Shown: piece by piece, positions 1 to 64,000 of the stretch
Numbering within the stretch: the stretch's first letter is position 1
Layout of the letters: each line of letters opens with the position of its first letter
Source of the DNA: Nocardioides sp. dk884
GTDB lineage: Bacteria; Actinomycetota; Actinomycetes; Propionibacteriales; Nocardioidaceae
DNA length: 64,000 nt
Assembly: GCF_009557055.1 (NCBI RefSeq)
Contig: NZ_CP045649.1
Location: 1,029,501-1,093,500 of the forward strand
Direction of reading: 5' to 3'
Position numbers and translations under genes: made by a program
Notes under the pieces: generated by a model
Database searches by the model: none
Told to the model about the DNA's origin: nothing
Seen by the model: the letters and a program-made list of their open reading frames with translations, nothing else

Positions 1-76
1 CGTCGAGCGCCTCGTGCACGCACGCCACCGCCGCAGCCACCGGGTGGCCGGATCGGGGTGCGAACGAGGGTTCCAT
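1..76 (-). CDS. DUF222/HNH endonuclease, N-terminal fragment cut by window edge
   Basis: This is the first 25 codons of a gene that continues beyond the window start. Reading leftward from an ATG at 76, the peptide shares SGHPVAAAVACVH with the start of the complete DUF222/HNH gene whose ATG is at 6006, differing at a few residues. The upstream DNA is also shared between the two copies. It is therefore a paralogue of that gene, about 6 kb away and in the same direction. Nothing can be said about whether the rest is intact. Confidence 0.75.
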   Translation of the reverse strand, partial: MEPSFAPRSGHPVAAAVACVHEALD

Positions 77-150
77 GGACCTACTCAACCACCCACCACC
101 GACAGTCCCGACCAGTCGTTGTCGCAGGTCAGAGCGCCTGTGGACAACCG
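1..150. repeat. Duplicated 5' end and upstream region of DUF222/HNH gene, copy 1
   Basis: About 150 bases here match 5931-6079 at most positions, with one single-base indel. The match covers the first codons of a DUF222/HNH gene and roughly 70 bases upstream, including a shared TTGTCCACAGG-type element read on the minus strand. Conservation outside the coding part suggests recent duplication, gene conversion or a conserved promoter. Confidence 0.75.
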
Positions 151-171
151 CCCGTCAGCCCGCGCGCGGGC

Positions 172-1464
172 TCACCGTGGCTTCGGCACCCGGTCCAGGT
201 TCTCCCGCGCCCGACGGCGCAGGAGGGCGCGCTCGCTCTCGTTGCGGGTACGCGCGGCCGCCTCGGCGAACGACCTCTCCGCCTGCTCATGAAGGCCAGC
301 CCGCTCCAGCAGGTCGCCGCGCACGCTCGGCACGAGTGGTGAGTCGCCGAGCGCCTCGGCGCCCACTTCCGACAGCACGGCCAGCCCTGCGTCCGGACCG
401 AACGCCCGACCGTGCGCCACGGCGCGGTTCACCTCGACGACCGGCCCGGGCGCGGCGCGGGCCAGGACGTCGTACAGGGCCGCGATCCGGCGCCAGTCCG
501 TGTCCTCGGCCCGCGCGGCGCGGGCGTGCTCGGCGGCGATCGAGGCCTGCAGGACGTACGTGCCGACCGGCTTGCCGCGCGCGGCGAGCTGCTCGGCGCG
601 TCGCAGGGCGGCCAGACCGCGCCGGATCAGCGTCGTGTCCCAGCGCGTCCGGTCCTGCGCCTCCAGGAGCACCGGTGCGCCGGAATCGTCGAGCCGGGCG
701 GCCGTCCGCGAGCCCTGGATCTCCAGCAGCGCCTGGAGCCCGAGCACCTCGGGCTCGTCGGGCGCGAGTGCGGCGAGCATCCGGGCCAGCCGCATCGCCT
801 CGTTCGACAGGTCGGGGCGCATCCAGTCGGTGCCCGAGGTGGCGGTGTAGCCCTCGTTGAAGATCAGGTAGATCACCGCCATGACGTCGTCGAGGCGCCG
901 GGTCCGCTCCGCCCCCGTGGGCAGCTCGAACTCCGCGCGCGCCTCGGACAGGGTCCTCTTGGCCCGCGAGATCCGCTGGCCCATGGCGGACTCGGTGGCC
1001 AGGAACCCGCGGGCGATCTCGGCGGTGGTGAGCCCGCCGACGAGTCGAAGCGTCAGCGCCGCGCGGGTCTCGGCGCTCAGGACGGGGTGGCAGGTCAGGA
1101 AGATCAGCCGCAGCACGTCGTCCTCGATGTGGTCGACCTGAGCGTCGAGATCGGGCATCGCAGCCTCCTCTCCCTGGCCGGCGTGCCCGAGCTCCTCGAC
1201 CTTGCGGCGCAGCACGTCGGCGCGCCGGAAGTGATCGATGCCGCGCCGTTTCGCGGTGGTCATCAGCCACGCGCCAGGGTTCTGCGGTACGCCGGCCGTG
1301 GGCCACTGCTCGAGCGCAGCGACCAGGGCGTCCTGCGCCAGGTCCTCCGCGAGCTCCACGTCCCGGGTGATCCGGGTCAGCGCGCCGACGAGGTGGGCCG
1401 ACTCGGCCCGCCACGCGGCGACGATGGCTTCGCCGGGGTCCTCCGAGCTGGTCGCTGCCGGCAC
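172..1464 (-). CDS. ECF sigma factor of the long (ECF42/DUF6596) type
   Basis: This 430-residue protein has a sigma region 2 (DLAQDAL at 41-47) and a region 4 helix-turn-helix around 137-172, followed by a C-terminal extension of about 250 residues. That extension is the hallmark of the ECF42 group, with a DUF6596 domain. The start is a GTG at 1464. ECF42 genes usually sit next to a YCII/DGPF-domain gene, and one lies immediately upstream on the same strand (1505-1879), which supports the call. The YCII protein would be transcribed first. The regulon and signal cannot be read from the sequence. No anti-sigma gene is visible, as is usual for this group. Confidence 0.9.
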   Translation of the reverse strand: MPAATSSEDPGEAIVAAWRAESAHLVGALTRITRDVELAEDLAQDALVAALEQWPTAGVPQNPGAWLMTTAKRRGIDHFRRADVLRRKVEELGHAGQGEEAAMPDLDAQVDHIEDDVLRLIFLTCHPVLSAETRAALTLRLVGGLTTAEIARGFLATESAMGQRISRAKRTLSEARAEFELPTGAERTRRLDDVMAVIYLIFNEGYTATSGTDWMRPDLSNEAMRLARMLAALAPDEPEVLGLQALLEIQGSRTAARLDDSGAPVLLEAQDRTRWDTTLIRRGLAALRRAEQLAARGKPVGTYVLQASIAAEHARAARAEDTDWRRIAALYDVLARAAPGPVVEVNRAVAHGRAFGPDAGLAVLSEVGAEALGDSPLVPSVRGDLLERAGLHEQAERSFAEAAARTRNESERALLRRRARENLDRVPKPR

Positions 1465-1504
1465 GCTCCCAGCGTAGTGAGTCCCGGTCGTCAGGGGCTC
1501 CGGT

Positions 1505-1879
1505 TCACTCGCCCGGCGCCTCCGGGCCCTCCGAGATCTGGCGCAGGGTCGAGATCACGGTGGCCTCGGGCCAGTGCTTCGCATGCAGCTCGGCGAACTG
1601 CTGCTGGTCGGCCACGGCCTCCTCGACGGTGTCGTACTGCAGGAGGGACCAGCCGCCGACCACCTCCTTGGCCTCGGCGTACGGTCCGTCCACCCGGCTG
1701 ACGTCGCCCTGACGGACCACGAAGTTCACGGCGTCCTCGGTGCCGTACAGGCCGCCGCCGTCGAGGAACACACCGTTGGCGGCCCGCTCGCCGATGTAGG
1801 TGTCCATCGCGTCGAACAGCGACTGCGGCGGCATGCCGATGCCCTCGGCCATCCTCACGAATCCCATGAAACGCGGCAT
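1505..1879 (-). CDS. YCII-related (DGPF) domain protein
   Basis: This 124-residue protein has the features of the YCII-like superfamily: an N-terminal MPRFMGF strand, a central GGGLYGTEDA segment and VDGPYAEAKE, a version of the DGPFxExKE motif that names the family. It is the usual partner of ECF42 sigma factors, and the sigma gene starts 40 bases downstream. Its biochemical role is not established. A regulatory or oxidative-stress function has been proposed for such pairs. The ATG at 1879 was chosen because the family normally begins just before the first strand and upstream in-frame sequence shows no family match. Confidence 0.85.
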   Translation of the reverse strand: MPRFMGFVRMAEGIGMPPQSLFDAMDTYIGERAANGVFLDGGGLYGTEDAVNFVVRQGDVSRVDGPYAEAKEVVGGWSLLQYDTVEEAVADQQQFAELHAKHWPEATVISTLRQISEGPEAPGE

Positions 1880-2008
1880 CTCGATCAATCCTCTCGTTGG
1901 CTGCTTCTCGCACAGACGTCGAACGGCCACCCGGTTCTTCGACATCGGATCTCGGGGGTTCTCCTCGCCGCGAACCTCCGGGCATCGACACCAGCCCCGC
2001 GTCGGCGA

Positions 2009-2992
2009 ATGATGAGCCGAGTGACGCGCAGCCCGGAGCAACGCACGGGCGCCGGAGCCGACGATGCGGTCGCCCCGGCGCAGCTGTCGGCGCGGGACTG
2101 GCGAGAGCTCATACGTCGAGCCGGGGGCCACCTGATGGAGGCGCGCCTTCCGTACCTCAGTGCCGGGGTCGCGTTCTTCGCGGTCTTGTCGGTGGCACCG
2201 ATGCTGGTGACCGCGCTCTCGGTCTACGGCGCCCTCAACACCCCGGCCCAGGCGCGGAGCCAGCTGGCGCAGATGGCACAGGTGCTGCCGCCGCAGGTGC
2301 ACGTGCTCGTCACCGACCAGCTGACCAGCATCACGACCGCCTCGACGGAGGTGCTGACGGTGCGCGGTGTGGTCGGGCTCGTGCTCGCGCTGTGGACCGC
2401 CACGACCGCCGCGGTGGCGCTCATCGACGCGCTGACCGTGGCCTACCACGAGACCGAGACCCGGGGCTTTGCCCGGCGTACGCTCCTGGGCCTGCTGTTC
2501 GTCCTGGGCGGCGCGCTCCTGCTGGGCGCGGTGATCGCTCTCGCCGGCGTGATCTCCCGAGCCGCAGACGATGCTCCGGGCTTCGTGCGAGCCGCGGTGG
2601 CGGTGCTCGCGTGGCCGGCGGCCGCGGTGCTGATGAGCACGATGCTGGCATTCCTCTACCGGTTCGCCCCGGACCGGAGGGACCCGCAGTGGCGATGGAC
2701 GACGTGGGGAGCCGTGGGCGCCACCCTGCTGTGGGCGGCGACCTCCGCCGCGCTGTTCGCCTACGTGCAGAACCTCGGCACCTACGGGACCACCTACGGC
2801 TCGCTGGCGGGGGTGGCCATCAGCATGTTCTGGCTCTGGCTCACCGTCCTGCTGGTCGTGTTCGGGGCGGCCGTCAACGGGGAGTCGGAGCGGCAGACCC
2901 GGCGCGACTCCACGACCGGCCCGGAGCGGCCGCTCGGCGAGCGCGGCGCGGTCGTCGCCGACAGCACGCCGACCCACCTCGACCAGCCCTGA
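2009..2992 (+). CDS. YihY/virulence factor BrkB family inner membrane protein
   Basis: The 327-residue protein shows the YihY/BrkB pattern: an amphipathic RAGGHLMEARLPYLSAG entry segment, then about six hydrophobic stretches, and a late GTYGTTYGSLAGV loop followed by a last membrane helix rich in Trp and Leu. The tail after about residue 290 is charged and probably cytoplasmic. The family is widespread and its transport or envelope role is uncertain. The adjacent ATGs at 2009 and 2012 are the most plausible starts, because sequence upstream lies opposite the YCII gene and is not family-like. It is a single gene convergent with the LuxR gene. Confidence 0.85.
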   Translation: MMSRVTRSPEQRTGAGADDAVAPAQLSARDWRELIRRAGGHLMEARLPYLSAGVAFFAVLSVAPMLVTALSVYGALNTPAQARSQLAQMAQVLPPQVHVLVTDQLTSITTASTEVLTVRGVVGLVLALWTATTAAVALIDALTVAYHETETRGFARRTLLGLLFVLGGALLLGAVIALAGVISRAADDAPGFVRAAVAVLAWPAAAVLMSTMLAFLYRFAPDRRDPQWRWTTWGAVGATLLWAATSAALFAYVQNLGTYGTTYGSLAGVAISMFWLWLTVLLVVFGAAVNGESERQTRRDSTTGPERPLGERGAVVADSTPTHLDQP

Positions 2993-2999
2993 CCGCCGC

Positions 3000-3770
3000 T
3001 CAGGCCGCATCGAGGAAGGCGCGGACGCGTGCCACCGCCTCGGTCCGGCTCTGCACCCCGAGACGGAGGAAGACGTTCTCGAGGTGCTTGCGGACCGTCG
3101 CCTCGGAGACTCCGAGGGTGCGGGCGATCTGCGCGTTCCCGGCTCCGGTGGCCACCAGGCGCAGGACCTCCCACTGACGGGGGGTCAGATGGGGCTCGCC
3201 ACGAAGCTCCCGGGCTCGCCGGGTGTGCAGCTCCGCCAGGTGCGGGCGAACCAGCGCGAGCATCGCCTTCTCGTGATCGGAGAAGTCGGGCTCATCCTTG
3301 CGCCAGAGCAGGAGACGTCGGTCCAGGCCCCCGAGCGGTGGCAACGGGACCAGGAGCTCGTCCTTCACACCCATGTCGTGGAGCAGCGAGCCGAAGGGAG
3401 TGTTGGCGTACGCCCGGCCGCGTGAGATCTCCGCGTGGTGGACCAGGGTGGAGTGGTCACCGGTCCTCAGCGGGCCCGCGCAGCCGTGCTCCCCCCAGAA
3501 CTGCTGCCAGAACAGCGTCAGGTACTCGTCGGTCGTCCCGACGACCTCCTCGCGTTCCACCCCGCTGTCGTTCACGCACAGGGTCCAGACCCGCTTCTCG
3601 GCGACGTCCATCAGCTGGAAGGTGATGTCGAAGCACGGGATCAACTCGCGCAGGCCGGCGAGGACATCGGCGTAGAAGATGTCGTCGGCGGCAGCGGGTC
3701 GGCACCGATCGAGGACGTCCAGCAGGGCGCACAGGTCATCACAATCGGTGGCTGCCCCACTGTCTGACAC
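3000..3770 (-). CDS. LuxR-family transcriptional regulator
   Basis: This 256-residue protein ends in a LuxR/GerE helix-turn-helix at about 195-250, beginning LTPRQWEVLRL and including AQIARTLGVSEATVRKHLENVF. The N-terminal 170 residues have no recognisable receiver Asp and resemble a GAF-like or autoinducer-like sensory fold, with several Trp, Phe and His residues. It starts at GTG 3770. It is divergent from the small exported protein at 3910 and could regulate it, though no operator was identified. No cognate kinase is present, so it is probably a one-component regulator with an unknown ligand. Confidence 0.85.
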   Translation of the reverse strand: MSDSGAATDCDDLCALLDVLDRCRPAAADDIFYADVLAGLRELIPCFDITFQLMDVAEKRVWTLCVNDSGVEREEVVGTTDEYLTLFWQQFWGEHGCAGPLRTGDHSTLVHHAEISRGRAYANTPFGSLLHDMGVKDELLVPLPPLGGLDRRLLLWRKDEPDFSDHEKAMLALVRPHLAELHTRRARELRGEPHLTPRQWEVLRLVATGAGNAQIARTLGVSEATVRKHLENVFLRLGVQSRTEAVARVRAFLDAA

Positions 3771-3909
3771 GGCGCTACCTCCGTTGCGTCCGTGCCCACC
3801 ACACTACGACCACCGGGCAGGCTGCGGCATGCGCGATATCGCGTACGTCGATCCGCCAACGGCGAACGTCGCATTGGCGTCTCCGCGGGGCCGGGTGCAC
3901 CGTCGGAGC

Positions 3910-4212
3910 ATGTCCACCGCACCGATCACCCGCCGAGGGGCCGCCGGCATCGCCGCGGCAGCCACAGGCCTGGTGGTCGCTGCCCTGCCGGTCGCCACCC
4001 TCGCCAGCGCCCACGTCGAGCCGGCACCTCCCGACGTCCCCGCCCACATCGACCGCACCGACAACCGCACCGACGGCGACGGTGACTACAGCACCGGCGG
4101 CAGCCACGTCGAGCGAGGCTGCTTCATGGTGCGCTCCAGCTGGGGCGAGGGCGGCGAGCACGTGCCCCGCTGCTACACCTACATCCGCAACAGGCCGGCG
4201 GAGCTGCGCTGA
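3910..4212 (+). CDS. Small exported protein of unknown function
   Basis: A 100-residue protein with a twin-arginine-like start (TRRGAAGIAAA) and a hydrophobic stretch ending near LASAHVE, consistent with a cleavable signal peptide. The mature part is about 65 residues, Asp- and Gly-rich, and holds two Cys (GCFMV and PRCYTY) that could form a disulfide. No family was recognised. The start at 3910 places the signal peptide at the N-terminus, and no strong ribosome site is visible. It is divergent from the LuxR gene. It may be a secreted peptide or a lineage-specific orphan. Confidence 0.6.
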   Translation: MSTAPITRRGAAGIAAAATGLVVAALPVATLASAHVEPAPPDVPAHIDRTDNRTDGDGDYSTGGSHVERGCFMVRSSWGEGGEHVPRCYTYIRNRPAELR

Positions 4213-4257
4213 GCGACGGCCTGCCGGTGCTGCGCTGATGCGCCGCCGCCTACCTGT

Positions 4258-4630
4258 TCATGGCTTGTAGACGATGTGGAACCGATGGTCCAGCTCCTCG
4301 GTGATCAGTCGGATCAACCGTGCCGCTTCCGCATCCAGTCTGGCGCTGCCTCCGGCTTGGCACATCGCGACCCCACGCCACGACGGCGGCAGCAAGCGCC
4401 TCGCTGATGCCCCACTCACGGACCAGATCCTCGCCGTCCACGAAGATCGCACCGTCCTGGTCCCACAGCGGTACGTCGACGGTGTCCTCGGACATGAACT
4501 TGATCTGTGCGCTGTCGCGAGGGCCTTCCCAGGGTTCGTCGTCATCGGCGCTGTATCCCGCACGCGGGAGCGCGTGCCAGCCCAAGCTCGCGTCGGGAGA
4601 GAGGATTCGGTCCGGGGGCGGTTCGCGCAT
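4258..4630 (-). pseudogene. Frameshifted hypothetical gene
   Basis: Coding character changes reading frame on the minus strand near 4355-4375. The upstream part, from an ATG at 4630, reads MREPPPDRIL through DLVREWGISEALAAAVVAWGRDV. The natural continuation, beginning CQAGGSARLDAEAARLIRL and ending HIVYKP at 4258, is in another frame. Joined, they give a protein of about 123 residues with no family recognised. Further coding-like sequence lies between 4631 and about 4720 but has no start codon, so the gene may also be truncated at its 5' end. A base-calling error is an alternative explanation. Confidence 0.5.
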
Positions 4631-4743
4631 CGCAGCATTGTGGTCTGCCTCAGGCTCCGCCGCGATCAACTTCTGCACAGGCCGCGCGATGTGCTCGTGA
4701 AGGTGCGTCCTTCTGTCGCTTATGAGGAACCAGCGCGGTCGGC

Positions 4744-6006
4744 CTAACAGCGCCGGTGGAAGGTGAGCTTCCCGTCGGGCAGGTGGGTGGTGTCGTAGGC
4801 GGGGTCGTGGGCTCGGGCGTGGTGGCGGGGGCAGAGTAGGCGGCCGCTGGCCACGCTGGTCGCACCGCCGCGCGACCAGGGCAGGTCGTGGTGGGCGTGG
4901 CACAGACCGGGTGGCCAGTCACACCCTTCGGCGGTGCAGCCACCGTCGCGCAGGGCGAGGGCGACGCGGTGGGTCTTGGTGTGGAACCGGCGCTTGCGGC
5001 CGACGTCGAGGGGGCGGCCTTCGCCGTCGAGAACGGCCGGCACGATCCCGGACTGGCAGGCGAGGCGCCGGGCTTCGGAGGCGGAGATGGTCTCGCCGGT
5101 GTGCAGGTGCGCCGCACGCAGCCCGCCGAGCAGCGAGTCCAGGGTCATCGTGACCACGATGGTCGCGGCGACGCCGCCGGCGTCCGGGAGTCGGTCGGTG
5201 GGGTAGCGCTCCAGGTACTCACAGAACGCCTGCCCCATCCGCTCCGGACCCGGTCTGCCCTCCGCTGTGCCAGGGCCGTTCACCGCGCGCTGATGCTTCG
5301 GCGCCGCGATCGCCAACAGTGCGGCGCGCAGCATCGCTGCGTGATGGGTCGGGATCGTGAACCGGCCGTGGGTCTTGCCGTGCCCGTCATCCGACATCGT
5401 CAGCCGGGCCGCGGCACGCGCGGCGGCCTCCTCACGCTCGAGTCGGGCGGCCTCGGCGGCGTCGGCCTGCTCGGGAGCAGCGACCTCCACCAGCCGCTTG
5501 GCCAGACGACGCAGCGTGATCGCGTCGTGCTCACCCGCCTGCTCCAGGAGGAACTCCTCCGCACGGGCTCGGATCTCCTCGTCGACTACGTCGGCGGGCA
5601 GGTCATCGACCGCGTCGACGATCACCTGCGCCTGGTCCAGGTGGATCCGACCGGCCGCCAGGGCCTCACGAACACCCTCGTGATGGCCGGTGTCCAGCGC
5701 CCGGGCCAGACGCATCAACCGGTGCGCCTCGGACCGGGTCAGACGCGACTGGTGCGCCCACCAGTTCGCGGTGCTCGTCGCCCCCACCGCGTCACCGACC
5801 TCGACACTGTGGGCGTGCGCGGCCACCCGCAGCCGCAGCTCCTGCAACCGGTCGATCTCGGCGCCCAGGTCCAGCAGCGCCGCCCCGGCCTCCGCCTCGC
5901 TCAACGACCACACCGGCACATCGGCAACCGCGTCCAGGGCGTCGTGCACGCACGCCACCGCCGCGGCCACCGGGTGGCCGGATCGGGACGGACGAGGTGC
6001 TTCCAT
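4744..6006 (-). CDS. DUF222 domain / HNH endonuclease
   Basis: This 420-residue protein has an N-terminal helical DUF222 (13E12-type repeat) region to about residue 300 and a C-terminal HNH nuclease domain. The HNH part has paired Cys (CTAEGC), the catalytic core HAHHDLPWSRGG and CPRHHARAHD. Such genes are abundant in Nocardioides, Mycobacterium and relatives, often in several copies. Their role is unclear, and they are not reliably tied to a mobile element. ATG 6006 is preferred over an in-frame TTG four codons upstream because the paralogue at 1-76 starts at the equivalent ATG. Its 5' region is duplicated at the window start. Confidence 0.9.
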   Translation of the reverse strand: MEAPRPSRSGHPVAAAVACVHDALDAVADVPVWSLSEAEAGAALLDLGAEIDRLQELRLRVAAHAHSVEVGDAVGATSTANWWAHQSRLTRSEAHRLMRLARALDTGHHEGVREALAAGRIHLDQAQVIVDAVDDLPADVVDEEIRARAEEFLLEQAGEHDAITLRRLAKRLVEVAAPEQADAAEAARLEREEAAARAAARLTMSDDGHGKTHGRFTIPTHHAAMLRAALLAIAAPKHQRAVNGPGTAEGRPGPERMGQAFCEYLERYPTDRLPDAGGVAATIVVTMTLDSLLGGLRAAHLHTGETISASEARRLACQSGIVPAVLDGEGRPLDVGRKRRFHTKTHRVALALRDGGCTAEGCDWPPGLCHAHHDLPWSRGGATSVASGRLLCPRHHARAHDPAYDTTHLPDGKLTFHRRC

Positions 6007-6079
6007 GGACCTACTCAACCACCGACCACCGACAGTTCTGGCCGACGTTCTCCCAGGTCAGAGCACCTGTGGACAACCG
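5931..6079. repeat. Duplicated 5' end and upstream region of DUF222/HNH gene, copy 2
   Basis: Partner of bases 1-150. The match runs from codon 25 of the HNH gene through its ATG and on to the TTGTCCACAGG-like element about 65 bases upstream. Conservation of the non-coding part suggests a shared promoter or recombination between the two copies. Confidence 0.75.
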
Positions 6080-6117
6080 CACGGAGCCCTCCGACAGCCC
6101 CCAGGGCAGGGCTGAGC

Positions 6118-6540
6118 TCAGCCCTCGAGCGTGTAGTCGAGCAGCAGCCGGTGGGTCCCGTCGGCGTCGACGACGATGCCACCCGTGCCGGCGATGCCGG
6201 AGAGGTCCCCGGCGCCGCTGTGCGGGACGATCACGAGGTGCTCGTCGAAGCGGTCGGTGCCGTGCGTCGACGCCGCGTGCACCACGTTGAAGGTGCCGCG
6301 CCGTCCGCCGAGCACTCCGTCGACGGCCTCGACGGCGGCGTACGAGCCGTGCCCGGTGTCGGGATTCAGACAACCCAGGAACCAGGTCACCGAGTGGCCG
6401 GCCAGGTCTCCCTGGAAGGTCTTGACCAAGTGGGCGAGAGCCGCAGGCGCGGACGTCTCCGGGACCGGCGTGCTGCCCACGGTGGTGGGGGAGCCCACCG
6501 GAGTCCAGTCGGAGACCGTGAAGGTCGAGGTCGCGTGCAT
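6118..6540 (-). CDS. DUF3224 domain-containing protein
   Basis: This 140-residue protein begins with a beta strand (ATSTFTVSDWTPV), has a central Gly-rich beta segment (GSYAAVEAVDGVLGGRRGTFNVVH) and ends TLLLDYTLEG-like. The pattern matches DUF3224, a small beta-barrel family related to allene-oxide-cyclase-like folds. No catalytic function is established. It lies alone between the HNH gene and the stem-loop at 6592-6651, starts at ATG 6540, and has no obvious operon partner. Confidence 0.8.
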   Translation of the reverse strand: MHATSTFTVSDWTPVGSPTTVGSTPVPETSAPAALAHLVKTFQGDLAGHSVTWFLGCLNPDTGHGSYAAVEAVDGVLGGRRGTFNVVHAASTHGTDRFDEHLVIVPHSGAGDLSGIAGTGGIVVDADGTHRLLLDYTLEG

Positions 6541-6591
6541 GGAACGACGCTAATGACCCCGGGCGACGTCGGCCACCACGAATCCGGCGGC

Positions 6592-6651
6592 CGTCGTACG
6601 ACGACGGGCCCGGCCCACCGCGAGGTGGACCGGGCCCGACGGCGTACGACG
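6592..6651 (-). terminator. Stem-loop terminator downstream of the membrane-protein gene
   Basis: The core arms are 6606-6619 and 6624-6637, 14 bp with one mismatch and a GCGA loop, extended outward by partially paired GTCGTACGAC/GTACGAC segments. It lies just past the stop of the leftward gene at 6656. There is no U-tract, which is common in high-GC actinobacteria. Confidence 0.6.
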
Positions 6652-6655
6652 CAGC

Positions 6656-7387
6656 TCAGCCGGCGAGCGTGCCCGGCTTGAAGACGCCCAGGAACGAGGC
6701 GATCAGGACCAGCACCCAGATCGAGTAGACCCACGGCACGGCGCGCTTCATCGCGCCGCCGATGCCGGCCTCGACCTCGGGGGTGGAGCCGGTGGTCATC
6801 AGGGCACCGAACGCGGGCCCGAACGGTCGCAGCGCGACCCGGATCATGATCCCGCAGAAGATGCAGAGGGCGTAGGCGATGATCTTGCCGGCCAGCCACT
6901 TCGGGTTGGTGTCGACGCCGAACGGCGAGTCGACCACGAGGGCGTAGCAGGCGGCGGCCAGCAGCCCCACGGTGATGGCGATGCGGACCACCCAGTCGGC
7001 GCGGTAGGCCAGGTCGGCGTGCTTCGCGGGGGACTTGAAGAAGGCGATCAGCATGATCGCCAGCCAGGCGAGCGAGCCGACCCAGGCGAGCACCAGCGGC
7101 CACCCGTAGAAGATGTCGCGGCCGATGTCGCCGGCCGCCATCAAGGTGACACCGCTGGGCAGCATCAGGATCAGGCAGACCCGCGGCGCGAGGTCGACCA
7201 TGTGCATGATCTTCATGGCCGTCGCGCGGGCGGCCGGCGTGATGCTCGGGTCGACCACGAACTTGCTGGAGTAGAACACTCCGAGGTCGCTGCCCAGCCA
7301 GTAGGTCACCAGCAGGATGTGCAGGAGGATCGCGAAGCTGTGCAGGTCGAAACCGACTGCGGGTTCGATCATCGCAGCGAGGTCCAT
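6656..7387 (-). CDS. Integral membrane protein, function unknown (DUF2269/CopD-like)
   Basis: A 243-residue protein with about six hydrophobic segments. The first contains HSFAILLHILLVTYWLGSDLGVF, where His residues sit in the membrane, as in haem-binding or CopD/DUF2269-like proteins. Later segments include ACYALVV and CIFCGIMIRVAL. No family is certain. It begins at ATG 7387 behind a GGAG ribosome site, 70 bases downstream of the acyl-CoA ligase gene on the same strand, so the two are probably co-transcribed. A transport or redox role connected to the ligase is possible but unproven. Confidence 0.65.
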   Translation of the reverse strand: MDLAAMIEPAVGFDLHSFAILLHILLVTYWLGSDLGVFYSSKFVVDPSITPAARATAMKIMHMVDLAPRVCLILMLPSGVTLMAAGDIGRDIFYGWPLVLAWVGSLAWLAIMLIAFFKSPAKHADLAYRADWVVRIAITVGLLAAACYALVVDSPFGVDTNPKWLAGKIIAYALCIFCGIMIRVALRPFGPAFGALMTTGSTPEVEAGIGGAMKRAVPWVYSIWVLVLIASFLGVFKPGTLAG

Positions 7388-7457
7388 GGGTCTCCGTTCG
7401 AGGGCAAGACGGGGTGGGGAGCGCCGCGCGGGCGGCGGCTCCGAGGCAGGGGCAGGT

Positions 7458-8984
7458 TCAGAGGTGGATGTCGCGCTTGACGACCTTGCCCGCGGCGTTG
7501 CGGGGCAGGGCGTCGGTGGTCGACCAGCGGCGGGGGATCTTGAAGCCGGCGAGGCGCTCGCGGCAGAACGACTCCAGGTCGTCGGTGTCGAGGGTCGCGC
7601 CGGGCGTCAGGACCAGCACGGCGGCGACCTCCTCGCCCCACTTCTCCGAGGCCACGCCGAGCACGGCCGCCTCGGACACGCAGGGGTGCTCGGCCAGGAC
7701 GTCCTCGACCTCGCGCGGGTAGACGTTGATGCCGCCGGACACGATCATGTCGCTCTTGCGCCCGACGATGTGGATGAACCCGTCCTTGTCGAGCGAGACC
7801 AGGTCGCCACAGGTCACGAAGCCGTCCGCGGTGGTGCAGCGGGCGGTGGCGTCGGGGTTCTTGAAGTAGCCGTTCATCAGGTACGGCGAGCGGCTGAACA
7901 GCTCGCCGCTGCCGCCCGGGCCGACCTCGGCGCCGGCCTCGTCGATGACGCGCACCTCGGTCATGAACCACGGCTGGCCCACCGACCCGGGACGCCGGGT
8001 CGCCTCGTCCGGTCGCAGGTTGGTGATGATGCCGCTCTCGGTCGAGCCGTAGAGCTCGTGGACGTCGACGCCGGGGAAGGCGCCCATCACCCACTGCTTG
8101 AGCTCCCAGGGCAGCGCCGAGGCGTTGAAGTACAAGGTGTCCAGGCTGGACAGGTCGGTCGCGGCGATCGCCGCGTCGCCGAGCCCGCGCAGCATCTGGG
8201 CGTGGGCGGGCACCAGGAACACCGACTGCACGCCGTGCTTCGCCACCAGCTCGAGCATCGCGGTGGGCGACCACTTGTTCAGCATCACGACGGTGCCGCC
8301 GGTGAAGACCGGCGCGTAGCCGAACGCGAACCCGGCGCCGTGGTACATCGGCGCGACCGCGAGCGAGGTCCGTCCGTTGCCCAGCCCCCACTCGGTGGCG
8401 GCCTGGTAGAAGGTCAGCGCGCGCGAGCGGTGGCTGATCATCACGCCCTTGGGCTGCCCGGTGGTCCCCGAGGTGTAGGCGATGCAGAACGGGTCGGTCT
8501 CCGCGACCTGGCGGCGCGGGTCGACCGGCGAGGCGGCCGCGAGCGCCGCGTCGTACGTCGGGAACTCGGTGCTCTGCCCGACGACCACCAGCGGCAGCCC
8601 GGCGGCGCGGACGGCCGGGCCCACGACGTCGACGAGGTCGTCGGCCGCGATCACGGCGCGGGCCTCGGAGTGCTCGAGGATGAACTGCGCCTCGGCGGCG
8701 GTGTAGCGCGGGTTGACCGGGACCATCGTCATCCCGGCCATCGCGATGCCGCAGGCGATCTCGGGGTGCTCGAGGCGGTTGCCGAGGCCGACGGCGACGT
8801 GGGCGCCGCCGTCGAGACCGAGACCGATCAGCAGGTTCGCGACCCGGGCCGCCCGCTCGCCGAGCTGCGCGTAGGTCAGGGTGCGGTCGCCGTCGATGAC
8901 GGCGAGACGGTCGGGCGTCGCGCGGACGAACTCACGGACACCGTTGGCGATGTTGAGCGGGGCGCCGCCCGGGGCGAGTGACAT
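7458..8984 (-). CDS. Acyl-CoA synthetase (AMP-dependent ligase)
   Basis: This 508-residue class I adenylate-forming enzyme carries the P-loop-like motif YTSGTTGQPKG at about 160-170, an ELYGSTESG A5-type motif near 300, and the hinge and A8 region GDLVSLDKDGFIHIVGRKSDMIVSGG. The C-terminal Lys in GKVVKRD is kept. It would activate a carboxylic acid with ATP to an acyl-AMP and then an acyl-CoA, but the substrate cannot be read. ATG 8984 gives the usual family length. A CGAAACA-N-CGTTCCA inverted repeat lies 26 bases upstream (9010-9024), suggesting control by the neighbouring IclR regulator. It probably forms an operon with the membrane-protein gene downstream. Confidence 0.9.
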   Translation of the reverse strand: MSLAPGGAPLNIANGVREFVRATPDRLAVIDGDRTLTYAQLGERAARVANLLIGLGLDGGAHVAVGLGNRLEHPEIACGIAMAGMTMVPVNPRYTAAEAQFILEHSEARAVIAADDLVDVVGPAVRAAGLPLVVVGQSTEFPTYDAALAAASPVDPRRQVAETDPFCIAYTSGTTGQPKGVMISHRSRALTFYQAATEWGLGNGRTSLAVAPMYHGAGFAFGYAPVFTGGTVVMLNKWSPTAMLELVAKHGVQSVFLVPAHAQMLRGLGDAAIAATDLSSLDTLYFNASALPWELKQWVMGAFPGVDVHELYGSTESGIITNLRPDEATRRPGSVGQPWFMTEVRVIDEAGAEVGPGGSGELFSRSPYLMNGYFKNPDATARCTTADGFVTCGDLVSLDKDGFIHIVGRKSDMIVSGGINVYPREVEDVLAEHPCVSEAAVLGVASEKWGEEVAAVLVLTPGATLDTDDLESFCRERLAGFKIPRRWSTTDALPRNAAGKVVKRDIHL

Positions 8985-9009
8985 GGGTAGCCCTTCCGAT
9001 TTCGGGATA

Positions 9010-9024
9010 CGAAACAGCGTTCCA
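9010..9024. promoter_or_regulatory. Candidate IclR-type operator
   Basis: CGAAACAGCGTTCCA, an imperfect 7-1-7 inverted repeat related to the perfect site at 16445. It lies in the divergent region between the leftward ligase gene (start 8984) and the rightward IclR gene (start 9270), close to the ligase start. The rest of 8985-9269 shows no other clear signal. Confidence 0.55.
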
Positions 9025-9269
9025 CACCATGGCATGCCCCGTCCAGCAGTTCCCGCCGGTGGTCGGGGATCGGACGTGGTCGTCTGAGCCAGCCCCCCTC
9101 TTGTCTTGCGAGGACGGGGAGAACGTGGGAGAAACGTCATTGCCCTGCGTGGAACAGGTGGACGCGGCGAACCGTTGAGCGCTGCGAGGCCCGACGGGGC
9201 GACGTGGGCGGCTCTCGCCCCGCTACGACGACGACACGATGTCCAGACATCTCCCAAGGAGTTTCAGCT

Positions 9270-10079
9270 ATGTCCCCCACGGCCAAGTCGGTCGCCGGCG
9301 CCGAGAGTCACGGCAGCGCCACCATCGCCACCGTCGAGCGCGCGGCGGACATCCTCCTGCACCTCGCGAACACCCGCGGCCCGGACTTCGGGATCACCGA
9401 GCTCAGCGAGCAGCTCGGGATGTCGAAGGCGGCGATCCACCGGGTCCTGGCCTCACTGCGCAGCCGGGGCCTCGTCGACCTCGACGAGCGGACCCGCCGC
9501 TACTCCCTCGGCGTCGGCGCCCTGCGCCTCGGGCTCGCCTACCTCGACCGCATCGACGTACGCCGGATGGGGCGCCCGACCCTCGAGCAGCTCTCGGCAC
9601 GCACCAACGAGACGGCCACCCTCTCGGTGCTCCTCGGTGGGCGCGAGCGGATCTACGTCGACCAGGTGACCCCCGATCGCGAGGTCATCATGTCGGTCTC
9701 GCTCGGCGAGCCCTATCCCCTGCACGCCGGCGCCTCGGGGCGCACGTTCCTGGCCTTCCTCCCCGAGGAGCAGGGCGAGACCTACCTCAACGAGGTGCCC
9801 CTGGACGCGCTGACCGCCAGCACGATCATCGACGCCGACACCCTGCGCGCGTCGATGGCCGAGATCCGCGCCCAGGGATGGGCCCGGTCCTCCGGCGAGC
9901 GCAAGGGCGGTGCCGCCTCGGTCGCCGCGCCCATCCGCAGCCACGACGGCTACCCGATCGCCGTGATCAGCGTCTGTGGCCCCGCGGAGCGCCTGGCGGG
10001 GGAGTTCGAGGGCTGCCGCGACGCGCTGGTGCACGCCGCCCGCACGATGTCGCGCCAGTTCGGCTGGACCGGGGAGTGA
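9270..10079 (+). CDS. IclR-family transcriptional regulator (1)
   Basis: This 269-residue protein has a winged helix-turn-helix at about 20-80 (ATVERAADILLHL, MSKAAIHRVLASLRSRGLVDL) and an IclR effector-binding domain from about 90 to 265. It is a close paralogue of the regulator at 24722: GVGALRLGL, YVDQVTP and EVIMSVSLGEPYPLHAGAS are identical or nearly so in both. An AAGGAG ribosome site precedes ATG 9270. The shared effector domain suggests that both respond to related metabolites. The CGAAACA-type inverted repeats near the catabolic promoters from 9 to 32 kb are the likely targets. Confidence 0.92.
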   Translation: MSPTAKSVAGAESHGSATIATVERAADILLHLANTRGPDFGITELSEQLGMSKAAIHRVLASLRSRGLVDLDERTRRYSLGVGALRLGLAYLDRIDVRRMGRPTLEQLSARTNETATLSVLLGGRERIYVDQVTPDREVIMSVSLGEPYPLHAGASGRTFLAFLPEEQGETYLNEVPLDALTASTIIDADTLRASMAEIRAQGWARSSGERKGGAASVAAPIRSHDGYPIAVISVCGPAERLAGEFEGCRDALVHAARTMSRQFGWTGE

Positions 10080-10138
10080 GCACGGGGGTCGCCTCGGCGA
10101 TCCCAGATTTAACATGAACGTTCCTCCGTTACCCCTTG

Positions 10139-10153
10139 TGGAACAGCGTTCCC
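10139..10153. promoter_or_regulatory. Candidate IclR-type operator
   Basis: TGGAACAGCGTTCCC, containing GGAAC-N3-GTTCC, lies about 108 bases upstream of the VOC gene that leads the first Dpp operon. It is related to the site at 9010-9024. A GAACGTTC palindrome lies at 10116-10123. Confidence 0.5.
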
Positions 10154-10260
10154 CTAGGTGAAACTCCTGTCTAGCGCGGTGCTGCCGGCCGAGGTCGGCG
10201 CGCGTCGTGCCATCAGCTGGTCGTCCGCGTCTGCGGCGCTGCACAGGAACGAGGAACGCG

Positions 10261-11208
10261 ATGGGATCGCACCGACCCGTGCTGTACGGCGGCCTGATCT
10301 CGACCGCGACGCCGCAGGAGCACGTACGCCTCTTCGGTGACGTGTTCGAGATGGCGGTCGTCGGCACCACCCGCCTCGACGCCGCCGCGGCTACCGCGCT
10401 CTTCGGGGCCACGCTGAGCGGAGCGGAGCTCGTGGTCCTCCAGACGCCGGGCGTCGAGTCCGGCGTGGTGCTGGTGAGCTTCACGCCCTCCTCGGCGGAG
10501 ACCGTGCGCACCTACGGCACCCGGGTCGACCGCGACGCGCTCAAGGTGATCGACTTCTACGCGCCGGACTACGAGGCCGCGATCGCGCACGCCCGCGCCC
10601 TCGGTTACGAGGTCGTCGAGGCCGAGGCCGAGTACGAGCTCGCCGCCGGCACCTTCCGTGAGGCGCACCTGTGGGCGCCCGACAACGTGGTGACCGCGTT
10701 CCTCGGCGGGCCGGCGGAGTTCTTCGCCGACTTCGCCCAGGTGCGCGACCGCCGTACCAGCGAGGTGCAGAGCATCTCCGCGCCGGTGAGCGACGGCGCG
10801 TCCGTCGTCGACTTCTACCGCGAGGTCCTCGGCTGGGACGTGGTCTTCGAGTACGCCATCGACGACCCGAGCTTCGCTGCGCTGGTCGGCGTCGAGGAGC
10901 CGCTCCGGCTGCGCTCGCGCAACGTCGGCCCGAGCACCCGTGAGCCCTACCTCGGCCTGATCGACTACGGCCTGCCCGCGGGCGTCGGCGGGTCCCTGCT
11001 CGGCCGCAGCGTCGCTCCGCGACGCGGGCTGCTCGGCGCGGTGGTGCTCGTCGGGGACCTCGAGGCCGTGGTGGCCGCTGCCGGCGACGCCGCGGGGCCG
11101 GTCCAGGCCCTGGACCCCGTCGCCTTCGTGGGACCGCACGCCTGCGTGCTGACCCCGCCGCACGGGGTGCCGCACCTGGTGCTGGAACGCACAGGGCTGA
11201 CGGCGTGA
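10261..11208 (+). CDS. VOC-family (glyoxalase/dioxygenase fold) protein
   Basis: A 315-residue protein with two consecutive VOC-like halves, about 10-150 and 165-310, each with the beta-alpha-beta-beta-beta pattern (VLYGGLISTATPQEHVRLFGDVFEMAVVG; SVVDFYREVLGWDVVFEY). The metal ligands of classical extradiol dioxygenases cannot be assigned with confidence, so it could be a dioxygenase, isomerase or binding protein. ATG 10261 follows a GAGGAACG-like site. It is the first gene of a rightward operon with four ABC transporter genes and is functionally similar to the VOC gene at 15488. A role on the imported substrate is inferred from this placement. Confidence 0.7.
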   Translation: MGSHRPVLYGGLISTATPQEHVRLFGDVFEMAVVGTTRLDAAAATALFGATLSGAELVVLQTPGVESGVVLVSFTPSSAETVRTYGTRVDRDALKVIDFYAPDYEAAIAHARALGYEVVEAEAEYELAAGTFREAHLWAPDNVVTAFLGGPAEFFADFAQVRDRRTSEVQSISAPVSDGASVVDFYREVLGWDVVFEYAIDDPSFAALVGVEEPLRLRSRNVGPSTREPYLGLIDYGLPAGVGGSLLGRSVAPRRGLLGAVVLVGDLEAVVAAAGDAAGPVQALDPVAFVGPHACVLTPPHGVPHLVLERTGLTA

Positions 11209-11327
11209 CGAGAGTGTCCAGGAATGCCGACGGCGCGGTCCGTACGACGGGCGCGCCGGACGGCGAGAGGAGTGGAGCCGTGAGGCGGACGCAGAGGGAC
11301 GTGGGGCGCGACGCGCACCCCACCGCT

Positions 11328-11358
11328 CGAGGGGCCGGTCGAGGGGCCGGTCGAGGGG
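11328..11358. repeat. Short tandem repeat, 12-bp unit
   Basis: The unit CGAGGGGCCGGT occurs twice in full and once in part, just before the permease start at 11366. The last partial copy contains the GAGGGGAC that probably serves as ribosome site. It lies in the 157-base gap after the VOC gene. Confidence 0.7.
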
Positions 11359-11365
11359 ACGCAGC

Positions 11366-12331
11366 ATGCTGAGGATGACGCTGTCGCGGCTCGCCTCGGC
11401 GGTCCCGGTGCTGATCGTGATCTCGATGGTGTCGTTCGCGCTGCTGCGGCTCTCGCCCGGCGACCCGGCGCTGCTCTCGGTCGGGATGGAGGCACCGGCG
11501 GAGGCGCTGGCCAAGGCCCGCGCCGACATGCGGCTCGACGACCCGATCTGGGCCCAGTACTGGGCCTGGGCCACCGACATGCTGCGCGGTGACCTCGGCA
11601 CGTCGTACTCCGACAAGGCGCCGGTCACCGACGCGATCGCGGACCGGCTGCCCGCGACGCTCCAGCTCGCCGTCATGGCGCTGCTGCTCATCGTCGCCAT
11701 CGGCGTCCCGCTCGGCGTGCTGTCCGCGCTGCGCGCCAACCGGCTCACCGACCAGATCATCCGGGTCGGCTCGCTGGCCGGCATCTCGGTGCCGAACTTC
11801 GTGGTCGCGCTGTTCTTGGTGCTGGCCTTCGGGTGGTGGTTCCCGGGGATCATGCCGTACCAGGGCTACGTCGCCCTGGGCGAGGATCCGCTGCTCAGCC
11901 TCAAGACGACGTTGCTGCCCGCGATCGCCCTCGCCGCGCCGCAGATCGGCCTGGTGGCCCGGCTCACCCGGTCCAGCATGCTCGAGGTCCTCGGCCAGGA
12001 CTACGTGTCCGCGGCCCGGGCGATGGGCGTGCGCGAGCGGGTGATCATCTGGAAGGACACGCTGCGCAACGCGCTGCTGCCGGTCGTGACGGTGCTCGGC
12101 GTGCAGACCGGCTTCCTGCTCGGCGGGTCGGTCGTCGTGGAGACCGTCTTCGGCATCCCGGGCCTGGGCCGGCTGCTCGTGGAGTCCTTCACCATCCGCG
12201 ACTACCCGGTGACCATCGGCGTGATGATGTTCATCGCCGCCGTCTTCGTCTTCATCAACATCGTCGTCGACCTGCTGTACGGGGTCATCAACCCGCGCAT
12301 CCGGGTCGGCTACGCGAGCGGGAAGGAGTGA
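11366..12331 (+). CDS. Dpp/Opp-type ABC permease, DppB-like (transporter 1)
   Basis: This 321-residue integral membrane protein has the DppB/OppB layout: an N-terminal helix (MTLSRLASAVPVLIVISMVSF), a periplasmic segment with the SPGDPA motif, and five further helices. The cytoplasmic EAA-type loop is around SAARAMGVRERVIIWKDTLRNALLP, and the C-terminus ends YGVINPRIRVGY. It forms the channel with the DppC-like protein encoded next. Family substrates include peptides, nickel, haem and delta-aminolevulinate. It overlaps or abuts the next gene and is translationally coupled. Confidence 0.93.
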   Translation: MLRMTLSRLASAVPVLIVISMVSFALLRLSPGDPALLSVGMEAPAEALAKARADMRLDDPIWAQYWAWATDMLRGDLGTSYSDKAPVTDAIADRLPATLQLAVMALLLIVAIGVPLGVLSALRANRLTDQIIRVGSLAGISVPNFVVALFLVLAFGWWFPGIMPYQGYVALGEDPLLSLKTTLLPAIALAAPQIGLVARLTRSSMLEVLGQDYVSAARAMGVRERVIIWKDTLRNALLPVVTVLGVQTGFLLGGSVVVETVFGIPGLGRLLVESFTIRDYPVTIGVMMFIAAVFVFINIVVDLLYGVINPRIRVGYASGKE

Positions 12332-12336
12332 GCGCG

Positions 12337-13371
12337 GTGAGCACCAGCATCCCCACCCCACCCGCGGTCGAGCCGAAGGCGCCGGCGAACGCGCCGGCAT
12401 CGGTCCACCGGGCCGACGAGGTCGGCCTGCTGCGCCGGCTGGCCTCGAACAAGCTCAGCCTGATCAGCCTGATCGGCGTCGTGTTCTTCCTGCTGCTGGC
12501 CCTGGTCGGGCCGTTCTTCTCCCCCCACGACCCCGCGGCGCTGGGCGACGACCCGATGGCCGCGCCCAGCGGCGAGTACTGGATGGGCACCGACTCGGTC
12601 GGGCGTGACGTGTTCTCCCGGTTCCTGCACGGGTCCCGGGTCTCGATCCTGGTCGGCTTCCTCGCGGTCGTCTTCGCGCTGGTCGTCGGCACCGCGCTGG
12701 GCATGCTCGCCGGCATGCGCTCGGGCAAGTGGCGCGACTCGGTGATCATGCGGCTGATGGACGTCATCTTGGCGTTCCCGCTGCTGGTGCTGGTGCCGGT
12801 GATCACCGGCATCATCGGCCAGCGCGACCTCTCCCTCGGGCCGATCCCGATCGGGCCGGAGACGCTGGTCGCCATCGCGATCGGCATCGTGCTGGTGCCC
12901 GTCTTCGCCCGCATCGCCCGCGCCAGCGTGCTGGCCGAGATGCGCGAGGACTACGTCATGGCCGTGCGCTCCTTCGGCGGACGCAGCCGCGACATCCTGC
13001 TGCGCAACCTGCTGCCCAACATCGCCGCCCCGCTGGTCGTGCAGGCCGCCTTCGGCCTGGCCATGGCGATCACCGTCGAGGCGGCGGTCTCGTTCCTCGG
13101 CCTCGGTGTGCAGCCGCCCGGGGCGAGCTGGGGCACCCTGCTCGCCGACGCGCGCCAGTACGTCACCCTCGGCGCCTGGTGGCTCGTGGTGTTCCCCTCG
13201 ATCGCGATCGCGCTGTTCGTGCTGGTCTTCAACCTGCTCGGCGACCAGCTGCGCGACGAGCTCGACCCGCGGGCCAAGACCGCGATGAAGAAGAAGTCAG
13301 CGAGCCCGCGACGGGCCCGCCGTGGCACCGACCCGGTCGCCACCCCCGACCGTGTGGAGGGAGAGCGATGA
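12337..13371 (+). CDS. Dpp/Opp-type ABC permease, DppC-like (transporter 1)
   Basis: This 344-residue protein has a Pro/Ala-rich cytoplasmic N-terminus (about 1-30), then six helices. It carries the DppC hallmarks: WMGTDSVGRDVFSR near 80-95, an EAA loop in MAVRSFGGRSRDILLRNLLPN, and SFLGLGVQPPGASWGTLL near the end. GTG 12337 is preferred over GTG 12328 because GGAAGGAG at 12321-12328 is then well spaced. The C-terminal tail is basic. The stop overlaps the next ATG (ATGA). Confidence 0.92.
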   Translation: MSTSIPTPPAVEPKAPANAPASVHRADEVGLLRRLASNKLSLISLIGVVFFLLLALVGPFFSPHDPAALGDDPMAAPSGEYWMGTDSVGRDVFSRFLHGSRVSILVGFLAVVFALVVGTALGMLAGMRSGKWRDSVIMRLMDVILAFPLLVLVPVITGIIGQRDLSLGPIPIGPETLVAIAIGIVLVPVFARIARASVLAEMREDYVMAVRSFGGRSRDILLRNLLPNIAAPLVVQAAFGLAMAITVEAAVSFLGLGVQPPGASWGTLLADARQYVTLGAWWLVVFPSIAIALFVLVFNLLGDQLRDELDPRAKTAMKKKSASPRRARRGTDPVATPDRVEGER

Positions 13372-14426
13372 GCGCGATGACGACCGACGAGGCGACCAGC
13401 GGCGAGGCGTCCCAGGACCGGGAGGTCCTGCGGGTCACCGGCCTGCGGACCAGCTACCTGTTCCGCGGCACCCCGGTCCCCGCCGTACAGGAGTTCGCCC
13501 TGTCGGTGCGACCCGGCGAGATCGTCGGGCTCGTGGGGGAGAGCGGGTCCGGCAAGAGCACCGCCCTGAAGTCGATCCTCGGGATGCTGCGACCGCCCGC
13601 CGAGGTGGTCGCGGACGAGATCGTGCTCGACGGCCGCGACCTGCGTGGCCTCTCCGCCGAGGAGGCGCGACGCGTCCGGGGCGGGGAGATGTCGATGATC
13701 TTCCAGGACCCCATCAACTCCTTCAATCCGGCCTGGACGATCGGCAGCCAGTTCCGCCGGGTGCTCGCGCTGCACCGTCCCGACCTGCGGCGCAAGGAGT
13801 ACGACGAGGAGATCATCCGGCTGCTGCGCGGCGTCGGGATCGACGGCGCCGGCAAGCTGGACTCCTACCCGTTCCAGTTCAGCCAGGGTCAGCTCCAGCG
13901 GATCATGATCGCCGTCGCGTGCGCCAGCAAGGACCTCAAGGTGCTGCTCGCCGACGAGCCCACCACCAGCCTGGACGTGACCATCGAGGCGCAGGTGCTC
14001 GACCTGCTCCGCACCCTGCGCGCCGAGCGCGGCCTGGCGATGGTGCTGGTCACCCACGACCTCTCGGTCGTCGCGGAGATGTGCGACAAGGTGGTCGTGA
14101 TGTACGCCGGCCGCGTGGTCGAGGTCGCCGACGTCTTCGACCTCTTCGAGCGCCCGCAGCACCCCTACACCGCCCAGCTGCTGCGCGCGATCCCCGGCTT
14201 CCCGCACGACGGCGAGCGGCTCTACGCGATGCGCGGGGCGGTGCCCGGGCTGGACGCGGAGATCCGCGGCTGCCGGTTCGCGGACCGGTGCGACGCCAAG
14301 CTCGGCGCCATCTGCGACACCGACGACCCCGAGCTCTACCCGGTCGGCGACCGGGGCGCGCGGGCCGCGTGCCACCGGGTCCTCACCGACCTGCCCACCC
14401 CGATGGTCAAGGAGACGAGCCGATGA
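13368..14426 (+). CDS. Dpp/Opp-type ABC ATPase, DppD-like (transporter 1)
   Basis: This 352-residue ATPase has Walker A GESGSGKST at 57-65, Q-loop IFQDPINSFNP, signature FSQGQLQRIMIA, Walker B VLLADEPTTSLD and the His switch LVTHDLS. The C-terminal oligopeptide-transporter extension carries the Cys cluster (GCRFADRCD, AICD, ACHRV) usual for DppD/F. It pairs with the DppF-like subunit encoded immediately downstream. ATG 13368 overlaps the preceding stop. Confidence 0.93.
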   Translation: MSAMTTDEATSGEASQDREVLRVTGLRTSYLFRGTPVPAVQEFALSVRPGEIVGLVGESGSGKSTALKSILGMLRPPAEVVADEIVLDGRDLRGLSAEEARRVRGGEMSMIFQDPINSFNPAWTIGSQFRRVLALHRPDLRRKEYDEEIIRLLRGVGIDGAGKLDSYPFQFSQGQLQRIMIAVACASKDLKVLLADEPTTSLDVTIEAQVLDLLRTLRAERGLAMVLVTHDLSVVAEMCDKVVVMYAGRVVEVADVFDLFERPQHPYTAQLLRAIPGFPHDGERLYAMRGAVPGLDAEIRGCRFADRCDAKLGAICDTDDPELYPVGDRGARAACHRVLTDLPTPMVKETSR

Positions 14427-15472
14427 GCACCCGACCCCTCGACGACGGCGCCCCCGCGCTGGTCTCCGTGCGCGGCCTGCGCACCCACTTCCCGGTCGGC
14501 GGCGGCCTGCTGGCCCGGGCCCGCGGCAAGCAGCAGGTCGTGCACGCCCTGGACGGCGTGACCGTGGACATCCGGGCCCGCGAGACCCTGGCCGTGATCG
14601 GGGAGAGCGGGTCCGGCAAGAGCACCATGGGGCGCAGCATCCTGCGCCTCGAGGAGCCGACCTCGGGCACCGTGGCCTTCCGCGGCAAGGACGTCACCTC
14701 GCTCTCGCGCGAGGACCTGCGTCAGCAGCGCCAGCACATGCAGATGGTCTTCCAGAACCCGTACTCCTCGGTGAACCGGCGCAACCGGCTCATCGACATC
14801 ATCTCCGAGCCGCTGCGCGTGCACGGGATCGGTGACGCGGCGTCGCGGCGGGCCCGGTCCCTGGAGCTGCTCGAGCTGGTCGGGCTCAACCCCGACTTCC
14901 TGCACCGCTACCCCCACGAGGTCTCCGGCGGGCAGCTGCAGCGCGTCGGCATCGCCCGGGCGCTGGCGACCGGGCCGGAGTTCCTGGTCGCCGACGAGCC
15001 GACCGCGAGCCTCGACGTCAGCGTCCGCGCGCAGGTGATGAACCTGCTCAAGGACCTGAAGGAGGAGCTCGGCCTGACGCTGATGTTCATCAGCCACGAC
15101 CTCGCGGTCGTGTCCTACATCGCCGACCACATCGCGGTGATGTACCTGGGACGCATCGTGGAGGTCGGCACCAAGCAGCAGCTGGAGTCGGAGCCGCAGC
15201 ACCCCTACACCCGGGCGCTCTTCGCGGCCGCGCCGAAGCCGGACCCGCGCCAGCGCAAGAAGGAGGCGGTGCCGCTGGGGGAGGTCCCCAGCGCGATCGA
15301 CCGGCCCGCGGGATGTCACTACCAGCCGCGCTGCCCCCTGGCCATGGACATCTGCGCGGTGGAGTACCCGCCCCTGGAGCTGAAGGCGCACGGCCAGCAG
15401 GCGGCCTGCCACGCCGTCCCGTCGGCCCCGCTGCCGGCCGGCGTCACGGCGCTGCCGCTGACGACGGCCTGA
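14423..15472 (+). CDS. Dpp/Opp-type ABC ATPase, DppF-like (transporter 1)
   Basis: This 349-residue ATPase has Walker A GESGSGKST at 60-68, Q-loop VFQNPYSSVNRR, signature VSGGQLQRVGIA, Walker B FLVADEPTASLD and switch FISHDLA. The C-terminal family extension includes the Cys motif (AGCHYQPRCPLAMDIC). It is the last gene of the first importer operon. No substrate-binding protein is encoded in this operon, so the complex either uses the one at 18584 or another elsewhere. It is convergent with the VOC gene at 15488, only 15 bases away. Confidence 0.93.
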   Translation: MSTRPLDDGAPALVSVRGLRTHFPVGGGLLARARGKQQVVHALDGVTVDIRARETLAVIGESGSGKSTMGRSILRLEEPTSGTVAFRGKDVTSLSREDLRQQRQHMQMVFQNPYSSVNRRNRLIDIISEPLRVHGIGDAASRRARSLELLELVGLNPDFLHRYPHEVSGGQLQRVGIARALATGPEFLVADEPTASLDVSVRAQVMNLLKDLKEELGLTLMFISHDLAVVSYIADHIAVMYLGRIVEVGTKQQLESEPQHPYTRALFAAAPKPDPRQRKKEAVPLGEVPSAIDRPAGCHYQPRCPLAMDICAVEYPPLELKAHGQQAACHAVPSAPLPAGVTALPLTTA

Positions 15473-15487
15473 GACCGGGCGTCCGGG

Positions 15488-16420
15488 TCAGCGACGCTCG
15501 TAGAGCTCGAGGCGCTCGCCGTCGGGGCCGAAGTAGGCGCGGGCCGCCACCGGGCCGAGGCCGGGCAGGTGGAGCTCCACGCGCTCGCCGGCCGCCTCGG
15601 CGCCGATCGCCTGGAGCAGCAGCTCGGCGGCCGAGAGGTCGTCGGTCTCGAACGACGCGGTGAGGATGCCGAGCGCGGGCGGGACCGCGCGGTCGCGCTG
15701 GGAGCGGCCCGGGAACCCGACGTACTGGGCGATCTCGAGGCGCCCGAGGTCGGGTGCCTGCGGGTTCATCATGTTGATGTTGTGCAGCCCGGTGCCCTCC
15801 GGAAGGCCGAAGAAGGCCTCCATCTCGTGCAGCACCTTGTCATAGAGCGGCCGCATCCCGAGCGCGGCGTAGAACTGCGCCGAGCGCCGCGCGTCGCTGC
15901 TGTGGATCGCCACCGTCTGCAGGGCCGAGGGGCGCCCGTCGTAGTCGGCCAGCAACGACCCGGGCGCGGGCTCGAGCTCGAAGACGTCGAGCAGGACCCG
16001 GTCGGGGTCGTAGGACAGCGAGTCCCAGGCCGACAGGTCGGGGGTCACGGTCCAGTGGGTCGGGCCGGACTTCGCGCTGCCGCCGTTGGTGCGTACGGCG
16101 TGCACCGCCGCCTGGATCTCCGGGACCCGGACGTTGAGCGCGTAGTGGCCGTAGTCCTGCATGGCCGAGTAGTCGCCCCAGTAGAGCTCCCCGGGGCGGT
16201 CGAACTGGACCAGGCGCAGCAGGCCGCTGGTGGCCCCCTCCGGGCCGAGCAGCACGGTGTCCGCGCTCATGTCGGCCGGCAGGCCCCACAGATGGCCGAG
16301 GGCCTCTCCGGACAGGCGTCCCGCGCCGAGCTCGACGTAGTCGAAGCTCTCGGCGTAGAAGCGCCGGGAGCGCTCGAGGTCGCTGACGCCCACGGTGGCC
16401 ACGCGGATCTCACTGATCAT
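15488..16420 (-). CDS. Two-domain VOC-family protein
   Basis: This 310-residue protein has VOC repeats at about 3-145 and 160-308. The first begins MISEIRVATVGVSDLERSRRFYAESF, the second ALQTVAIHSSDARRSAQFYAALGM, and it ends GPDGERLELYERR. The Glu near the end of each domain resembles the last metal ligand of VOC enzymes (LLDVFELEP and LELYE), so metal binding is plausible. The reaction is unknown. ATG 16420 sits 25 bases from a perfect CGAAACA-C-TGTTTCG inverted repeat. It is divergent from the second Dpp operon and likely co-regulated with it. Confidence 0.75.
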   Translation of the reverse strand: MISEIRVATVGVSDLERSRRFYAESFDYVELGAGRLSGEALGHLWGLPADMSADTVLLGPEGATSGLLRLVQFDRPGELYWGDYSAMQDYGHYALNVRVPEIQAAVHAVRTNGGSAKSGPTHWTVTPDLSAWDSLSYDPDRVLLDVFELEPAPGSLLADYDGRPSALQTVAIHSSDARRSAQFYAALGMRPLYDKVLHEMEAFFGLPEGTGLHNINMMNPQAPDLGRLEIAQYVGFPGRSQRDRAVPPALGILTASFETDDLSAAELLLQAIGAEAAGERVELHLPGLGPVAARAYFGPDGERLELYERR

Positions 16421-16444
16421 CTGGTCATTCCTCGTTCCACCTAT

Positions 16445-16459
16445 CGAAACACTGTTTCG
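16445..16459. promoter_or_regulatory. Candidate IclR operator, perfect inverted repeat
   Basis: CGAAACACTGTTTCG is a perfect 7-1-7 palindrome in the divergent region between the VOC gene (start 16420) and the second Dpp operon (start 16634). It is the best copy of a motif seen at seven other places in the window, and it defines the consensus used here. Confidence 0.65.
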
Positions 16460-16576
16460 GCAGTCTCGTGGTCGCGAGGAGTGGATGTCAAGGGTTGCGA
16501 ACGCCCGGCGCATCGGGCGCTCGATCTCCTTAAGTAGGACTTTATTCCTGCACTCGGGGCGCAGCCCTAGCGTGAG

Positions 16577-16591
16577 TGAAACCACGTTACG
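16577..16591. promoter_or_regulatory. Weak second candidate operator before the second Dpp operon
   Basis: TGAAACCACGTTACG is a degenerate version of the palindrome at 16445-16459, 42 bases before the permease start. It may be a second binding site in the same control region or chance similarity. Confidence 0.3.
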
Positions 16592-16633
16592 AAGAGCGGA
16601 ACGTGCGATCGATCACGGACGGAGGGCGCGCTG

Positions 16634-17602
16634 ATGCTGTCCTACCTGCTGCGGCGCCTGGGCGGAGTGGTCGTCGTGCTGCTGCTCGTCTTGACCATGG
16701 TGTTCCTGATGCTGCACGCCACCCCCGGCGGCCCCGAGACGGCGTACCTCGGCAGCAACCCCACGCCCGAGAAGCGGGACGCCGTGATGGCCCAGCTCGG
16801 CCTGGACCGGCCGCTGTGGCTGCAGTACCTCACCTTCGTGGGCAGCGTCCTCACCCTCGACCTGGGCCAGTCGCTGACGACCGGCACCCCGGTCACCGAG
16901 CTGCTCGGCGACCGGATGCTGGTGACCCTGGAGCTCGGCCTGGTCTCCTTCGTGGTCTGGACGGCGGTCGGCATGCTCGCCGGCGCTCTCGCCGCGGCCC
17001 GCCGCGGCCGGCTCCTCGACGGGGTCGTCCGGGTCGGCAGCGTCGTCGCCCTCTCGATCCCCAGCTTCTGGCTCGGCCTCGTGCTCGTCATGGTCTTCGG
17101 CCTCTACCTCCCCGGGGTGCTGCCCAGCTCGGGCTGGGTGCCGTTCACCGAGGACCCGGTGGAGAACCTGCGCTCGCTGGTGCTGCCGGCCTTCACCCTC
17201 GGCATCGGCGCCGCGGCGGTGATCGCCCGCACGCTGCGGACCTCGATGATCGAGGCGCTGGACGCCGACCACGTCGCCTTCGGGCGGGCCCTCGGGCTGC
17301 CCGAGCGGACGATCCTGTCCCGGCTCGCGCTGCGCAACGCGGTCATCCCGACGCTCACCGTGCTGGGCATGATGCTCGGCACCTTCATCGGTGGCGCGGT
17401 CCTCGTCGAGAACGTCTTCAACGTGCCGGGGGTCGGGCAGCTCGTCGTGACCTCCTTCCTCGCCCACGACTACCCCGTGGCGATCGCCGCGACGGTCTGG
17501 ACGGCGGGCACCTTCCTGGTCACCACGCTCGTGGTCGACCTCTTGTACTTCGCGATCAACCCGCGTATCCGTGCCCAGTTCGTCGGAGGTGGTTCCCGGT
17601 GA
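16634..17602 (+). CDS. Dpp/Opp-type ABC permease, DppB-like (transporter 2)
   Basis: This 322-residue membrane protein has the DppB pattern: an N-terminal helix (LLRRLGGVVVVLLLVLTMVFLML), a TPGGPE loop, an EAA loop in FGRALGLPERTILSRLALRNAVIPT, and a C-terminus ending YFAINPRIRAQF. It leads a second importer operon that includes its own binding protein. It is clearly related to the permease at 11366 but not a recent copy. A GGAGGG site precedes ATG 16634. Confidence 0.93.
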   Translation: MLSYLLRRLGGVVVVLLLVLTMVFLMLHATPGGPETAYLGSNPTPEKRDAVMAQLGLDRPLWLQYLTFVGSVLTLDLGQSLTTGTPVTELLGDRMLVTLELGLVSFVVWTAVGMLAGALAAARRGRLLDGVVRVGSVVALSIPSFWLGLVLVMVFGLYLPGVLPSSGWVPFTEDPVENLRSLVLPAFTLGIGAAAVIARTLRTSMIEALDADHVAFGRALGLPERTILSRLALRNAVIPTLTVLGMMLGTFIGGAVLVENVFNVPGVGQLVVTSFLAHDYPVAIAATVWTAGTFLVTTLVVDLLYFAINPRIRAQFVGGGSR

Positions 17603-18483
17603 GTGCCCCCGCTCTGACGGTCAGTGCCAGGCGCCGCCCGAGGCTCCCGCGCCTGTCGGCCCTGGGCTGGATCGGGCTGGTCCTGGTGCTGGCGTTCTGC
17701 GCGCTCGCGCTCCTCGGCCCGCTGTTCTCGCTCCCGCCCGACGAGCGCACCGGCGGTGCCCTCGAGGCGCCGAGCGCGGCGCACTGGTTCGGCACCGACG
17801 ACCTCGGCCGCGACCTGTTCGCCCGCACCGCGGTCGGCGCGCGCCTCTCGCTGCTGGTCGCGCTGGGCAGCGTCGTCGCGGGCCTGGTCGTGGCCGTGCC
17901 CATCGGGCTGCTCGCCGGCTACCTCGGCGGCACCTGGGTCGACGACGTGCTGATGCGGGTCATGGAGGCGCTCCAGGCGCTGCCGATCTTCGTGCTGGCG
18001 CTGTTCGTGGTCGGCATGATCGGGACCGGGCCCACCGACCTCGGCCCGGTGACCCTCTCCGCCGGCGTCAAGGTCATCCTGCTGCTCGCGCTCTCCTTCC
18101 TCCCGTTCTTCGCCCGCGTCACCCGGGCCGCGACCCTCGTCGAGGTCCAGGAGGAGTACGTCGCCGCGCTGCGGGTCGTCGGCGTCTCCCGGCGCCGGAT
18201 CATGCTCGGCGAGCTGCTGCCCAACGTGCTGCCGCCGGTGCTCGTGCAGGGCTTCTTGTGGGTCGGGGTCGCGGTCTTCGCCGAGAGCGCCCTCTCCTTC
18301 CTCGGGCTCGGGGTCCAGCCGCCGCAGGCCAGCCTCGGCAACCTGCTCTCGGATGCGACCAGCGCACTGATGATCGGAGGCTGGTGGCTCTCGGTGGTCC
18401 CCGGCCTGGCGATCCTGCTCGTCACGATCGGCATCAACCTCCTCGGCGACGAGGTCGACCGCCATCTCGGCGGCCGGCACTGA
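17599..18483 (+). CDS. Dpp/Opp-type ABC permease, DppC-like (transporter 2)
   Basis: This 294-residue protein starts at GTG 17599, overlapping the previous stop. It has the DppC hallmarks: HWFGTDDLGRDLFAR, an EAA loop in VAALRVVGVSRRRIMLGELLPN, and SFLGLGVQPPQASLGNLL. About six helices are visible. Its cytoplasmic N-terminus is shorter than that of the DppC at 12337. It pairs with the DppB-like protein encoded before it. Confidence 0.92.
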   Translation: MSAPALTVSARRRPRLPRLSALGWIGLVLVLAFCALALLGPLFSLPPDERTGGALEAPSAAHWFGTDDLGRDLFARTAVGARLSLLVALGSVVAGLVVAVPIGLLAGYLGGTWVDDVLMRVMEALQALPIFVLALFVVGMIGTGPTDLGPVTLSAGVKVILLLALSFLPFFARVTRAATLVEVQEEYVAALRVVGVSRRRIMLGELLPNVLPPVLVQGFLWVGVAVFAESALSFLGLGVQPPQASLGNLLSDATSALMIGGWWLSVVPGLAILLVTIGINLLGDEVDRHLGGRH

Positions 18484-18583
18484 CGACCGGTCCCACCACG
18501 GCCGCGCCCGGGCGCGGTCCCGCTTCGCGTCGCGGACGCCCGTCCTCACCGACCGCACCACCACCTCTTTTTCAGGAGCTCGC

Positions 18584-20161
18584 ATGAAGACCGATTCCTT
18601 CGCCATGTCGCGCCGCGGCCTGCTCGGCACCCTGGGCGTCATCACCGCCGGCGTCGCCCTCGCCGGGTGCGGTGACGACTCGAGCACGAACCGCTCCGGC
18701 GGCGCCGGCGGCAAGCCCGTCGCCGGGGGTGCGCTGGTGCTCGGCCTTCCCGCGCTCTCGGACTACCTCAACCCGCTGGTCGCGACCACCAACGCCCTGG
18801 CCTGGGTCACCGACCCGGTCGTGGAGACGCTCTACACCTACGACGACCAGATGCGCTCGATCCCGCTGCTCGCGGCCGGGGAGCCGACCGTCTCCGAGGA
18901 CGGGCTCACCTGGACCATCGAGGTGGCCAAGGGCGTGACCTTCTCCAACGGCGAGCCGCTCACCGCCGAGGACGTCGCCGCCGTGATCAACCACGTCTCC
19001 GACCCCGCGGCGTACACCGACTGGACCAGCTACTTCGCCTACTTCGTGTCGGGCGCCAAGGCCAAGGGCCCGCGCACCGTCGTGATCTCCCTGGCGATGC
19101 CGTACGGCGTGCTGCGCTCGCACCTGAGCAACCTGCCGATCATCCACCGCGACTCGCTGAAGAAGAACGACACCACGATCGGCACGGGCCCCTACGTGAT
19201 CGACAAGGTCACCCAGGGCCAGTCGGTGCTGCTGCGCCGCAACGAGAGCTACCACGGCACCGCGGGCGGCCCCGACACCCTGGAGTACCGCGCGATCCCG
19301 GATGCCGGCACCCGGCTGGTCAACCTGCGCGAGGGCAAGATCCACGTGATGACCGACGTGCCGGCGAGCAACGTCGCCACCTTGGAGAAGGACGACTCCC
19401 TCGCCGTCGAGGTCGTCGACGCCCCGATCTCGATCCTCACCTTCTTCAACGCGACCAAGGCGCCCTTCGACGACGTCCGGGTCCGCCAGGCCCTCGCCCA
19501 CGCCATGGACCGCGAGGGCGTCGCCGAGCTGGTGTACGCCGGCACCGCGGTGCCCGCGCAGGGGCCGGCGGGCCCGGCCCTCGAGGCGCACGACCCGGAC
19601 CTCGAGATCTACTCCACGACCCCCGACGTGGAGCGGGCCAAGGAGCTGCTCGCCGAGGCGGGCCTCGAGGACGGCGTGGAGTTCACGCTCACCATCAGCA
19701 GCTCCTCGGAGTCCACGGTCAAGATGGCCGAGGTCCTGGCGCAGGGCTGGGCGAAGGCCGGCATCACCTGCCGTCTGGAGACCACCGACGCCGGCACCTG
19801 GATCACCCGGTGGATGGAGGGCGACTACGAGCTCTCGATGACCACCTACATCACCGGCGTCAGCGCCGGGGCCAGCGCGTTCCCGCTGTTCACCTCCTAC
19901 GCCTCGAGCAACACGATGAACTTCGGCTACTCCAACAAGGAGGCCGACGCGCTGATGACCCAGGCGTGGGCGACCACCGACGACGCCGAGCGCGCCGAGC
20001 TGACCCGCCAGGTGGACAAGATCCTCGCCGAGGACGCGGTCGCGGTGCCCCCGGTCTACCCGCGGATGATCGTGGCCCAGCGCCGCGACGTCACCGGCCT
20101 CGACGCCGGCCAGCTCGCCGTGGGCCGACTGGACGCCGCCAACCTGCGGCGCCTGGCCTGA
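18584..20161 (+). CDS. ABC substrate-binding lipoprotein, SBP_bac_5 family
   Basis: This 525-residue protein has a Tat-like start (MSRRGLLG at 8-15) and a lipobox ending LAGC with Cys29. It then has the family-5 solute-binding fold: PALSDYLNPLV, WTIEVAKGVTFSNGEPLTAEDV, IGTGPYVI and RQALAHAMDREGV. It would be anchored outside the membrane and deliver ligand to the importer. Family members bind peptides, haem, nickel-chelates, sugars or opines, so the ligand is open. AGGAG precedes ATG 18584. It lies between the permease and ATPase genes of transporter 2 and is the only family-5 binding protein for two Dpp-type importers here. Confidence 0.93.
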   Translation: MKTDSFAMSRRGLLGTLGVITAGVALAGCGDDSSTNRSGGAGGKPVAGGALVLGLPALSDYLNPLVATTNALAWVTDPVVETLYTYDDQMRSIPLLAAGEPTVSEDGLTWTIEVAKGVTFSNGEPLTAEDVAAVINHVSDPAAYTDWTSYFAYFVSGAKAKGPRTVVISLAMPYGVLRSHLSNLPIIHRDSLKKNDTTIGTGPYVIDKVTQGQSVLLRRNESYHGTAGGPDTLEYRAIPDAGTRLVNLREGKIHVMTDVPASNVATLEKDDSLAVEVVDAPISILTFFNATKAPFDDVRVRQALAHAMDREGVAELVYAGTAVPAQGPAGPALEAHDPDLEIYSTTPDVERAKELLAEAGLEDGVEFTLTISSSSESTVKMAEVLAQGWAKAGITCRLETTDAGTWITRWMEGDYELSMTTYITGVSAGASAFPLFTSYASSNTMNFGYSNKEADALMTQAWATTDDAERAELTRQVDKILAEDAVAVPPVYPRMIVAQRRDVTGLDAGQLAVGRLDAANLRRLA

Positions 20162-20163
20162 GG

Positions 20164-21177
20164 ATGGCAGCCGTCGTGAGGGACCGCGGGGAGCCGCGGT
20201 CCGCCGGGGAGGCCGGGGACTCCGCAGCGACGCCGGTGCTGCGCGTCGAGGGGCTCGACGTGACCTACCGGACCGGCCGGGGCACGCTGCCGGCCGTCCG
20301 GGACGTCTCCTTCGAGGTCCACCGCGGTGAGGTGTTCGGGCTGGTGGGGGAGTCGGGCTCGGGCAAGAGCACGCTGCTCAGCGCCCTGATGCGGCTGCTG
20401 CCGCGGGGCACCGAGCTCTCGGCCGGTCGCCTCGAGCTGGACGGCCGCGAGCTGCTCGGCATGTCCGAGAGCCGGTTGCGCGGTCTGCGCGGGACCGACA
20501 TCGGGCTGGTGCCGCAACGACCGATGACCTCGCTCTCGCCGGTCACCCCGGTGCGGGCCCAGCTGCGTCGCCTGACCGGCGGGCAGGTGGACGACGCCCG
20601 GCTGCACGAGCTGCTCACCAGCGTCGGCCTCGGCGGGCTGCGCGAGCGGCTCGGGGACTACCCGTTTCAGTTCTCCGGCGGCCAGCTGCAGCGGATGCTG
20701 ATCGCGATCGCCGTGCTCGCCCGCGAGCCGCGGCTGGTCCTGGCCGACGAGCCGACCACGACCCTCGACGCCACCGTGCAGGCGCAGGTGCTGCGGCTCC
20801 TGATCGACCTGCGCGAGCGGCTGGGCAACACGGTCGTGCTGGTCACCCACGACCTCAACGTGGTCGCCCAGGTCTGCGACCGGGTGGGCGTGATGTACGG
20901 CGGCCGGCTGGTCGAGGTCGCGCCGACGCTCGAGCTCTTTCAGGACCCGCAGCACCCCTACACCCAGGCGCTGCTCGCGGCTATGCCGAGCAAGCACGCG
21001 CCGGGGGAGCGGCTGCGCCCGATCCCGGGCACGGTCAGCGGCGCCCAGCGGCTGGCGGGGTGCCCCTTCGCCCCGCGCTGCCCGCGCGCCGACGCGCAGT
21101 GCCGCGAGATCGACCCCGCGCCGCGGGAGGTCGCCTCCGCCACGGTCCGCTGCCACCACCCCGGGAGTGCCGCATGA
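20164..21177 (+). CDS. Dpp/Opp-type ABC ATPase, DppD-like (transporter 2)
   Basis: This 337-residue ATPase has Walker A GESGSGKST at 62-70, signature FSGGQLQRMLIA, Walker B LVLADEPTTTLD, switch LVTHDLN, and the C-terminal Cys cluster (AGCPFAPRCPRADAQC). The Q-loop is VPQRPMTSLSP, slightly unusual because Pro precedes Gln. ATG 20164 lies 2 bases after the binding-protein stop, so the two are tightly coupled. Confidence 0.92.
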   Translation: MAAVVRDRGEPRSAGEAGDSAATPVLRVEGLDVTYRTGRGTLPAVRDVSFEVHRGEVFGLVGESGSGKSTLLSALMRLLPRGTELSAGRLELDGRELLGMSESRLRGLRGTDIGLVPQRPMTSLSPVTPVRAQLRRLTGGQVDDARLHELLTSVGLGGLRERLGDYPFQFSGGQLQRMLIAIAVLAREPRLVLADEPTTTLDATVQAQVLRLLIDLRERLGNTVVLVTHDLNVVAQVCDRVGVMYGGRLVEVAPTLELFQDPQHPYTQALLAAMPSKHAPGERLRPIPGTVSGAQRLAGCPFAPRCPRADAQCREIDPAPREVASATVRCHHPGSAA

Positions 21178-22208
21178 GCGCCGTCGTCGAGCCCCTCGTC
21201 TCGGTCGAGGGCCTGGTCAAGCACTACCCCGTGCGGGGCCCGCGGCGCTCGCGCGGCGCCCCCGAACGGGTCGTGCACGCCGTCGATGGCATCGACCTGC
21301 GGATCGCCCCGGGCGAGTCGGTCGCGCTGATCGGGGAGTCCGGCTGCGGGAAGTCGACGGTCGCGAAGGTGCTGGTCGGGCTGGTCCCGGCGACGCAGGG
21401 CGTGGTCCGGGTCGCCGGGCACGACGTCGTACCGGTGACGGTGAAGGACACCGAGGCGCGCCGTCGCGTGCAGCTGGTCTCGCAGAACCCGTGGTCGGCG
21501 CTGAACCGGGCCCGCACCGTGCGCCACATCCTGGCCCAGCCGGTCCTCCTGCACGGCCGGGCGAGTGGCAAGGAGGCGGTGGAGCGGCGAGTCACCGAGC
21601 TGCTGGGCCTCGTGGGGCTCCCGGTCGAGTACCTCGACCGGCGTCCGCGCGACCTGAGCGGCGGCGAGCTGCAACGGGTCACCGTGGCCCGGGCGCTCGC
21701 GACCGAGCCGGCGCTGCTGGTGCTCGACGAGCCGACCGCCAGCCTGGACGTCAGCGTCAAGGCGACGCTGGTCAACCTGCTGGCCGACCTGCGCGCCGAG
21801 CTCGGGCTGACCTACCTGCTGATCACCCACGAGCTCGACGTGGCCCGCCACCTGGTGGACCGGGTCGCGGTGATGTACCTCGGCGAGGTCGTCGAGACCG
21901 GCACCGCCGAGCAGATCTTCACCGCACCGGAGCACCCCTACACCCGCGCGCTGCTGGCCGCCTCGCCGGCCGAGCTCGTGATCGGCCAGCTGCACGGCGA
22001 CGGCCTGGTGGGCGAGGTGCCCTCGGCGATCGACGTGCCGTCGGGCTGCCGGTTCCACACCCGCTGCCCGTTCGCCACCGCGACGTGCGCCACCGAGCAC
22101 CCCCTCCTTCGCAGCCGGCCCGGCGAGCGCGCCGTGGCCTGCCTGCGCATCGACGAGCTCGTCGACGAACCCGTCGCGAGCACCCCCACCGGAAGGACAC
22201 CGCAATGA
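21174..22208 (+). CDS. Dpp/Opp-type ABC ATPase, DppF-like (transporter 2)
   Basis: This 344-residue ATPase has Walker A GESGCGKST at 54-62, Q-loop VSQNPWSALNRAR, signature LSGGELQRVTVA, Walker B LLVLDEPTASLD and switch LITHELD, where Glu follows the His instead of the usual Asp. The C-terminal Cys motif (SGCRFHTRCPFATATC) is present. It overlaps the previous and following genes by ATGA, which places the beta-barrel-like gene at 22205 in the same operon. Confidence 0.92.
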   Translation: MSAVVEPLVSVEGLVKHYPVRGPRRSRGAPERVVHAVDGIDLRIAPGESVALIGESGCGKSTVAKVLVGLVPATQGVVRVAGHDVVPVTVKDTEARRRVQLVSQNPWSALNRARTVRHILAQPVLLHGRASGKEAVERRVTELLGLVGLPVEYLDRRPRDLSGGELQRVTVARALATEPALLVLDEPTASLDVSVKATLVNLLADLRAELGLTYLLITHELDVARHLVDRVAVMYLGEVVETGTAEQIFTAPEHPYTRALLAASPAELVIGQLHGDGLVGEVPSAIDVPSGCRFHTRCPFATATCATEHPLLRSRPGERAVACLRIDELVDEPVASTPTGRTPQ

Positions 22209-22657
22209 ACCCCTGGGACCAGGACTTCCCGATCCTCAGCAAGCACATGGGCGAGTGGGAGGGCGAGTACGTCCACCTCGACCCCGAGGGCAACGAGATC
22301 GACCGGCACGCCTCGCACCTGAAGATGTGGGTGCCCGAGGACGGCTCGTGCGACATCAAGCAGATCAACACCTACACCTGGCCCGACGGCCGGGTCGAGG
22401 CCGTGGAGTTCCCGGGCATCCTCAAGGGTCGCGACGTGCACTTCGAGACCGACCGGATCAGCGGCCACATGCACCAGGCCGACGAGCTGAACATCCTGCT
22501 GACCTGGACCTACAAGGAGCTGCTCAAGAAGGGCAACTACCTCTACGAGCTGATCCAGCTCAGCCGCGACGGCCAGCAGAAGGTGCGCACCTGGCACTGG
22601 ATGGAGGACGACCGGCTGGTCAAGCGGACGGTCATCCGCGAGCACAAGATCGCCTGA
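22205..22657 (+). CDS. Small beta-barrel protein, DUF3598/lipocalin-like
   Basis: This 150-residue protein begins with SKHMGEWEGEYVHLDPEG near residues 12-29, followed by alternating beta strands (KQINTYTWPDGR, VHFETDRISGHM, ELIQLSRDGQQKVRTWHW). The GEWEG start and strand pattern resemble DUF3598, a calycin/lipocalin-type family better known from cyanobacteria, but the match is by eye only. The gene overlaps the DppF stop, so it is made together with importer 2. It could bind the imported ligand. The protein at 52186 has a similar start (IAGEWHGRPSLFDAEG), which hints at related roles. Confidence 0.55.
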   Translation: MNPWDQDFPILSKHMGEWEGEYVHLDPEGNEIDRHASHLKMWVPEDGSCDIKQINTYTWPDGRVEAVEFPGILKGRDVHFETDRISGHMHQADELNILLTWTYKELLKKGNYLYELIQLSRDGQQKVRTWHWMEDDRLVKRTVIREHKIA

Positions 22658-22665
22658 TCCGCCCG

Positions 22666-22696
22666 CGGCGGGCCGACGCCACGCGTCGGCCCGCCG
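22666..22696. terminator. Perfect stem-loop between operon genes
   Basis: A 14-bp perfect stem (CGGCGGGCCGACGC with its complement) closes a 3-base loop 9 bases after the stop at 22657. It could terminate the Dpp operon or attenuate reading into the nitrilase-fold gene at 22728. Confidence 0.6.
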
Positions 22697-22727
22697 ACCC
22701 CCTCCGAGCCGAGAACGAGAGCGAGCC

Positions 22728-23741
22728 ATGCACGCAGACACGAACCCGGGGCGCTATCCGGTGGCCCCGCTGGCGCAGGACGCCTGGACCCTCGGGGTGG
22801 CGCAGTCCCGCATCCACCCCGCGGCGGACCGGGCCGACATGGAGGACAACCTCCAGCACATGCTCCACCTCATCGACAACGCCTTCCACTACGGCCCCGG
22901 CCCGGACCTGCTGCTCTTCCACGAGTTCCCGATCAGCGGCTGGGACACCTGGACCCGCGAGGAGGCGCTCGAGCGCTGCATCACCCTCGACGGTCCCGAG
23001 GTCGCCGCGATCGCGGCGAAGGCGCGCCAGTACGGCTCCTACCTCGCCTTCGGCGCCTACGTGAAGGACCCCGACTGGCCCGGGCACGTGCTGAGCCTGA
23101 CCAACCTGATCGCCCCGGACGGCGAGCTGGTCGCCAGCCACTGGAAGGCGCGCAACGTGCGCGGGCTCTTCCCCGGCTTCGAGCTCTTCACGACCGCGAT
23201 CTACGACGTCCTCGACGAGTACGTCGAGCGCTACGGCGCCGACGCGGTGCTGCCGATCGCCCAGACGCCGCTGGGCAACATCACGCTCTCCTCGACCCAG
23301 CTCGAGCCCGAGCTGATGCGCGCGCTCGCGATCAAGGGCGCCGAGGTCATCCTGCGCACCGCCAGCGGCAGCTTCACCGAGACCGACATCGCCGCCACCG
23401 CGCTGTACAACCGGGTCTACGTGGCGGTCGCCAACAACGCGCTGCTGCTGCGCAAGGGTCCCTACTTCGAGGACACCGGGGCCGGCGGCTCGGCCATCTA
23501 CGGGCCCGACGGCAAGGTGATCGTCCGGGCCGAGGGCAAGCACGAGGCACTGATCCAGGCCCGGATCCCGATCGCGGAGTTCCGCGCGCGGCACCTGCAG
23601 CCCGACATCCACTGGGACCTCTACCGCGAGGTCTTCGACGGCTACGTGAGCCGGTTCCCGCCGAACCTGTTCGCCGCCGAGCAGCCCCCGACCCTGGCCG
23701 ACACCGCGTCGTACGTCGCGGGCCGGAGCCGGTGGACCTGA
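22728..23741 (+). CDS. Carbon-nitrogen hydrolase (nitrilase-fold) with substituted catalytic Cys
   Basis: This 337-residue protein has the nitrilase superfamily fold. The Glu (LLLFHEFPISG, E66) and Lys (ASHWKARN, K140) of the Glu-Lys-Cys triad are present. At the Cys position, where the family usually has C-Y-D followed by a downstream P-E, the sequence reads SSTQLEPE, so Ser188 replaces Cys. The DNA is unambiguous (TCC TCG). It may be a binding protein, a structural partner or an enzyme of changed chemistry. It follows the Dpp 2 operon after a stem-loop, and GAGCGAGCC precedes the ATG. Confidence 0.8.
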   Translation: MHADTNPGRYPVAPLAQDAWTLGVAQSRIHPAADRADMEDNLQHMLHLIDNAFHYGPGPDLLLFHEFPISGWDTWTREEALERCITLDGPEVAAIAAKARQYGSYLAFGAYVKDPDWPGHVLSLTNLIAPDGELVASHWKARNVRGLFPGFELFTTAIYDVLDEYVERYGADAVLPIAQTPLGNITLSSTQLEPELMRALAIKGAEVILRTASGSFTETDIAATALYNRVYVAVANNALLLRKGPYFEDTGAGGSAIYGPDGKVIVRAEGKHEALIQARIPIAEFRARHLQPDIHWDLYREVFDGYVSRFPPNLFAAEQPPTLADTASYVAGRSRWT

Positions 23742-23770
23742 GCCGGTGGACCTGACGCCCGGCCCGCCCG

Positions 23771-23793
23771 GCGGCGCCCCCACGGGGCGCCGC
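23771..23793. terminator. Terminator between convergent genes
   Basis: The arms GCGGCGCCCC and GGGGCGCCGC form a 10-bp perfect stem with a 3-base loop. It sits between the rightward nitrilase-fold gene and the leftward GntR gene and can serve both. A 14-bp tandem duplication (AGCCGGTGGACCTG, 23727-23754) covers the stop codon of the nitrilase gene. Confidence 0.65.
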
Positions 23794-24636
23794 TCAGCGG
23801 GCGGTCGGAGCGCTGCGGGCGATGACCCGGTCGTGGGCGTTGAGGAAGAGCGCGAGGGTGAGGTCCATCAGCTCCCCGCACACCCGCTCGGCGCCCGCGA
23901 CGTCGCCGGCCTGCACCAGGTCGACCAGTCGGCCGTGGCGGGCGGCGGTGTCGGAGGAGAAGTGCTGGTAGCGCTGGAAGTCCGGGACCCGCAGGCAGGC
24001 GTGCACGGTGCCCGCGAGGCGCGCGAGCATGTCGTTGCCCGAGCCGAGGTAGAGCAGCCGGTGGAAGGCCGTGTCGGCCTCGATCATCAGGCGCGGGTCC
24101 GCGGCGCGCGTCGCGCGGTCGATGCGGACCACCGCGTCGGCGAGCGACTCGAGCACCACGGGGTCGGCGTGGGTGGCGGTGAGCCCGGCGGCCAGCGGCT
24201 CGAGGCGCTCGCGCAGCTGCAGGGACTCCCGCAGCTGCACGAACCGGCTCGAGCCGGACGCGCGCCAGCGGATCACCTGCTCGTCCAGGAGCGCCCAGCT
24301 GCTCGGGTCGGTCACCGTCGTACCGGTGCGCTGGCGGGCCTGGACCATGCCCTTCGCGGCCAGCGTGCGCAGGCACTCGCGCACCAGCGACCGCGACACC
24401 CCCAGCTCGGTGGCGATCCGGTCGGGGTCGATCACCCCGGTGACCTCCCCGGCGGCGATCTGGCTGCCGAGGCGCTCCACGATCCGTCCGTGCATGCTCG
24501 CCAGCTCCGCGGGCTCCGGCGGGACCGGCGGATAGGAGAAGCGCGGAGTCGTGGCCGCCGCGGCCCCCGAGGCGGGGCGGCGGCCCGGCCGGCTGGCGGC
24601 GCCGGGCGAGGACAGGGCGTGCGAGTGGTCCGCCAC
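23794..24636 (-). CDS. GntR-family regulator, FCD subfamily (1)
   Basis: This 280-residue protein has an unusually long Ala/Pro-rich N-terminus (about 1-45), a GntR winged helix at about 48-115 (GRIVERLGSQIAAG, LGVSRSLVRECLRTLAAKGMV) and a C-terminal FCD helical domain. The FCD metal or ligand residues include EADTAFHRLL and AARHGRLVDLV. GTG 24636 is chosen because AAAGGG lies upstream and because the operator region at 24679-24697 must stay outside the gene. It is divergent from the IclR gene. Its likely site is the ATATAGGAATA sequence in the shared promoter. Confidence 0.88.
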   Translation of the reverse strand: MADHSHALSSPGAASRPGRRPASGAAAATTPRFSYPPVPPEPAELASMHGRIVERLGSQIAAGEVTGVIDPDRIATELGVSRSLVRECLRTLAAKGMVQARQRTGTTVTDPSSWALLDEQVIRWRASGSSRFVQLRESLQLRERLEPLAAGLTATHADPVVLESLADAVVRIDRATRAADPRLMIEADTAFHRLLYLGSGNDMLARLAGTVHACLRVPDFQRYQHFSSDTAARHGRLVDLVQAGDVAGAERVCGELMDLTLALFLNAHDRVIARSAPTAR

Positions 24637-24678
24637 GGTCGGTCCCTTTCGATAGGAGGGCAACGCAGTGATCGCACC

Positions 24679-24697
24679 ATATAGGAATACTGTTTCG
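24679..24697. promoter_or_regulatory. Overlapping GntR-type and IclR-type operator candidates
   Basis: ATATAGGAATA (24679-24689) fits the ATAT-type motif, with its reverse resembling the site at 58990. GGAATACTGTTTCG (24684-24697) overlaps it and carries the TGTTTCG half of the IclR-type motif. It lies between the divergent GntR (24636) and IclR (24722) starts, so either protein could affect both genes. Confidence 0.5.
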
Positions 24698-24721
24698 GAG
24701 ATTGGAACGAAAGATGACGCG

Positions 24722-25522
24722 ATGATTCCCGCGCGACCGGTCGCCCCCGGCGCCACGATCGCGACGGTGGAGCGCGCCGCCGACATGCTGCTGCACCTCG
24801 CCCGCGAGCCCCGCGCCGACCACGGCGTCACCGAGGTCGCCGAGGCGATGGGGCTGTCCAAGTCCGCGGTCCACCGGGTGCTGACCTCGCTGCGGCGCGG
24901 CGGGCTCGTCGAGCTCGACGAGCGCACCCGCCGCTACTCCCTCGGCGTCGGTGCGCTGCGTCTCGGGCTGAGCTACCTCGACCGCATCGACGTGCGGCGC
25001 CTGGCCCGCCCGGTCCTGGAGGACCTTGCCGAGCGCACCGGTGAGACCGCGACGCTGTCGGTCCTGCTCGGCGAGCGCGACCGGATCTACGTCGACCAGG
25101 TCACGCCCGAGCGCGAGGTGATCATGTCGGTCTCGCTGGGGGAGCCCTACCCGCTGCACGCCGGCGCCTCGTCGCGGGTGTTCCTCGCCTTCCTGCCCGA
25201 CGCCCAGCGCGAGCGCTATCTCGCCGGCGGCCCGCTGGCCTCGGTGCGGGCGGCGACCATCGTCGACGACGTGGGCCTGCGCGAGGACCTGCTCCGGGTG
25301 CGCGCCCAGGGGTGGGCCCGGTCTGCGGGGGAGCGCCAGGACGGTGCCGCCTCGGTGGCCGCGCCGGTGCTGCGTCATGACGGCTCGCCGGCAGCGGTGA
25401 TCAGCGTGTGCGGCCCGGCCTCGCGGTTCGCCGCCGAGCTCGACCACTGCCGCGAGCTGCTGCTGGAGGCCACCCGGTCGCTTTCGGCCGGGTTGGGGTG
25501 GATGACGCAGCTCCCTCACTGA
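24722..25522 (+). CDS. IclR-family transcriptional regulator (2)
   Basis: This 266-residue regulator has a winged helix at about 12-72 (ATVERAADMLLHL, LSKSAVHRVLTSLRRGGLVEL) and an IclR ligand domain to the end. It is a close paralogue of the regulator at 9270, more so in the ligand domain than elsewhere. An upstream in-frame start at 24668 would run through the operator, so ATG 24722, behind GGAACGAAAG, is preferred. The gene after it has a near-perfect CGAAACA-G-TGTTTCA site at its promoter. Confidence 0.9.
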   Translation: MIPARPVAPGATIATVERAADMLLHLAREPRADHGVTEVAEAMGLSKSAVHRVLTSLRRGGLVELDERTRRYSLGVGALRLGLSYLDRIDVRRLARPVLEDLAERTGETATLSVLLGERDRIYVDQVTPEREVIMSVSLGEPYPLHAGASSRVFLAFLPDAQRERYLAGGPLASVRAATIVDDVGLREDLLRVRAQGWARSAGERQDGAASVAAPVLRHDGSPAAVISVCGPASRFAAELDHCRELLLEATRSLSAGLGWMTQLPH

Positions 25523-25567
25523 GCCCTTGTGCGGCGCCCGCCCGACGAGGACAATAGTTCCACTAAG

Positions 25568-25582
25568 CGAAACAGTGTTTCA
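25568..25582. promoter_or_regulatory. Candidate IclR operator
   Basis: CGAAACAGTGTTTCA is one mismatch from the perfect palindrome at 16445. It ends 13 bases before the GTG at 25596 and lies next to the AGGAGG ribosome site, so binding here would block transcription or early elongation. Confidence 0.6.
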
Positions 25583-25595
25583 CGAGGAGGAATCA

Positions 25596-27254
25596 GTGAT
25601 CGAGCGTCACTACGTCAGTCTCCCGGGCGGCCAGCTGCACTACCGGCGTGCCGGAGCGGGGGCGCCGCTCATCGTGCTGCACTCCTCGCCGATGTCGTCG
25701 GCCTGCATGACACCGTGGATCGAGCGGCTCGCGGCGCACTTCACCGTCTATGCCCTCGACACCGCAGGCTACGGCCAGTCCGACCCGCTGCCCTACGGCG
25801 GCGCCGACCCCGAGATCGCCGACTACGGGCGCCGGGTGCTGGAGTTCGCCGACGCGGTCGGGCTGGAGCGCTTCGTGCTCGCCGGCACCCACACCGGCTC
25901 CAAGATCGCCCTGTCGGCCGCGGTCCTGGCGCCCGAGCGGGTCGCGCAGCTGGTGATGGACGGCCTCGGCCTCTACACGGTCGAGGAGATGGCCGAGCAG
26001 CTCGCGCACTACACCCCGCCGGTCGAGCCGGTCTGGCACGGCGCCCACCTCACCGAGGCCTGGCACCGGATGCGCAACATGTGGACCTTCTGGCCCTGGT
26101 ACCGCCAGGAGGCCGGGCGTCGCCTCGATGAGTCCATGCCCGCGCTGGCCGACCTGCACCAGATGACCTTCGACATGCTGCGCGCGCGCCCGGACTGGGG
26201 CCTGGCCTACCGCGCGGCGTTCCGCTACGACGCCCGCGCCGCGCTGCAGGACCTGCGGGTGCCCGCGGTGCTGCTGGCCAAGCACGCGGACCCGCTGCAC
26301 GAGCACCTCGACCGGCTGCGGGTCGAGGCCCCGACCATGGAGGTCCGCAGTGTCGACAACGCCACCCACCTCGAGGACCTCGTCGCCGCGTTCGACCGCG
26401 GGCTCGGCCTGCCCGACGCCCCGCCCGCGCCGCCGGTCACCCACCTCGGAGGTACGACGCGGACCTACGTGCGCACCGAGCACGGGGTCATCCACGTGCG
26501 GATCGACGGCGACCCGGGCGCCCCTCCGCTGCTGGTCGTCCACGGCTCACCGGGCTCGGCGGACAGCTTCGAGGGCCTGATCGGCGAGCTGGCACGGGAC
26601 CACCTGGTGGTCTCGCCCGACACCCTCGGCAACGGCTACTCCTCCGCGCACCGCGGCGAGGACCCCCGCATCGATCAGTTCGCCGCCGCCGACGCCGCGG
26701 TCCTCGACGCGCTGGGCCTCGCCGGCGTCACGGCGTACGGCAGCCACACGGGGGCGTGCATCGCGCTCGAGCTGGCCTGCCAGCGTCCGGACCTGGTGGC
26801 CGGGGTGGTCGCCGACGGACTGCCGGTGCTCGGCGAGGAGGAGCGCGCCGACCTGCTGGAGAGCTACTTCATCTCGATGGAGCCCGAGCGGCACGGGGAG
26901 CACCTGCTGCGCGCCTGGCACACGATCCGCGACGTGCAGCTGTTCTGGCCCTGGTATCGCCAGACGGCGGCGACCGCGCGCCCCACGGCGCCCTCGGACC
27001 CCGCGCACCTGCACCGCCTGGTGCTGGAGTTCCTCAAGAGCGGCCCGACCTACCGGCACTCCTACCGCGCGGCGTTCCTCTTCGAGTCCCGCGAGCGGCT
27101 GGCGGCGGTCTCGGTGCCCACGCTGGTGTGCGCGGCGCCCGAGGACATGCTGCGCCGGGGCAGCGAGGAGGTCAGCGGCGAGGGCCATGTGCGCTTCGTG
27201 GAGCTGGACCACGCCGCGGGGCGCGACGCCGCGTGGGCGGTGCGACAGGGCTGA
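25596..27254 (+). CDS. Tandem alpha/beta-hydrolase with His at both nucleophile elbows
   Basis: This 552-residue protein holds two alpha/beta-hydrolase domains, about 1-280 and 290-552. They are alike: each has an oxyanion-loop HSSPMS or HGSPGS, a lid helix with FWPWYRQ, and a strand-turn-helix. The nucleophile elbow G-x-S-x-G reads GTHTG in the first domain (near 100) and GSHTG in the second, so His stands where Ser, Asp or Cys is expected in both. A gene duplication and fusion is likely. It may not be a classical esterase. GTG 25596 follows AGGAGG. It stands alone between an operator and a strong terminator. Confidence 0.82.
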   Translation: MIERHYVSLPGGQLHYRRAGAGAPLIVLHSSPMSSACMTPWIERLAAHFTVYALDTAGYGQSDPLPYGGADPEIADYGRRVLEFADAVGLERFVLAGTHTGSKIALSAAVLAPERVAQLVMDGLGLYTVEEMAEQLAHYTPPVEPVWHGAHLTEAWHRMRNMWTFWPWYRQEAGRRLDESMPALADLHQMTFDMLRARPDWGLAYRAAFRYDARAALQDLRVPAVLLAKHADPLHEHLDRLRVEAPTMEVRSVDNATHLEDLVAAFDRGLGLPDAPPAPPVTHLGGTTRTYVRTEHGVIHVRIDGDPGAPPLLVVHGSPGSADSFEGLIGELARDHLVVSPDTLGNGYSSAHRGEDPRIDQFAAADAAVLDALGLAGVTAYGSHTGACIALELACQRPDLVAGVVADGLPVLGEEERADLLESYFISMEPERHGEHLLRAWHTIRDVQLFWPWYRQTAATARPTAPSDPAHLHRLVLEFLKSGPTYRHSYRAAFLFESRERLAAVSVPTLVCAAPEDMLRRGSEEVSGEGHVRFVELDHAAGRDAAWAVRQG

Positions 27255-27270
27255 GGCCCCGTACGGCAAA

Positions 27271-27302
27271 CGCCCGCCGCTCCCGGAAGGGAGCGGCGGG
27301 CG
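27271..27302. terminator. Bidirectional terminator
   Basis: A perfect 14-bp stem (CGCCCGCCGCTCCC and its complement) with a GGAA loop lies between the convergent hydrolase gene and the hydantoinase operon. It can stop transcription from both sides. Confidence 0.8.
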
Positions 27303-27323
27303 TCGCTGTGCTGCGGGCCGCGG

Positions 27324-28790
27324 TCAGGCGGTCGGGCGGGCCAGGTAGCGCCCGGGCGTCTCGTCGGTGACGACGCCCTCGGTCATGATCTGCTGGCCGC
27401 GCAGGAAGGTGTCGGTGACCTTCGCGGTCAGGTCGGCGCCCTCGAACGGCGTGTACTCCTGGCTGGAGACCGAGTCCTCGGCGCGCACCGTCCAGGCGTG
27501 GTCGATGTCGACCAGGGCGAGGTCGGCGTCCTTGCCGACGGCAATGGCGCCCTTGGTGGCACCCAGGCCGTAGCGCTGCGCGGGGTTGGTCGCGGTGAGC
27601 TCGGCGATCCGGCCGAACGCCAGACCCCGCTTGCGGCCCTCGGAGACCATGCCGGCGAGGAGGTACTCCGCGCCGCCGAAGCCCGACTTCGCCACGAAGA
27701 CGTCGTCCTTGGGCTCGCCGAACTTGAGCTCCTGCTTGCAGCAGGCGTGGTCGGAGACGACCCAGTCGATCTTGCCGTCGAGCAGGTAGTCCCACAGCGC
27801 CTCGACGTCCTCACGCGGACGCAGCGGCGGGTTGACCTTGCCGCCGACGCCGTGCGCGGTGTCGCAGTCGGCGAGCAGGTGGCCCACGGTGACCTCGCGG
27901 CGGAAGTCGATGTGCGGGAACGCCGCGGCCATCGTCAGCGCCGCCTCGACCGCCTTGCGGCTGGTGAGGTGGAGCAGGTTGATGGTGGGCAGGTTGGTCT
28001 CGTGCGCCAGGTAGGAGGCGATCGTGACCGCGAGGCCCTCGGAGTGCGGGGGACGCGAGGCGGAGTACGCCGGGAGCCCGGTGAGGGTGCCGTCCTCCTC
28101 GACCATCTTGGTGTAGGCGGCCATGATCTCGGCGGTCTCGCAGTGCAGCGAGAGCGAGATCTGGTCGGCGATCTCCGGGTTCTCCTCGCGGGCCTTCTGC
28201 ACGCCGCGCATCACGAACTCGAAGTGGGCGTAGTCGTAGCGCTCGCCCTCCGGGGTCATCAGGAACTGCGACTGGTCGCTGCTGCGCCCGTGCAGGCCGT
28301 ACGAGCCGTAGAACATGAACACCTTGAACGAGGTCACGCCGTGGTCCTTGACCAGGGCCGGGATCTCGGCGATCTGCGACTTGCTCATCGGCGCGAGGTG
28401 GTAGGTGTAGTCGATGGTCGCGTTGCCCTCGGTCAGGGCGAGCACCTCGGGGAAGAAGTCGGCGTAGTCGCCGGACTTGTTGAGGTAGTACTGGCCGGTG
28501 CGCATGTAGGACAGCGAGGTCGTCACGCCGCCCTGGGCCGAGGCGCGCGACTCGGTGCGCACGTCCTCGGGCAGCGGGTTGTAGATGCCCCAGTGCTGGT
28601 GGGCGTCCACGACGCCGGGGAAGGCCACCTTGCCGCCGGCGTCGACGACCCGGGCCGCGGAGCCGGCCGGGATGCCGGCCTCGATCCGGGCGAACTTGCC
28701 GTCCTTGACGGCGATGTCGACGGTCTGGGGCTCGTCGTGGCCGGGCAGGACGGCCTTGACGTTGGTGAGGAGGACGTCGTACTCGGTCAC
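27324..28790 (-). CDS. Dihydropyrimidinase/hydantoinase-type cyclic amidohydrolase
   Basis: This 488-residue amidohydrolase has the full metal set of the dihydropyrimidinase/allantoinase group: VDAHQH (H64, H66), a carboxylatable Lys in SFKVFM (K156), SLHCE (H216), LLHLTS (H274) and SDHA (D347). It should open a ring amide or imide such as a hydantoin, dihydropyrimidine or cyclic imide. It starts at GTG 28790, overlapping the MmgE/PrpD stop. It is last in a leftward operon with MmgE/PrpD, a cyclase and a CoA-transferase. With the isochorismatase-type amidase at 34724 it could form an imide-to-diacid route, as in known microbial cyclic-imide degradation. Confidence 0.88.
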   Translation of the reverse strand: MTEYDVLLTNVKAVLPGHDEPQTVDIAVKDGKFARIEAGIPAGSAARVVDAGGKVAFPGVVDAHQHWGIYNPLPEDVRTESRASAQGGVTTSLSYMRTGQYYLNKSGDYADFFPEVLALTEGNATIDYTYHLAPMSKSQIAEIPALVKDHGVTSFKVFMFYGSYGLHGRSSDQSQFLMTPEGERYDYAHFEFVMRGVQKAREENPEIADQISLSLHCETAEIMAAYTKMVEEDGTLTGLPAYSASRPPHSEGLAVTIASYLAHETNLPTINLLHLTSRKAVEAALTMAAAFPHIDFRREVTVGHLLADCDTAHGVGGKVNPPLRPREDVEALWDYLLDGKIDWVVSDHACCKQELKFGEPKDDVFVAKSGFGGAEYLLAGMVSEGRKRGLAFGRIAELTATNPAQRYGLGATKGAIAVGKDADLALVDIDHAWTVRAEDSVSSQEYTPFEGADLTAKVTDTFLRGQQIMTEGVVTDETPGRYLARPTA

Positions 28791-30274
28791 TCGGATTCTC
28801 CTTGCTCGGTGAACGTGGACAGCGGCGTGAGGACGGACACCAGGTCGGTGGCCGTGTGGAGCGAGAGCACCGAAGAGCTGACGGACTCGGCGACCTCGGG
28901 AGCCAGCCGGCCGGCGACGTTGTCGCTGAACTTGCGGGCCAGCTCGGCGTCCGAGAGGGGGTTGGCCGGACCGCCGCGGTTGGCCAGCACCTCCTCGACC
29001 AGGACCTCACCCGACGTGGTGGTCACGGTGACCACGGCCGGGAACTGGAAGGGGTAGATCTCGTTGCACCGCTCGTCGGCCACCACGTCGACCTTCGCCA
29101 TCAGCTCCCGGCGGGCCGGGTCCTGGGCGAGGGCGTCGGTGTAGTCGTCGAGCCCGGTGCCGAGGCCGCCGCCGCCGAAGAGCCCCGCGGCGAACGCGTA
29201 GGGCCCGGAGAACTGGGCCTGGTAGCCGGTGGCCGGGGTCCGCTTGACCTCGATCGGCTCGCCGATGGTGCGCACGGTCGAGCCCGCGACGCCGACGACG
29301 ACCGAGACGACGTCCTCGGGGCGCAGCCCGCGCTCGCGGAAGGCCCGACCGGCGTCGACGGTCGTGTGGGTGAAGTGGTTGGCCGGGTAGGGCTTGAAGA
29401 AGATGCCCGGCACCGACCACTCGGTGCCCAGCCCCGCGGTGATCGCCTCGGGGAAGAACTGGCCGTGCAGCCAGGCCTGGAAGAACCCGAAGCGGCCCTC
29501 GAGGACGGTCGGGGGACCGGTGAAGCCGCGGCGCACCAGCTGGGCCGCGGTGACGCCGGCCTGGGCGGCGTAGCCGCAGTGCAGGCGCTTGACGGTGCCG
29601 CCGGTGCGGTTGGCCTCGATGATGCCGGAGGCCAGCGAGGCGGTGATGCCGAGCGCGTCGGCGACGCCGGCCTCGTCGAGCCCGTAGGCGATCGCCGCGG
29701 CGACCGCGGAGCCCATCGCGCCGGTGATCGAGGTGGCGTGCTGGCCGTGCTCGAAGAAGACCGAGTTGCCCAGCTCGGCGTCGTACCCGGCCATGCCGAG
29801 GCGGACCGCGACCTCGAGGCCGACGGCGATCGCCCGCACGGTCAGCTCGCCGCTGGCGCCGGCGTGCTCGGCGGCGGCCAGCGCGGCCGGGACCACCGAG
29901 GCGGACGGGTGCAGCACCGAGGGCAGGTGGGTGTCGTCGTAGTCCAGGGAGTGCGCGAGCACGCCGTTGGCGAACGCGGCCTGGATCGCGCTCACCCGGG
30001 TCGGCTCGCCGACGACCGTCGCCTGCGGGTGACCGCCCTGGTCGAGCACGTGGCCGATGGCCGCGGCGCTGGTCGGGAGACGGTGGGCCGCCACGCAGAG
30101 ACCGAGCACGTCGAGGGTGCGCTGGCCGACTGAGGCCACGACGTCGGCCGGTACGCCGTTCTTCGCGGCGTCCACGGCGAAGGCCGCGAGCTGCTGGGCC
30201 AGCGTCGGGCCGCCGGACTCCTCGCCGGTCGGGTTGCCGGCCGGGCGGGCGTGCGGGGCGGGGGCGTAGCTCAT
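28787..30274 (-). CDS. MmgE/PrpD family protein
   Basis: This 495-residue protein has the MmgE/PrpD all-helical domain (ANGVLAHSLDYDDTH near 120, HPSASVVPAALAAAE) and the C-terminal lid domain. The family includes 2-methylcitrate dehydratase, cis-aconitate decarboxylase and epimerases, so a hydratase/dehydratase or decarboxylase acting on a di- or tricarboxylic acid is likely. Its own substrate is unknown. It starts at ATG 30274, overlapping the cyclase stop. Its presence near an isocitrate-lyase-family gene (44652) would suit hydration and cleavage of a substituted maleate. Confidence 0.88.
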   Translation of the reverse strand: MSYAPAPHARPAGNPTGEESGGPTLAQQLAAFAVDAAKNGVPADVVASVGQRTLDVLGLCVAAHRLPTSAAAIGHVLDQGGHPQATVVGEPTRVSAIQAAFANGVLAHSLDYDDTHLPSVLHPSASVVPAALAAAEHAGASGELTVRAIAVGLEVAVRLGMAGYDAELGNSVFFEHGQHATSITGAMGSAVAAAIAYGLDEAGVADALGITASLASGIIEANRTGGTVKRLHCGYAAQAGVTAAQLVRRGFTGPPTVLEGRFGFFQAWLHGQFFPEAITAGLGTEWSVPGIFFKPYPANHFTHTTVDAGRAFRERGLRPEDVVSVVVGVAGSTVRTIGEPIEVKRTPATGYQAQFSGPYAFAAGLFGGGGLGTGLDDYTDALAQDPARRELMAKVDVVADERCNEIYPFQFPAVVTVTTTSGEVLVEEVLANRGGPANPLSDAELARKFSDNVAGRLAPEVAESVSSSVLSLHTATDLVSVLTPLSTFTEQGESE

Positions 30275-31101
30275 GCGCCGACCACGGCCAGCGGGCGCAC
30301 CGGGGAGCCGGTGGCGCCGAAGAACTTCAGCGGCGAGAGCACGAAGAGGAACTCGTGCACCCCGGCGGCGGCGAGCGCCTCCAGGTCCATCGCCTCGATG
30401 ATGTAGATGCCGGACTCGACCAGCAGCACCCGGTGGGCGGGCAGCAGGCCGTGGCCGGCGCCGGGCTTCAGCTGCTCGTAGGCGATGGTGTCGGCGCCGG
30501 TGGCGTGGATGCCGTGCCCGGCGAGGAACGCCGCGCCGGCCTCGGAGACGCCGGGCACGCCGGTGGACAGGCCGCGGTAGAGGTCGCCGTCGCCGTTGTC
30601 GAAGTGCTGGCCCCAGCCGGAGCGGACCAGCACGACGTCGCCCTCGCGGATCTCGGTGCCCTGGGCGGCGAGGGTGGCCTCGAGGTCGGCGACGGTGATC
30701 TCCTGGCCGGGCTCGAGGCGGTCCACGCCGAGGGTGCCGGGCACGTCGAGCAGGACGCCGCGGCGCACCATCGGCTTGATGGTGTGCGCGCCGTGCTCGA
30801 GGAAGCGGCCACCGACCTGCGCGGCCTCGGCGTCGAGGTCGCCGTGCAGCTTGCCGTCCTGGGAGACGTGGCTCAGCGCGTCGATGTGGGTGCCGACGTG
30901 GGTGCCCATCGAGATCATGTCGTTGGCCGCCGAGCCGCCGTCCGAGCGCACCATGTCGCCGTGGCGGCGCGGCAGCGCGTGCCAGTACGCCGGGTGGTTG
31001 GGCGACTGCGGCATGCCGACGGTGAGCGTGCGGCCCAGGTCGAAGATCTCCAGGCCGGCAGCGGCGGCGTCCAGGAGGCGTGCGGTGGTGGAGTCGGTCA
31101 T
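30271..31101 (-). CDS. Cyclase-family (kynurenine formamidase-like) metal hydrolase
   Basis: This 276-residue protein has the family motif HVGTHIDALSH at 68-78, the expected HxGTHxDxxxH metal site, and a C-terminal HEFLFVLSPLKFFGATGSPVRPLA. Members are kynurenine formamidases, isatin hydrolases and polyketide cyclases, so hydrolysis of an amide or lactam bond is likely. It overlaps the MmgE/PrpD gene by ATGA. The combination with a hydantoinase-type enzyme suggests successive opening of N-containing rings. Confidence 0.88.
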   Translation of the reverse strand: MTDSTTARLLDAAAAGLEIFDLGRTLTVGMPQSPNHPAYWHALPRRHGDMVRSDGGSAANDMISMGTHVGTHIDALSHVSQDGKLHGDLDAEAAQVGGRFLEHGAHTIKPMVRRGVLLDVPGTLGVDRLEPGQEITVADLEATLAAQGTEIREGDVVLVRSGWGQHFDNGDGDLYRGLSTGVPGVSEAGAAFLAGHGIHATGADTIAYEQLKPGAGHGLLPAHRVLLVESGIYIIEAMDLEALAAAGVHEFLFVLSPLKFFGATGSPVRPLAVVGA

Positions 31102-31151
31102 CTGTCCTCGGATTCGGTGCGTGCAGGTGCGGGCGTGGGCCAGTGCGGATG

Positions 31152-32348
31152 TCAGCGGATGACGGAGCGGCTGCGCAGGTCGGCGAGGTCCTCGGTGCTC
31201 AGGCCGAGCTCGCCGAGCACGACGTCGGTGTCCTCGCCGTGCTCGCGACCGGTGAACCGGATCGAGCCGGGCGTCTCCGACATCCGCCACATCACGTTGT
31301 GCTGGAGCAGGGGACCGAAGTCGCGGTCCTCGACCTCGGTGAGCATCCCGGTCTCGCGGATGTGCGGGTCCTCGACGATCTCCTTGGCGGAGTAGATCGG
31401 GGCGATCGCGGCGCCGGCCTCGGTGAAGGCGTCGACGACCTCGTCGCGGGTGCGGGCACCGATCCAGGAGCCGACGTACTCGTCGAGCTCGTCGGCGTGC
31501 TGCGCGCGGGTGTTGCCCGCCGCGAACCACGGCTCCTCGATGACCTCGGGGTGGCCGACGAGGCGCAGGACCCGCTCGGCGATGGCCTGGGCGCTGGTGG
31601 AGATCGCCACCCAGTGGCCGTCGGAGGTCTCGTAGGTGTTGCGCGGGGCGTTGTTGGTGGAGCGGTTGCCGTGCCGGGTGCCGATGGCCCCGGTCTGCTG
31701 GTAGACCGTGGGGCCGGGACCGACAGCCGTCATGATCGGCGAGAGCAGGTCGAGGTCGATGACCTGGCCGCGGCCGCCGTTGCGCTCCCGGGCGAGCAGC
31801 GCCATCGAGACGGCCGAGGAGGCCGCGATGCCGGCGATGGAGTCCGCCAGGCCGAACGCAGGCAGGGTCGGGGGGCCGTCGGCCTGGCCGGTGAGGTGCG
31901 CGAAGCCGCTCATCGACTCCGCGAGGGTGCCGAAGCCCGCGCGCGAGGCGTAGGGGCCGGTCTGGCCGAAGCCGGTGATCCGGACGATGACCAGGCCGGG
32001 GTTGACCTCGTGCAGCTGCTCGGGGCCGACGCCCCAGCGCTCCAGGGTGCCGGGGCGGAAGTTCTCGACGACGACGTCGGCGGTGGCGGCCAGCCGGAGG
32101 AAGAGCGCCGCGCCGTCGGGCTCCTTGAGGCTCAGCCCCACGGTGCGCTTGTTGCGCGAGATCTCCTTCCACCAGATCGGCGTGCCGTCCTTCGCGGGGC
32201 CGTGGCCACGCATGCCGTCGACCTTCGCGGGATGTTCGATCTTGACGACGTCGGCGCCGTAGTCCCCGAGGATCTGGCAGGCGAGCGGGCCCGCGAGGAT
32301 CGTCGACGCGTCGATCACCGTGTAGCCGGTGAGCGGTCCTGCGGTCAT
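31152..32348 (-). CDS. CaiB/BaiF family III CoA-transferase (1)
   Basis: This 398-residue protein has the class III pattern: LAGPLACQILGDYGADVVKIEHP near 18-40, WKEISRNKRTVGLSLK, VVENFRPGTLERWG and GQTGPYASRAGFG. The probable catalytic Asp is D169 (GLADS), the same place as Asp169 of formyl-CoA transferase. It would move CoA between carboxylic acids. GGAGGGAAG precedes ATG 32348. It is the first gene of the leftward operon, with an IclR-type site at 32377. Confidence 0.93.
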   Translation of the reverse strand: MTAGPLTGYTVIDASTILAGPLACQILGDYGADVVKIEHPAKVDGMRGHGPAKDGTPIWWKEISRNKRTVGLSLKEPDGAALFLRLAATADVVVENFRPGTLERWGVGPEQLHEVNPGLVIVRITGFGQTGPYASRAGFGTLAESMSGFAHLTGQADGPPTLPAFGLADSIAGIAASSAVSMALLARERNGGRGQVIDLDLLSPIMTAVGPGPTVYQQTGAIGTRHGNRSTNNAPRNTYETSDGHWVAISTSAQAIAERVLRLVGHPEVIEEPWFAAGNTRAQHADELDEYVGSWIGARTRDEVVDAFTEAGAAIAPIYSAKEIVEDPHIRETGMLTEVEDRDFGPLLQHNVMWRMSETPGSIRFTGREHGEDTDVVLGELGLSTEDLADLRSRSVIR

Positions 32349-32376
32349 TGACTTCCCTCCGTGGTGTTCCGCCTTG

Positions 32377-32391
32377 CGAAACTCTATTCCA
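32377..32391. promoter_or_regulatory. Candidate IclR operator
   Basis: CGAAACTCTATTCCA is a degenerate copy of the CGAAACA-N-TGTTTCG palindrome, 28 bases upstream of the CoA-transferase start at 32348. An ATATAGG half-site of the second motif follows at 32401. Confidence 0.45.
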
Positions 32392-32481
32392 GAACCCGCA
32401 ATATAGGGCGGATCGCCCGCCGAGCGCCAGTACGCCGTCGGTGCGGTCTGTGCGGGTGGGTCGAGCGGCCCCGACCGTCGC

Positions 32482-33441
32482 TCAGAGGATCGGTGCGCCG
32501 AACCCGCCGGCGCGCCCGAGCATCGCGGGGGCCTGGGGCAGGCCCAGCTGCTCGGCGATCCAGGTGCCGGTCTCGGCGACCAGGGCCGCGTCGAGCGGGA
32601 CGCTGGTGGGGATCGCGGACTGCTGCAGCAGGTAGAGCAGGTCCTCGGTGGCGATGTTGCCGGTCGCGCCCGGGGCGAAGGGGCACCCGCCGATCCCTCC
32701 GGTCGAGGCGTCGAGCACGCTCACGCCGGCCTCGATCGCGGCCAGCGCGTTGGCGTAGCCGGTGTTGCGGGTGTTGTGGAAGTGCGCACGCAGGGGCACG
32801 TCGGCGCCCAGGTCGCGCAGTCCGCCGACGATCGCGGTGACCTGACGCGGCACGCCCACGCCGATGGTGTCGGCGATCGCGAGCTCGTCGGGTCCGGCGT
32901 CCAGGCAGCCCTTGGCCACCTCGAGCACGCGCGCCACCGATACGGGGCCGTCGAAGGGGCAGCCGAAGGCCGCCGCGATGATGACGCTGGCCCGCACGCC
33001 GGCGTCGCGGGCGGCGGCGGCCATGTCGTGCCACGCGGCGATCTGGGCGGCGGTGTCGGCGCCCTGGTTGCGCAGCGCGAGGCCGTCGGAGGCGACGACC
33101 ACCGCGGTGATCTCGGTGCAGCCGGCGGCCACGGCGCGGTCCAGGCCGCGGCGGTTGAGCACCAGTCCGATCGACTGCAGGCGCGCGTCGTCACGCACCG
33201 CTGCCAGCACGTCCTCGGCGTCGGCCATCTGGGGCACCCGGTCGGGGCGGGCGAACGCGGTGACCTCGATGCGGCGCAGTCCGGCGTCGAGGGAACGGCG
33301 GATAAGCTCGGCCTTGATCTCGGTGGGCAGTACCCGCTTCTCGTTCTGCAGCCCGTCGCGTGGGGAGACCTCGACGATCTCGACCGGTGCTGCGGGCGGT
33401 GCGGCGGGGGTGCTGCCAGGGGCGGTCGGGTGCGTCGTCAC
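32482..33441 (-). CDS. HMG-CoA lyase-like TIM-barrel lyase
   Basis: This 319-residue protein has the HMGL signatures: SPRDGLQNE with R28 and D29, RVPQMAD, metal residues HFHNTRNTG (H220, H222), and the flexible-loop Cys in GGIGGCPFAPG (C253). It should cleave a 3-hydroxy-3-methyl acyl-CoA into acetyl-CoA or similar plus a ketoacid. With two CoA-transferases nearby, a citramalyl-CoA-like or substituted malyl-CoA cleavage is possible. GTG 33441 is chosen. It is divergent from the CoA-transferase at 33505, with an ATAT-type site between them. Its monocistronic nature is likely. Confidence 0.9.
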   Translation of the reverse strand: MTTHPTAPGSTPAAPPAAPVEIVEVSPRDGLQNEKRVLPTEIKAELIRRSLDAGLRRIEVTAFARPDRVPQMADAEDVLAAVRDDARLQSIGLVLNRRGLDRAVAAGCTEITAVVVASDGLALRNQGADTAAQIAAWHDMAAAARDAGVRASVIIAAAFGCPFDGPVSVARVLEVAKGCLDAGPDELAIADTIGVGVPRQVTAIVGGLRDLGADVPLRAHFHNTRNTGYANALAAIEAGVSVLDASTGGIGGCPFAPGATGNIATEDLLYLLQQSAIPTSVPLDAALVAETGTWIAEQLGLPQAPAMLGRAGGFGAPIL

Positions 33442-33481
33442 GGTGTGTCCCAGTCCTCGGGGTCTCGGGTGCGGGCCGATG

Positions 33482-33492
33482 ATATCGGATAT
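33482..33492. promoter_or_regulatory. Candidate GntR-type operator / -10 region
   Basis: ATATCGGATAT is a perfect 5-1-5 inverted repeat in the 63-base gap between divergent genes. GATATA overlapping it would also serve as a -10 box, putting the transcript start near the ATG at 33505, so the mRNA may be leaderless. Confidence 0.5.
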
Positions 33493-33504
33493 ACGATCAG
33501 TGCC

Positions 33505-34719
33505 ATGACCAGTTCCGAGACCGTAACCGGCCCGCTGCACGGAGTGCGCGTCCTGGAGGCCGGCCAGCTCCTCGCCGGACCCTTCGCGGGCACCCTCATG
33601 GGCGACCTCGGCGCCGACGTGATCAAGGTCGAGCCCCCGGGCATCGGCGACTCGATGCGCCAGTGGGGGCGGGCGACCGCCGCCGAGGGCAAGTCGCTGT
33701 GGTGGCCGGTGGTCGGGCGCAACAAGCGCTCGGTGACCCTCGACCTGCGCCAGGCCGAGGGTCAGGAGATCTTCCTCAAGCTCGTCGAGCAGGCCGACAT
33801 CGTGGTGGAGAACTTCCGCGTCGGCACCTTCGAGAAGTGGAACCTGGGCTACGAGCAGCTCAAGGCCGTCAACCCCAAGATCATCTTCGTGCGGGTCAGC
33901 GGCTACGGCCAGACCGGGCCCTACGCCAAGCGCGCGGGCTACGGCTCGATCGGCGAGGCGATGGGCGGGCTGCGCTACATCGTCGGCGACCCCGACCGTC
34001 AGCCCTCGCGCACCGGCATCTCGATCGGTGACTCCCTGGCCGCGATGCACGCCACCATCGGCGCGCTCGCCGCGCTGCGCCACCGCGACGTCACCGGCGA
34101 GGGCCAGGTCGTGGACTCCGCGATCTATGAGGCCGTGCTCGCCATGATGGAGAGCCTGGTGACCGAGTGGGACGCCGCGGGCTACCAGCGCGAGCGCACC
34201 GGCGCGATCCTGCCCAACGTCGCGCCCAGCAACGTCTATCCCACCGCCGACGACAGCATGGTGCTGATCGCGGCCAACCAGGACAGCGTCTGGGGTCGTC
34301 TCGCGGAGGCCATGGGCCGCCCCGAGCTGGCCAAGGAGGGGCAGTACGCCACCCACACCGGCCGCGGCGAGCGCCAGGCCGAGCTCGATGACCTGATCTC
34401 GGAGTGGACCCGCACGGTCGACTCCGAGGACCTGCTCGCGCTCATGCACGAGAACGGCATCCCCGCGGGTCGCATCTTCAAGGCCGAGGACATGCTCACC
34501 GACCCGCACTTCGAGGCCCGTGAGGCCATCGTGCGGGTGCCGGACGAGTCCTTCGGCAGCCTGGCCATGCAGAACGTCGTGCCCAAGCTCTCCGCCACGC
34601 CCGGGTCGATCCGCTGGACCGGTCCCGAGCTCGGCCAGCACAACGGCGACGTGTACGGCGACCTGCTCGGCCTCTCCGAGGACGAGCGCGCCGCGCTCCT
34701 CGAGCGCGGCGTGATCTGA
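33505..34719 (+). CDS. CaiB/BaiF family III CoA-transferase (2)
   Basis: This 404-residue protein has the class III motifs: LAGPFAGTLMGDLGADVIKVEPP, GDSMRQWGR, GRNKRSVTLDLR, VVENFRVGTFEKW and SIGDSLAA, where D176 is the probable catalytic Asp. It is homologous to the enzyme at 31152 but not a recent copy. The pair may act on different acids or work together. It lacks a clear ribosome site and may be translated from a leaderless mRNA. It leads an operon with the amidase and small beta protein. Confidence 0.93.
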   Translation: MTSSETVTGPLHGVRVLEAGQLLAGPFAGTLMGDLGADVIKVEPPGIGDSMRQWGRATAAEGKSLWWPVVGRNKRSVTLDLRQAEGQEIFLKLVEQADIVVENFRVGTFEKWNLGYEQLKAVNPKIIFVRVSGYGQTGPYAKRAGYGSIGEAMGGLRYIVGDPDRQPSRTGISIGDSLAAMHATIGALAALRHRDVTGEGQVVDSAIYEAVLAMMESLVTEWDAAGYQRERTGAILPNVAPSNVYPTADDSMVLIAANQDSVWGRLAEAMGRPELAKEGQYATHTGRGERQAELDDLISEWTRTVDSEDLLALMHENGIPAGRIFKAEDMLTDPHFEAREAIVRVPDESFGSLAMQNVVPKLSATPGSIRWTGPELGQHNGDVYGDLLGLSEDERAALLERGVI

Positions 34720-34723
34720 AGCG

Positions 34724-35386
34724 ATGGCGACCGAGCGCTCCGCGGACTACTCCTCGGCCGGCTTCCTGGGCCGCATCGGCCCGGGAAGTTCGCCGGCGGT
34801 GATCGTCGTCGACGTGTGCCGCGCCTACCTCGCGGGCGGTCCGCTGACCGACGAGGGCGGCCGGTTCGAGGCGGCGCGGGCGAGTGCCGAACGGGTCGTC
34901 GAGGCGGCCCGCGCGGCCGGCCACCCGGTGCTGTTCACCGAGGTCCGTCTCGCCCCCGGCCGCAAGGACGCCGGCTGGTTCGGCGTCAAGGTGCCCGGCC
35001 TGGCCGCCTTCGAGCAGGGCTCGCCGTGGGCCGAGGCCCCCGACGCGCCCGCGCCGCTGCCCGGCGAGCTCGTGGTGTCCAAGCAGTACGCCTCCGGCTT
35101 CTTCGGCACCTCGCTCGCCTCGACCCTGCGGGCGCTCGGCGTCGACACGACGTACGTCCTGGGGTTCTCGACCAGCGGCTGCGTGCGGGCCACGGCGCTG
35201 GACGCGCTGCAGAGCGGGTTCCGCCCGCTCGTGGTGCGCGAGGCGAGCGGCGACCGCGACGCGGGTGTGCACGAGGCCAACCTCTTCGACCTCGACGCCA
35301 AGTACGCCGACGTGGTGTCCGAGGCCGAGGCCATCGACCAGCTGCGGGCGATCGCCCCGCGCGACCTGACCGGAGGACCTGCATGA
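34724..35386 (+). CDS. Isochorismatase-family amidohydrolase
   Basis: This 220-residue Cys hydrolase has the triad Asp30 (VIVVDVCRAY), Lys120 (VVSKQYASGFFGT) and Cys153 (FSTSGCVRAT). The pattern is closest by eye to N-carbamoylsarcosine amidase and maleamate amidohydrolase types. It would split an amide to an acid and ammonia. With the hydantoinase-type enzyme it could be the half-amidase that follows imide opening. ATG 34724 lies 4 bases after the CoA-transferase stop, and the stop overlaps the next ATG. Confidence 0.88.
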   Translation: MATERSADYSSAGFLGRIGPGSSPAVIVVDVCRAYLAGGPLTDEGGRFEAARASAERVVEAARAAGHPVLFTEVRLAPGRKDAGWFGVKVPGLAAFEQGSPWAEAPDAPAPLPGELVVSKQYASGFFGTSLASTLRALGVDTTYVLGFSTSGCVRATALDALQSGFRPLVVREASGDRDAGVHEANLFDLDAKYADVVSEAEAIDQLRAIAPRDLTGGPA

Positions 35387-35961
35387 GCATCGTCGAGCTC
35401 GACTCCCCAGACCTGACCTGGGGCCAGCACACCGTGGCCGGCGCCGACGTGCCGGCCGGGATGGTGATGCTCCACGCCGACGCGGAGCGGCCCTACCGCG
35501 CCGTGCTCGTCGGCTTCCCCGACGGCTGGCGCCGCGACGTGACCGGCAATCAGCCGGCCGGTGAGGAGATGGTCGTCGTCTCCGGTGCCCTGCACATCAG
35601 CGGGCGCACCTGCGGCACCGGCGAGCTGCTCGTCGCCGAGCCGCACGCCACCCGGGCGGCGACCTCCACCGAGCCCGGCACGCGCGCCGTCGTCTGGTTC
35701 ACCGGCACGCCCGGTGGCTGGAGCGAGGGCGAGGCCGAGCGCCCGGGCAAGCTCGACGTCGTCCCGATCGCCCCGGGCCTGGTCCGCGGCCCGAGCGCCA
35801 CCCTGCCCGGCACCATCGAGGTCCGCGACGACGTCGCCGGCGCGGTCTTCGACAGCGACGCCGACCTGGTCTGGCCCGACACTCAGCGCTACCTGCACCT
35901 GCCCGCCGGCACCCCGGCCCCGCAGCTCCCCGGCCGCGCCGTCATCCGCATCTGGGGCTGA
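35383..35961 (+). CDS. Cupin-like small protein
   Basis: This 192-residue, strand-rich protein has a cupin-like core (GEEMVVVSGALHISGRTCGTGELLVAEPHATR, about 58-90) with few of the classic His/Glu metal ligands. The region after 110 adds a second beta half. The pattern resembles DUF4437/cupin-type proteins, but no specific family is claimed. It may bind a ligand, stabilise an enzyme or act as an isomerase. It overlaps the amidase stop and is the last gene before a terminator. Confidence 0.55.
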   Translation: MSIVELDSPDLTWGQHTVAGADVPAGMVMLHADAERPYRAVLVGFPDGWRRDVTGNQPAGEEMVVVSGALHISGRTCGTGELLVAEPHATRAATSTEPGTRAVVWFTGTPGGWSEGEAERPGKLDVVPIAPGLVRGPSATLPGTIEVRDDVAGAVFDSDADLVWPDTQRYLHLPAGTPAPQLPGRAVIRIWG

Positions 35962-36000
35962 CCCCGCCCTCGGCGCCCAGCGCCCAGCAGTACCCACCGC

Positions 36001-36028
36001 CCGCCCCCGGCCTCCGTGCCGGGGGCGG
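36001..36028 (+). terminator. Terminator of the CoA-transferase/amidase operon
   Basis: An 11-bp GC-only stem (CCGCCCCCGGC and its complement) with a 6-base loop, 40 bases after the stop at 35961. It is followed by GCGTTTGCTTG. Confidence 0.7.
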
Positions 36029-36120
36029 GCGTTTGCTTGTAACGCGGGGTTGTTGCCGCTCCACACGCGTCGTACGACGGGGGAAGCGTCGACGGTCCGT
36101 GGGAAGGGCCCCGCGGCCCC

Positions 36121-36160
36121 GCCACACGCGCCGACTCGCGCCGCCACACGCGCCGACTCG
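36121..36160. repeat. Direct repeat in the 35.96-36.23 kb gap
   Basis: GCCACACGCGCCGACTCG occurs at 36121-36138 and 36143-36160, a 22-base period, with a weaker third relative (CCACACGCGTCGTACG) near 36061. It lies between two terminators of convergent genes. The gap of 266 bases holds nothing else recognisable. Confidence 0.6.
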
Positions 36161-36173
36161 GGGAAGGCGACGA

Positions 36174-36211
36174 AGCGCCCGGCCCCTCCCTCGCGGGAGG
36201 AGCCGGGCGCT
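36174..36211 (-). terminator. Terminator of the MFS gene
   Basis: AGCGCCCGGC pairs with GCCGGGCGCT, with an inner CCTCCC/GGGAGG pairing around a TCGC loop. It lies just past the stop of the leftward MFS gene at 36228. Confidence 0.7.
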
Positions 36212-36227
36212 CGTGGTGTCTGCCGGG

Positions 36228-37688
36228 TCAGGCCACCGTGTCGGGCGAGGCGTGCGAGGCCGCCGCAGCGGCGGCGGCGTCGTCCTCGAAGGTGTCGCGG
36301 ATCCACAGCAGTGCGAGCACCGCGGCGAACATCGCCGGCACCAGGACCAGCATGGCCAGGGCCAGCGGCTCGCCGTCGTACGACGTGGACCCGATCAGGT
36401 CGGAGGTGACGCCGATGAGCAGCGGGCCGACGGCGCCGCCGAGGGTGACCAGGAAGGTGAGCAGGGCGAAGCCCATGCCCCGGCGGTCCGCCGGCACGAC
36501 GTCGGCGGAGGCGGCGGTCAGGTTGGGGATGGCGGCGGCGAAGCCGGCGCAGGCCACGCAGACGAGCGCGATCCGCAGCCACAGCCCCGGCAGCAGGACC
36601 GAGCCGGTCAGCGCGACGGCACCGACGAGCAGGAACCCGGTCGCGACCTTGATGCGCCAGCCCGGACGGATGCCGTGGAACTTGTCGCCCATCCGGCTGC
36701 CCAGGATGATGCCGATCACGATGCCGGTGCCGCCCACGCCGCCGGCGAGGCCCGAGGCGGCGTCGTAGCCCAGGTCCTCGGTGCGCTGGAGGAAGGTGGG
36801 CAGCCAGTAGAAGAGCCCGGCCACGCCCAGCGACAGCAGCGCCTGGCCCAAGATGATGCCCTTGAGGGTCTTGACCTTCAGCAGGCCCCGGGCCTCGGCG
36901 AGCAGTGAGCTCTTCGACGCCGTGAGGACGCCGTGGGCGCCGTCGGACTCCACGGCACCGCCGCGGAGCCGGTCCATGCGGTCACCCAGGCCGCGCAGCG
37001 GCTCCTTGAGGGTGAGCACGAGCAGCGCCACGACCAGGCCGGGCACCGCCGCGACGAAGAACACCGCACGCCAGTCCATCGCCTCGGCGATCGCGCCGCC
37101 GAGGATGACGCCGGTCGGCAGGCCCATGTAGTAGCCGGCGCGCTCGAAGCCGAAGGCCTTGCCGCGGCTGCGGGCGGGGTAGTAGTCGGCGATCAGGCTG
37201 GAGGCCGGCGGGTTGTAGAGCTGGCCGGCGGCGCCGATGAGGACGCGGACGGCGAAGAACATCACCAGGCTGGTCGCCAGGCCGCTCAGCACCGAGCAGA
37301 TCGACCAGATGAGCACGACGACGAAGATCGTCACCACGCGGGGGGCCCGGTCGGCGAGGCGCCCGGCGGGCAGGAGGAGGATCGCGGCCGCCAGGCTGGC
37401 GGAGGTAGGGATCGCGCCCGCGACCGTGTCGCTGAAGCCGAAGTGGTCCTGGATCGCGGGCAGGGCACCGGAGATCAGGTTGATCTCGACGCGGTCGATG
37501 AACGCGACCAGCGCGATCACGATCGCGGGCCACCAGCCGAGAGGAGCCGGCTTGGAGAGGTCGACGCTGCGTGCGGGACGCCTCGGGAAGACGTCCAGGG
37601 TGACGGTGGAGGACGCGGCCACGCCGGACGAGGCGTCAGCGGCCTCCCGGGCGGGCCGCTCCGGTGCCACGTCGTGCGTGTCGGTCAT
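36228..37688 (-). CDS. Major facilitator superfamily transporter
   Basis: This 486-residue protein has about 12 hydrophobic segments after a 50-residue Ala-rich cytoplasmic N-terminus. The loop between helices 2 and 3 holds the MFS motif in GRLADRAPR, and a Arg/Asp-containing first helix reads FIDRVEINLISGALPAI. The central loop (after EPLRGLGDRMDRL) is long. The pattern is like the anion:cation symporter/aromatic-acid group. It could import or export a pathway acid. AGGAG precedes ATG 37688. It is divergent from the double nitrilase, sharing a 74-base promoter region. Confidence 0.88.
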   Translation of the reverse strand: MTDTHDVAPERPAREAADASSGVAASSTVTLDVFPRRPARSVDLSKPAPLGWWPAIVIALVAFIDRVEINLISGALPAIQDHFGFSDTVAGAIPTSASLAAAILLLPAGRLADRAPRVVTIFVVVLIWSICSVLSGLATSLVMFFAVRVLIGAAGQLYNPPASSLIADYYPARSRGKAFGFERAGYYMGLPTGVILGGAIAEAMDWRAVFFVAAVPGLVVALLVLTLKEPLRGLGDRMDRLRGGAVESDGAHGVLTASKSSLLAEARGLLKVKTLKGIILGQALLSLGVAGLFYWLPTFLQRTEDLGYDAASGLAGGVGGTGIVIGIILGSRMGDKFHGIRPGWRIKVATGFLLVGAVALTGSVLLPGLWLRIALVCVACAGFAAAIPNLTAASADVVPADRRGMGFALLTFLVTLGGAVGPLLIGVTSDLIGSTSYDGEPLALAMLVLVPAMFAAVLALLWIRDTFEDDAAAAAAASHASPDTVA

Positions 37689-37740
37689 GAGATCTGCTCC
37701 TGTCGTGGAACCTGGTGTGCAACGCTTGGTGCAAGATCGT

Positions 37741-37751
37741 ACAAGATATAT
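37741..37751. promoter_or_regulatory. Weak ATAT-type site between divergent genes
   Basis: ACAAGATATAT keeps one TATAT half of the ATATn-n-nATAT motif, 12 bases before the TTG start at 37763. It could equally be just a -10 box. Confidence 0.3.
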
Positions 37752-37762
37752 AGGAGACAAAG

Positions 37763-39433
37763 TTGTCCGTCCTACGCGTCGCCGCCGTCCAGTTCGCCGC
37801 CACCGAGGACGTCGCCGAGAACCTCGCGACCTGCCTGCGCACGATCGACGAGGCCGCCTCTCAGGGCGCCCGGGTGGTCGTGCTCCCGGAGTTCTGCAAC
37901 CACGTCTCCTGGTACGGCTCGCGCGAGCACGCACGGGAGAAGGCCGTGACCCTCGACGGCGACTTCGTGGCGGCCCTCGCCGAGCGCGCCGCGCGCCACG
38001 AGCTGCACCTGATGGCCAACCTGACCCTGCTGCGCGAGGACGGGCGCGTCAGCGGCAGCAACGTGCTCTTCGGCCCCACCGGCGAGGTGCTGTGCGTGAG
38101 CGACAAGCAGGTGCTGATGGGCAGCGAGCGCGACCACATCGACACCGCCGTGGACCGCTCACCGGTCGTGGCGACCGAGGTGGCCCGCTTCGGCCTGTAC
38201 TCCTGCATGGACGGCGTCATCAACGAGACCCCGCGGATGCTCGCGGTCGAGGGCGCCCAGGTGCTGCTCAACAGCGTGAACTCCTTCGCCCTCGACGAGG
38301 CCACGCTGCACGTCCCGGTCCGTGCGGTCGAGAACAAGGTGTGGGTCGTCGCCGGCAACAAGGTCGGCCCGCTGGTCCCCGAGCACAGCATCCAGGCGGT
38401 CGCCGAGCGCGTGGGCGTGCCGGTCGAGCGCCTCCACGGTGCGGGCGAGGCGCAGATCGTGGCCCCCGACGGCACCGTGGTCGCCCGCGGCCCGCGCACC
38501 GGGGAGGCGGTCGTCGTCGCCGACATCGAGGTCGAGGCGGCCGACGACAAGCGGCGCCCGGACGGCACCGACCTGATGGCCGCGCGCCGTCCCGAGATCT
38601 ACGGCCCCATCGCCGAGGAGCCACGGGGCCGCCGGGCGCCCGCGGGCGCTCCGCGCGCCACCGCGGTCGTCGTCGCGCCCGCCCCGGGCGAGGACGTCGC
38701 GGCACTGCTCGCCAAGGCGATCGCCGAGGGCCCCGACCTGGTCGTGCTCCCCGAGCTCGCCGCCCACGAGGACGGTACGGCGAGCACGCCCGCACGCGCC
38801 GGGCTCGCGGCCGCCGACATCGCCGCCGCTCTGGCCGGCACCTCCACCCTGGTCGTGACCAGCGTCGTCGATGGTGCGCGCCACCTCGGCCTGGTGGTGG
38901 GGGAGCGCGGCGTGGTCCTCGAGCAGCCGCAGCTGCACCGCAGCGCCCGGCACGCCGCCTGGCACACCGAGCTCGGTGACGAGGTCACGGTGCTGGAGAC
39001 CGACTTCGGCCGCCTGGTGGTGCTCGTCGGCGACGACGCGCTCTACCCGGAGGCGTTCCGGCTCGCGGCGTTCCAGGACGCCGACGTGGTCGCGGTGCCG
39101 TTCAGCGCCGCCGAGTCGCACGACCTCGACCTGCTGCTGCGCGAGCGCGCCGCGGAGAACCGGGTCAACCTGGTCGCCGGCTCCCGGCGCACCGGCGCGG
39201 AGCGCACTGGCGCCGCCGTGCCGCTCTCGCCCGACTTCACGCTGTGGGGCGACGGCTGGGAGACCGGCTTCGCCGGCGTCATCAGCTGCCCGGAGCTGGT
39301 CGTGGCCCGCGAGTCGCTCACCACCGTGTCGCTGCGCCCGGAGTGCGCGACCAACCGCTTCGTCAGCAAGGGCACCGACGTCGTCGACGGTCGCCCGTGG
39401 TCGCTCGCCGCGCCGCTGGTCACCGCCCGCTGA
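37763..39433 (+). CDS. Double nitrilase-domain protein, second domain degenerate
   Basis: This 556-residue protein carries two carbon-nitrogen hydrolase domains. The first (about 1-270) has the full triad: Glu43 (VLPEFCNH), Lys115 (VSDKQVLMG) and Cys148 (LYSCMDG). The second (about 295-556) keeps the Glu in VVLPELAAHE but has GDDALYPE where the Cys should be, and no clear Lys. It should hydrolyse an amide or nitrile with the first domain, while the second may be structural or bind substrate. TTG 37763 is the start, with AGGAG six bases before. It stands alone and ends at a strong terminator. Confidence 0.85.
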   Translation: MSVLRVAAVQFAATEDVAENLATCLRTIDEAASQGARVVVLPEFCNHVSWYGSREHAREKAVTLDGDFVAALAERAARHELHLMANLTLLREDGRVSGSNVLFGPTGEVLCVSDKQVLMGSERDHIDTAVDRSPVVATEVARFGLYSCMDGVINETPRMLAVEGAQVLLNSVNSFALDEATLHVPVRAVENKVWVVAGNKVGPLVPEHSIQAVAERVGVPVERLHGAGEAQIVAPDGTVVARGPRTGEAVVVADIEVEAADDKRRPDGTDLMAARRPEIYGPIAEEPRGRRAPAGAPRATAVVVAPAPGEDVAALLAKAIAEGPDLVVLPELAAHEDGTASTPARAGLAAADIAAALAGTSTLVVTSVVDGARHLGLVVGERGVVLEQPQLHRSARHAAWHTELGDEVTVLETDFGRLVVLVGDDALYPEAFRLAAFQDADVVAVPFSAAESHDLDLLLRERAAENRVNLVAGSRRTGAERTGAAVPLSPDFTLWGDGWETGFAGVISCPELVVARESLTTVSLRPECATNRFVSKGTDVVDGRPWSLAAPLVTAR

Positions 39434-39456
39434 CCCCGTTCACGGCCCCGGAACGG

Positions 39457-39489
39457 CGAAGCCCGGACTCCTGAGGAGTCCGGGCTTCG
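39457..39489. terminator. Strong terminator after the double nitrilase
   Basis: A perfect 15-bp stem (CGAAGCCCGGACTCC and its complement) with a TGA loop, between convergent genes, followed by TTCCCG. It can serve both strands. The remaining bases to 39565 hold nothing clear. Confidence 0.8.
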
Positions 39490-39564
39490 TTCCCGTGAGA
39501 CCCCGGGGGGCCTCGGAAGCTCTGGCCGCGTGATCGACGTCGCGCTCGTTGAGCGAGATCGAGG

Positions 39565-40263
39565 TCAGGCGGAGGTCTCGCCCCGGGCTGCCAGTGCCTG
39601 GAGCATCGCCTGCTGGGTGCTGTCGAGGTGGGCGATCCAGGCGGCCTTGAGCCCCTCGGTGTCGCCGGCGCGCGCGAGCGTGAGGAGCTCCTTGTGCTCG
39701 TCGATGCGGCTCTGCTGGGTCTCCGGCTCGCGGTCGAGGTTGTCCATCAGCAGGTGCAGGTAGCGGTCCGAGGACTTCCACAGCAGGTCCAGCACGCGCC
39801 GGTCCGCGCTGCCGAGCACGTGGTCGAGCATCGCCTCGTGGAACGCGTGGTGCTTGGCGGCCAGCAGGGCCGGCTCGCGCACGATCCCGACGTACTCCGC
39901 GAGGGCCTCGTCGGCGGTCTGGAGGTACTCCTCGCGCATCGAGGCCATCGCCCGCACGGTGAGCTCGCCCTCGATGAGCTTGCGCAGCTCATAGATGTTG
40001 GTGAGGTCCTCGGCGCTGAGCGAGGCCACGAGCGCGGAGCGGCCGGGGCGCAGGCTGATGACGCCCTCGCTCTCCAGTCGGCGCAGGGCCTCGCGCACGG
40101 GGATGTGGCTGACGGCGAACTGCTCGCACAGGTCCACGATCGAGACCGCGGAGCCGGGGGCGATGTCGCCGTTGAGGATCGCGCGGTGCAGCTCGTCGGT
40201 CACGCGGTCGACGAGGGACTGGTGCGCGATCGGGCGGACCGAGGTGGAGGCCTGTCGGGCCAT
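39565..40263 (-). CDS. GntR-family regulator, FCD subfamily (2)
   Basis: This 232-residue regulator has a GntR winged helix at about 12-75 (DELHRAILNGDIAPGSAV, FAVSHIPVREALRRLESEGVISL) and an FCD helical domain to the end (ELRKLIEGELTVRAMASM, HHAFHEAMLDHV). Candidate metal ligands include HAFH and the Asp/His in later helices. An AAATCATATAT site lies 49 bases upstream of ATG 40263, suggesting self-control. It is divergent from the flavin-reductase operon, whose promoter has ATATTGTATAT. It is the likely regulator of the 33-59 kb genes. Confidence 0.9.
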   Translation of the reverse strand: MARQASTSVRPIAHQSLVDRVTDELHRAILNGDIAPGSAVSIVDLCEQFAVSHIPVREALRRLESEGVISLRPGRSALVASLSAEDLTNIYELRKLIEGELTVRAMASMREEYLQTADEALAEYVGIVREPALLAAKHHAFHEAMLDHVLGSADRRVLDLLWKSSDRYLHLLMDNLDREPETQQSRIDEHKELLTLARAGDTEGLKAAWIAHLDSTQQAMLQALAARGETSA

Positions 40264-40311
40264 CGGTACTCCTGGGGGTGACGGGGGGCAGGGGGGTGCC
40301 TCGGACGGGCC

Positions 40312-40322
40312 AAATCATATAT
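40312..40322. promoter_or_regulatory. Candidate GntR operator at its own promoter
   Basis: AAATCATATAT differs at two positions from the ATATCCTATAT site at 58990. It lies between the GntR start (40263) and the divergent operon. Confidence 0.4.
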
Positions 40323-40401
40323 CGGCCCCGCGCGGATCCGTCTGCTGCCGAGCGGGGTCCCCGGGTTGGGACCAAAGTACTCTTGCGCGCCACGGAAGAA
40401 G

Positions 40402-40412
40402 ATATTGTATAT
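40402..40412. promoter_or_regulatory. Candidate GntR operator at the flavin-reductase operon
   Basis: ATATTGTATAT is an imperfect 5-1-5 inverted repeat, 27 bases before the GTG at 40440. TATATT within it could be the -10 box, with TTGCGC upstream as a poor -35. Confidence 0.5.
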
Positions 40413-40439
40413 TCTCCTACGAGGATGAGGAGGTGAGCC

Positions 40440-41819
40440 GTGGTCGATCCACAGGTCTTCCGGGACGTGCTGGCCCAATGGCCCAGCGGCGTGACCGTCG
40501 TGACGACACTGGCAGCCGACGGCAGCCGGATCGGGATGACTGCGAGCTCGTTCTCGAGCGTGAGCGCGACCCCCGCGCTGGTCTCGATCTGTCTGGACCG
40601 CACGCTCTACACGCATGATCAGATCGCCCAGGCCGGGTGCTTCGGCATCAACGTCCTGGCCAAGGACCAGATCGAGGTCGGCCGGCGCTTCGCCGGCATG
40701 GTCAAGGACTGCCCTGACCGGTTCGCCGGGGAGGAGTGGTCGACCGCCGAGACCGGCGTCGCCCTGCTCGACTCCGCGCTGGGCTGGCTGGACTGCCGCG
40801 TCGTGCACCAGTACGACGGGGGCGACCACACCATCTTCGTCGGGGAGGTGCTCGCGGCGAACGCCGCGCGCCGCTCCGCACCGCTGCTCTACCACGCCCG
40901 CGGCTGGGGGCAGTTCGCCGACGTCCTGCCCGAGGTGGCGACGCTCGCCGACGGCGGCGCCGTCCGGGCGCTGCGTGAGCGCGGCGAGGACCCGGAGTCG
41001 GTCGCCGCGGTGATCGCGGCGCTCGCCGGGGCCGGGGTCCGGGTGCGGGTGCTCGACCTGGTCGGCACCGAGCCCGGGGCGGACCCCTCCGTCGTGGCCG
41101 TGGACGCGGTCGACACCCAGGCCGCGCTCGCCGCGGTGCCCACCTGCGTCGACCTCGCGACCACCACCGCCCGGGTCGGCGACCGGCTCCAGGCCGAGCA
41201 GGCGCTGAGCCTGGGCATCGGCACCGTCGAGGTCATCGCCGACCTCGGCGGCGACCCCGTCCTCGGGGCCGACCCCGACGAGGCCCTCGCCCGTGCCCTG
41301 GCCACCATCGAAGGCATCGAGGACCGGGCCGCGGTGACCCTGCTCGACCCGTTCGATCCGGCCCGCGCCGAGAACGTCATCGCCGCCGTGATCACCCTGG
41401 CGGCCCGGGGGGTGCGCGAGGTGTGCCTGCCCGACACCGACGGTCGCGCCACCGCGCTCGAGGTGCGCGCGCTGCTGGCGGAGGTCACCCGGCTTGCCCG
41501 CCCGACCGCGCTGCGCGTCGCGCTGCACGACCGGGACCGCCTCGGCCTGGTCAAGGCCCTCACCGCGTTGAAGAGCGGCGTCACCCACTTCGACACGACC
41601 CTCGGCGGGCTCGGCGGCGCCGTCGCCACCGAGGACCTGGTCCGGCTGCTCGAGACGCTCGGCGTCACGACCCCCGCCGACCCCCACACGCTCTCCGGCC
41701 TCGCCCAGCAGCTGCGCGGCGAGGCCACCTCGGGCCTGCTCGGCCCGGACCCGGTCGCCGACCGGTCGGAGCTCGCTCCGGGAACTTCCACCCCTGACAC
41801 CGTAGGAGCCGCAGGATGA
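40440..41819 (+). CDS. Flavin reductase fused to a degenerate HMGL-like TIM-barrel domain
   Basis: This 459-residue protein begins with a flavin reductase domain (FMN-binding split barrel) at about 1-165: WPSGVTVVTTLAADGSRIGMTASSFSSVS, GCFGINVLA and LYHARGWGQF. The rest, about 205-440, resembles the HMGL/DRE-TIM lyase barrel (LPDTDGRATALEVRALL, HFDTTLGGLGG, VATEDLVRLL) but has lost the R-D start motif, the HxH pair and the loop Cys. It supplies reduced FMN or FAD, probably to the flavoprotein encoded next. AGGAGG precedes GTG 40440. The fused barrel could be a scaffold or a ligand-binding part. Confidence 0.8.
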   Translation: MVDPQVFRDVLAQWPSGVTVVTTLAADGSRIGMTASSFSSVSATPALVSICLDRTLYTHDQIAQAGCFGINVLAKDQIEVGRRFAGMVKDCPDRFAGEEWSTAETGVALLDSALGWLDCRVVHQYDGGDHTIFVGEVLAANAARRSAPLLYHARGWGQFADVLPEVATLADGGAVRALRERGEDPESVAAVIAALAGAGVRVRVLDLVGTEPGADPSVVAVDAVDTQAALAAVPTCVDLATTTARVGDRLQAEQALSLGIGTVEVIADLGGDPVLGADPDEALARALATIEGIEDRAAVTLLDPFDPARAENVIAAVITLAARGVREVCLPDTDGRATALEVRALLAEVTRLARPTALRVALHDRDRLGLVKALTALKSGVTHFDTTLGGLGGAVATEDLVRLLETLGVTTPADPHTLSGLAQQLRGEATSGLLGPDPVADRSELAPGTSTPDTVGAAG

Positions 41820-43156
41820 CGGCACGACTGACCGCAGAGCGCCTTCTGCCCGACCTGACCCCTGCCGAGCGCGCCCGCGCCGAGCGGGTCGAGTCGGTGC
41901 TCCCGGCGATCGCCGCTGCCGCCGAGGCAGCCGACACCGCGGGCAAGCTGCCCGAGGGGCACCTCGACCTGCTGGGGGAGGCCGGCCTGCTCGGCCTGGT
42001 GATCCCCGAGGAGTTCGGCGGGCTCGGGGGTGGCCTGCGCGACCTGGCCGCCACGACGTACTCGATCGGCACGGTGTGCGGCTCGACCGCGCTGGCGTAC
42101 TTCTTCCACTGCTCCTCCTCCTCGCGCGGCATGCTGCCGATGGCGGCCCTCGAGGCCGGGCTCTACACCGACGAGGAGGCCCCCGTCGTCCGCGCGTTCG
42201 CCGAGAAGGTGCTCACGCTGATGGGTGCCGAGAAGAAGTCGATCGGCAACTTCGCCTCCGAGGCGGTCAAGGCCTCCAACGCCAACGTGCTGATCCAGAC
42301 GACCGCGACGCGCACCGAGGGCGGCTGGCTGCTCAACGGCGAGAAGTCCTTCGGCTGCCTGTCCGGCTCCGGCGACTACGCCCTGGTCACCGCGCGCCGC
42401 GAGGACGTCGAGGGTCTCGACGCGCTCAGCCTGTTCCTGGTGCCCAAGAACGCGCCCGGCTCGCGCCCGCGCCTGAACTGGTCGGGCCTGGGCATGCGCG
42501 CCTCGGACAACTTCGGGCTCATCTTGGAGGACTGCTTCGTCGCCGAGGACCTCGCGCTGACCGTCCCCGGCGGCTTCACCCGCGCCACCCAGATGTCGCG
42601 CGGCTCGTGGGTCGGCAACCAGATCGCGATCGCCGCGATCTACGCCGGCATCGCGCAGGGCGTCTGGGACTACGCGCTCGGGCGCACCATGGCGGCGACC
42701 TTCGCCGACACCGGCAAGCCGATCGCGTCCTCCCCGATGCACCAGGTGCTGATCGGTGAGGGCGAGCGTCACCTGGCCGAGGCCCACCTGTGGCTGCGCC
42801 GCCAGATCGAGCTCGAGGCCAGCGACCCGCCGATCCTGCCCAAGCCCGAGGTCGTCCAGAGCTGGAAGCTCGCCAAGGGCGCGATCTGCGAGCACGCCCA
42901 CGAGGTCGCGCTCGCGGCGCTGAAGATGTGCGGCACCTCCGGGGCCCTGATGGGCAACGAGATCGGCCGCGCGGTGCGCGACACGACCATGGGCCTGGTC
43001 CAGGCGTTCCCCGCCGAGCGCGGCAAGCTCGACCTGGCCAAGATGATCGTCGAGAAGGAGGGCTGGGCCGGTCTCACCACGACCGACAGCTTCAAGCCCG
43101 CCGCCGAGGCGACCCCCGTCAACGGCACCGGCGCCCCCGCGCTGGAGAAGGCATGA
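41816..43156 (+). CDS. Acyl-CoA dehydrogenase-like flavoprotein, possible monooxygenase
   Basis: This 446-residue protein has the acyl-CoA dehydrogenase fold: LLGEAGLLGLVIPEEFGGLGGG, GWLLNGEKSFGCLSGSGDY and LGMRASDNFGLILEDCFV. The C-terminal helical domain does not show the catalytic Glu in an obvious place. The group includes FMNH2-dependent oxygenases (HsaA, DszC types), which need a flavin reductase. The preceding gene encodes one and overlaps by ATGA, so a two-component monooxygenase is a good possibility. A true acyl-CoA dehydrogenase cannot be excluded. Confidence 0.82.
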   Translation: MTARLTAERLLPDLTPAERARAERVESVLPAIAAAAEAADTAGKLPEGHLDLLGEAGLLGLVIPEEFGGLGGGLRDLAATTYSIGTVCGSTALAYFFHCSSSSRGMLPMAALEAGLYTDEEAPVVRAFAEKVLTLMGAEKKSIGNFASEAVKASNANVLIQTTATRTEGGWLLNGEKSFGCLSGSGDYALVTARREDVEGLDALSLFLVPKNAPGSRPRLNWSGLGMRASDNFGLILEDCFVAEDLALTVPGGFTRATQMSRGSWVGNQIAIAAIYAGIAQGVWDYALGRTMAATFADTGKPIASSPMHQVLIGEGERHLAEAHLWLRRQIELEASDPPILPKPEVVQSWKLAKGAICEHAHEVALAALKMCGTSGALMGNEIGRAVRDTTMGLVQAFPAERGKLDLAKMIVEKEGWAGLTTTDSFKPAAEATPVNGTGAPALEKA

Positions 43157-44655
43157 CCGCCACCGAGGCGCCGGCCACCGCCGGCCGCATCGAGGTCCCC
43201 GACGTCGTCGAGATCATCGCCGGCGTGACGGCGGTCCCCGGTGACCGCCTCGAGCTCGTGCTCGAGGACCCGTTCACCGGCGCCGAGCTCGGCCATGCCG
43301 TCGCCAGCACCGCCGAGGCCGTCGAGCGCGCGCTCGCCGCGGCCACCGAGGTGCACCTGTCCGGCTCCTGGTCCAGCACGCCGATCGAGCGCCGCGCCGA
43401 CATCCTCGAGTCGATCGCCGACGCCGTGATGACCGAGGTGCCGCGCCTGGCCGCGCTGGAGTCGTTCGCCACCGGGGTGCCGGTCAGCCAGACCCAGATC
43501 GTCGCGCTCATCGACCACGCCGCCTTCCGGCTGGCCGCCGCCGCGATCCGGGGCGGCGCGCTGCACGAGACCACCACCGGCGAGAGCGGTCAGGCCGTCG
43601 AGGTGCACCGCCTCCCGCTGGGCCCGGCGCTCAACCTGGTCCCGTGGAACGCCCCGGCCCCGATGGCCGCGCACAAGATCGCCAGCTCGCTGGCCGCCGG
43701 TGCGCCCACCATCCTCAAGCCGAGCGAGTACGCGCCGTACGCCACCACCGAGCTGGCGCGCATCGTCGCGCGCGTGCTCGACGCCGAGGGCGTCGCGCCC
43801 GGCACCTTCCAGCTCGTGCAGGGCGGCGCCCACGTGGGCGGGACGATGGTGCAGGACCGCCGGATCCGCGCGGTCTCCTTCACCGGCGGGCTGATCGGCG
43901 GCAAGGCCATCGCCGCGGCCTGCGCTGCGAACTTCACCTCCCTGCAGCTCGAGCTCGGCGGTAACAACCCGCTCCTCGTGCTCCCCGACGCCGACCCGGC
44001 CGCCGCGGCGCACCACGCCGCCGACCTGCTCACCACGCTCAACGGCCAGTGGTGCCGTGCGCTGGGCCGCCTGATCGTGCCCGAGGCGCTCGCGGAGGAG
44101 ATCGTCGAGCTCACCCTGGGTCGGCTGGCGGAGCTCCAGGCCGGTGACCCGCTCGACGAGGCGACCCAGCTCGGCCCGATCGTGCACTCGGTGCACCGGG
44201 CCCGCCTGGTCGCCGCGATCGAGGAGCGGGTCCGGGCCGGCGGCACCGCACGCGCCGCGACCACGCTGCCCGAGGGGGGTCACTTCCTGGCGCCCACCCT
44301 CCTCACCGGCGTGCCCGACGAGGCCGCGCACGAGGAGGTCTTCGGACCGGTGGCCACCGTGCACACCTACCGCACCGAGGAGGAGGCGCTGGCCCTGGCC
44401 AACGCCACCCCCTTCGGGCTGGAGGGGTACGTCGTGGGCTCGGACGAGCAGCGGGCGCTCGCGGTGGCCCGCCGGGTCCAGGCCGGCGAGGTCAAGGTCA
44501 ACGGCTCCACGATCATGAACCTCCACCTGATGACGCCCCGCCCCGCCTGGGGCTGGTCGGGCATGGGGGAGGAGGGCACCGTGGAGACCATCCGGATCTT
44601 CACCGGCGCCCGCGTGGTCGGCGTCGAGGGCGGCTTCGCCCTCCACGGCCGGTGA
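43153..44655 (+). CDS. Aldehyde dehydrogenase (1)
   Basis: This 500-residue NAD(P)-dependent enzyme has N166 (LVPWNAPAP), K189 (TILKPSEYAP), E267 (LQLELGGNN) and catalytic C301 (NGQWCRALG). The fold is complete. It would oxidise an aldehyde to an acid. The C-terminus has the usual NGSTIMN and GWSGMGEEG region. It overlaps the preceding and following genes, so it is part of the same operon. Confidence 0.92.
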   Translation: MTATEAPATAGRIEVPDVVEIIAGVTAVPGDRLELVLEDPFTGAELGHAVASTAEAVERALAAATEVHLSGSWSSTPIERRADILESIADAVMTEVPRLAALESFATGVPVSQTQIVALIDHAAFRLAAAAIRGGALHETTTGESGQAVEVHRLPLGPALNLVPWNAPAPMAAHKIASSLAAGAPTILKPSEYAPYATTELARIVARVLDAEGVAPGTFQLVQGGAHVGGTMVQDRRIRAVSFTGGLIGGKAIAAACAANFTSLQLELGGNNPLLVLPDADPAAAAHHAADLLTTLNGQWCRALGRLIVPEALAEEIVELTLGRLAELQAGDPLDEATQLGPIVHSVHRARLVAAIEERVRAGGTARAATTLPEGGHFLAPTLLTGVPDEAAHEEVFGPVATVHTYRTEEEALALANATPFGLEGYVVGSDEQRALAVARRVQAGEVKVNGSTIMNLHLMTPRPAWGWSGMGEEGTVETIRIFTGARVVGVEGGFALHGR

Positions 44656-45584
44656 CCTCGCAGCACCTCCTGCGGGCGGCGCCGGCCGGTGCCGCCGACC
44701 GGCTGCGGGCCCTGCTCCAGGGCACCGAGCTCGTGCACCTGCCGGGGGTGCACGACGCGGTCAGCGCGCGGCTCGCGAGCCGCAGCGGCGCCCGCGCCCT
44801 GCACCTCTCGGGCGCCGCGGTCTCCGCGGTGGAGCTGGGCCTGCCCGACATGGGCTTCGTGCACGGCACCGACATCGCCCGCCGGGCCGCCGTCGTGGCG
44901 GCCTCGGCGGACGGCGTCCCGGTGCTCGCCGACGCCGACACCGGCTACGGCAACGCCCTGCAGGCGCGGCACACCGCGATCGGCTACGCCGCCGCCGGGG
45001 TCGCCGGCCTGCACCTGGAGGACCAGGTCTCGCCCAAGCGCTGCGGCCACATGGCCGGCAAGGCGGTCGTCTCGCGCGCCGAGGCGGTGCAGAAGGTGCG
45101 CGCCACGATCGATGCCGGCACGTCCCTGGTCGTCGTGGCCCGCACCGACGCGCTGTCGGTCGAGGGCATCGACTCCGTGGTCGAGCGCTGCCTGGGGTTC
45201 GCCGACGCCGGCGCCGACGCGGTCTTCCCGGAGGGCGCCGGGCTCGCCGACCTGGAGCGGGTGCGCGCAGCCCTGGACGCCGCCGGCCACCGGGTGCCGA
45301 TGGTCTGGAACCGCTCCGAGGCCGCCGGCCCGGTCGAGTCCGGTCCGACCGCGGCACAGCTCGCCGAGGTCGGCGTCCGCGCCGTGATCCACCCGGTCTC
45401 CGCGCTGCTGGCCGCCGCCCGCGCGATGGAGCAGGTCTACGCAGCAATCGTCACGTCGGGCTCCGCGGCCGGCACCGAGCGCTGGGAGTGGCCCTCGCTC
45501 ACCGGGCTCGTGGGCCAGCCCGAGCTGCTCGACGAAGAGAAGCAGTACGCCGTCGCCGAGGCCTCCCCTCGGCGCACCTCGTGA
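44652..45584 (+). CDS. Isocitrate lyase/PEP mutase superfamily lyase
   Basis: This 310-residue TIM-barrel enzyme has ADADTGYGN at about 93-101 and the lyase signature SPKRCGH with K129, C131 and H133. The presence of KRCGH puts it with true C-C lyases such as 2-methylisocitrate lyase, oxaloacetate hydrolase or 2,3-dimethylmalate lyase rather than PEP mutase. A substituted malate would be cleaved to pyruvate or glyoxylate plus an acid. GTG 44652 overlaps the previous stop. With the MmgE/PrpD protein it could finish a route from a dialkylmaleate. Confidence 0.9.
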   Translation: MTSQHLLRAAPAGAADRLRALLQGTELVHLPGVHDAVSARLASRSGARALHLSGAAVSAVELGLPDMGFVHGTDIARRAAVVAASADGVPVLADADTGYGNALQARHTAIGYAAAGVAGLHLEDQVSPKRCGHMAGKAVVSRAEAVQKVRATIDAGTSLVVVARTDALSVEGIDSVVERCLGFADAGADAVFPEGAGLADLERVRAALDAAGHRVPMVWNRSEAAGPVESGPTAAQLAEVGVRAVIHPVSALLAAARAMEQVYAAIVTSGSAAGTERWEWPSLTGLVGQPELLDEEKQYAVAEASPRRTS

Positions 45585-45594
45585 AAGGGAAACG

Positions 45595-46827
45595 ATGACC
45601 ACCACCCCCGCCCCCCACCACAGCACCGTTCTCGTGGCCGGCGCCGGCGCGGTCGGCCTCACCGCCGCCCTGGTCGTCGCGCGTGCGGGCGTGCAGGTGA
45701 CAGTGCTCGAGGCCGGCGCGACGCTGTCCACGGAGTCGCGCGCCTCGACGTTCCACCCGCCGAGCCTGGAGATGCTCGACGACCTCGGCGTCCTCGAGCC
45801 GCTGATGGCCCGCGGCATCGTCTCCACCGGGTTCCAGTACCGCGACCGCCGCTCCGGCCCGATCGCCGACCTCGACCTCGGCGTGCTGGCCGACGACACC
45901 CGCTTCCCGTTCCGGGTGCAGTGCGAGCAGTCCAAGCTCACCCCGATCCTGCTCGAGGTGCTCGAGGGCCTCGACAACGTGACCGTCCACTTCGACCAGC
46001 GTGTGGTCAAGGCCGAGACCACCGCCGAGCTCGCGACCCTGACCACCGAGCGCGGCGACGTGTTCACCGCCGACTGGGTGCTCGGCGCCGACGGCTCGAA
46101 CTCCCAGGTGCGCCAGACGGCCGGGTTCACCTTCGAGGGGATGACCTACCCCGAGCGCTTCCTGGTCGCCTCGACCACCGAGGACCTCGACACGATCCTG
46201 CCGGGCATCTCCGCGGTCAACTACGTCTTCGACCCGACCGAGTGGCTGGTGCTGCTGCGCACCCCCGAGCACTGGCGGATCCTGTTCCCGACCGACCCGA
46301 GCACCCCCGACGAGGTCGAGATCGACGCGGCCCGCGTGCAGGAGCGCCTCGCCGGCGTCGCCGACCTCGGCCGCGACTGGGACGTCTTGCACACCACGCT
46401 CTACCGCGTGCACCAGCGGGTGGCCGACACCTTCCGCAAGGACCGGCTGATCCTGATGGGCGACGCCGCCCACATCAACAACCCGCTCGGCGGCATGGGC
46501 ATGAACAGCGGCGTCCACGACGCCATGCTCGAGGCCCTCGCGCTGATCGGCGTGCTCGACGGCTCGGCCTCCCTCGACGACCTCGACGAGGTCTGCGAGG
46601 CCCGCCGCCAGGTGGCGCTCTCCTACGTCAAGACCATCACCCACGACAACTGGGAGAAGCTGCGCCAGGACGACCCGGCGGCGCAGAAGGCCTACCACGA
46701 CGAGCTGCGCACGCTGGCCGCCGACAAGGAGAAGATGCGCAAGCACCTGCTCAACACCTCGATGATCAACTCGCTGCGCAGCGGCCAGGTCGTCGACATG
46801 GTCGGCGTGGGCGGTACGCAGGCGTGA
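45595..46827 (+). CDS. FAD-dependent monooxygenase (PHBH/PheA fold)
   Basis: This 410-residue flavoprotein has the three usual motifs: GAGAVG at 16-21 for the ADP part of FAD, GADGSNSQVR near 165 (the DG motif), and LMGDAAHINNPLGGMGMNSG near 290 (the GD motif). It would hydroxylate an aromatic or similar ring with NAD(P)H and O2. The C-terminus lacks the thioredoxin-like domain of phenol hydroxylases. AAAGGGAAACG precedes ATG 45595. A role on a pyrrole or other ring intermediate is suggested only by context. Confidence 0.92.
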   Translation: MTTTPAPHHSTVLVAGAGAVGLTAALVVARAGVQVTVLEAGATLSTESRASTFHPPSLEMLDDLGVLEPLMARGIVSTGFQYRDRRSGPIADLDLGVLADDTRFPFRVQCEQSKLTPILLEVLEGLDNVTVHFDQRVVKAETTAELATLTTERGDVFTADWVLGADGSNSQVRQTAGFTFEGMTYPERFLVASTTEDLDTILPGISAVNYVFDPTEWLVLLRTPEHWRILFPTDPSTPDEVEIDAARVQERLAGVADLGRDWDVLHTTLYRVHQRVADTFRKDRLILMGDAAHINNPLGGMGMNSGVHDAMLEALALIGVLDGSASLDDLDEVCEARRQVALSYVKTITHDNWEKLRQDDPAAQKAYHDELRTLAADKEKMRKHLLNTSMINSLRSGQVVDMVGVGGTQA

Positions 46828-48266
46828 GGATCGAACGCGAGAACCCGGCGCGCACCGACGAGGTCGTCGGCGCCGTCGAGTCCTCCGACGCCGCTGCGGT
46901 CGACGAGGTCGTCGCCCGCGCCCGCGCCGCCCAGGCGGAGTGGGTGACCGTGCCGGTGGACAAGCGCGCCGCGTTGCTGCGCGAGGCCGCGGCCCGGGTG
47001 CGTGCGCACCTGGAGGAGATCGCCACCCTCACCGCGCGCGAGACCGGCAAGGTGCTCGCCGACTCCCGCGGCGAGGCCGGCTTCGCCGCGACCGTGCTCG
47101 GCTTCTACGCCGACCGCGGCGAGGCGCTGCTGACCCCCGGCGGGTACGACGACGAGCGCGGCCGGATGAGCGTGCGGCACCGTCCGTACGGCGTGGTCGC
47201 CGCGGTCACCCCGTGGAACGCGCCGCTGATCCTCACCACGCTCAAGCTCGCGCCGGCGCTGGTGAGCGGCAACGCGGTGGTCGTCAAGCCCTCGCCGTTC
47301 GCGCCGTTCGGCATCGGCCGGCTGCTCGAGCTCGTCGGCCAGGACCTGCCCGCGGGCCTGGTCCAGGTCGTGCACGGGGGAGCGGAGACCGCCAGCGCGC
47401 TGGTCTCCCACCCGGGCGTCGACCGGGTCGCGTTCACCGGCGGCGAGACGGCCGGCCGGGCGATCGCCTCGCTGGCCGGGCGGGCGCTCACCCCCAGCGT
47501 GCTCGAGCTGGGCGGCAACGACCCGGCGCTGATCCTCGACGACGCCGCGCTCGACGACGCCGCGCTGGACCGGCTGGTCATGGCGGCCTTCGCCACCAGC
47601 GGCCAGGTCTGCATGGCGATCAAGCGCCTCTACGTCCACCGCAGCCGCCTCGAGGAGGTCGTCTCCGGACTGGAGTCCGCGGCCGCGCGGGTGCTGCGCA
47701 CCGGCGACCCGCTCCACGACGGGGTCAGCATGGGCCCGGTGGTCAGCGGCCCCTCGGCGGCGCGGGTGTCCGGCCTGGTCGAGCAGGCCCGCGCCGCGGG
47801 CGCCGACGTGCGCGAGCTCGGCACCGTCGACCCGGCGAGCGACCTCGCGCGCGGCTACTTCGTGCGCCCGACGCTGGTGCTGGGCGCCGAGGACTCCGCA
47901 CCGATCGTGGCCGAGGAGCAGTTCGGTCCCACCCTGCCGGTGCTGGCCTTCGACGACGTCGACGAGGCGGTGGCCCGCGCCAACGCCGGCGACCTGGGCC
48001 TGGGCGGCTCGGTGTGGTCGGCCGACGAGGACCGCGCGTTCGCCGTGGCGGCGCGCCTCGACGCGGGCTTCGCCTTCGTCAACACCCACAACCGCACCGG
48101 CATGGCGCTGCACGCGCCGTTCGGCGGGGTGAAGCGCTCCGGCTGGGGCCGGGAGTACGGCGACGACGGCCTGTGGGAGTACGTCCAGCCCTGCGTGGTG
48201 CACGCGCCGGCGGCGTTCCGTGCCGGGGGAGCAGGGCTGGCCGCGAACGCCTACCCCGGGTCTTGA
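46824..48266 (+). CDS. Aldehyde dehydrogenase (2)
   Basis: This 480-residue enzyme has VTPWNAPL (N132), VVVKPSPF (K155), VLELGGNDP (E228) and SGQVCMA (C263), the full set of an active aldehyde dehydrogenase. It is homologous to the enzyme at 43153 but clearly distinct. Two semialdehydes may arise in the pathway. GTG 46824 overlaps the previous stop. It ends the operon that began at 40440, 85 bases before the RCCR-like gene. Confidence 0.92.
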   Translation: MRIERENPARTDEVVGAVESSDAAAVDEVVARARAAQAEWVTVPVDKRAALLREAAARVRAHLEEIATLTARETGKVLADSRGEAGFAATVLGFYADRGEALLTPGGYDDERGRMSVRHRPYGVVAAVTPWNAPLILTTLKLAPALVSGNAVVVKPSPFAPFGIGRLLELVGQDLPAGLVQVVHGGAETASALVSHPGVDRVAFTGGETAGRAIASLAGRALTPSVLELGGNDPALILDDAALDDAALDRLVMAAFATSGQVCMAIKRLYVHRSRLEEVVSGLESAAARVLRTGDPLHDGVSMGPVVSGPSAARVSGLVEQARAAGADVRELGTVDPASDLARGYFVRPTLVLGAEDSAPIVAEEQFGPTLPVLAFDDVDEAVARANAGDLGLGGSVWSADEDRAFAVAARLDAGFAFVNTHNRTGMALHAPFGGVKRSGWGREYGDDGLWEYVQPCVVHAPAAFRAGGAGLAANAYPGS

Positions 48267-48301
48267 GAGTTCGGGACCAAGGTCCCGAGCCGGACCGATC
48301 G

Positions 48302-48312
48302 ATATAATATAT
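48302..48312. promoter_or_regulatory. Candidate GntR operator at the RCCR/Rieske operon
   Basis: ATATAATATAT is a perfect 5-1-5 inverted repeat in the 85-base gap before 48352. It contains TATAAT, a consensus -10 box, so promoter and operator may coincide here. Confidence 0.55.
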
Positions 48313-48351
48313 AGTTCAGGCATCACCGCCCGAGATCCCCGAAGGACACCC

Positions 48352-49167
48352 ATGAGCCAGAACCTCAAGTACGTCCAGGACTTCCTGGACGACGCCCCGG
48401 TCACTGACGTCTCCGCGATCTTCGCGGAGTGGACCGACATCATCGAGGGACTCAAGACCAAGGCGATGGCGCACTTCGATCTGGTGCGCGACCCCTCCAC
48501 CGAGGAGCTCGAGGCGTTCTCCTCCGATGTCGAGGGCGGCCCCTCGGGCAGCGTCCGCGGCTACACCGGCCCCGACGTGGACTGGATGATCCACTCGCAC
48601 ATGCAGAACAAGGGCCTGGGCTTCGTCAACGTCCACCTGACCATCTGGCTCGGCCCGCACATCGACGTGCCGCACTTCGGCATGGCGCTCGGTGCGTTCC
48701 CGCAGGCCTGGATGTTCCTGGACTCGGTGCCGCGCAAGGTGATCTCGACCGACGCCGACTACTTCCGCAAGTACTACGAGCCCTTCAACCAGGAGTGGCT
48801 GACGCTGCACAAGGAGACCCCGGGCCTCGAGGAGTTCGTCTCCCGCGACGCGTTCGTGCGTGCGACGTACTCGCCGACGGCGTGGTCGTTCATGGCGCCG
48901 GGCTCGCAGGAGATCTTCGACCTGGCCCGCAAGACCGCCAACGCCCACATGGACCGCTGGCTGCAGTGGGTCGACGAGGCCATCGCGGTGCCGGTCGAGA
49001 AGCGCGCCGAGCTGGCCGCCAACGACCTGGCGACGCGGCGCAACATCGCCGAGCTGGACCCGGCCAACGTGGTCGCGGTCCGCTACTTCGGCGAGGAGCG
49101 CACCGCTCAGCTGGTCCGCGCCCTGTGGGGCGGCGACCGGGCCCTGCCCCGCCCGCTCGAGGCCTGA
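48352..49167 (+). CDS. Red chlorophyll catabolite reductase-like protein (1)
   Basis: This 271-residue protein was compared from memory with plant RCCR (Arabidopsis ACD2). Shared features are a DADYFRKYY segment at 134-142 (plant NPDYLKEYY), DAFVRATYSPTA at 166-177 (plant FVRSAFSPTA) and a C-terminal helix with FGEERTAQLV (plant FGEEVSSRVV). A PHIDVPHFG strand at 102-110 fits the bilin-reductase fold. Plant RCCR reduces red chlorophyll catabolite with ferredoxin. This protein should bind an open-chain tetrapyrrole or similar, though reductase activity is not proven. It leads an operon and is preceded by GAAGGACACC. A second, more distant relative is encoded at 51449. Confidence 0.7.
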   Translation: MSQNLKYVQDFLDDAPVTDVSAIFAEWTDIIEGLKTKAMAHFDLVRDPSTEELEAFSSDVEGGPSGSVRGYTGPDVDWMIHSHMQNKGLGFVNVHLTIWLGPHIDVPHFGMALGAFPQAWMFLDSVPRKVISTDADYFRKYYEPFNQEWLTLHKETPGLEEFVSRDAFVRATYSPTAWSFMAPGSQEIFDLARKTANAHMDRWLQWVDEAIAVPVEKRAELAANDLATRRNIAELDPANVVAVRYFGEERTAQLVRALWGGDRALPRPLEA

Positions 49168-49177
49168 CGACGACGCG

Positions 49178-50176
49178 ATGAGCTCTCCTGTCCTGGTCCG
49201 GGCGGTCCGCGAGGCGGTGCGCGTCCCCGGCGCGCCCGCCCCGTACGACACCGCCCACGTGACCATCCGGCACCCGGCCCGGCCGGCGTCGACGGAGGTC
49301 GAGCGGATGAGCGGCATGCTCCCCGCCGACGCCTCCGGCGCGCCGTACCCCGTGGTCGTCGTGGTGCCGGGCGTGAACGTCTCCTCCGAGGGCTACCGCT
49401 GGCTGGCGGTCGCCCTGGTCGAGGCGGGCTACGTGTGCGTCACCTACGACTGGGTGGGGGAGCTGTTCGCGGGCCAGAACGGACTCACTCCCGGGGTCGA
49501 CCTGACCGCGGTCGGGCCCGACACCTACGGCACCAAGCCGACCACGCCCGCGCTGGCCGCGGTGCTGGACAGGCTCGCCGAGCTGAACCGGGTCGAGGGA
49601 GTGCTCGGCGGGCTGCTCGACCTGGGCCGCGTCGCGCTGTTCGGCCACTCCGCCGGCGGCACCGTCGCGCTGCAGTCGGCGAGCCCGGGGTGGTTCCCCG
49701 GCGTACGCGCGGTCATCACCTACGCCTCGCACACGATGGCCTCCCAGCAGCTCGGCCACCCGGCCGGCACGCTGCTGACCGCGCCGGTCGCCGTACCCGT
49801 CCTGCTGGTCGGCGGCAGCGCCGACGGCGTGGTCGCGGCGAGCGCGGTGCGCTACGGGGAGGAGGCCGGCGCTCCCGGCCACGACCCGCTCGAGCGCACC
49901 TGGCGCGAGGCGCTGCCGGGCGCGGCCGAGGCGTGGCTCGCGGTGCTCTCCGGCGCCGGGCACATGCTGCCGGCCACTCCCGCGGACCCGTCCTCGGCGC
50001 GCGGGTTCCTCGAGGAGCCCCTCGACGCCGACCAGGACGAGCTGCGCGAGGTGTTCGCGCGGCTGCTCACCGACTTCCTCGACGCGAAGCTCTGCGACGA
50101 CCCGGCCGCCACGGCCACCCTGCAACACCACCTGGACCAGCCCAACCCCGTCTTCGCCGATCTTCGGCGACGCTAG
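49178..50176 (+). CDS. Serine alpha/beta-hydrolase, chlorophyllase/dienelactone hydrolase-like
   Basis: This 332-residue hydrolase has the strand VVVVVPGVNVSSEGYRWLAVALVEAGYV (about 56-83) and a nucleophile elbow LFGHSAGGTVAL, then VLLVGGSADGVV with a likely Asp and GAGHMLPA with the catalytic His. The PG-N loop and GHSxGG elbow are as in the chlorophyllase and PET-hydrolase-like groups, but dienelactone hydrolases are also close. In this operon a dephytylating or ester-cleaving role is attractive. No signal peptide is present, so it is cytoplasmic. ATG 49178 follows the RCCR-like stop by 10 bases. Confidence 0.75.
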   Translation: MSSPVLVRAVREAVRVPGAPAPYDTAHVTIRHPARPASTEVERMSGMLPADASGAPYPVVVVVPGVNVSSEGYRWLAVALVEAGYVCVTYDWVGELFAGQNGLTPGVDLTAVGPDTYGTKPTTPALAAVLDRLAELNRVEGVLGGLLDLGRVALFGHSAGGTVALQSASPGWFPGVRAVITYASHTMASQQLGHPAGTLLTAPVAVPVLLVGGSADGVVAASAVRYGEEAGAPGHDPLERTWREALPGAAEAWLAVLSGAGHMLPATPADPSSARGFLEEPLDADQDELREVFARLLTDFLDAKLCDDPAATATLQHHLDQPNPVFADLRRR

Positions 50177-50186
50177 GAGGATCACG

Positions 50187-51452
50187 ATGTTCAAGAACTT
50201 CTGGTACGCCGTCGAATTCGCCACCGACGTTGTCCCCGGCAAGCCCAAGAGGGTCAAGGTGCTGGGTCAGCAGCTGGTCCTCTACCGCAAGAACAGCGAC
50301 AACTCCGTCGTCGCGATGTCGGACCTGTGCGTGCACCGCGGTGCCGCGCTCTCCGACGGTGAGGTCAAGGGCGACTGCATCACCTGCCCGTACCACGGCT
50401 GGGAGTACAACCCCGCCGGTGAGGTCACCAAGATCCCCGCGCACCCCGACAAGGGCATCCCGCGCAAGGCCCGCATCGACTCCTACCCCGTGCAGGAGAA
50501 GTACATGATGGTGTGGGTCTACATGGGCGACCTGCCCGAGGAGGACCGCCCGCCGATCCCGGACTGGTCCGCGGTCGACGACACCGACACCTACGCCGCC
50601 GTCACCGGCAGCTTCTTGTGGAAGTCCAACTACGAGCGCATCCTCGAGAACGGCGTCGACGTCGCGCACACGCCGTTCGTGCACGGCGGCGTCTTCGGCA
50701 ACCCCGAGAAGCCCGAGGTCCCCGAGTTCGAGATCGAGGAGGGCCCCTGGCACTGCAAGGTGTCGGTGAAGCTCAACCCGCCGAAGTCGAAGGGCCTGTG
50801 GGGCATCATCAACCCCAACAAGCAGGACCTGGCGAACCGCCCGCAGGTGCCGGTCTCCACCACCTGGTGGCTGCCGAACATGATCCTGCTCGAGGTCGAC
50901 ACCCCGATGGGTGCGATGAAGATCTTCGACGTCAACATCCCGATCGACGAAGAGACCACGCTGGTCAAGTTCATCGCCCTGCGCACCTTCTTCAAGGGCA
51001 AGTGGGCCGACCGCGACGCCAAGCGCCGCGTGTTCAAGGTGCTCTACGAGGACCAGGCCATCGTCGACGCCGTGCGTCCCGAGCTGCTCCCGTTCGACCT
51101 CTCCGATGAGCTGCACGTCAAGAGCGACTACAACGCGGTGCTCTACCGCCGTCGTCGCCAGCAGCTCATCGACATGGGCTGGTCGGTCGAGGGCAACACG
51201 ATCGTCGGCGAGGGCCCGGCCCGCGTCGAGGCCCGCGTGATCCCCTCCCCGATCCGCAAGGAGGTGCCGGAGCTCGCCAGCGCGTGGAACTTCAAGGAGG
51301 TCCGCAGCCGCGAGATCAAGGCCGGCATCCAGGAGAAGGAGGCGGCCGCCAAGGACGTCGCTGCCGCCCGCAAGACCAAGGCCGCCACCAACGGCGCGGC
51401 CGCGAAGACCGCCACTGTGAACCCCACCAACAACGAGGACGTCAAGGCATGA
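50187..51452 (+). CDS. Rieske non-haem iron oxygenase, PAO-like
   Basis: This 421-residue oxygenase has a Rieske centre C48-x-H50 and C67-x2-H70 (CVHRGAALS, CPYHGWEY) and a mononuclear iron site N155-x2-D158-x2-H161-x4-H166 (ENGVDVAHTPFVH), the arrangement of pheophorbide a oxygenase and ketosteroid hydroxylase type enzymes. It would open or oxidise a ring using an outside reductase, which is not encoded nearby. From about 375 onward the tail is Lys/Ala-rich (EKEAAAKDVAAARKTKAA) and lacks the C-terminal membrane helix of plant PAO. AGGAGG precedes ATG 50187. It lies between two RCCR-like genes. Confidence 0.9.
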   Translation: MFKNFWYAVEFATDVVPGKPKRVKVLGQQLVLYRKNSDNSVVAMSDLCVHRGAALSDGEVKGDCITCPYHGWEYNPAGEVTKIPAHPDKGIPRKARIDSYPVQEKYMMVWVYMGDLPEEDRPPIPDWSAVDDTDTYAAVTGSFLWKSNYERILENGVDVAHTPFVHGGVFGNPEKPEVPEFEIEEGPWHCKVSVKLNPPKSKGLWGIINPNKQDLANRPQVPVSTTWWLPNMILLEVDTPMGAMKIFDVNIPIDEETTLVKFIALRTFFKGKWADRDAKRRVFKVLYEDQAIVDAVRPELLPFDLSDELHVKSDYNAVLYRRRRQQLIDMGWSVEGNTIVGEGPARVEARVIPSPIRKEVPELASAWNFKEVRSREIKAGIQEKEAAAKDVAAARKTKAATNGAAAKTATVNPTNNEDVKA

Positions 51453-52189
51453 GCCTGCCCGAGGAACTCTGCATCGGCACGCTGAACGAGATCGTCAAGC
51501 GTGGCAACCTGACCGAGATCACCGGGGCCGACGGCGGCCCCTTCCAGGTGCTCGGCTCCGTGATGGGCCCCGACCCGGTCGGCTCGGTCCGGATCTTCTC
51601 CGGCGAGAAGATCGCCAAGGTCGTCTACGTCGGCATCGTGGTCCCGCAGATCCAGATGGACAGCCACATGGTGTTCGCGTTCATGCCCGACGGCTCCCCG
51701 GTGCCGCACTACACCCTGGACTCGGTCCACGCCGGTGGGCACTACGCCTTCCACATCGACCTGATCCAGCGCGCCGACGCCGGCACCCACATGGTCTACA
51801 ACGACTGGGCGCACACCCCGCTCACCGAGGCCTACGAGCAGGTCAACGCGATGGAGGGGCTCTCCAAGGCCGCTCTCGAGCCGCGCCAGCTCACCGTGAT
51901 GTCGTCGTGGATGCTGGCCAGCCGTGCCAGCGAGGAGGCCTTCGGCAACCTCCACGCCCCGGTCAACGCCTACCTCGACCACTGGTTCTCCCTCGTCGAG
52001 GGCGGCGTGCCGACCGAGGTCACCGCCGACCTGGCCGACACCGACCTGGCGGCTCGCGACGCGAAGAACCGCGCGCTGCTCTTCAGCCCCGAGGTCGACA
52101 AGGTGTGGGCGCAGATCTCGCGCCTGCTCACCGAGCCGGTCGCGGAGAGCATCCGCCTGCAGCTGGTCGACAACGAGCTCCCTGCATGA
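51449..52189 (+). CDS. RCCR-like / bilin-reductase-fold protein (2)
   Basis: This 246-residue protein has the same general layout as the RCCR-like protein at 48352: a beta core (VPHYTLDSVHAGGHYAFHI, 85-103), an acidic-aromatic stretch MVYNDWAHTPLTEAYEQ, and a C-terminal helix pair with YLDHWFSLVEGG and DLAARDAKNRALLFSPEVDKVW. It lacks the SPTA block of the first protein. It overlaps the Rieske stop by ATGA. It may form a complex with it or act on another intermediate. The family call is by pattern, weaker than for the first. Confidence 0.55.
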   Translation: MSLPEELCIGTLNEIVKRGNLTEITGADGGPFQVLGSVMGPDPVGSVRIFSGEKIAKVVYVGIVVPQIQMDSHMVFAFMPDGSPVPHYTLDSVHAGGHYAFHIDLIQRADAGTHMVYNDWAHTPLTEAYEQVNAMEGLSKAALEPRQLTVMSSWMLASRASEEAFGNLHAPVNAYLDHWFSLVEGGVPTEVTADLADTDLAARDAKNRALLFSPEVDKVWAQISRLLTEPVAESIRLQLVDNELPA

Positions 52190-53139
52190 GCGAGGCCCAG
52201 GCCAGCGAGTGGCAGAAGCGCATCGCGGGGGAGTGGCACGGTCGTCCGTCGCTCTTCGACGCCGAGGGCAACCACGTCGGCTTCGAGCGGATCGCTCGCG
52301 CCAGCGTGGTCGAGAACGGTGAGACCAGCTATTGGATGAAGAGCCAGCTCGAGGGCACGGGGCCGTTGCGCAACCGCCTCGAGGTCGGCGCGACGTTCAA
52401 CTTCGGCATCGTCGACTCCGACGAGAACCGGGTCTACGTCGGGCCGGACTTCTTCGGCACCGGTCAGCCCTACGGCACCCTCGTCGACGCGAACTACTAC
52501 TCGCCGGCCTGGCAGGCCGACATGCACACCTGGAACCAGGTGCTGCCTGACGGCGACACGCAGGTCTACTCCTCGATCCTCTACGACGGCTGGTCGGTGG
52601 TGGCGCTGTTCAACGGCGTCTACAAGCGGACCTTCGACCACGAGACCAACCCCGAGACGCAGGCCTACGTCGAGGACTGGATCGCCGCCGAGACCCGGCG
52701 CGGTCCGGTCCCGCAGGTGCTGCCGACCAAGGAGGCCGGGACCTACTCCGGCGTCCTGGCGGTGGTGGGGGAGGACCAGAAGCCGGTCGGTGAGGTCGCG
52801 GTCCGCATCGAGCACGAGCCCGTCGGGCTGCGCTCGGTGCGGCACAGCGTGACCTGGACCGGCGCGCTGGAGCGCTCCTACACCTATGAGCGTCAGCGTG
52901 ACGGGGCCCGGGTGCTCTACGAGGGCCCCGAGGTCTACGGCAACGCCATGACCTTCGGCCGCGCGGTCTTCACCAACCAGCACCTGGTCGGCCCGGACCT
53001 GAAGGGCGTGGAGAAGATCCGCGGTCGGGAGTACGTCTTGGATCCCGAGACCCGCGACCTCGCGGTGGTGTGGCGGCTGTTCCACGGCGACCGCACCACC
53101 CACTTCGTGCACGGCCTGCTGACCTGGGAGGCCCGATGA
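52186..53139 (+). CDS. Beta-rich protein, possibly lipocalin-like, family unknown
   Basis: This 317-residue protein is mainly beta strands in two similar halves. The first starts IAGEWHGRPSLFDAEGNHV (9-27), the second after about 180. Trp and Tyr are frequent (YYSPAWQADMHTWNQ, YDGWSVVALFNGVYKRTF). The opening resembles that of the small protein at 22205 (MGEWEGEYVHLDPEG). Calycin-fold proteins often bind bilins, and bilin lyases of the CpcS/T type share this fold, so a carrier or isomerase role is possible. It overlaps both neighbours and is in the middle of the tetrapyrrole-like operon. Confidence 0.5.
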   Translation: MSEAQASEWQKRIAGEWHGRPSLFDAEGNHVGFERIARASVVENGETSYWMKSQLEGTGPLRNRLEVGATFNFGIVDSDENRVYVGPDFFGTGQPYGTLVDANYYSPAWQADMHTWNQVLPDGDTQVYSSILYDGWSVVALFNGVYKRTFDHETNPETQAYVEDWIAAETRRGPVPQVLPTKEAGTYSGVLAVVGEDQKPVGEVAVRIEHEPVGLRSVRHSVTWTGALERSYTYERQRDGARVLYEGPEVYGNAMTFGRAVFTNQHLVGPDLKGVEKIRGREYVLDPETRDLAVVWRLFHGDRTTHFVHGLLTWEAR

Positions 53140-53942
53140 GCGGCACCGACGGCCGCGTCGTCGTCGTCACCGGCGGCACCCGCGGCATCGGCCTGGGCCT
53201 GGCGCGTGAGTTCCTGGCCCGCGGGTGCCGGGTGGTGATCTGCGGTCGCAGCGACGCCGCGGTCGCCCACGCCCTCGGCGAGCTCGGTGCCGGTGAACGC
53301 GCGACCGGCCTGGCCACGGACGTGACCGACCGGGCGGCCGTCCAGGCGCTGTGGGAGCACGCCGTGGCGGCGTACGGCCGCGTCGACGTGTGGATCAACA
53401 ACGCCGGCATCTCCGCGCCGCACAGCACGATCGTGGCCGCCGACCCCAAGACCGTCTCCGATGTCTTCGCCGTCAACGTCTCCGGGGCCCACAACGGCTG
53501 CGCGGTGGCGGGCGCCGGGATGGCCACCCAGCCCGGCGGCGGCTGGGTGTGGAACATGGAGGGCTTCGGCTCCGACGGGCGCATCCAGGCCGGCATCGGC
53601 ATCTACGGCGCCTCCAAGCGCGCGGTCCGCTACCTGACCGAGGCGCTGGTCAAGGAGCACAAGGAGAGCCCGGTCAAGATCGGCTTCCTCTCCCCGGGGA
53701 TCGTCGTGACCGACCTGCTGGTCGGCGACTACGACGGCAAGCCCGAGGCGTTCGCGAAGGCCAAGAAGGTCTTCAACATCCTCGGCGACAAGGTCGAGAC
53801 GGTCACGCCGTACCTCGCCGAGAAGGTGCTCGCCGCGCAGAAGAACGGCGCGCGGGTCGAGTGGCTGACCAACGCCAAGGCGGCGCGGCGGTTCATGGGC
53901 GCCGGCTTCCGCAAGCGCGACCTGTTCGCCGAGGCGGGCTGA
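53136..53942 (+). CDS. Short-chain dehydrogenase, NYC1/NOL (chlorophyll b reductase)-like
   Basis: This 268-residue SDR has TGGTRGIG at 12-19, DVWINNAG at 84-91, and active-site Y157/K161 (YGASK). Two features, compared from memory, are as in plant NYC1/NOL: the WINNAG variant and the WNMEGFGSDG block (plant FNMDGAGSGG) in place of the common ISS motif, plus a SPGIVVTDLL stretch (plant SPGMVLTELL). NYC1/NOL reduce the C7-formyl of chlorophyll b. A carbonyl reduction on a tetrapyrrole is the best guess, but other SDR roles remain possible. It overlaps the next gene. Confidence 0.7.
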   Translation: MSGTDGRVVVVTGGTRGIGLGLAREFLARGCRVVICGRSDAAVAHALGELGAGERATGLATDVTDRAAVQALWEHAVAAYGRVDVWINNAGISAPHSTIVAADPKTVSDVFAVNVSGAHNGCAVAGAGMATQPGGGWVWNMEGFGSDGRIQAGIGIYGASKRAVRYLTEALVKEHKESPVKIGFLSPGIVVTDLLVGDYDGKPEAFAKAKKVFNILGDKVETVTPYLAEKVLAAQKNGARVEWLTNAKAARRFMGAGFRKRDLFAEAG

Positions 53943-54652
53943 TGGACGCCGCGCGCGGGGTCGACGTCTGCACCGAGTACGGCGTGGCCCTGGCCGTGGA
54001 GGACTTCGTCCCCTGCGTGCTGGCCCTCGCCGCGCTGGTGATCCTCGCCCAGGCGGTACGCCGGCGGGTGCCGGCCGCCTACCCGGTCGCCCTGATCGGC
54101 GGCCTGGTGGTCTCGGCGGGCGGCTTCGGCAAGGCCACCTGGAAGCTCCTGGTGGCCACCGGCTGCTGGGAGTACCCGTGGCTGGAGTCGCTGCTGTTCC
54201 CCTGCCTGGCCTTCGGGTTCTCCGCCGTCGCCTGGGCAGTGCTCAGCGCGATCAAGGGACGCGAGGTCGCGCCGCTGGGGTTCGTGCTCTTCCCGCTCGC
54301 GGCCGGCGTCGGCGCGGCCTGGATGAGCATCTCGGCCGGTGAGTACACCAACTGGCCGCTGCTGATCGCGGCCGCCGTGGGCGCCACGTTCCTCGGGGTC
54401 ACGCTGGCCGCCACCGCCTTCCGGGCGGGCAAGGCGTCGGTCGGCGTCCTGTTCGTGATCTACACCCTCGGCACCAACATCCTGCCGCCGCTGGCGGCGC
54501 AGCCCGAGCAGTCCGCGGAGCTGCAGTGGGCCGAGCAGCTGACCAACTCCGCGGTCCAGCTGTGCTTCCTGCTCGGGGCTCTCTGGCTGCGCGAACACAT
54601 GACGAGCAAGGCGGCCGGCGAGGCCGCCGAGAAGACAGGAGTGCCCGCGTGA
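53942..54652 (+). CDS. Membrane protein of unknown function
   Basis: This 236-residue protein has about seven hydrophobic segments (VPCVLALAALVILA, ALIGGLVVSAGGFGKATWKLL, LLFPCLAFGFSAVAW and later ones) and short loops. A Cys occurs in TGCWEYPW and another in LLFPCLAF. No family was recognised. The start overlaps the SDR stop (TGATG), and its stop overlaps the next GTG, so it is firmly in the operon. It may carry a pathway intermediate, anchor the soluble enzymes or take part in electron delivery. Confidence 0.7.
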   Translation: MDAARGVDVCTEYGVALAVEDFVPCVLALAALVILAQAVRRRVPAAYPVALIGGLVVSAGGFGKATWKLLVATGCWEYPWLESLLFPCLAFGFSAVAWAVLSAIKGREVAPLGFVLFPLAAGVGAAWMSISAGEYTNWPLLIAAAVGATFLGVTLAATAFRAGKASVGVLFVIYTLGTNILPPLAAQPEQSAELQWAEQLTNSAVQLCFLLGALWLREHMTSKAAGEAAEKTGVPA

Positions 54653-55398
54653 GCGTGGACCGTCTCGGCTGGCGCCGGAAGTTCGGCGTCATCGCCCCCA
54701 GCACCAACACCATCGTCCAGCCCGAGTTCGACATGATGCGGGTGCCCGGCGTGACCTCGCACTACGGGCGGATCTTCATCCCCGACGGCCGCATCGCGAC
54801 CGATGAGGGGATGGAGAACCTGCTGGTGCAGATCCGCGCCAACATGGACGCCTGCGTCGAGAGCCTGATGACGATGCAGCCCGACTACATGGTCATGGGC
54901 ATGAGCGCGGAGACGTTCTGGGACGGCGTCGAGGGCAACCGCGCCTTCGTCAAGCAGATCCAGGCGCTCACCGGCGGCCTGGGCGTGGCGACCGGCGCCG
55001 AGGGCTGCGAGCGCGCGCTGCACCTGTTCGGTGCCAAGAAGATCGCCGTGCTCACGCCGTACACGCCGATCGGCGATGCCAACGTGCGCAAGTTCTTCAC
55101 CGAGCTCGGCTTCGAGGTCGGCCAGATCAAGGGGCTGTGCGTGAACAGCGCGGTCGAGATCGCCCAGGTCAGCGAGAAGACGCTGCGCGAGTCGCTGGTC
55201 GAGATCAACGACTCCGACGTCGACGCGATCGTGCAGTGCGGCACCAACCTGTGCATGACCGAGCTCGCCGACGAGGCGGAGCGCTGGCTGGACAAGCCGG
55301 TGATCGCGATCAACGCCGCCACCTGGTGGATGGCGCTGCGCGACAACGGCATCGAGGACAAGCTGCACGGCTACGGCACGCTGCTGCGCGAGCACTGA
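54649..55398 (+). CDS. Maleate isomerase/arylmalonate decarboxylase family protein
   Basis: This 249-residue Asp/Glu-racemase-fold protein has APSTNTIVQPEF near 16-27, LTPYTPIGDANV and IVQCGTNLCMT. Maleate isomerases need two Cys. Here the second is kept (C197, QCGTNL), but the first position reads MGMSAETF, with Ser86. The one-Cys pattern is like arylmalonate decarboxylase. It may isomerise, racemise or decarboxylate a substituted maleate or malonate. GTG 54649 follows AGGAG. It ends the operon at a very strong terminator. Confidence 0.85.
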   Translation: MSVDRLGWRRKFGVIAPSTNTIVQPEFDMMRVPGVTSHYGRIFIPDGRIATDEGMENLLVQIRANMDACVESLMTMQPDYMVMGMSAETFWDGVEGNRAFVKQIQALTGGLGVATGAEGCERALHLFGAKKIAVLTPYTPIGDANVRKFFTELGFEVGQIKGLCVNSAVEIAQVSEKTLRESLVEINDSDVDAIVQCGTNLCMTELADEAERWLDKPVIAINAATWWMALRDNGIEDKLHGYGTLLREH

Positions 55399-55427
55399 CC
55401 CGCGCCGGCTTTCCACCGCTGGCACAA

Positions 55428-55469
55428 CGACGGGCCCGCACCGACCCACTGGTCGGTGCGGGCCCGTCG
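55428..55469 (+). terminator. Very strong terminator of the RCCR/Rieske operon
   Basis: A perfect 19-bp stem (55428-55446 with 55451-55469) and a CACT loop, 30 bases after the stop at 55398. It is the longest stem seen in the window. Confidence 0.85.
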
Positions 55470-55524
55470 TCGTTGTGGTGGTCGATGGTCGGCGGTGCGG
55501 GGGCGGCCGGTGGTCGGTGTCTTT

Positions 55525-55589
55525 CCGCGCAATTGCGCGGATAAGTACCTGCGGGCGGCCGAAACCGGTGTTTTTCAGCGCAATTGCGC
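55525..55589. repeat. Two related palindromes in direct repeat
   Basis: CCGCGCAATTGCGCGG (55525-55540) and GCGCAATTGCGC (55578-55589) are perfect palindromes set in a longer direct repeat of about 37 bases (GGTGTnTTTC and following), 53 bases apart. They lie in the 237-base gap between the operon terminator and the small membrane protein gene. They may be a protein-binding pair or a dispersed repeat. Confidence 0.7.
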
Positions 55590-55635
55590 AGTTACGTGCA
55601 CCCCGCAGGCCAGCACCCCGGACGCTGGCCCGTGC

Positions 55636-55794
55636 TCACTCGCCGACGGTGACGTCGTCAAAGGGGAGCAGCGGCTCGACGGCGGGGAAGACGACTGTCA
55701 TCAAGACGATGAGCACCAGTACGACGAGGGCCAGGGCCTCGAGGAGCTTCGCCCAGGTCGGGCCGGGCAGGATCCGCCACAGCGCTGCGTACAT
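55636..55794 (-). CDS. Small conserved membrane protein next to sortase
   Basis: This 52-residue protein has LWRILPGPTWAKLLEA, one membrane helix (ALVVLVLIVLMTVVF) and the end PLLPFDDVTVGE. The LPGPT start and LPFxDVTV end are typical of a small protein seen near class E sortases in actinobacteria. GAAGGAG precedes ATG 55794. It lies downstream of the sortase on the same strand, so they are probably co-transcribed. The function is unknown, perhaps in cell division or envelope assembly. Confidence 0.75.
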   Translation of the reverse strand: MYAALWRILPGPTWAKLLEALALVVLVLIVLMTVVFPAVEPLLPFDDVTVGE

Positions 55795-55806
55795 CGGGTC
55801 TCCTTC

Positions 55807-55849
55807 GGGGAGCGGGGAGCGGGGAGCAGGGAGCAGGGAGCAGGGAGCG
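55807..55849. repeat. Short tandem repeat, 7-bp unit
   Basis: GGGGAGC/GGGAGCA-type units repeat about six times between the sortase stop (55855) and the ribosome site of the small membrane protein gene. Slippage could change the spacing of the two genes. Confidence 0.8.
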
Positions 55850-55854
55850 CGGGA

Positions 55855-56520
55855 TCAGGCGAGGTCCGGCGGCGGGCCGGCCTCGGCGGCGTACCGCTCC
55901 ACGAGCTCGGCGCCGAGGACGAGCCGCTCGCTGGAGCCCCAGCGCGGGTGGCAGGTCACCAACGTCATGGTGCGCGCCGTGGGCTTGGCGCCCGGGAAGC
56001 CGGCGACCGGCTCGACGACCTCGACGGCGCTGGGGCTGACGATGCGGCTCCAGGTGACCTCATAGACCAGCCACTTGCCGACGGTCTCGACGATGATGCG
56101 GTCGCCCTCGCCGACCTGGTCGAGGTTCGCGAAGGGCTCCCCGTGGGTGGCGCGGTGCCCGGCGATGGCGAAGTTGCCGACCTGTCCGGGCAGCGCGGTG
56201 CCGGGGAAGTGGCCCGGGCCGCGGGCGAGGTCGGAGTCGCCGACGCCCTCGACGACCACCCACTCCCAGTCATCGCCCAGGGCGGGGATGTGGAGGACGC
56301 CGAAGCCCTCACCGGCCCGCGGGGTGCTCGCCTCGGCGGACTTCTGGGCGCCGTCCGAGGTGAGCTCGCGGAAGTCGTCCATCAGGCCGCGCTGCGCGGC
56401 CTGGGTCTGCTGGTTGGTCCAGACCAGCAGATAGAAGGCGAAGGCCAGCAGCACCAGTCCCGCGGTGATCGCGACCTCGGCGACGGCGCGGATTCCGGTG
56501 GAGATCACGGTTCGTAACAT
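55855..56520 (-). CDS. Class E sortase
   Basis: This 221-residue sortase has one N-terminal membrane helix (VAITAGLVLLAFAFYLLVW), catalytic H122 (AIAGHRATHG), C190 (LVTCHP) and R199 (SSERLV). It should join surface proteins to the cell wall or pili, and class E enzymes prefer LAxTG-like signals. No such signal is seen in this window, including in the exported protein at 56600. ATG 56520 is chosen so that the membrane helix is near the N-terminus. It is divergent from the exported protein, with an ATAT-type site between them. Confidence 0.92.
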   Translation of the reverse strand: MLRTVISTGIRAVAEVAITAGLVLLAFAFYLLVWTNQQTQAAQRGLMDDFRELTSDGAQKSAEASTPRAGEGFGVLHIPALGDDWEWVVVEGVGDSDLARGPGHFPGTALPGQVGNFAIAGHRATHGEPFANLDQVGEGDRIIVETVGKWLVYEVTWSRIVSPSAVEVVEPVAGFPGAKPTARTMTLVTCHPRWGSSERLVLGAELVERYAAEAGPPPDLA

Positions 56521-56532
56521 CGCTGACACCCT

Positions 56533-56543
56533 AAATAATATAT
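56533..56543. promoter_or_regulatory. Candidate GntR operator between sortase and exported protein
   Basis: AAATAATATAT is an imperfect match to the 5-1-5 motif. It lies 13 bases from the sortase start and 57 from the exported-protein start, so it might control both. Confidence 0.45.
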
Positions 56544-56599
56544 CATCGCCAAATCGGAGATCCGATGCAGGGACCGGCAGCCGAGGAGACGCTACGGCA

Positions 56600-58990
56600 A
56601 TGAGGACGCGCGCACGAGCACTTGGGGCCGCCCTGGCCTCCGGCCTGGTCGCATCGATGACACTCATCGGTGCGGGCAGCTCGGGAGCCCTCGGCGCGGG
56701 CATCGCGCCCACCGACGGGCTCGACCCCCTCGTCCTTGCCGGCGGGTGCTGGACCTATACGCCTGACCCGCTGACCGACCCTGCGCAGCCCGCCGGGCCC
56801 GCCGTCGACGGCGAGCCCCTCGACCTGACCGACGAGCCTCTGTTCGACATCTCCACCGCGTTGGAACCGTGGTCCTCCCTGCCGCCCGACCCTGCGGCGC
56901 CCCCGGTCGCCCCGCTGCTCACGACCGCCGGCGACACCGCCGTCGGCGGCACTCGCACCTTCGCCCTCGACCTGGCCGGCGGCCCTGCGCTCGGCGAGGT
57001 GCCGACGGTCGTCCGGGCGGTCTTCCACTTCTCTGTCGACGGCCAGGATATCGCGCCCGTCGAGGTCTCCTTCGGTCCTGGCGAGGAGCTCGAGGAGCTC
57101 CCCCCGGTCGAGGGCAGCTTCGTGATCGAGGAGCCCGGCGCCCACCAGATCGCGCTGCGCGGCGTCTTCTTCGACATGCCGCTGCTGGCCCGCCGGGTCG
57201 CCTGCAACGCGCAGACCGAGGGGATTCCCGGCGGCGCCAACCCCGCCACGGCCCCGCTCGACACCAACCTGGCCTCCGACTTCGCCGCCGTCGCCGAGCC
57301 CGCGGCGATCATCGCCGGCATCGAGGGTCAGCGGGGGCTGGGTGCGGCCCGCGCCGGCGACACCGTCCGGGTCGCGGTGATCGGACTGGCCTCCAGCACC
57401 GAGGCGCAGGTCGCCCTCTGTGACGCCGCCGCGCTCTGCCTCCCGCCGGCCACCTTCCTCACCGAGCCGGACGGCTCCGGCCTGGGCGAGATCCGGGTGC
57501 CGAGCGAGGTGGAGGCGGGGGAGTGGACGCTGCGCGTCTCCGACGCCGCGCGCTGGCTCGACCTCCCGCTCACCCTGCTCGGCACCCCGGCGCTCACCCT
57601 GACCGAGGAGGCCGCCGAGGACGAGGTCGAGATCATCGTCGAGGGCGTCGGGTGGAACCCCGGAGTCCCGGTCGAGGTGCGCGGCTACCGCGGCCCGCGG
57701 TTGGTCGCCGGCAACGCCACCTCCGATCGCCGGGCCCGGGTGCGCCCCGATGCCACCGGCGCGTTCAGCGCGACCTTCACCGCGACCGACCGCAGCACGA
57801 AGCGGGTCGGGGCCGTGCAGGCGCGGGCCGACCGCGCGCCGCTGCGTGCCGCTGCGGTGTTCGGGGGTTTCGCGGCCGTACCGCCGCCGCCCGGCCCCCC
57901 GCAGAACGATCCTCCGCAGAACGACCCGCCGGCGAGCCCTCCCGCGACCACGCCGTCCGTCGTCACCCCGGCGCCGCCGGCTTCCATCGCGGCGCCGCCG
58001 GCCGAGCCGCCGCTCAGCATCCCGCCGCCCAGCGGCAAGGGCGTCAAGAAGTTCGACCCGCCGGCGGAGCCCGACCCGGAGCCCGTCGAGACGACCCTGG
58101 CCATCGGCCAGGTCACGCTGGAGGGGAGCGCGAGCTTCGGCGAGCTCTTCGGCGCCGCCCCCGAGCGCACCTTGTCCTTCACGGTGCAGAATCTCGGCGA
58201 GGTCGCCGTGGAGGACCCCGAGGTGCGTCTCGTGGTCAGCAAGACCGACGACGTCGAGCCCGCGCCGGTCAAGGCCGGGATCGGCACCCTCGAGCCCGGC
58301 GACACGGCGCGCGTCGAGATCCCGATCGCGCTGCCGACCGCGGCCTTCGGCACCTACCACGTGCGCGGCGGCGTCGGTGACGCCGAGCTGACCGCGTTCG
58401 ACCTGGAGTGGAGCAGCTACCCGTGGGGGCTGTTCGTGCTCAATGCCCTCGGTCTGGTCCTGCTCGGCTGGGGTCTGCGCCGCCGCCTCGCGGCCCGCGG
58501 CATCGCACTGTCCGCCCTGCTGCCCCTCGCCGCCCTGTCGCTGCCGGTCGGCGCACGCCGTACGCCGCCCGCCGACGGCCCGCTGGGCGACGCGGTCGTC
58601 GACCTGGTGGCCCTGGAGAAGTGGTGGGACCTGCGCGACGGCGGCCAGCGCCCGCCGGCCCCGCGCCCGCGCCTCCTCGGGGGTACGCCGACGCCGCTGA
58701 TGGCCACCGTCCCTGCGGCGGCGCCGCGTGCGGATGCCGTCGAGCTCAACGACTCGGTGGTCGACCTGGCGGCCGCCGCCGCGTGGTGGGAGCACCGCAG
58801 CAATGGCGAGCCGCAGCCGCGCCGGCGCCTGCTCGCGGTGGCCGGCGAGCCCGCGCCGCGTGCGGTCGGGTCGGTCGCGGTCCTCGACCCCGAGGCTGAG
58901 GCCGCCGACGCCGCGATCGTCGACCTCGCCGCCGCCGACGCGTGGTGGTCCAGGCAGGAACAGCGCCGGAAGGGTTACGGGCGTGGTTAA
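56600..58990 (+). CDS. Large exported, membrane-anchored protein with three C-terminal repeats
   Basis: This 796-residue protein has a signal peptide (about 1-35), a long extracellular part with few Cys and several beta domains, and a Pro-rich linker at about 430-490. A further beta domain (about 490-600) ends at a membrane helix near 610-630 (LFVLNALGLVLLGWGLRRRL). The cytoplasmic tail holds three repeats with VVDLVALEKWW, VVDLAAAAAWW and IVDLAAADAWW at 666, 720 and 773, about 54 residues apart. No family was recognised. It could collect substrate or organise a complex. ATG 56600 gives a proper signal peptide. The next gene starts only 50 bases later. Confidence 0.75.
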   Translation: MRTRARALGAALASGLVASMTLIGAGSSGALGAGIAPTDGLDPLVLAGGCWTYTPDPLTDPAQPAGPAVDGEPLDLTDEPLFDISTALEPWSSLPPDPAAPPVAPLLTTAGDTAVGGTRTFALDLAGGPALGEVPTVVRAVFHFSVDGQDIAPVEVSFGPGEELEELPPVEGSFVIEEPGAHQIALRGVFFDMPLLARRVACNAQTEGIPGGANPATAPLDTNLASDFAAVAEPAAIIAGIEGQRGLGAARAGDTVRVAVIGLASSTEAQVALCDAAALCLPPATFLTEPDGSGLGEIRVPSEVEAGEWTLRVSDAARWLDLPLTLLGTPALTLTEEAAEDEVEIIVEGVGWNPGVPVEVRGYRGPRLVAGNATSDRRARVRPDATGAFSATFTATDRSTKRVGAVQARADRAPLRAAAVFGGFAAVPPPPGPPQNDPPQNDPPASPPATTPSVVTPAPPASIAAPPAEPPLSIPPPSGKGVKKFDPPAEPDPEPVETTLAIGQVTLEGSASFGELFGAAPERTLSFTVQNLGEVAVEDPEVRLVVSKTDDVEPAPVKAGIGTLEPGDTARVEIPIALPTAAFGTYHVRGGVGDAELTAFDLEWSSYPWGLFVLNALGLVLLGWGLRRRLAARGIALSALLPLAALSLPVGARRTPPADGPLGDAVVDLVALEKWWDLRDGGQRPPAPRPRLLGGTPTPLMATVPAAAPRADAVELNDSVVDLAAAAAWWEHRSNGEPQPRRRLLAVAGEPAPRAVGSVAVLDPEAEAADAAIVDLAAADAWWSRQEQRRKGYGRG

Positions 58991-59000
58991 TATCCTATAT
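58990..59000. promoter_or_regulatory. Candidate GntR operator before the Liv-type operon
   Basis: ATATCCTATAT is a near-perfect 5-1-5 inverted repeat that overlaps the stop codon of the exported protein and lies 39 bases before the binding-protein GTG at 59040. Confidence 0.5.
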
Positions 59001-59039
59001 TCTTCCGTTATGACCCGCCTCACGGATGGAGGAGCCCGC

Positions 59040-60410
59040 GTGACGAGCTCGAGGACCAAGAACCGTTGGTGGCGCGACCGGTCGGCGGTGATCCGCACGA
59101 CTGCCGTCGCGGCCTCCGCGTGCCTCGCGCTCGTGGGCTGCGGCGCGCTCATGCCCGGCGGCAACACGGGAGGTGGCGGCCTCGCAGTGGCCGCCGGACC
59201 CGGCCCCGGCGTCAGCGACGACTCGGTCAAGGTGGTCTTCGTGGCCGTCGACCTCGACGCGATCCAGAAGCTGACCGGCTTCGTCACCGCCCCGGTGGGT
59301 GACCAGGAGGCGCAGATCCAGGCCCTCGAGGACTGGGTCAACGACAACGGCGGCCTCGGCGGCAAGAAGCTCGACGCGGTCTTCCGCCTCTACGACGGAC
59401 AGAACGACTCGCCGGCGACCGAGGAGCAGCTCTGCAACCAGGTCACCCAGGACGACAAGGCGTTTGCCGTCGTGCTGACCGGCCAGTTCCAGTCCAACGC
59501 CCGCCCCTGCTACGCCCAGCGCGAGACGCTGATGCTCGACGCGACGCTCTACGCCAGCGACACGGCGTACTACGAGGAGCTGGCGCCGTACCTCTGGTCG
59601 CCGAGCTTCCCCGAGTACGACTCCTTCATCCGCGCCTACGTCGCGGCCACGGAGAAGCAGGGCTTCTTCGAGGGCCAGAAGTCCGTCGGCGTGGTCGCGG
59701 CGGACTCCCCGGTCAACCGCCGCGCGGTGGAGGAGGTCGGGGTGCCCCTGCTGAAGGAGGCCGGCCTCGACGTGCAGGTCGGCTGGGTCGACCCCACCGA
59801 CATGGGCACCCTCTACGCCGGCCAGGAGCAGGCGGCCGACACGTTCCGCAGCAAGGGCGTCCAGCGGGTCATGTTCTTCGGCGGCTCGCGCCTGGCCTCG
59901 ATCTTCGCCAGCATCGCGGCCGGTCGCCAGTTCACGCCGAGGTACTCGATCTCGAGCTTCGACAACCCCTCGTTCTTCATCAACAACCCCGACCTGATCC
60001 CCGACGGCACGATGGACGGGATGATCGGCATCGGGTTCCACCCGCCGCAGGACGTCTCTGATGAGCTGGTGCCGTTCCCGGACCCCGACAACGCCGCCGA
60101 GGTGGAGTGCTTCGAGGTCTACAAGGACGCCGGCATCACCTTCGAGTCGCGCGAGAGCGCCCGCGTGGCGCTGCCGTACTGCGACGCCGCGCGCATGCTC
60201 AAGATCGGCGCCGACAACGCCAGCGGTGACCTCAACGCCCAGACCTGGTCCGATGCGATGGAGGCGAACGGCGAAGGCGTCGAGACCGCAGCCGGCTTCG
60301 GCGGTGCGCTCGACCGCGGCCGCGCGGGCGCCGGCGGCTACCGGGCCATGCGCTTCGACGATGAGTGCCAGTGCTTCGTCTACGACGGCGACGTGGAGCT
60401 CTTCGAATGA
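59040..60410 (+). CDS. Liv-type ABC substrate-binding lipoprotein
   Basis: This 456-residue protein has a lipoprotein signal ending LVGC with Cys34, then the type I periplasmic binding fold: VKVVFVAVDLDAIQKL, LEDWVNDNGGLGGKKL, FAVVLTGQFQSNARPC and VMFFGGSRLASIFAS. GTG 59040 follows GGAGGAG. An in-frame ATG at 59010 is possible. Several Cys in the mature part (QLCNQV, RPCYAQ, ECFEVY, LPYCDA, ECQCF) are unusual for the family. Ligands of such proteins include amino acids, amides, aromatic acids and others. It is the first gene of an operon with ATPase and permease genes. Confidence 0.88.
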   Translation: MTSSRTKNRWWRDRSAVIRTTAVAASACLALVGCGALMPGGNTGGGGLAVAAGPGPGVSDDSVKVVFVAVDLDAIQKLTGFVTAPVGDQEAQIQALEDWVNDNGGLGGKKLDAVFRLYDGQNDSPATEEQLCNQVTQDDKAFAVVLTGQFQSNARPCYAQRETLMLDATLYASDTAYYEELAPYLWSPSFPEYDSFIRAYVAATEKQGFFEGQKSVGVVAADSPVNRRAVEEVGVPLLKEAGLDVQVGWVDPTDMGTLYAGQEQAADTFRSKGVQRVMFFGGSRLASIFASIAAGRQFTPRYSISSFDNPSFFINNPDLIPDGTMDGMIGIGFHPPQDVSDELVPFPDPDNAAEVECFEVYKDAGITFESRESARVALPYCDAARMLKIGADNASGDLNAQTWSDAMEANGEGVETAAGFGGALDRGRAGAGGYRAMRFDDECQCFVYDGDVELFE

Positions 60411-61144
60411 CCGACGCCCCCGCGCTCTCCTGTGCCGGCATCCGCGCCTCCTACGGCCAGATGCAGGTGCTCTTCGACGCCGGCCTGGTGGTCGAGCAGG
60501 GCGAGATGGTCGCCCTGATGGGCCCCAACGGCGTCGGCAAGAGCACCTTGCTGAAGGTGATCGGCGGGCTGCTGAAGCCCGACGCCGGCACCGTGACCAT
60601 CGGCGGGGTGGACGTCACCAACGCCGCGACCCGCAAGCGGATCGACCTGGGGCTCTCCCAGGTCGTCGGCCAGTCGGCGTTCGGGTCGCTGACGGTCGTC
60701 GAGAACCTCACCATGCACGGCTTCGCCGCGACCGACCGGCGCTGGAACGCCGAGGCCGTCGAGGCCGCGCTGGCCGTGTTCCCGCGTCTCAACGCTCGGC
60801 GCAACCAGACCGCCTCGACGCTCTCCGGCGGTGAGCGCCAGATGCTGGCCCTCGCCAAGTCGATCGTCGTCGAGCCCAAGATCCTGGTGATCGACGAGTT
60901 CTCCCTCGGCCTCGCGCCGGTGGTGGTCGGCGGCCTGATGGATCTGCTGCGCCGGCTCAACGAGCGGGGGTCGGCCGTGCTGCTCGTCGAGCAGTCGGTC
61001 AACGTCGCCCTCTCGCTGGTCGACCGCGCCTACATGATGGAGAAGGGTGAGATCATCGCCGAGGAGCGCGCCGCCGACCTGGCGGCCAACCCTGACCGGA
61101 TCCGTGAGCTGATGCTCGGTGGCCACGCGGCGGGTGCCCGATGA
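60407..61144 (+). CDS. Liv-type ABC ATPase, LivF-like
   Basis: This 245-residue ATPase has Walker A GPNGVGKST near 44-52, signature LSGGERQMLALA, Walker B ILVIDEFSLGLAP and the LVEQSVNVAL switch region. In Walker B, Phe replaces the usual Pro of DEPSLGLAP. ATG 60407 and its stop overlap the neighbouring genes. It works with the fused permease/ATPase encoded next. Confidence 0.92.
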   Translation: MTDAPALSCAGIRASYGQMQVLFDAGLVVEQGEMVALMGPNGVGKSTLLKVIGGLLKPDAGTVTIGGVDVTNAATRKRIDLGLSQVVGQSAFGSLTVVENLTMHGFAATDRRWNAEAVEAALAVFPRLNARRNQTASTLSGGERQMLALAKSIVVEPKILVIDEFSLGLAPVVVGGLMDLLRRLNERGSAVLLVEQSVNVALSLVDRAYMMEKGEIIAEERAADLAANPDRIRELMLGGHAAGAR

Positions 61145-64000
61145 GCGCCCTCGCCCTGGTGAACGGCGTGAACGCCGCGATCACCCCGATGTTCTCGCTC
61201 ACCGACTTCGACTTCGGCCTCGACCGGATCGTCCTCGGACTGTTCTCCGGGCTCACCTACGGGCTGCTCGCGATCGGCCTGGTGCTGGTCTACCGCTCCA
61301 GCCGGTTCGTGAACTTCGCCCACGGCTCCGTCGGCGCGTTCGGTGCCTCGGTGCTGGCACTGTTCGTCGTCGACTGGGGCGCACCGTACTGGCTGTCGTT
61401 CCTGCTCGCGATCGGCGTCGCCGGCCTGCTCTCCGCGGGCATCGAGGTGCTCGTCGTACGCCGCCTGACCGGGCGCCCGGCCCTGATCGGCATGATCGCC
61501 ACGCTCGGGCTCTCGCAGTTCATCTTGATCATGGCGCTGGTCATCAACACCGACGGCATCAGCGGCTTCACCTTCCCGAAGCCGCCGTACCTCCCGACCT
61601 GGGAGATCGACTCGCTGCCCGTCGGCCCGCCGTACATCGCGATGTTCATCCTCGGTCCGCTGCTGCTGTGGGGCCTGGCCGTGTTCCTGCGCCGCCACCG
61701 CCTCGGAATGGCGGTGCGCGCGGCCGCGGACGATCCCGACGCCGCACAGCTCGAGGGCATCCCGGCGCGCCGGATGGCGACCCTCGTGTGGGGCCTGGCC
61801 GGCGGCATCGCCGCCTTCTCGGCCATCCTGGTCACGCCGACGACCTCGGGGCAGGGCCTCGACGGGCTCGGCGCGGACCTGCTCCTCAAGGGTCTCGCCG
61901 GCGCCGTGATCGGTCGGATGACCTCGATCCCGATCGCGGTCGCCGCCTCCCTCGGGATCGGCGTGTTCGAGCAGCTGCTGCTCTCCAACCCCGACACCCG
62001 GTCGCTGGTCAACGTCGCCATCGGCCTGGTGATCGTGATCGCCCTGCTGCGCCAGCCGATCCTCGGCCGGGCCAGCAAGGAGCGCGGCGGCTGGCGTCGC
62101 GTCGTCGTACCCCCGCTGCCGGAGGCCTACCGCACGGTGCGCAGCATCGTGTGGCTGCCACGGGTGCTGATGTGCATGGTCGCGATGGCGGTCTTCGGCC
62201 TCGCCTACGTCGTGTCCAACGAGACCGCGTCGATCCTGACCAGTGTCGCCGGCTACACCCTGGTCGGCCTCAGCGTCGGCCTGGTCACCGGCGTCTCGGG
62301 CCAGCTCTCCCTCGGCCAGTTCGCCTACGCCGGCATCGCCGCCGCCGCCTCGGCCCACGTGGTCGACGCGACCGGCAGCTTCGTGTTCGGCATCGTGGCC
62401 GGCGTCGCCTCCGCCGCGATCGCGTCGGTGCTGATCGGCATCCCCGCGATGCGGCTCAAGGGGCTCGCCCTCGCGGTCTCGACGCTCGCGTTCGCGTTGG
62501 CGACCACCTCGTGGCTGCTGCGCACCGACCTCTTCCTGGGCGACGGGCTGTCCCCGGCCAGCCCGACGGTCTTCGGCTACCCGGTGACCTTCGCGGTCGA
62601 CTACTACCTCTTCGCGCTGCTGATGCTGGCCATCGGCATCTGGTTCACCAACAACCTGCGCCACAGCGGGTTCGGGCGCAGCCTGCAGGCGCTGCGCGAC
62701 AACGAGGAGGCCGGCCGCGCCTTCACGGTCCCGGCCCGGCTGCGCAAGTTCCAGCTGTACGCCGTCTCCGGCGTGGTCGCCGGCCTGGGCGGCGTGGTCA
62801 TCGGACACGGCCAGACGTCGCTGACGGTCAACTCCTTCCCGGCCAGCGCCAGCATCGACGTGGTCGCGCTGACGGTCATCGGTGGCCTCACCCTGACCAT
62901 CGGTCCGCTCATCGGCGCGCTGATCATCGTGGGCCTGCCCGCGATCGTCACCCTGTCCACCGCCGGCCAGGCCGCGCTGGCGATCAGCTGGCTGCTCGTC
63001 GTCATCCTGCTGCCCGACGGCCTCGGCGGGGTGCTCATCAACGTCCGTGACCGCATCTACGACGGCCTCGCCCGGCGTGCCGGCGTCGATGTCGAGGTGG
63101 CCCGTCACGGGCCCGGCGAGCCGTCCACCTCCCCGCTGCAGGGGACGATGCGGCTCGAGGGGCTCGTCGAGCGTCCCGGTCCCGCGTCCGACGGTCCGGT
63201 CGCCGGGCTGGCCCCGGTGCTCACCGTCGCGGGTCTGTCCAAGCGCTTCGGCGGCGTCGTGGCCGTCGACCACGCGGACTTCGAGGTCGCGCCCGGGGAG
63301 ATCCTCGGCGTCATCGGGCCCAACGGCGCCGGCAAGACCACCTGCTTCGAGATGGTCGCCGGCTTCACCAGGCCCGACGCCGGGCGGGTTGTCTACGACG
63401 GGGTCGACGTCACCAAGGCGACTCCCGAGCAGCGCGCTATCCAGGGCTTGGTGCGGTCCTTCCAGGACGCCGCGCTCTTCCCGACCCTCACCGTGCGCGA
63501 GACGCTGATGATCGCCCAGGAGCGCACGGACCCGACCGGCCTGTGGACCGCCTCGATCGGCGTACGCACCGGCGAGCGCGCCAAGCGCGTCGCGGCCGAG
63601 GAGCTGATGGAGCGCACCGGCCTCACGCCGTACGCGAACCGGATGATCTCCGAGCTCTCGACCGGCACCCGCCGGGTGGTCGAGCTGACCGCGCTGCTGG
63701 CGCTGGAGCCGAAGGTGCTGCTGCTCGACGAGCCGTCCGCCGGTATCGCGCAGAGCGAGAGCGACGCGCTGGGTGACCTGCTGCTCAGCATCCGCCGCGA
63801 GCTCGGCACCACGATGGTCGTCATCGAGCACGACCTTCCCCTCCTCTCGCGACTGTGCGACCGCATGATCGCGATGAACCTCGGCCGGGTGGTCGCCACC
63901 GGCACCCCTGACGAGGTCCGCAACGACCCGGCGGTCGTTCGCTCCTACCTGGGCAGCGAGCAGGCCGCGATCCACCGTTCCGGCGCCCACACGGCACCGG
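61141..64000 (+). CDS. Fused Liv-type permease-permease-ATPase (LivH-LivM-LivG), open at window end
   Basis: A single frame of at least 953 codons runs to the window end without a stop. The LivH-like part, about 1-315, has GLFSGLTYGLLAIGLVLVYR and NFAHGSVGAFG. The LivM-like part, about 340-640, has LVTGVSGQLSLGQFAYAGI, GLALAVSTLAFALATT and ALRDNEEAGRAF. After a linker the LivG-like ATPase starts near 690, with Walker A GPNGAGKTT, signature LSTGTRRVVEL and Walker B VLLLDEPSAGIAQ. The signature lacks the second Gly of LSGG. Fusion in this order gives a transporter of only three chains plus LivF. It overlaps the LivF stop. Confidence 0.9.
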   Translation, partial: MSALALVNGVNAAITPMFSLTDFDFGLDRIVLGLFSGLTYGLLAIGLVLVYRSSRFVNFAHGSVGAFGASVLALFVVDWGAPYWLSFLLAIGVAGLLSAGIEVLVVRRLTGRPALIGMIATLGLSQFILIMALVINTDGISGFTFPKPPYLPTWEIDSLPVGPPYIAMFILGPLLLWGLAVFLRRHRLGMAVRAAADDPDAAQLEGIPARRMATLVWGLAGGIAAFSAILVTPTTSGQGLDGLGADLLLKGLAGAVIGRMTSIPIAVAASLGIGVFEQLLLSNPDTRSLVNVAIGLVIVIALLRQPILGRASKERGGWRRVVVPPLPEAYRTVRSIVWLPRVLMCMVAMAVFGLAYVVSNETASILTSVAGYTLVGLSVGLVTGVSGQLSLGQFAYAGIAAAASAHVVDATGSFVFGIVAGVASAAIASVLIGIPAMRLKGLALAVSTLAFALATTSWLLRTDLFLGDGLSPASPTVFGYPVTFAVDYYLFALLMLAIGIWFTNNLRHSGFGRSLQALRDNEEAGRAFTVPARLRKFQLYAVSGVVAGLGGVVIGHGQTSLTVNSFPASASIDVVALTVIGGLTLTIGPLIGALIIVGLPAIVTLSTAGQAALAISWLLVVILLPDGLGGVLINVRDRIYDGLARRAGVDVEVARHGPGEPSTSPLQGTMRLEGLVERPGPASDGPVAGLAPVLTVAGLSKRFGGVVAVDHADFEVAPGEILGVIGPNGAGKTTCFEMVAGFTRPDAGRVVYDGVDVTKATPEQRAIQGLVRSFQDAALFPTLTVRETLMIAQERTDPTGLWTASIGVRTGERAKRVAAEELMERTGLTPYANRMISELSTGTRRVVELTALLALEPKVLLLDEPSAGIAQSESDALGDLLLSIRRELGTTMVVIEHDLPLLSRLCDRMIAMNLGRVVATGTPDEVRNDPAVVRSYLGSEQAAIHRSGAHTAP

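Follow-up and report, generated by a model that had tools for sequence, protein, structure and literature searches.

Chlorophyll and haem turn over on an enormous scale. Plant chlorophyll breakdown is not known to go beyond phyllobilins, and the enzymes of the RCCR fold with known function (RCCR, bilin reductases and coproporphyrinogen oxidase) use tetrapyrroles as substrates. Like the plant PAO/phyllobilin pathway, the gene cluster of Nocardioides sp. dk884 described here combines RCCR-superfamily reductases with an adjoining Rieske oxygenase, and it encodes a short-chain dehydrogenase (SDR) that resembles a provisional NOL sequence over most of its length. Unlike plants, which have one RCCR-type protein, the cluster has three; its Rieske protein is of the VanA type and lacks the PaO domain of PAO, and its amidases, CoA-transferases and lyases suggest complete degradation. 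With ferredoxin-dependent bilin reductases the cluster shares a fold, and the RCCR-A profile matches GtPEBB (E 2e-9), but RCCR-A scores below the cut-off of the corresponding Pfam model (Fe_bilin_red, PF05996; 21.9 bits vs 31). Degradation of nicotinate and cyclic imides uses maleamate amidohydrolase and maleate isomerase. The cluster similarly encodes an isochorismatase-fold amidase like 3ot4/3uao (which we take to be the maleamate amidohydrolase NicF), a maleate-isomerase relative (amd) and a cyclic amidohydrolase, but amd lacks one catalytic Cys and no 2,5-dihydroxypyridine dioxygenase was recognised in the cluster.

Pre-PcyA clusters of heterotrophic bacteria typically include haem oxygenase, Fe-S, V4R and globin genes, and bacterial RCCR relatives served as outgroup (PMC10151467). 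None of these four kinds of gene was recognised in our cluster. The 25-gene operon for lumichrome/riboflavin catabolism in Nocardioides simplex acts on an N-heterocyclic pigment and resembles our cluster in genus, Rieske enzyme and amidases (PMC12746152). Its P450, TPP decarboxylase, xanthine oxidase, two-subunit Rieske enzyme and catechol dioxygenase have no recognised counterparts here. Among the literature matches listed, none described a cluster of this kind, or bacterial genes that finish chlorophyll or haem breakdown.

Organization and conservation of the cluster

The initial annotation had described a tight operon at 48352-55398 of the window (the whole 64,000-nucleotide stretch of DNA analysed), and this was borne out when the sequence was re-read: all eight genes lie at the coordinates given (Table 1). 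From the Rieske gene through amd, each start overlaps the preceding stop (51449, 52186, 53136, about 53939 and 54649), and the two intergenic gaps upstream of the Rieske gene are ~10 bp each. The operon is the centre of a larger conserved gene cluster. Gene order in a ~32-kb core is shared with 22 other genomes, and parts of the core can be recognised in three further families. Two modules that about half of the examined relatives also have bring the cluster to ~53 kb here. Collinearity across these 22 genomes, in which identity of the RCCR proteins falls to ~55%, excludes chance as the cause of the arrangement.

Matches to the Pfam family RCC_reductase (PF06405) were identified in 23 of 294 genomes of the family, exactly two per genome and none of them more than 24 kb from RCCR-B. 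The same 23 genomes carry RCCR-B and the calycin, and every family genome with any RCCR-superfamily protein has three. The cyclic-amidohydrolase module is movable: of the 12 genomes for which extensions were fetched, 6 carry it at one end or the other, so that it changes ends yet remains with the cluster. The carbon-nitrogen hydrolase gene is present in 22/22 near genomes and in 6/7 far genomes (those of the three further families), and the isochorismatase-fold gene in 21/22 and 6/7, respectively. Sortase-type surface proteins are encoded, as is a LIV-type ABC transporter whose fused permease/ATPase follows just outside the window and whose lipoprotein had no match in the Pfam scan.

Table 1. 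Genes and predicted operators of the cluster (window coordinates).
Feature	Position	Strand	Evidence or remark
Movable module, four genes	27324..32348	-	cyclic amidohydrolase 27324, MmgE/PrpD 28787, PF04199 cyclase 30274, family III CoA-transferase 31152
HMG-CoA-lyase-like lyase	32482..33441	-	NF004283 264 bits, cut-off 246
Predicted operator	33482..33493	+	upstream of CoA-transferase gene
Family III CoA-transferase	33505..34719	+	PF02515
Isochorismatase-fold amidohydrolase	34724..35386	+	nearest PDB N-carbamoylsarcosine amidase and 3ot4/3uao
MFS transporter	36228..37934	-	
Predicted operator	37739..37750	+	upstream of CN hydrolase gene
Carbon-nitrogen (CN) hydrolase (amidase)	37763..39433	+	PF00795 143 bits
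GntR/FCD regulator	39565..40263	-	divergent from 40440; in 22/22 genomes
Flavin reductase (HsaB/HpaC-like) with HMGL-like C-terminal part	40440..41819	+	
Acyl-CoA-dehydrogenase-fold protein, likely flavin monooxygenase	41816..43156	+	nitrososynthase/DszC relatives
Aldehyde dehydrogenase 1	43153..44655	+	
ICL/PEP-mutase lyase	44652..45584	+	methylisocitrate/dimethylmalate lyase relatives
FAD monooxygenase	45595..46827	+	nearest PDB PnpA and HspB
Aldehyde dehydrogenase 2, succinic-semialdehyde-DH-like	46824..48266	+	below cut-off of succinic-semialdehyde-DH model
Predicted operator	48302..48313	+	~40 bp upstream of RCCR-A
RCCR-A, RCCR/bilin-reductase superfamily	48352..49167	+	PF06405, profile match to Arabidopsis RCCR
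Alpha/beta hydrolase, GHSAGG nucleophile elbow	49178..50176	+	Hydrolase_4 and DLH above cut-off
Rieske non-haem iron oxygenase, VanA_C type	50187..51452	+	Pfam, motifs, nearest PDB
RCCR-B, second RCCR-superfamily protein	51449..52189	+	homology to RCCR-A, AlphaFold model
Two-domain calycin, DUF3598/BFA1-like	52186..53139	+	fold
SDR, NMEGFGSDG block, NOL-like (probable)	53136..53942	+	adh_short 134 bits
Predicted membrane protein (by eye), no confident family	53939..54652	+	conserved in 22/22 genomes; no Pfam model above cut-off
amd, Asp/Glu racemase superfamily (Amdase/maleate isomerase-like)	54649..55398	+	PF17645 61.6 bits
Sortase	55855..56712	-	PF04203
Lipoprotein, likely substrate-binding, LIV-type ABC transporter	59010..60410	+	
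LivF-type ATPase, LIV-type ABC transporter	60407..61144	+	

The promoter motif RTANNNNATATA has 168 matches across the 23 genomes with the cluster, compared with 64 for a reversed control, and 2 in seven genomes of the same genus without the cluster (control, 5). For 20 fully listed genomes there are 144 matches, of which 72 are no more than 22 kb away from RCCR-B, where 1.5 would be expected. The site upstream of RCCR-A was left out when the motif was derived; a site at this promoter distance is present in 15 of 20 genomes. The motif is common to the sub-operons and to a distant paralogue of the cluster gene amd, upstream of which it occurs in 9 of 11 cases. From these sites, the sub-operons are predicted to form one regulon.

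RCCR-superfamily proteins

RCCR-A and RCCR-B both belong to the RCCR superfamily, as had been proposed for two proteins of the operon. RCCR-A exceeds the curated PF06405 cut-off of 24.9 bits (43 bits), as does RCCR-C (46.6 bits), the product of a third RCCR gene 3 kb outside the window. The RCCR-A profile matches Arabidopsis RCCR with E 7e-16 over about 230 residues. RCCR-B had no match in the Pfam scan, but it is a distant homologue of RCCR-A by sequence/profile comparison and the best PDB match of its AlphaFold model is Arabidopsis RCCR. The RCCR/bilin-reductase fold was recovered, and the high-Z rows of the structure search were mostly chains of RCCR, bilin reductases and coproporphyrinogen oxidase. 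A chloroplast motor-complex chain in that search also has the RCCR fold.

The catalytic pair of Arabidopsis RCCR is Glu154 and Asp291. With plant numbering derived from chain length, an invariant Asp236 of RCCR-A aligns with Asp291, and the Glu154 position is taken by an invariant Ala112 in RCCR-A and an invariant Asp91 in RCCR-B. Seven RCCR-fold genes were identified in a small-genome relative (G324, 1.7 Mb).

Other proteins of the operon

The Rieske protein carries the CxH..CxxH and D-x2-H-x4-H motifs and matches Pfam Rieske (87.7 bits) and VanA_C (81.6 bits), both above cut-off. PAO is marked by a PaO domain (presumably PF08417) after the Rieske domain, and by a C-terminal CxxC and membrane anchor. 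No PaO domain is among the five Pfam matches of the protein with E up to 1, and its C-terminus, read by eye, is rich in Ala, Lys and Thr and shows neither a Cys pair nor a hydrophobic helix. The earlier assignment as PAO-like is therefore rejected; among solved structures the protein is closest to SxtDIOX/SxtT and NdmA. The adjacent hydrolase, suggested to be of chlorophyllase/dienelactone type, has the GHSAGG motif and the DLH match, but it reaches only 10.5 bits with the Chlorophyllase model (PF07224, cut-off 26) and is regarded as a generic alpha/beta hydrolase. A hydrolase adjoining RCCR-C is also below this cut-off (17.7 bits).

The NYC1/NOL-type block expected in the SDR is present and conserved. 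The SDR is, by sequence, a distinct subtype, since the block (NMxGxGS) occurs in 27/27 cluster loci read and in 0/21 other SDR loci of the same genome with a readable region (30 fetched). The SDR is probably NOL-like; as a lead only, it is the best of 31 SDR loci in its own genome against a provisional plant NOL sequence (37% over 257 aa; 132 bits, next locus 81). The possible calycin is confirmed as a two-domain calycin of the DUF3598/BFA1 kind, with a C-terminal domain that resembles haem nitrobindin. Maleate isomerases, the nearest PDB entries to amd, have two catalytic Cys; amd retains the second and aligns Met at the first, and so lacks the full pair expected of a maleate isomerase.

Support for the plant analogy is partial: it is borne out for RCCR and probably for a NOL-like SDR, but not for PAO or chlorophyllase. 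The plant order of steps (NYC1/NOL, pheophytinase or chlorophyllase, PAO, RCCR) that had been drawn on is not demonstrated, because the Rieske protein lacks a PaO domain, the hydrolase fails as a chlorophyllase and Staygreen had no match (in a search whose control was equally silent).

Predicted tetrapyrrole catabolism

Tetrapyrrole catabolism, already proposed from the operon, remains our preferred reading, and the other cluster genes, which the initial annotation had not listed, add to the case for it. We consider it moderately probable that the conserved cluster takes up tetrapyrroles (predicted to be ring-opened and of chlorophyll or haem type) and degrades them to central metabolites. This is favored because the known RCCR-fold enzymes act on tetrapyrroles and three such proteins are encoded here, as well as by their co-occurrence in the same 23 genomes, the collinear core and the distribution of the motif. 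The 3ot4/3uao-like amidase (E 7e-35, vs 4e-38 to N-carbamoylsarcosine amidase) and the methylisocitrate/dimethylmalate-lyase-like ICL protein point the same way.

We infer the substrate and the following order of steps. Surface proteins and the LIV-type ABC transporter would import the pigment, which the calycin may hold. The Rieske oxygenase would oxidize a bridge or pyrrole position, and RCCR-A, -B and -C would reduce double bonds in the opened chain, like RCCR and bilin reductases. The NOL-like SDR, together with both aldehyde dehydrogenases, could deal with formyl groups remaining after cleavage. Cleavage of the chain into single oxidized pyrroles (alkyl-maleimides) may fall to the FAD and two-component flavin monooxygenases, and from these pyrroles the cyclic amidohydrolase and the isochorismatase-/nitrilase-type amidases would form alkyl-maleamates and alkyl-maleates. 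Conversion of alkyl-maleates to pyruvate and acyl-CoAs could then occur via CoA-transferases, PrpD/MaoC hydratases and ICL-, HMGL- and CitE-type lyases.

Only tentatively do we extend this to complete bacterial mineralization of chlorophyll-type tetrapyrroles, in Nocardioides and in actinobacteria whose small genomes carry as many as seven RCCR-fold genes. The Rieske oxygenase and the three RCCR-fold reductases would process the opened macrocycle, flavin monooxygenases would yield alkyl-maleimides, and an imidase and amidases would free the nitrogen. The endgame would be methylcitrate-like (PrpD and the ICL-type lyase giving pyruvate and acyl-CoAs), with haematinic-acid-derived maleate as the one-carbon homologue of 2-methyl-aconitate.

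It is likely that the cluster lets Nocardioides and related actinobacteria feed on chlorophyll- or haem-type pigments. If so, it would help to account for the fate of abundant chlorophyll and haem carbon and nitrogen, and the pairing of an RCCR-type reductase with a Rieske oxygenase would exist outside plants. With its three RCCR-fold proteins, an operator prediction and a set of defined markers, the conserved cluster makes the question directly testable in cultivable Nocardioides. A likely role would also follow for bacterial RCCR relatives, the outgroup in PMC10151467.

Alternatively, the cluster may degrade another N-heterocycle or polycycle (an alkaloid, hydroxypyridine or steroid-like compound), with RCCR-fold proteins recruited for a new reduction, which we regard as unlikely. 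Although the FAD monooxygenase is close to HspB and PnpA, and the isochorismatase-fold amidase to N-carbamoylsarcosine amidase as well as 3ot4/3uao, no pyridine-ring or catechol ring-cleaving dioxygenase was recognised among the scanned cluster genes; several C-N hydrolases are found instead, which favors tetrapyrroles. An HsaB-like reductase, the ChsH2-like OB protein and thiolase of a downstream module, the LIV-type transporter and the VanA-type Rieske protein would suit such a substrate, and the motor-complex chain places the RCCR fold in a further setting. However, each of the 23 positive family genomes encodes three RCCR-superfamily proteins, and the small genome of G324 has seven RCCR-fold genes; both counts argue for tetrapyrroles, on which the known enzymes of this fold act.

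A pathway for endogenous or scavenged haem, opened to biliverdin by a haem oxygenase encoded elsewhere, with chlorophyll uninvolved, is improbable. A haem oxygenase (PF01126) distant from the cluster was identified in 26 of 30 genomes, including this one (counted in cluster genomes only), and the nitrobindin-like domain of the calycin would fit, but the enzyme was unmatched in three small-genome relatives tested (one 70% complete) and in G268, and the conserved predicted uptake system implies an external substrate. A pathway that makes or tailors a pigment (e.g., bilin synthesis) is very improbable: pre-PcyA clusters of heterotrophs do produce bilins next to bilin-binding globins (PMC10151467), but the scanned cluster genes yielded no recognised globin, V4R or phytochrome gene, and the CoA-transferases, lyases, acyl-CoA dehydrogenase, amidases and import-type transporter point to degradation.

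Operon and gene families

The + strand of 48352-55398 carries all eight genes that the initial annotation claimed there, with starts and stops overlapping or nearly so: RCCR-A, a hydrolase, a Rieske protein, RCCR-B, a two-domain calycin protein, an SDR, a predicted membrane protein and amd (table). That annotation likened them to plant chlorophyll breakdown. The RCCR counterpart is supported, but those for PAO and chlorophyllase are not, the Rieske protein being of the VanA type and the hydrolase a generic alpha/beta hydrolase by Pfam. All 27 cluster loci read share the NMxGxGS block of the SDR, which was absent from the 21 other SDR loci of the dk884 genome in which the region was readable by script (of 60 domain hits, 30 had been fetched). 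This SDR is also the best alignment partner of a provisional NOL query sequence (132 bits vs 81 for the next) and thereby a candidate NOL-like protein.

Features of the cluster and its surroundings (window coordinates, unless a fetched locus, L, or the contig is named)
Feature	Location	Strand	Assignment or content
RCCR-A	48352-49167	+	Pfam RCC_reductase, 43 bits (cut-off 24.9)
Rieske protein	50187-51452	+	Pfam Rieske and VanA_C
RCCR-B	51449-52189	+	no match in Pfam search, E up to 1
Calycin gene	52183-53139	+	no match in Pfam search, E up to 1
SDR	53136-53942	+	Pfam adh_short
amd	54649-55398	+	Pfam Amdase
Sortase (within cluster)	55855-56712
RCCR-C	~1096.8 kb of contig		third RCCR-type gene; PF06405, 46.6 bits; adjoins NAD-epimerase-like gene
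Upstream module	27324-32348		cyclic amidohydrolase, PrpD, PF04199 cyclase, CoA-transferase
Downstream module			MmgE/PrpD, RidA-like repeats, two MaoC/FAS1-dehydratase-type proteins, thiolase, ChsH2-like OB protein, acyl-CoA dehydrogenase, HpcH/HpaI-type lyase
Fused ABC transporter ORF	L004:7642-10554		970 aa; LIV-type permease parts and LivG-type ATPase
Two anchored proteins	L004:10551-12553		LPKTG/LPQTG; one of neocarzinostatin family
DUF222 ORFs	4744-6018; L079:13723-15003		PF02720
Separate transporter region	9204-25522		two oligopeptide-type ABC transporters, IclR-type regulators (named by eye)
MFS transporter gene	L183:3110-4786

Extent and conservation of the cluster

One contig of 4.28 Mb makes up the dk884 genome (99.98% complete), and the window occupies 1029501-1093500 of it; the closest named relatives detected belong to Nocardioides. 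RCCR-B is present in 23 of 294 family genomes; the calycin gene occurs in the identical 23, as does PF06405, with exactly two hits per genome, neither more than 24 kb from RCCR-B. A scan of genome contigs returned four Nocardioides loci, in all of which collinearity extends from the acyl-CoA-dehydrogenase-like gene as far as amd; one of them lacks the ICL-like and FAD monooxygenase genes. For the 22 other cluster genomes ~18-20 kb was fetched on either side. Kept in every one are 20 genes, a set that starts with the MFS transporter and CN hydrolase, takes in the operon and ends with genes for the sortase, surface protein and ABC transporter. Genes for the ICL-like protein and the FAD monooxygenase are found in 19 of the 22. 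The core, from the MFS gene to RCCR-C, spans ~32 kb in dk884, and the cluster reaches ~53 kb with both modules.

For 12 of the 22 genomes another 20 kb was fetched, on both sides in eight and on a single side in four. The downstream module was identified in six of the 11 genomes with downstream sequence. The module that lies upstream in dk884 occurs within the fetched sequence of six of 12 genomes; five of these have it at the other end of the cluster, and one has it upstream. Because it switches ends yet keeps to the cluster, it is probably a member of the same pathway.

Predicted promoter motif and regulon

A Gibbs sampler run on promoters of four cluster operons (84 sequences, up to 23 genomes) returned a common AT-rich element with 20.8 bits per sequence vs ~8 for composition shuffles, a score inflated by sequence relatedness. 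The derived pattern, RTANNNNATATA, has eight matches in dk884 vs two for the reversed control. Four of the eight fall within the cluster, including one ~40 bp upstream of RCCR-A, whose promoter was not among the derivation sequences. The 23 cluster genomes hold 168 matches (control 64), and seven genomes of the same genus without the cluster hold 2 (control 5). Across 20 genomes with full match lists, 72 of 144 matches fall within 22 kb of RCCR-B vs 1.5 expected, a count in which two self-overlapping pairs are counted double and some matches are derivation promoters. The motif stands at the RCCR-A distance in 15 of these 20 genomes, a site independent of the derivation.

Far from the cluster, a match at 2.025 Mb (2025490; L184) immediately precedes a second gene of the Amdase family, which has an orthologue of at least 80% identity in 14 genomes. 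The motif is within 150 bp of that orthologue in nine of the 11 genomes with full match lists; G054 and G195 have none within this distance. Another distant match (582075; L182) precedes a 2-oxoacid:ferredoxin oxidoreductase gene, whose predicted product could be a source of ferredoxin electrons. The 12-mer of this site is also found, as sequence only, in three close relatives. A match at 1286320 stands just ahead of an MFS transporter gene. At L142, in a small actinobacterial genome, RCCR genes likewise have an MFS gene as a neighbour.

Proposed function

To our knowledge, RCCR superfamily enzymes of known function act on tetrapyrroles. The scanned cluster genes encode several C-N hydrolases, two aldehyde dehydrogenases, two flavin monooxygenase systems, CoA-transferases, hydratases and lyases, and no catechol or other aromatic ring-cleaving dioxygenase was identified among them. 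This content is compatible with oxidative breakdown of a pyrrole chain to pyruvate and acyl-CoAs, for which we infer the substrate, step order and all activities. The chain would be dismantled oxidatively to alkyl-maleimides, these would be hydrolysed to alkyl-maleates, and the latter would be cleaved to pyruvate and acyl-CoAs. Leaves contain mono- and dipyrrolic chlorophyll products (PMC7318184). A maleate derived from haematinic acid would be a homologue of 2-methyl-aconitate and thus a plausible substrate for the PrpD and ICL-type lyase pair.

Several points speak against this reading. The Rieske protein is of the VanA type, the FAD monooxygenase has pyridine and nitrophenol enzymes as near relatives, one Cys of maleate isomerases is missing from amd, and RCCR-A appears to lack the catalytic Glu of plant RCCR. 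A motor-complex chain shares the RCCR fold, a ferredoxin gene was not recognised among the scanned genes, and haem oxygenase, searched for in cluster genomes, is encoded outside the cluster in 26 of 30. Pending a substrate, we place the cluster with the PAO/RCCR kind of tetrapyrrole breakdown. Bacterial RCCR-like sequences form part of the outgroup in PMC10151467, and no description of an RCCR-containing bacterial catabolic cluster was found in the open-access literature searched.

Distant relatives and neighbouring features

RCCR-A was matched in 15 of 394 genomes at class level. In two further families a large part of the block can be recognised, along with CoA-transferase and HMGL-like genes. 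The block is almost complete in G622, G516 lacks the isochorismatase-like gene and G346 the calycin and flavin reductase genes; the G532 locus starts at a contig end, and its first genes are absent from the fetched sequence. Another family, whose genomes are small (1.0-1.7 Mb) and in several cases incomplete, has the gene set spread across contigs. Expanded sets of RCCR-fold genes are present in three of these genomes, G324 (L142-L145), G297 (L146) and G372 (L139-L141), which is remarkable given such genome size; G324 has seven, and in addition two genes each for Rieske and calycin proteins.

The sortase and, encoded just beyond the window, the two anchored proteins are found in 20-22 of the 22 relatives and possibly serve in cell-surface pigment capture. 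The fused ABC transporter ORF also lies just beyond the window. The separate transporter region at 9204-25522 shows no consistent conservation with the RCCR cluster. Closely similar DUF222 ORFs flank the supercluster.
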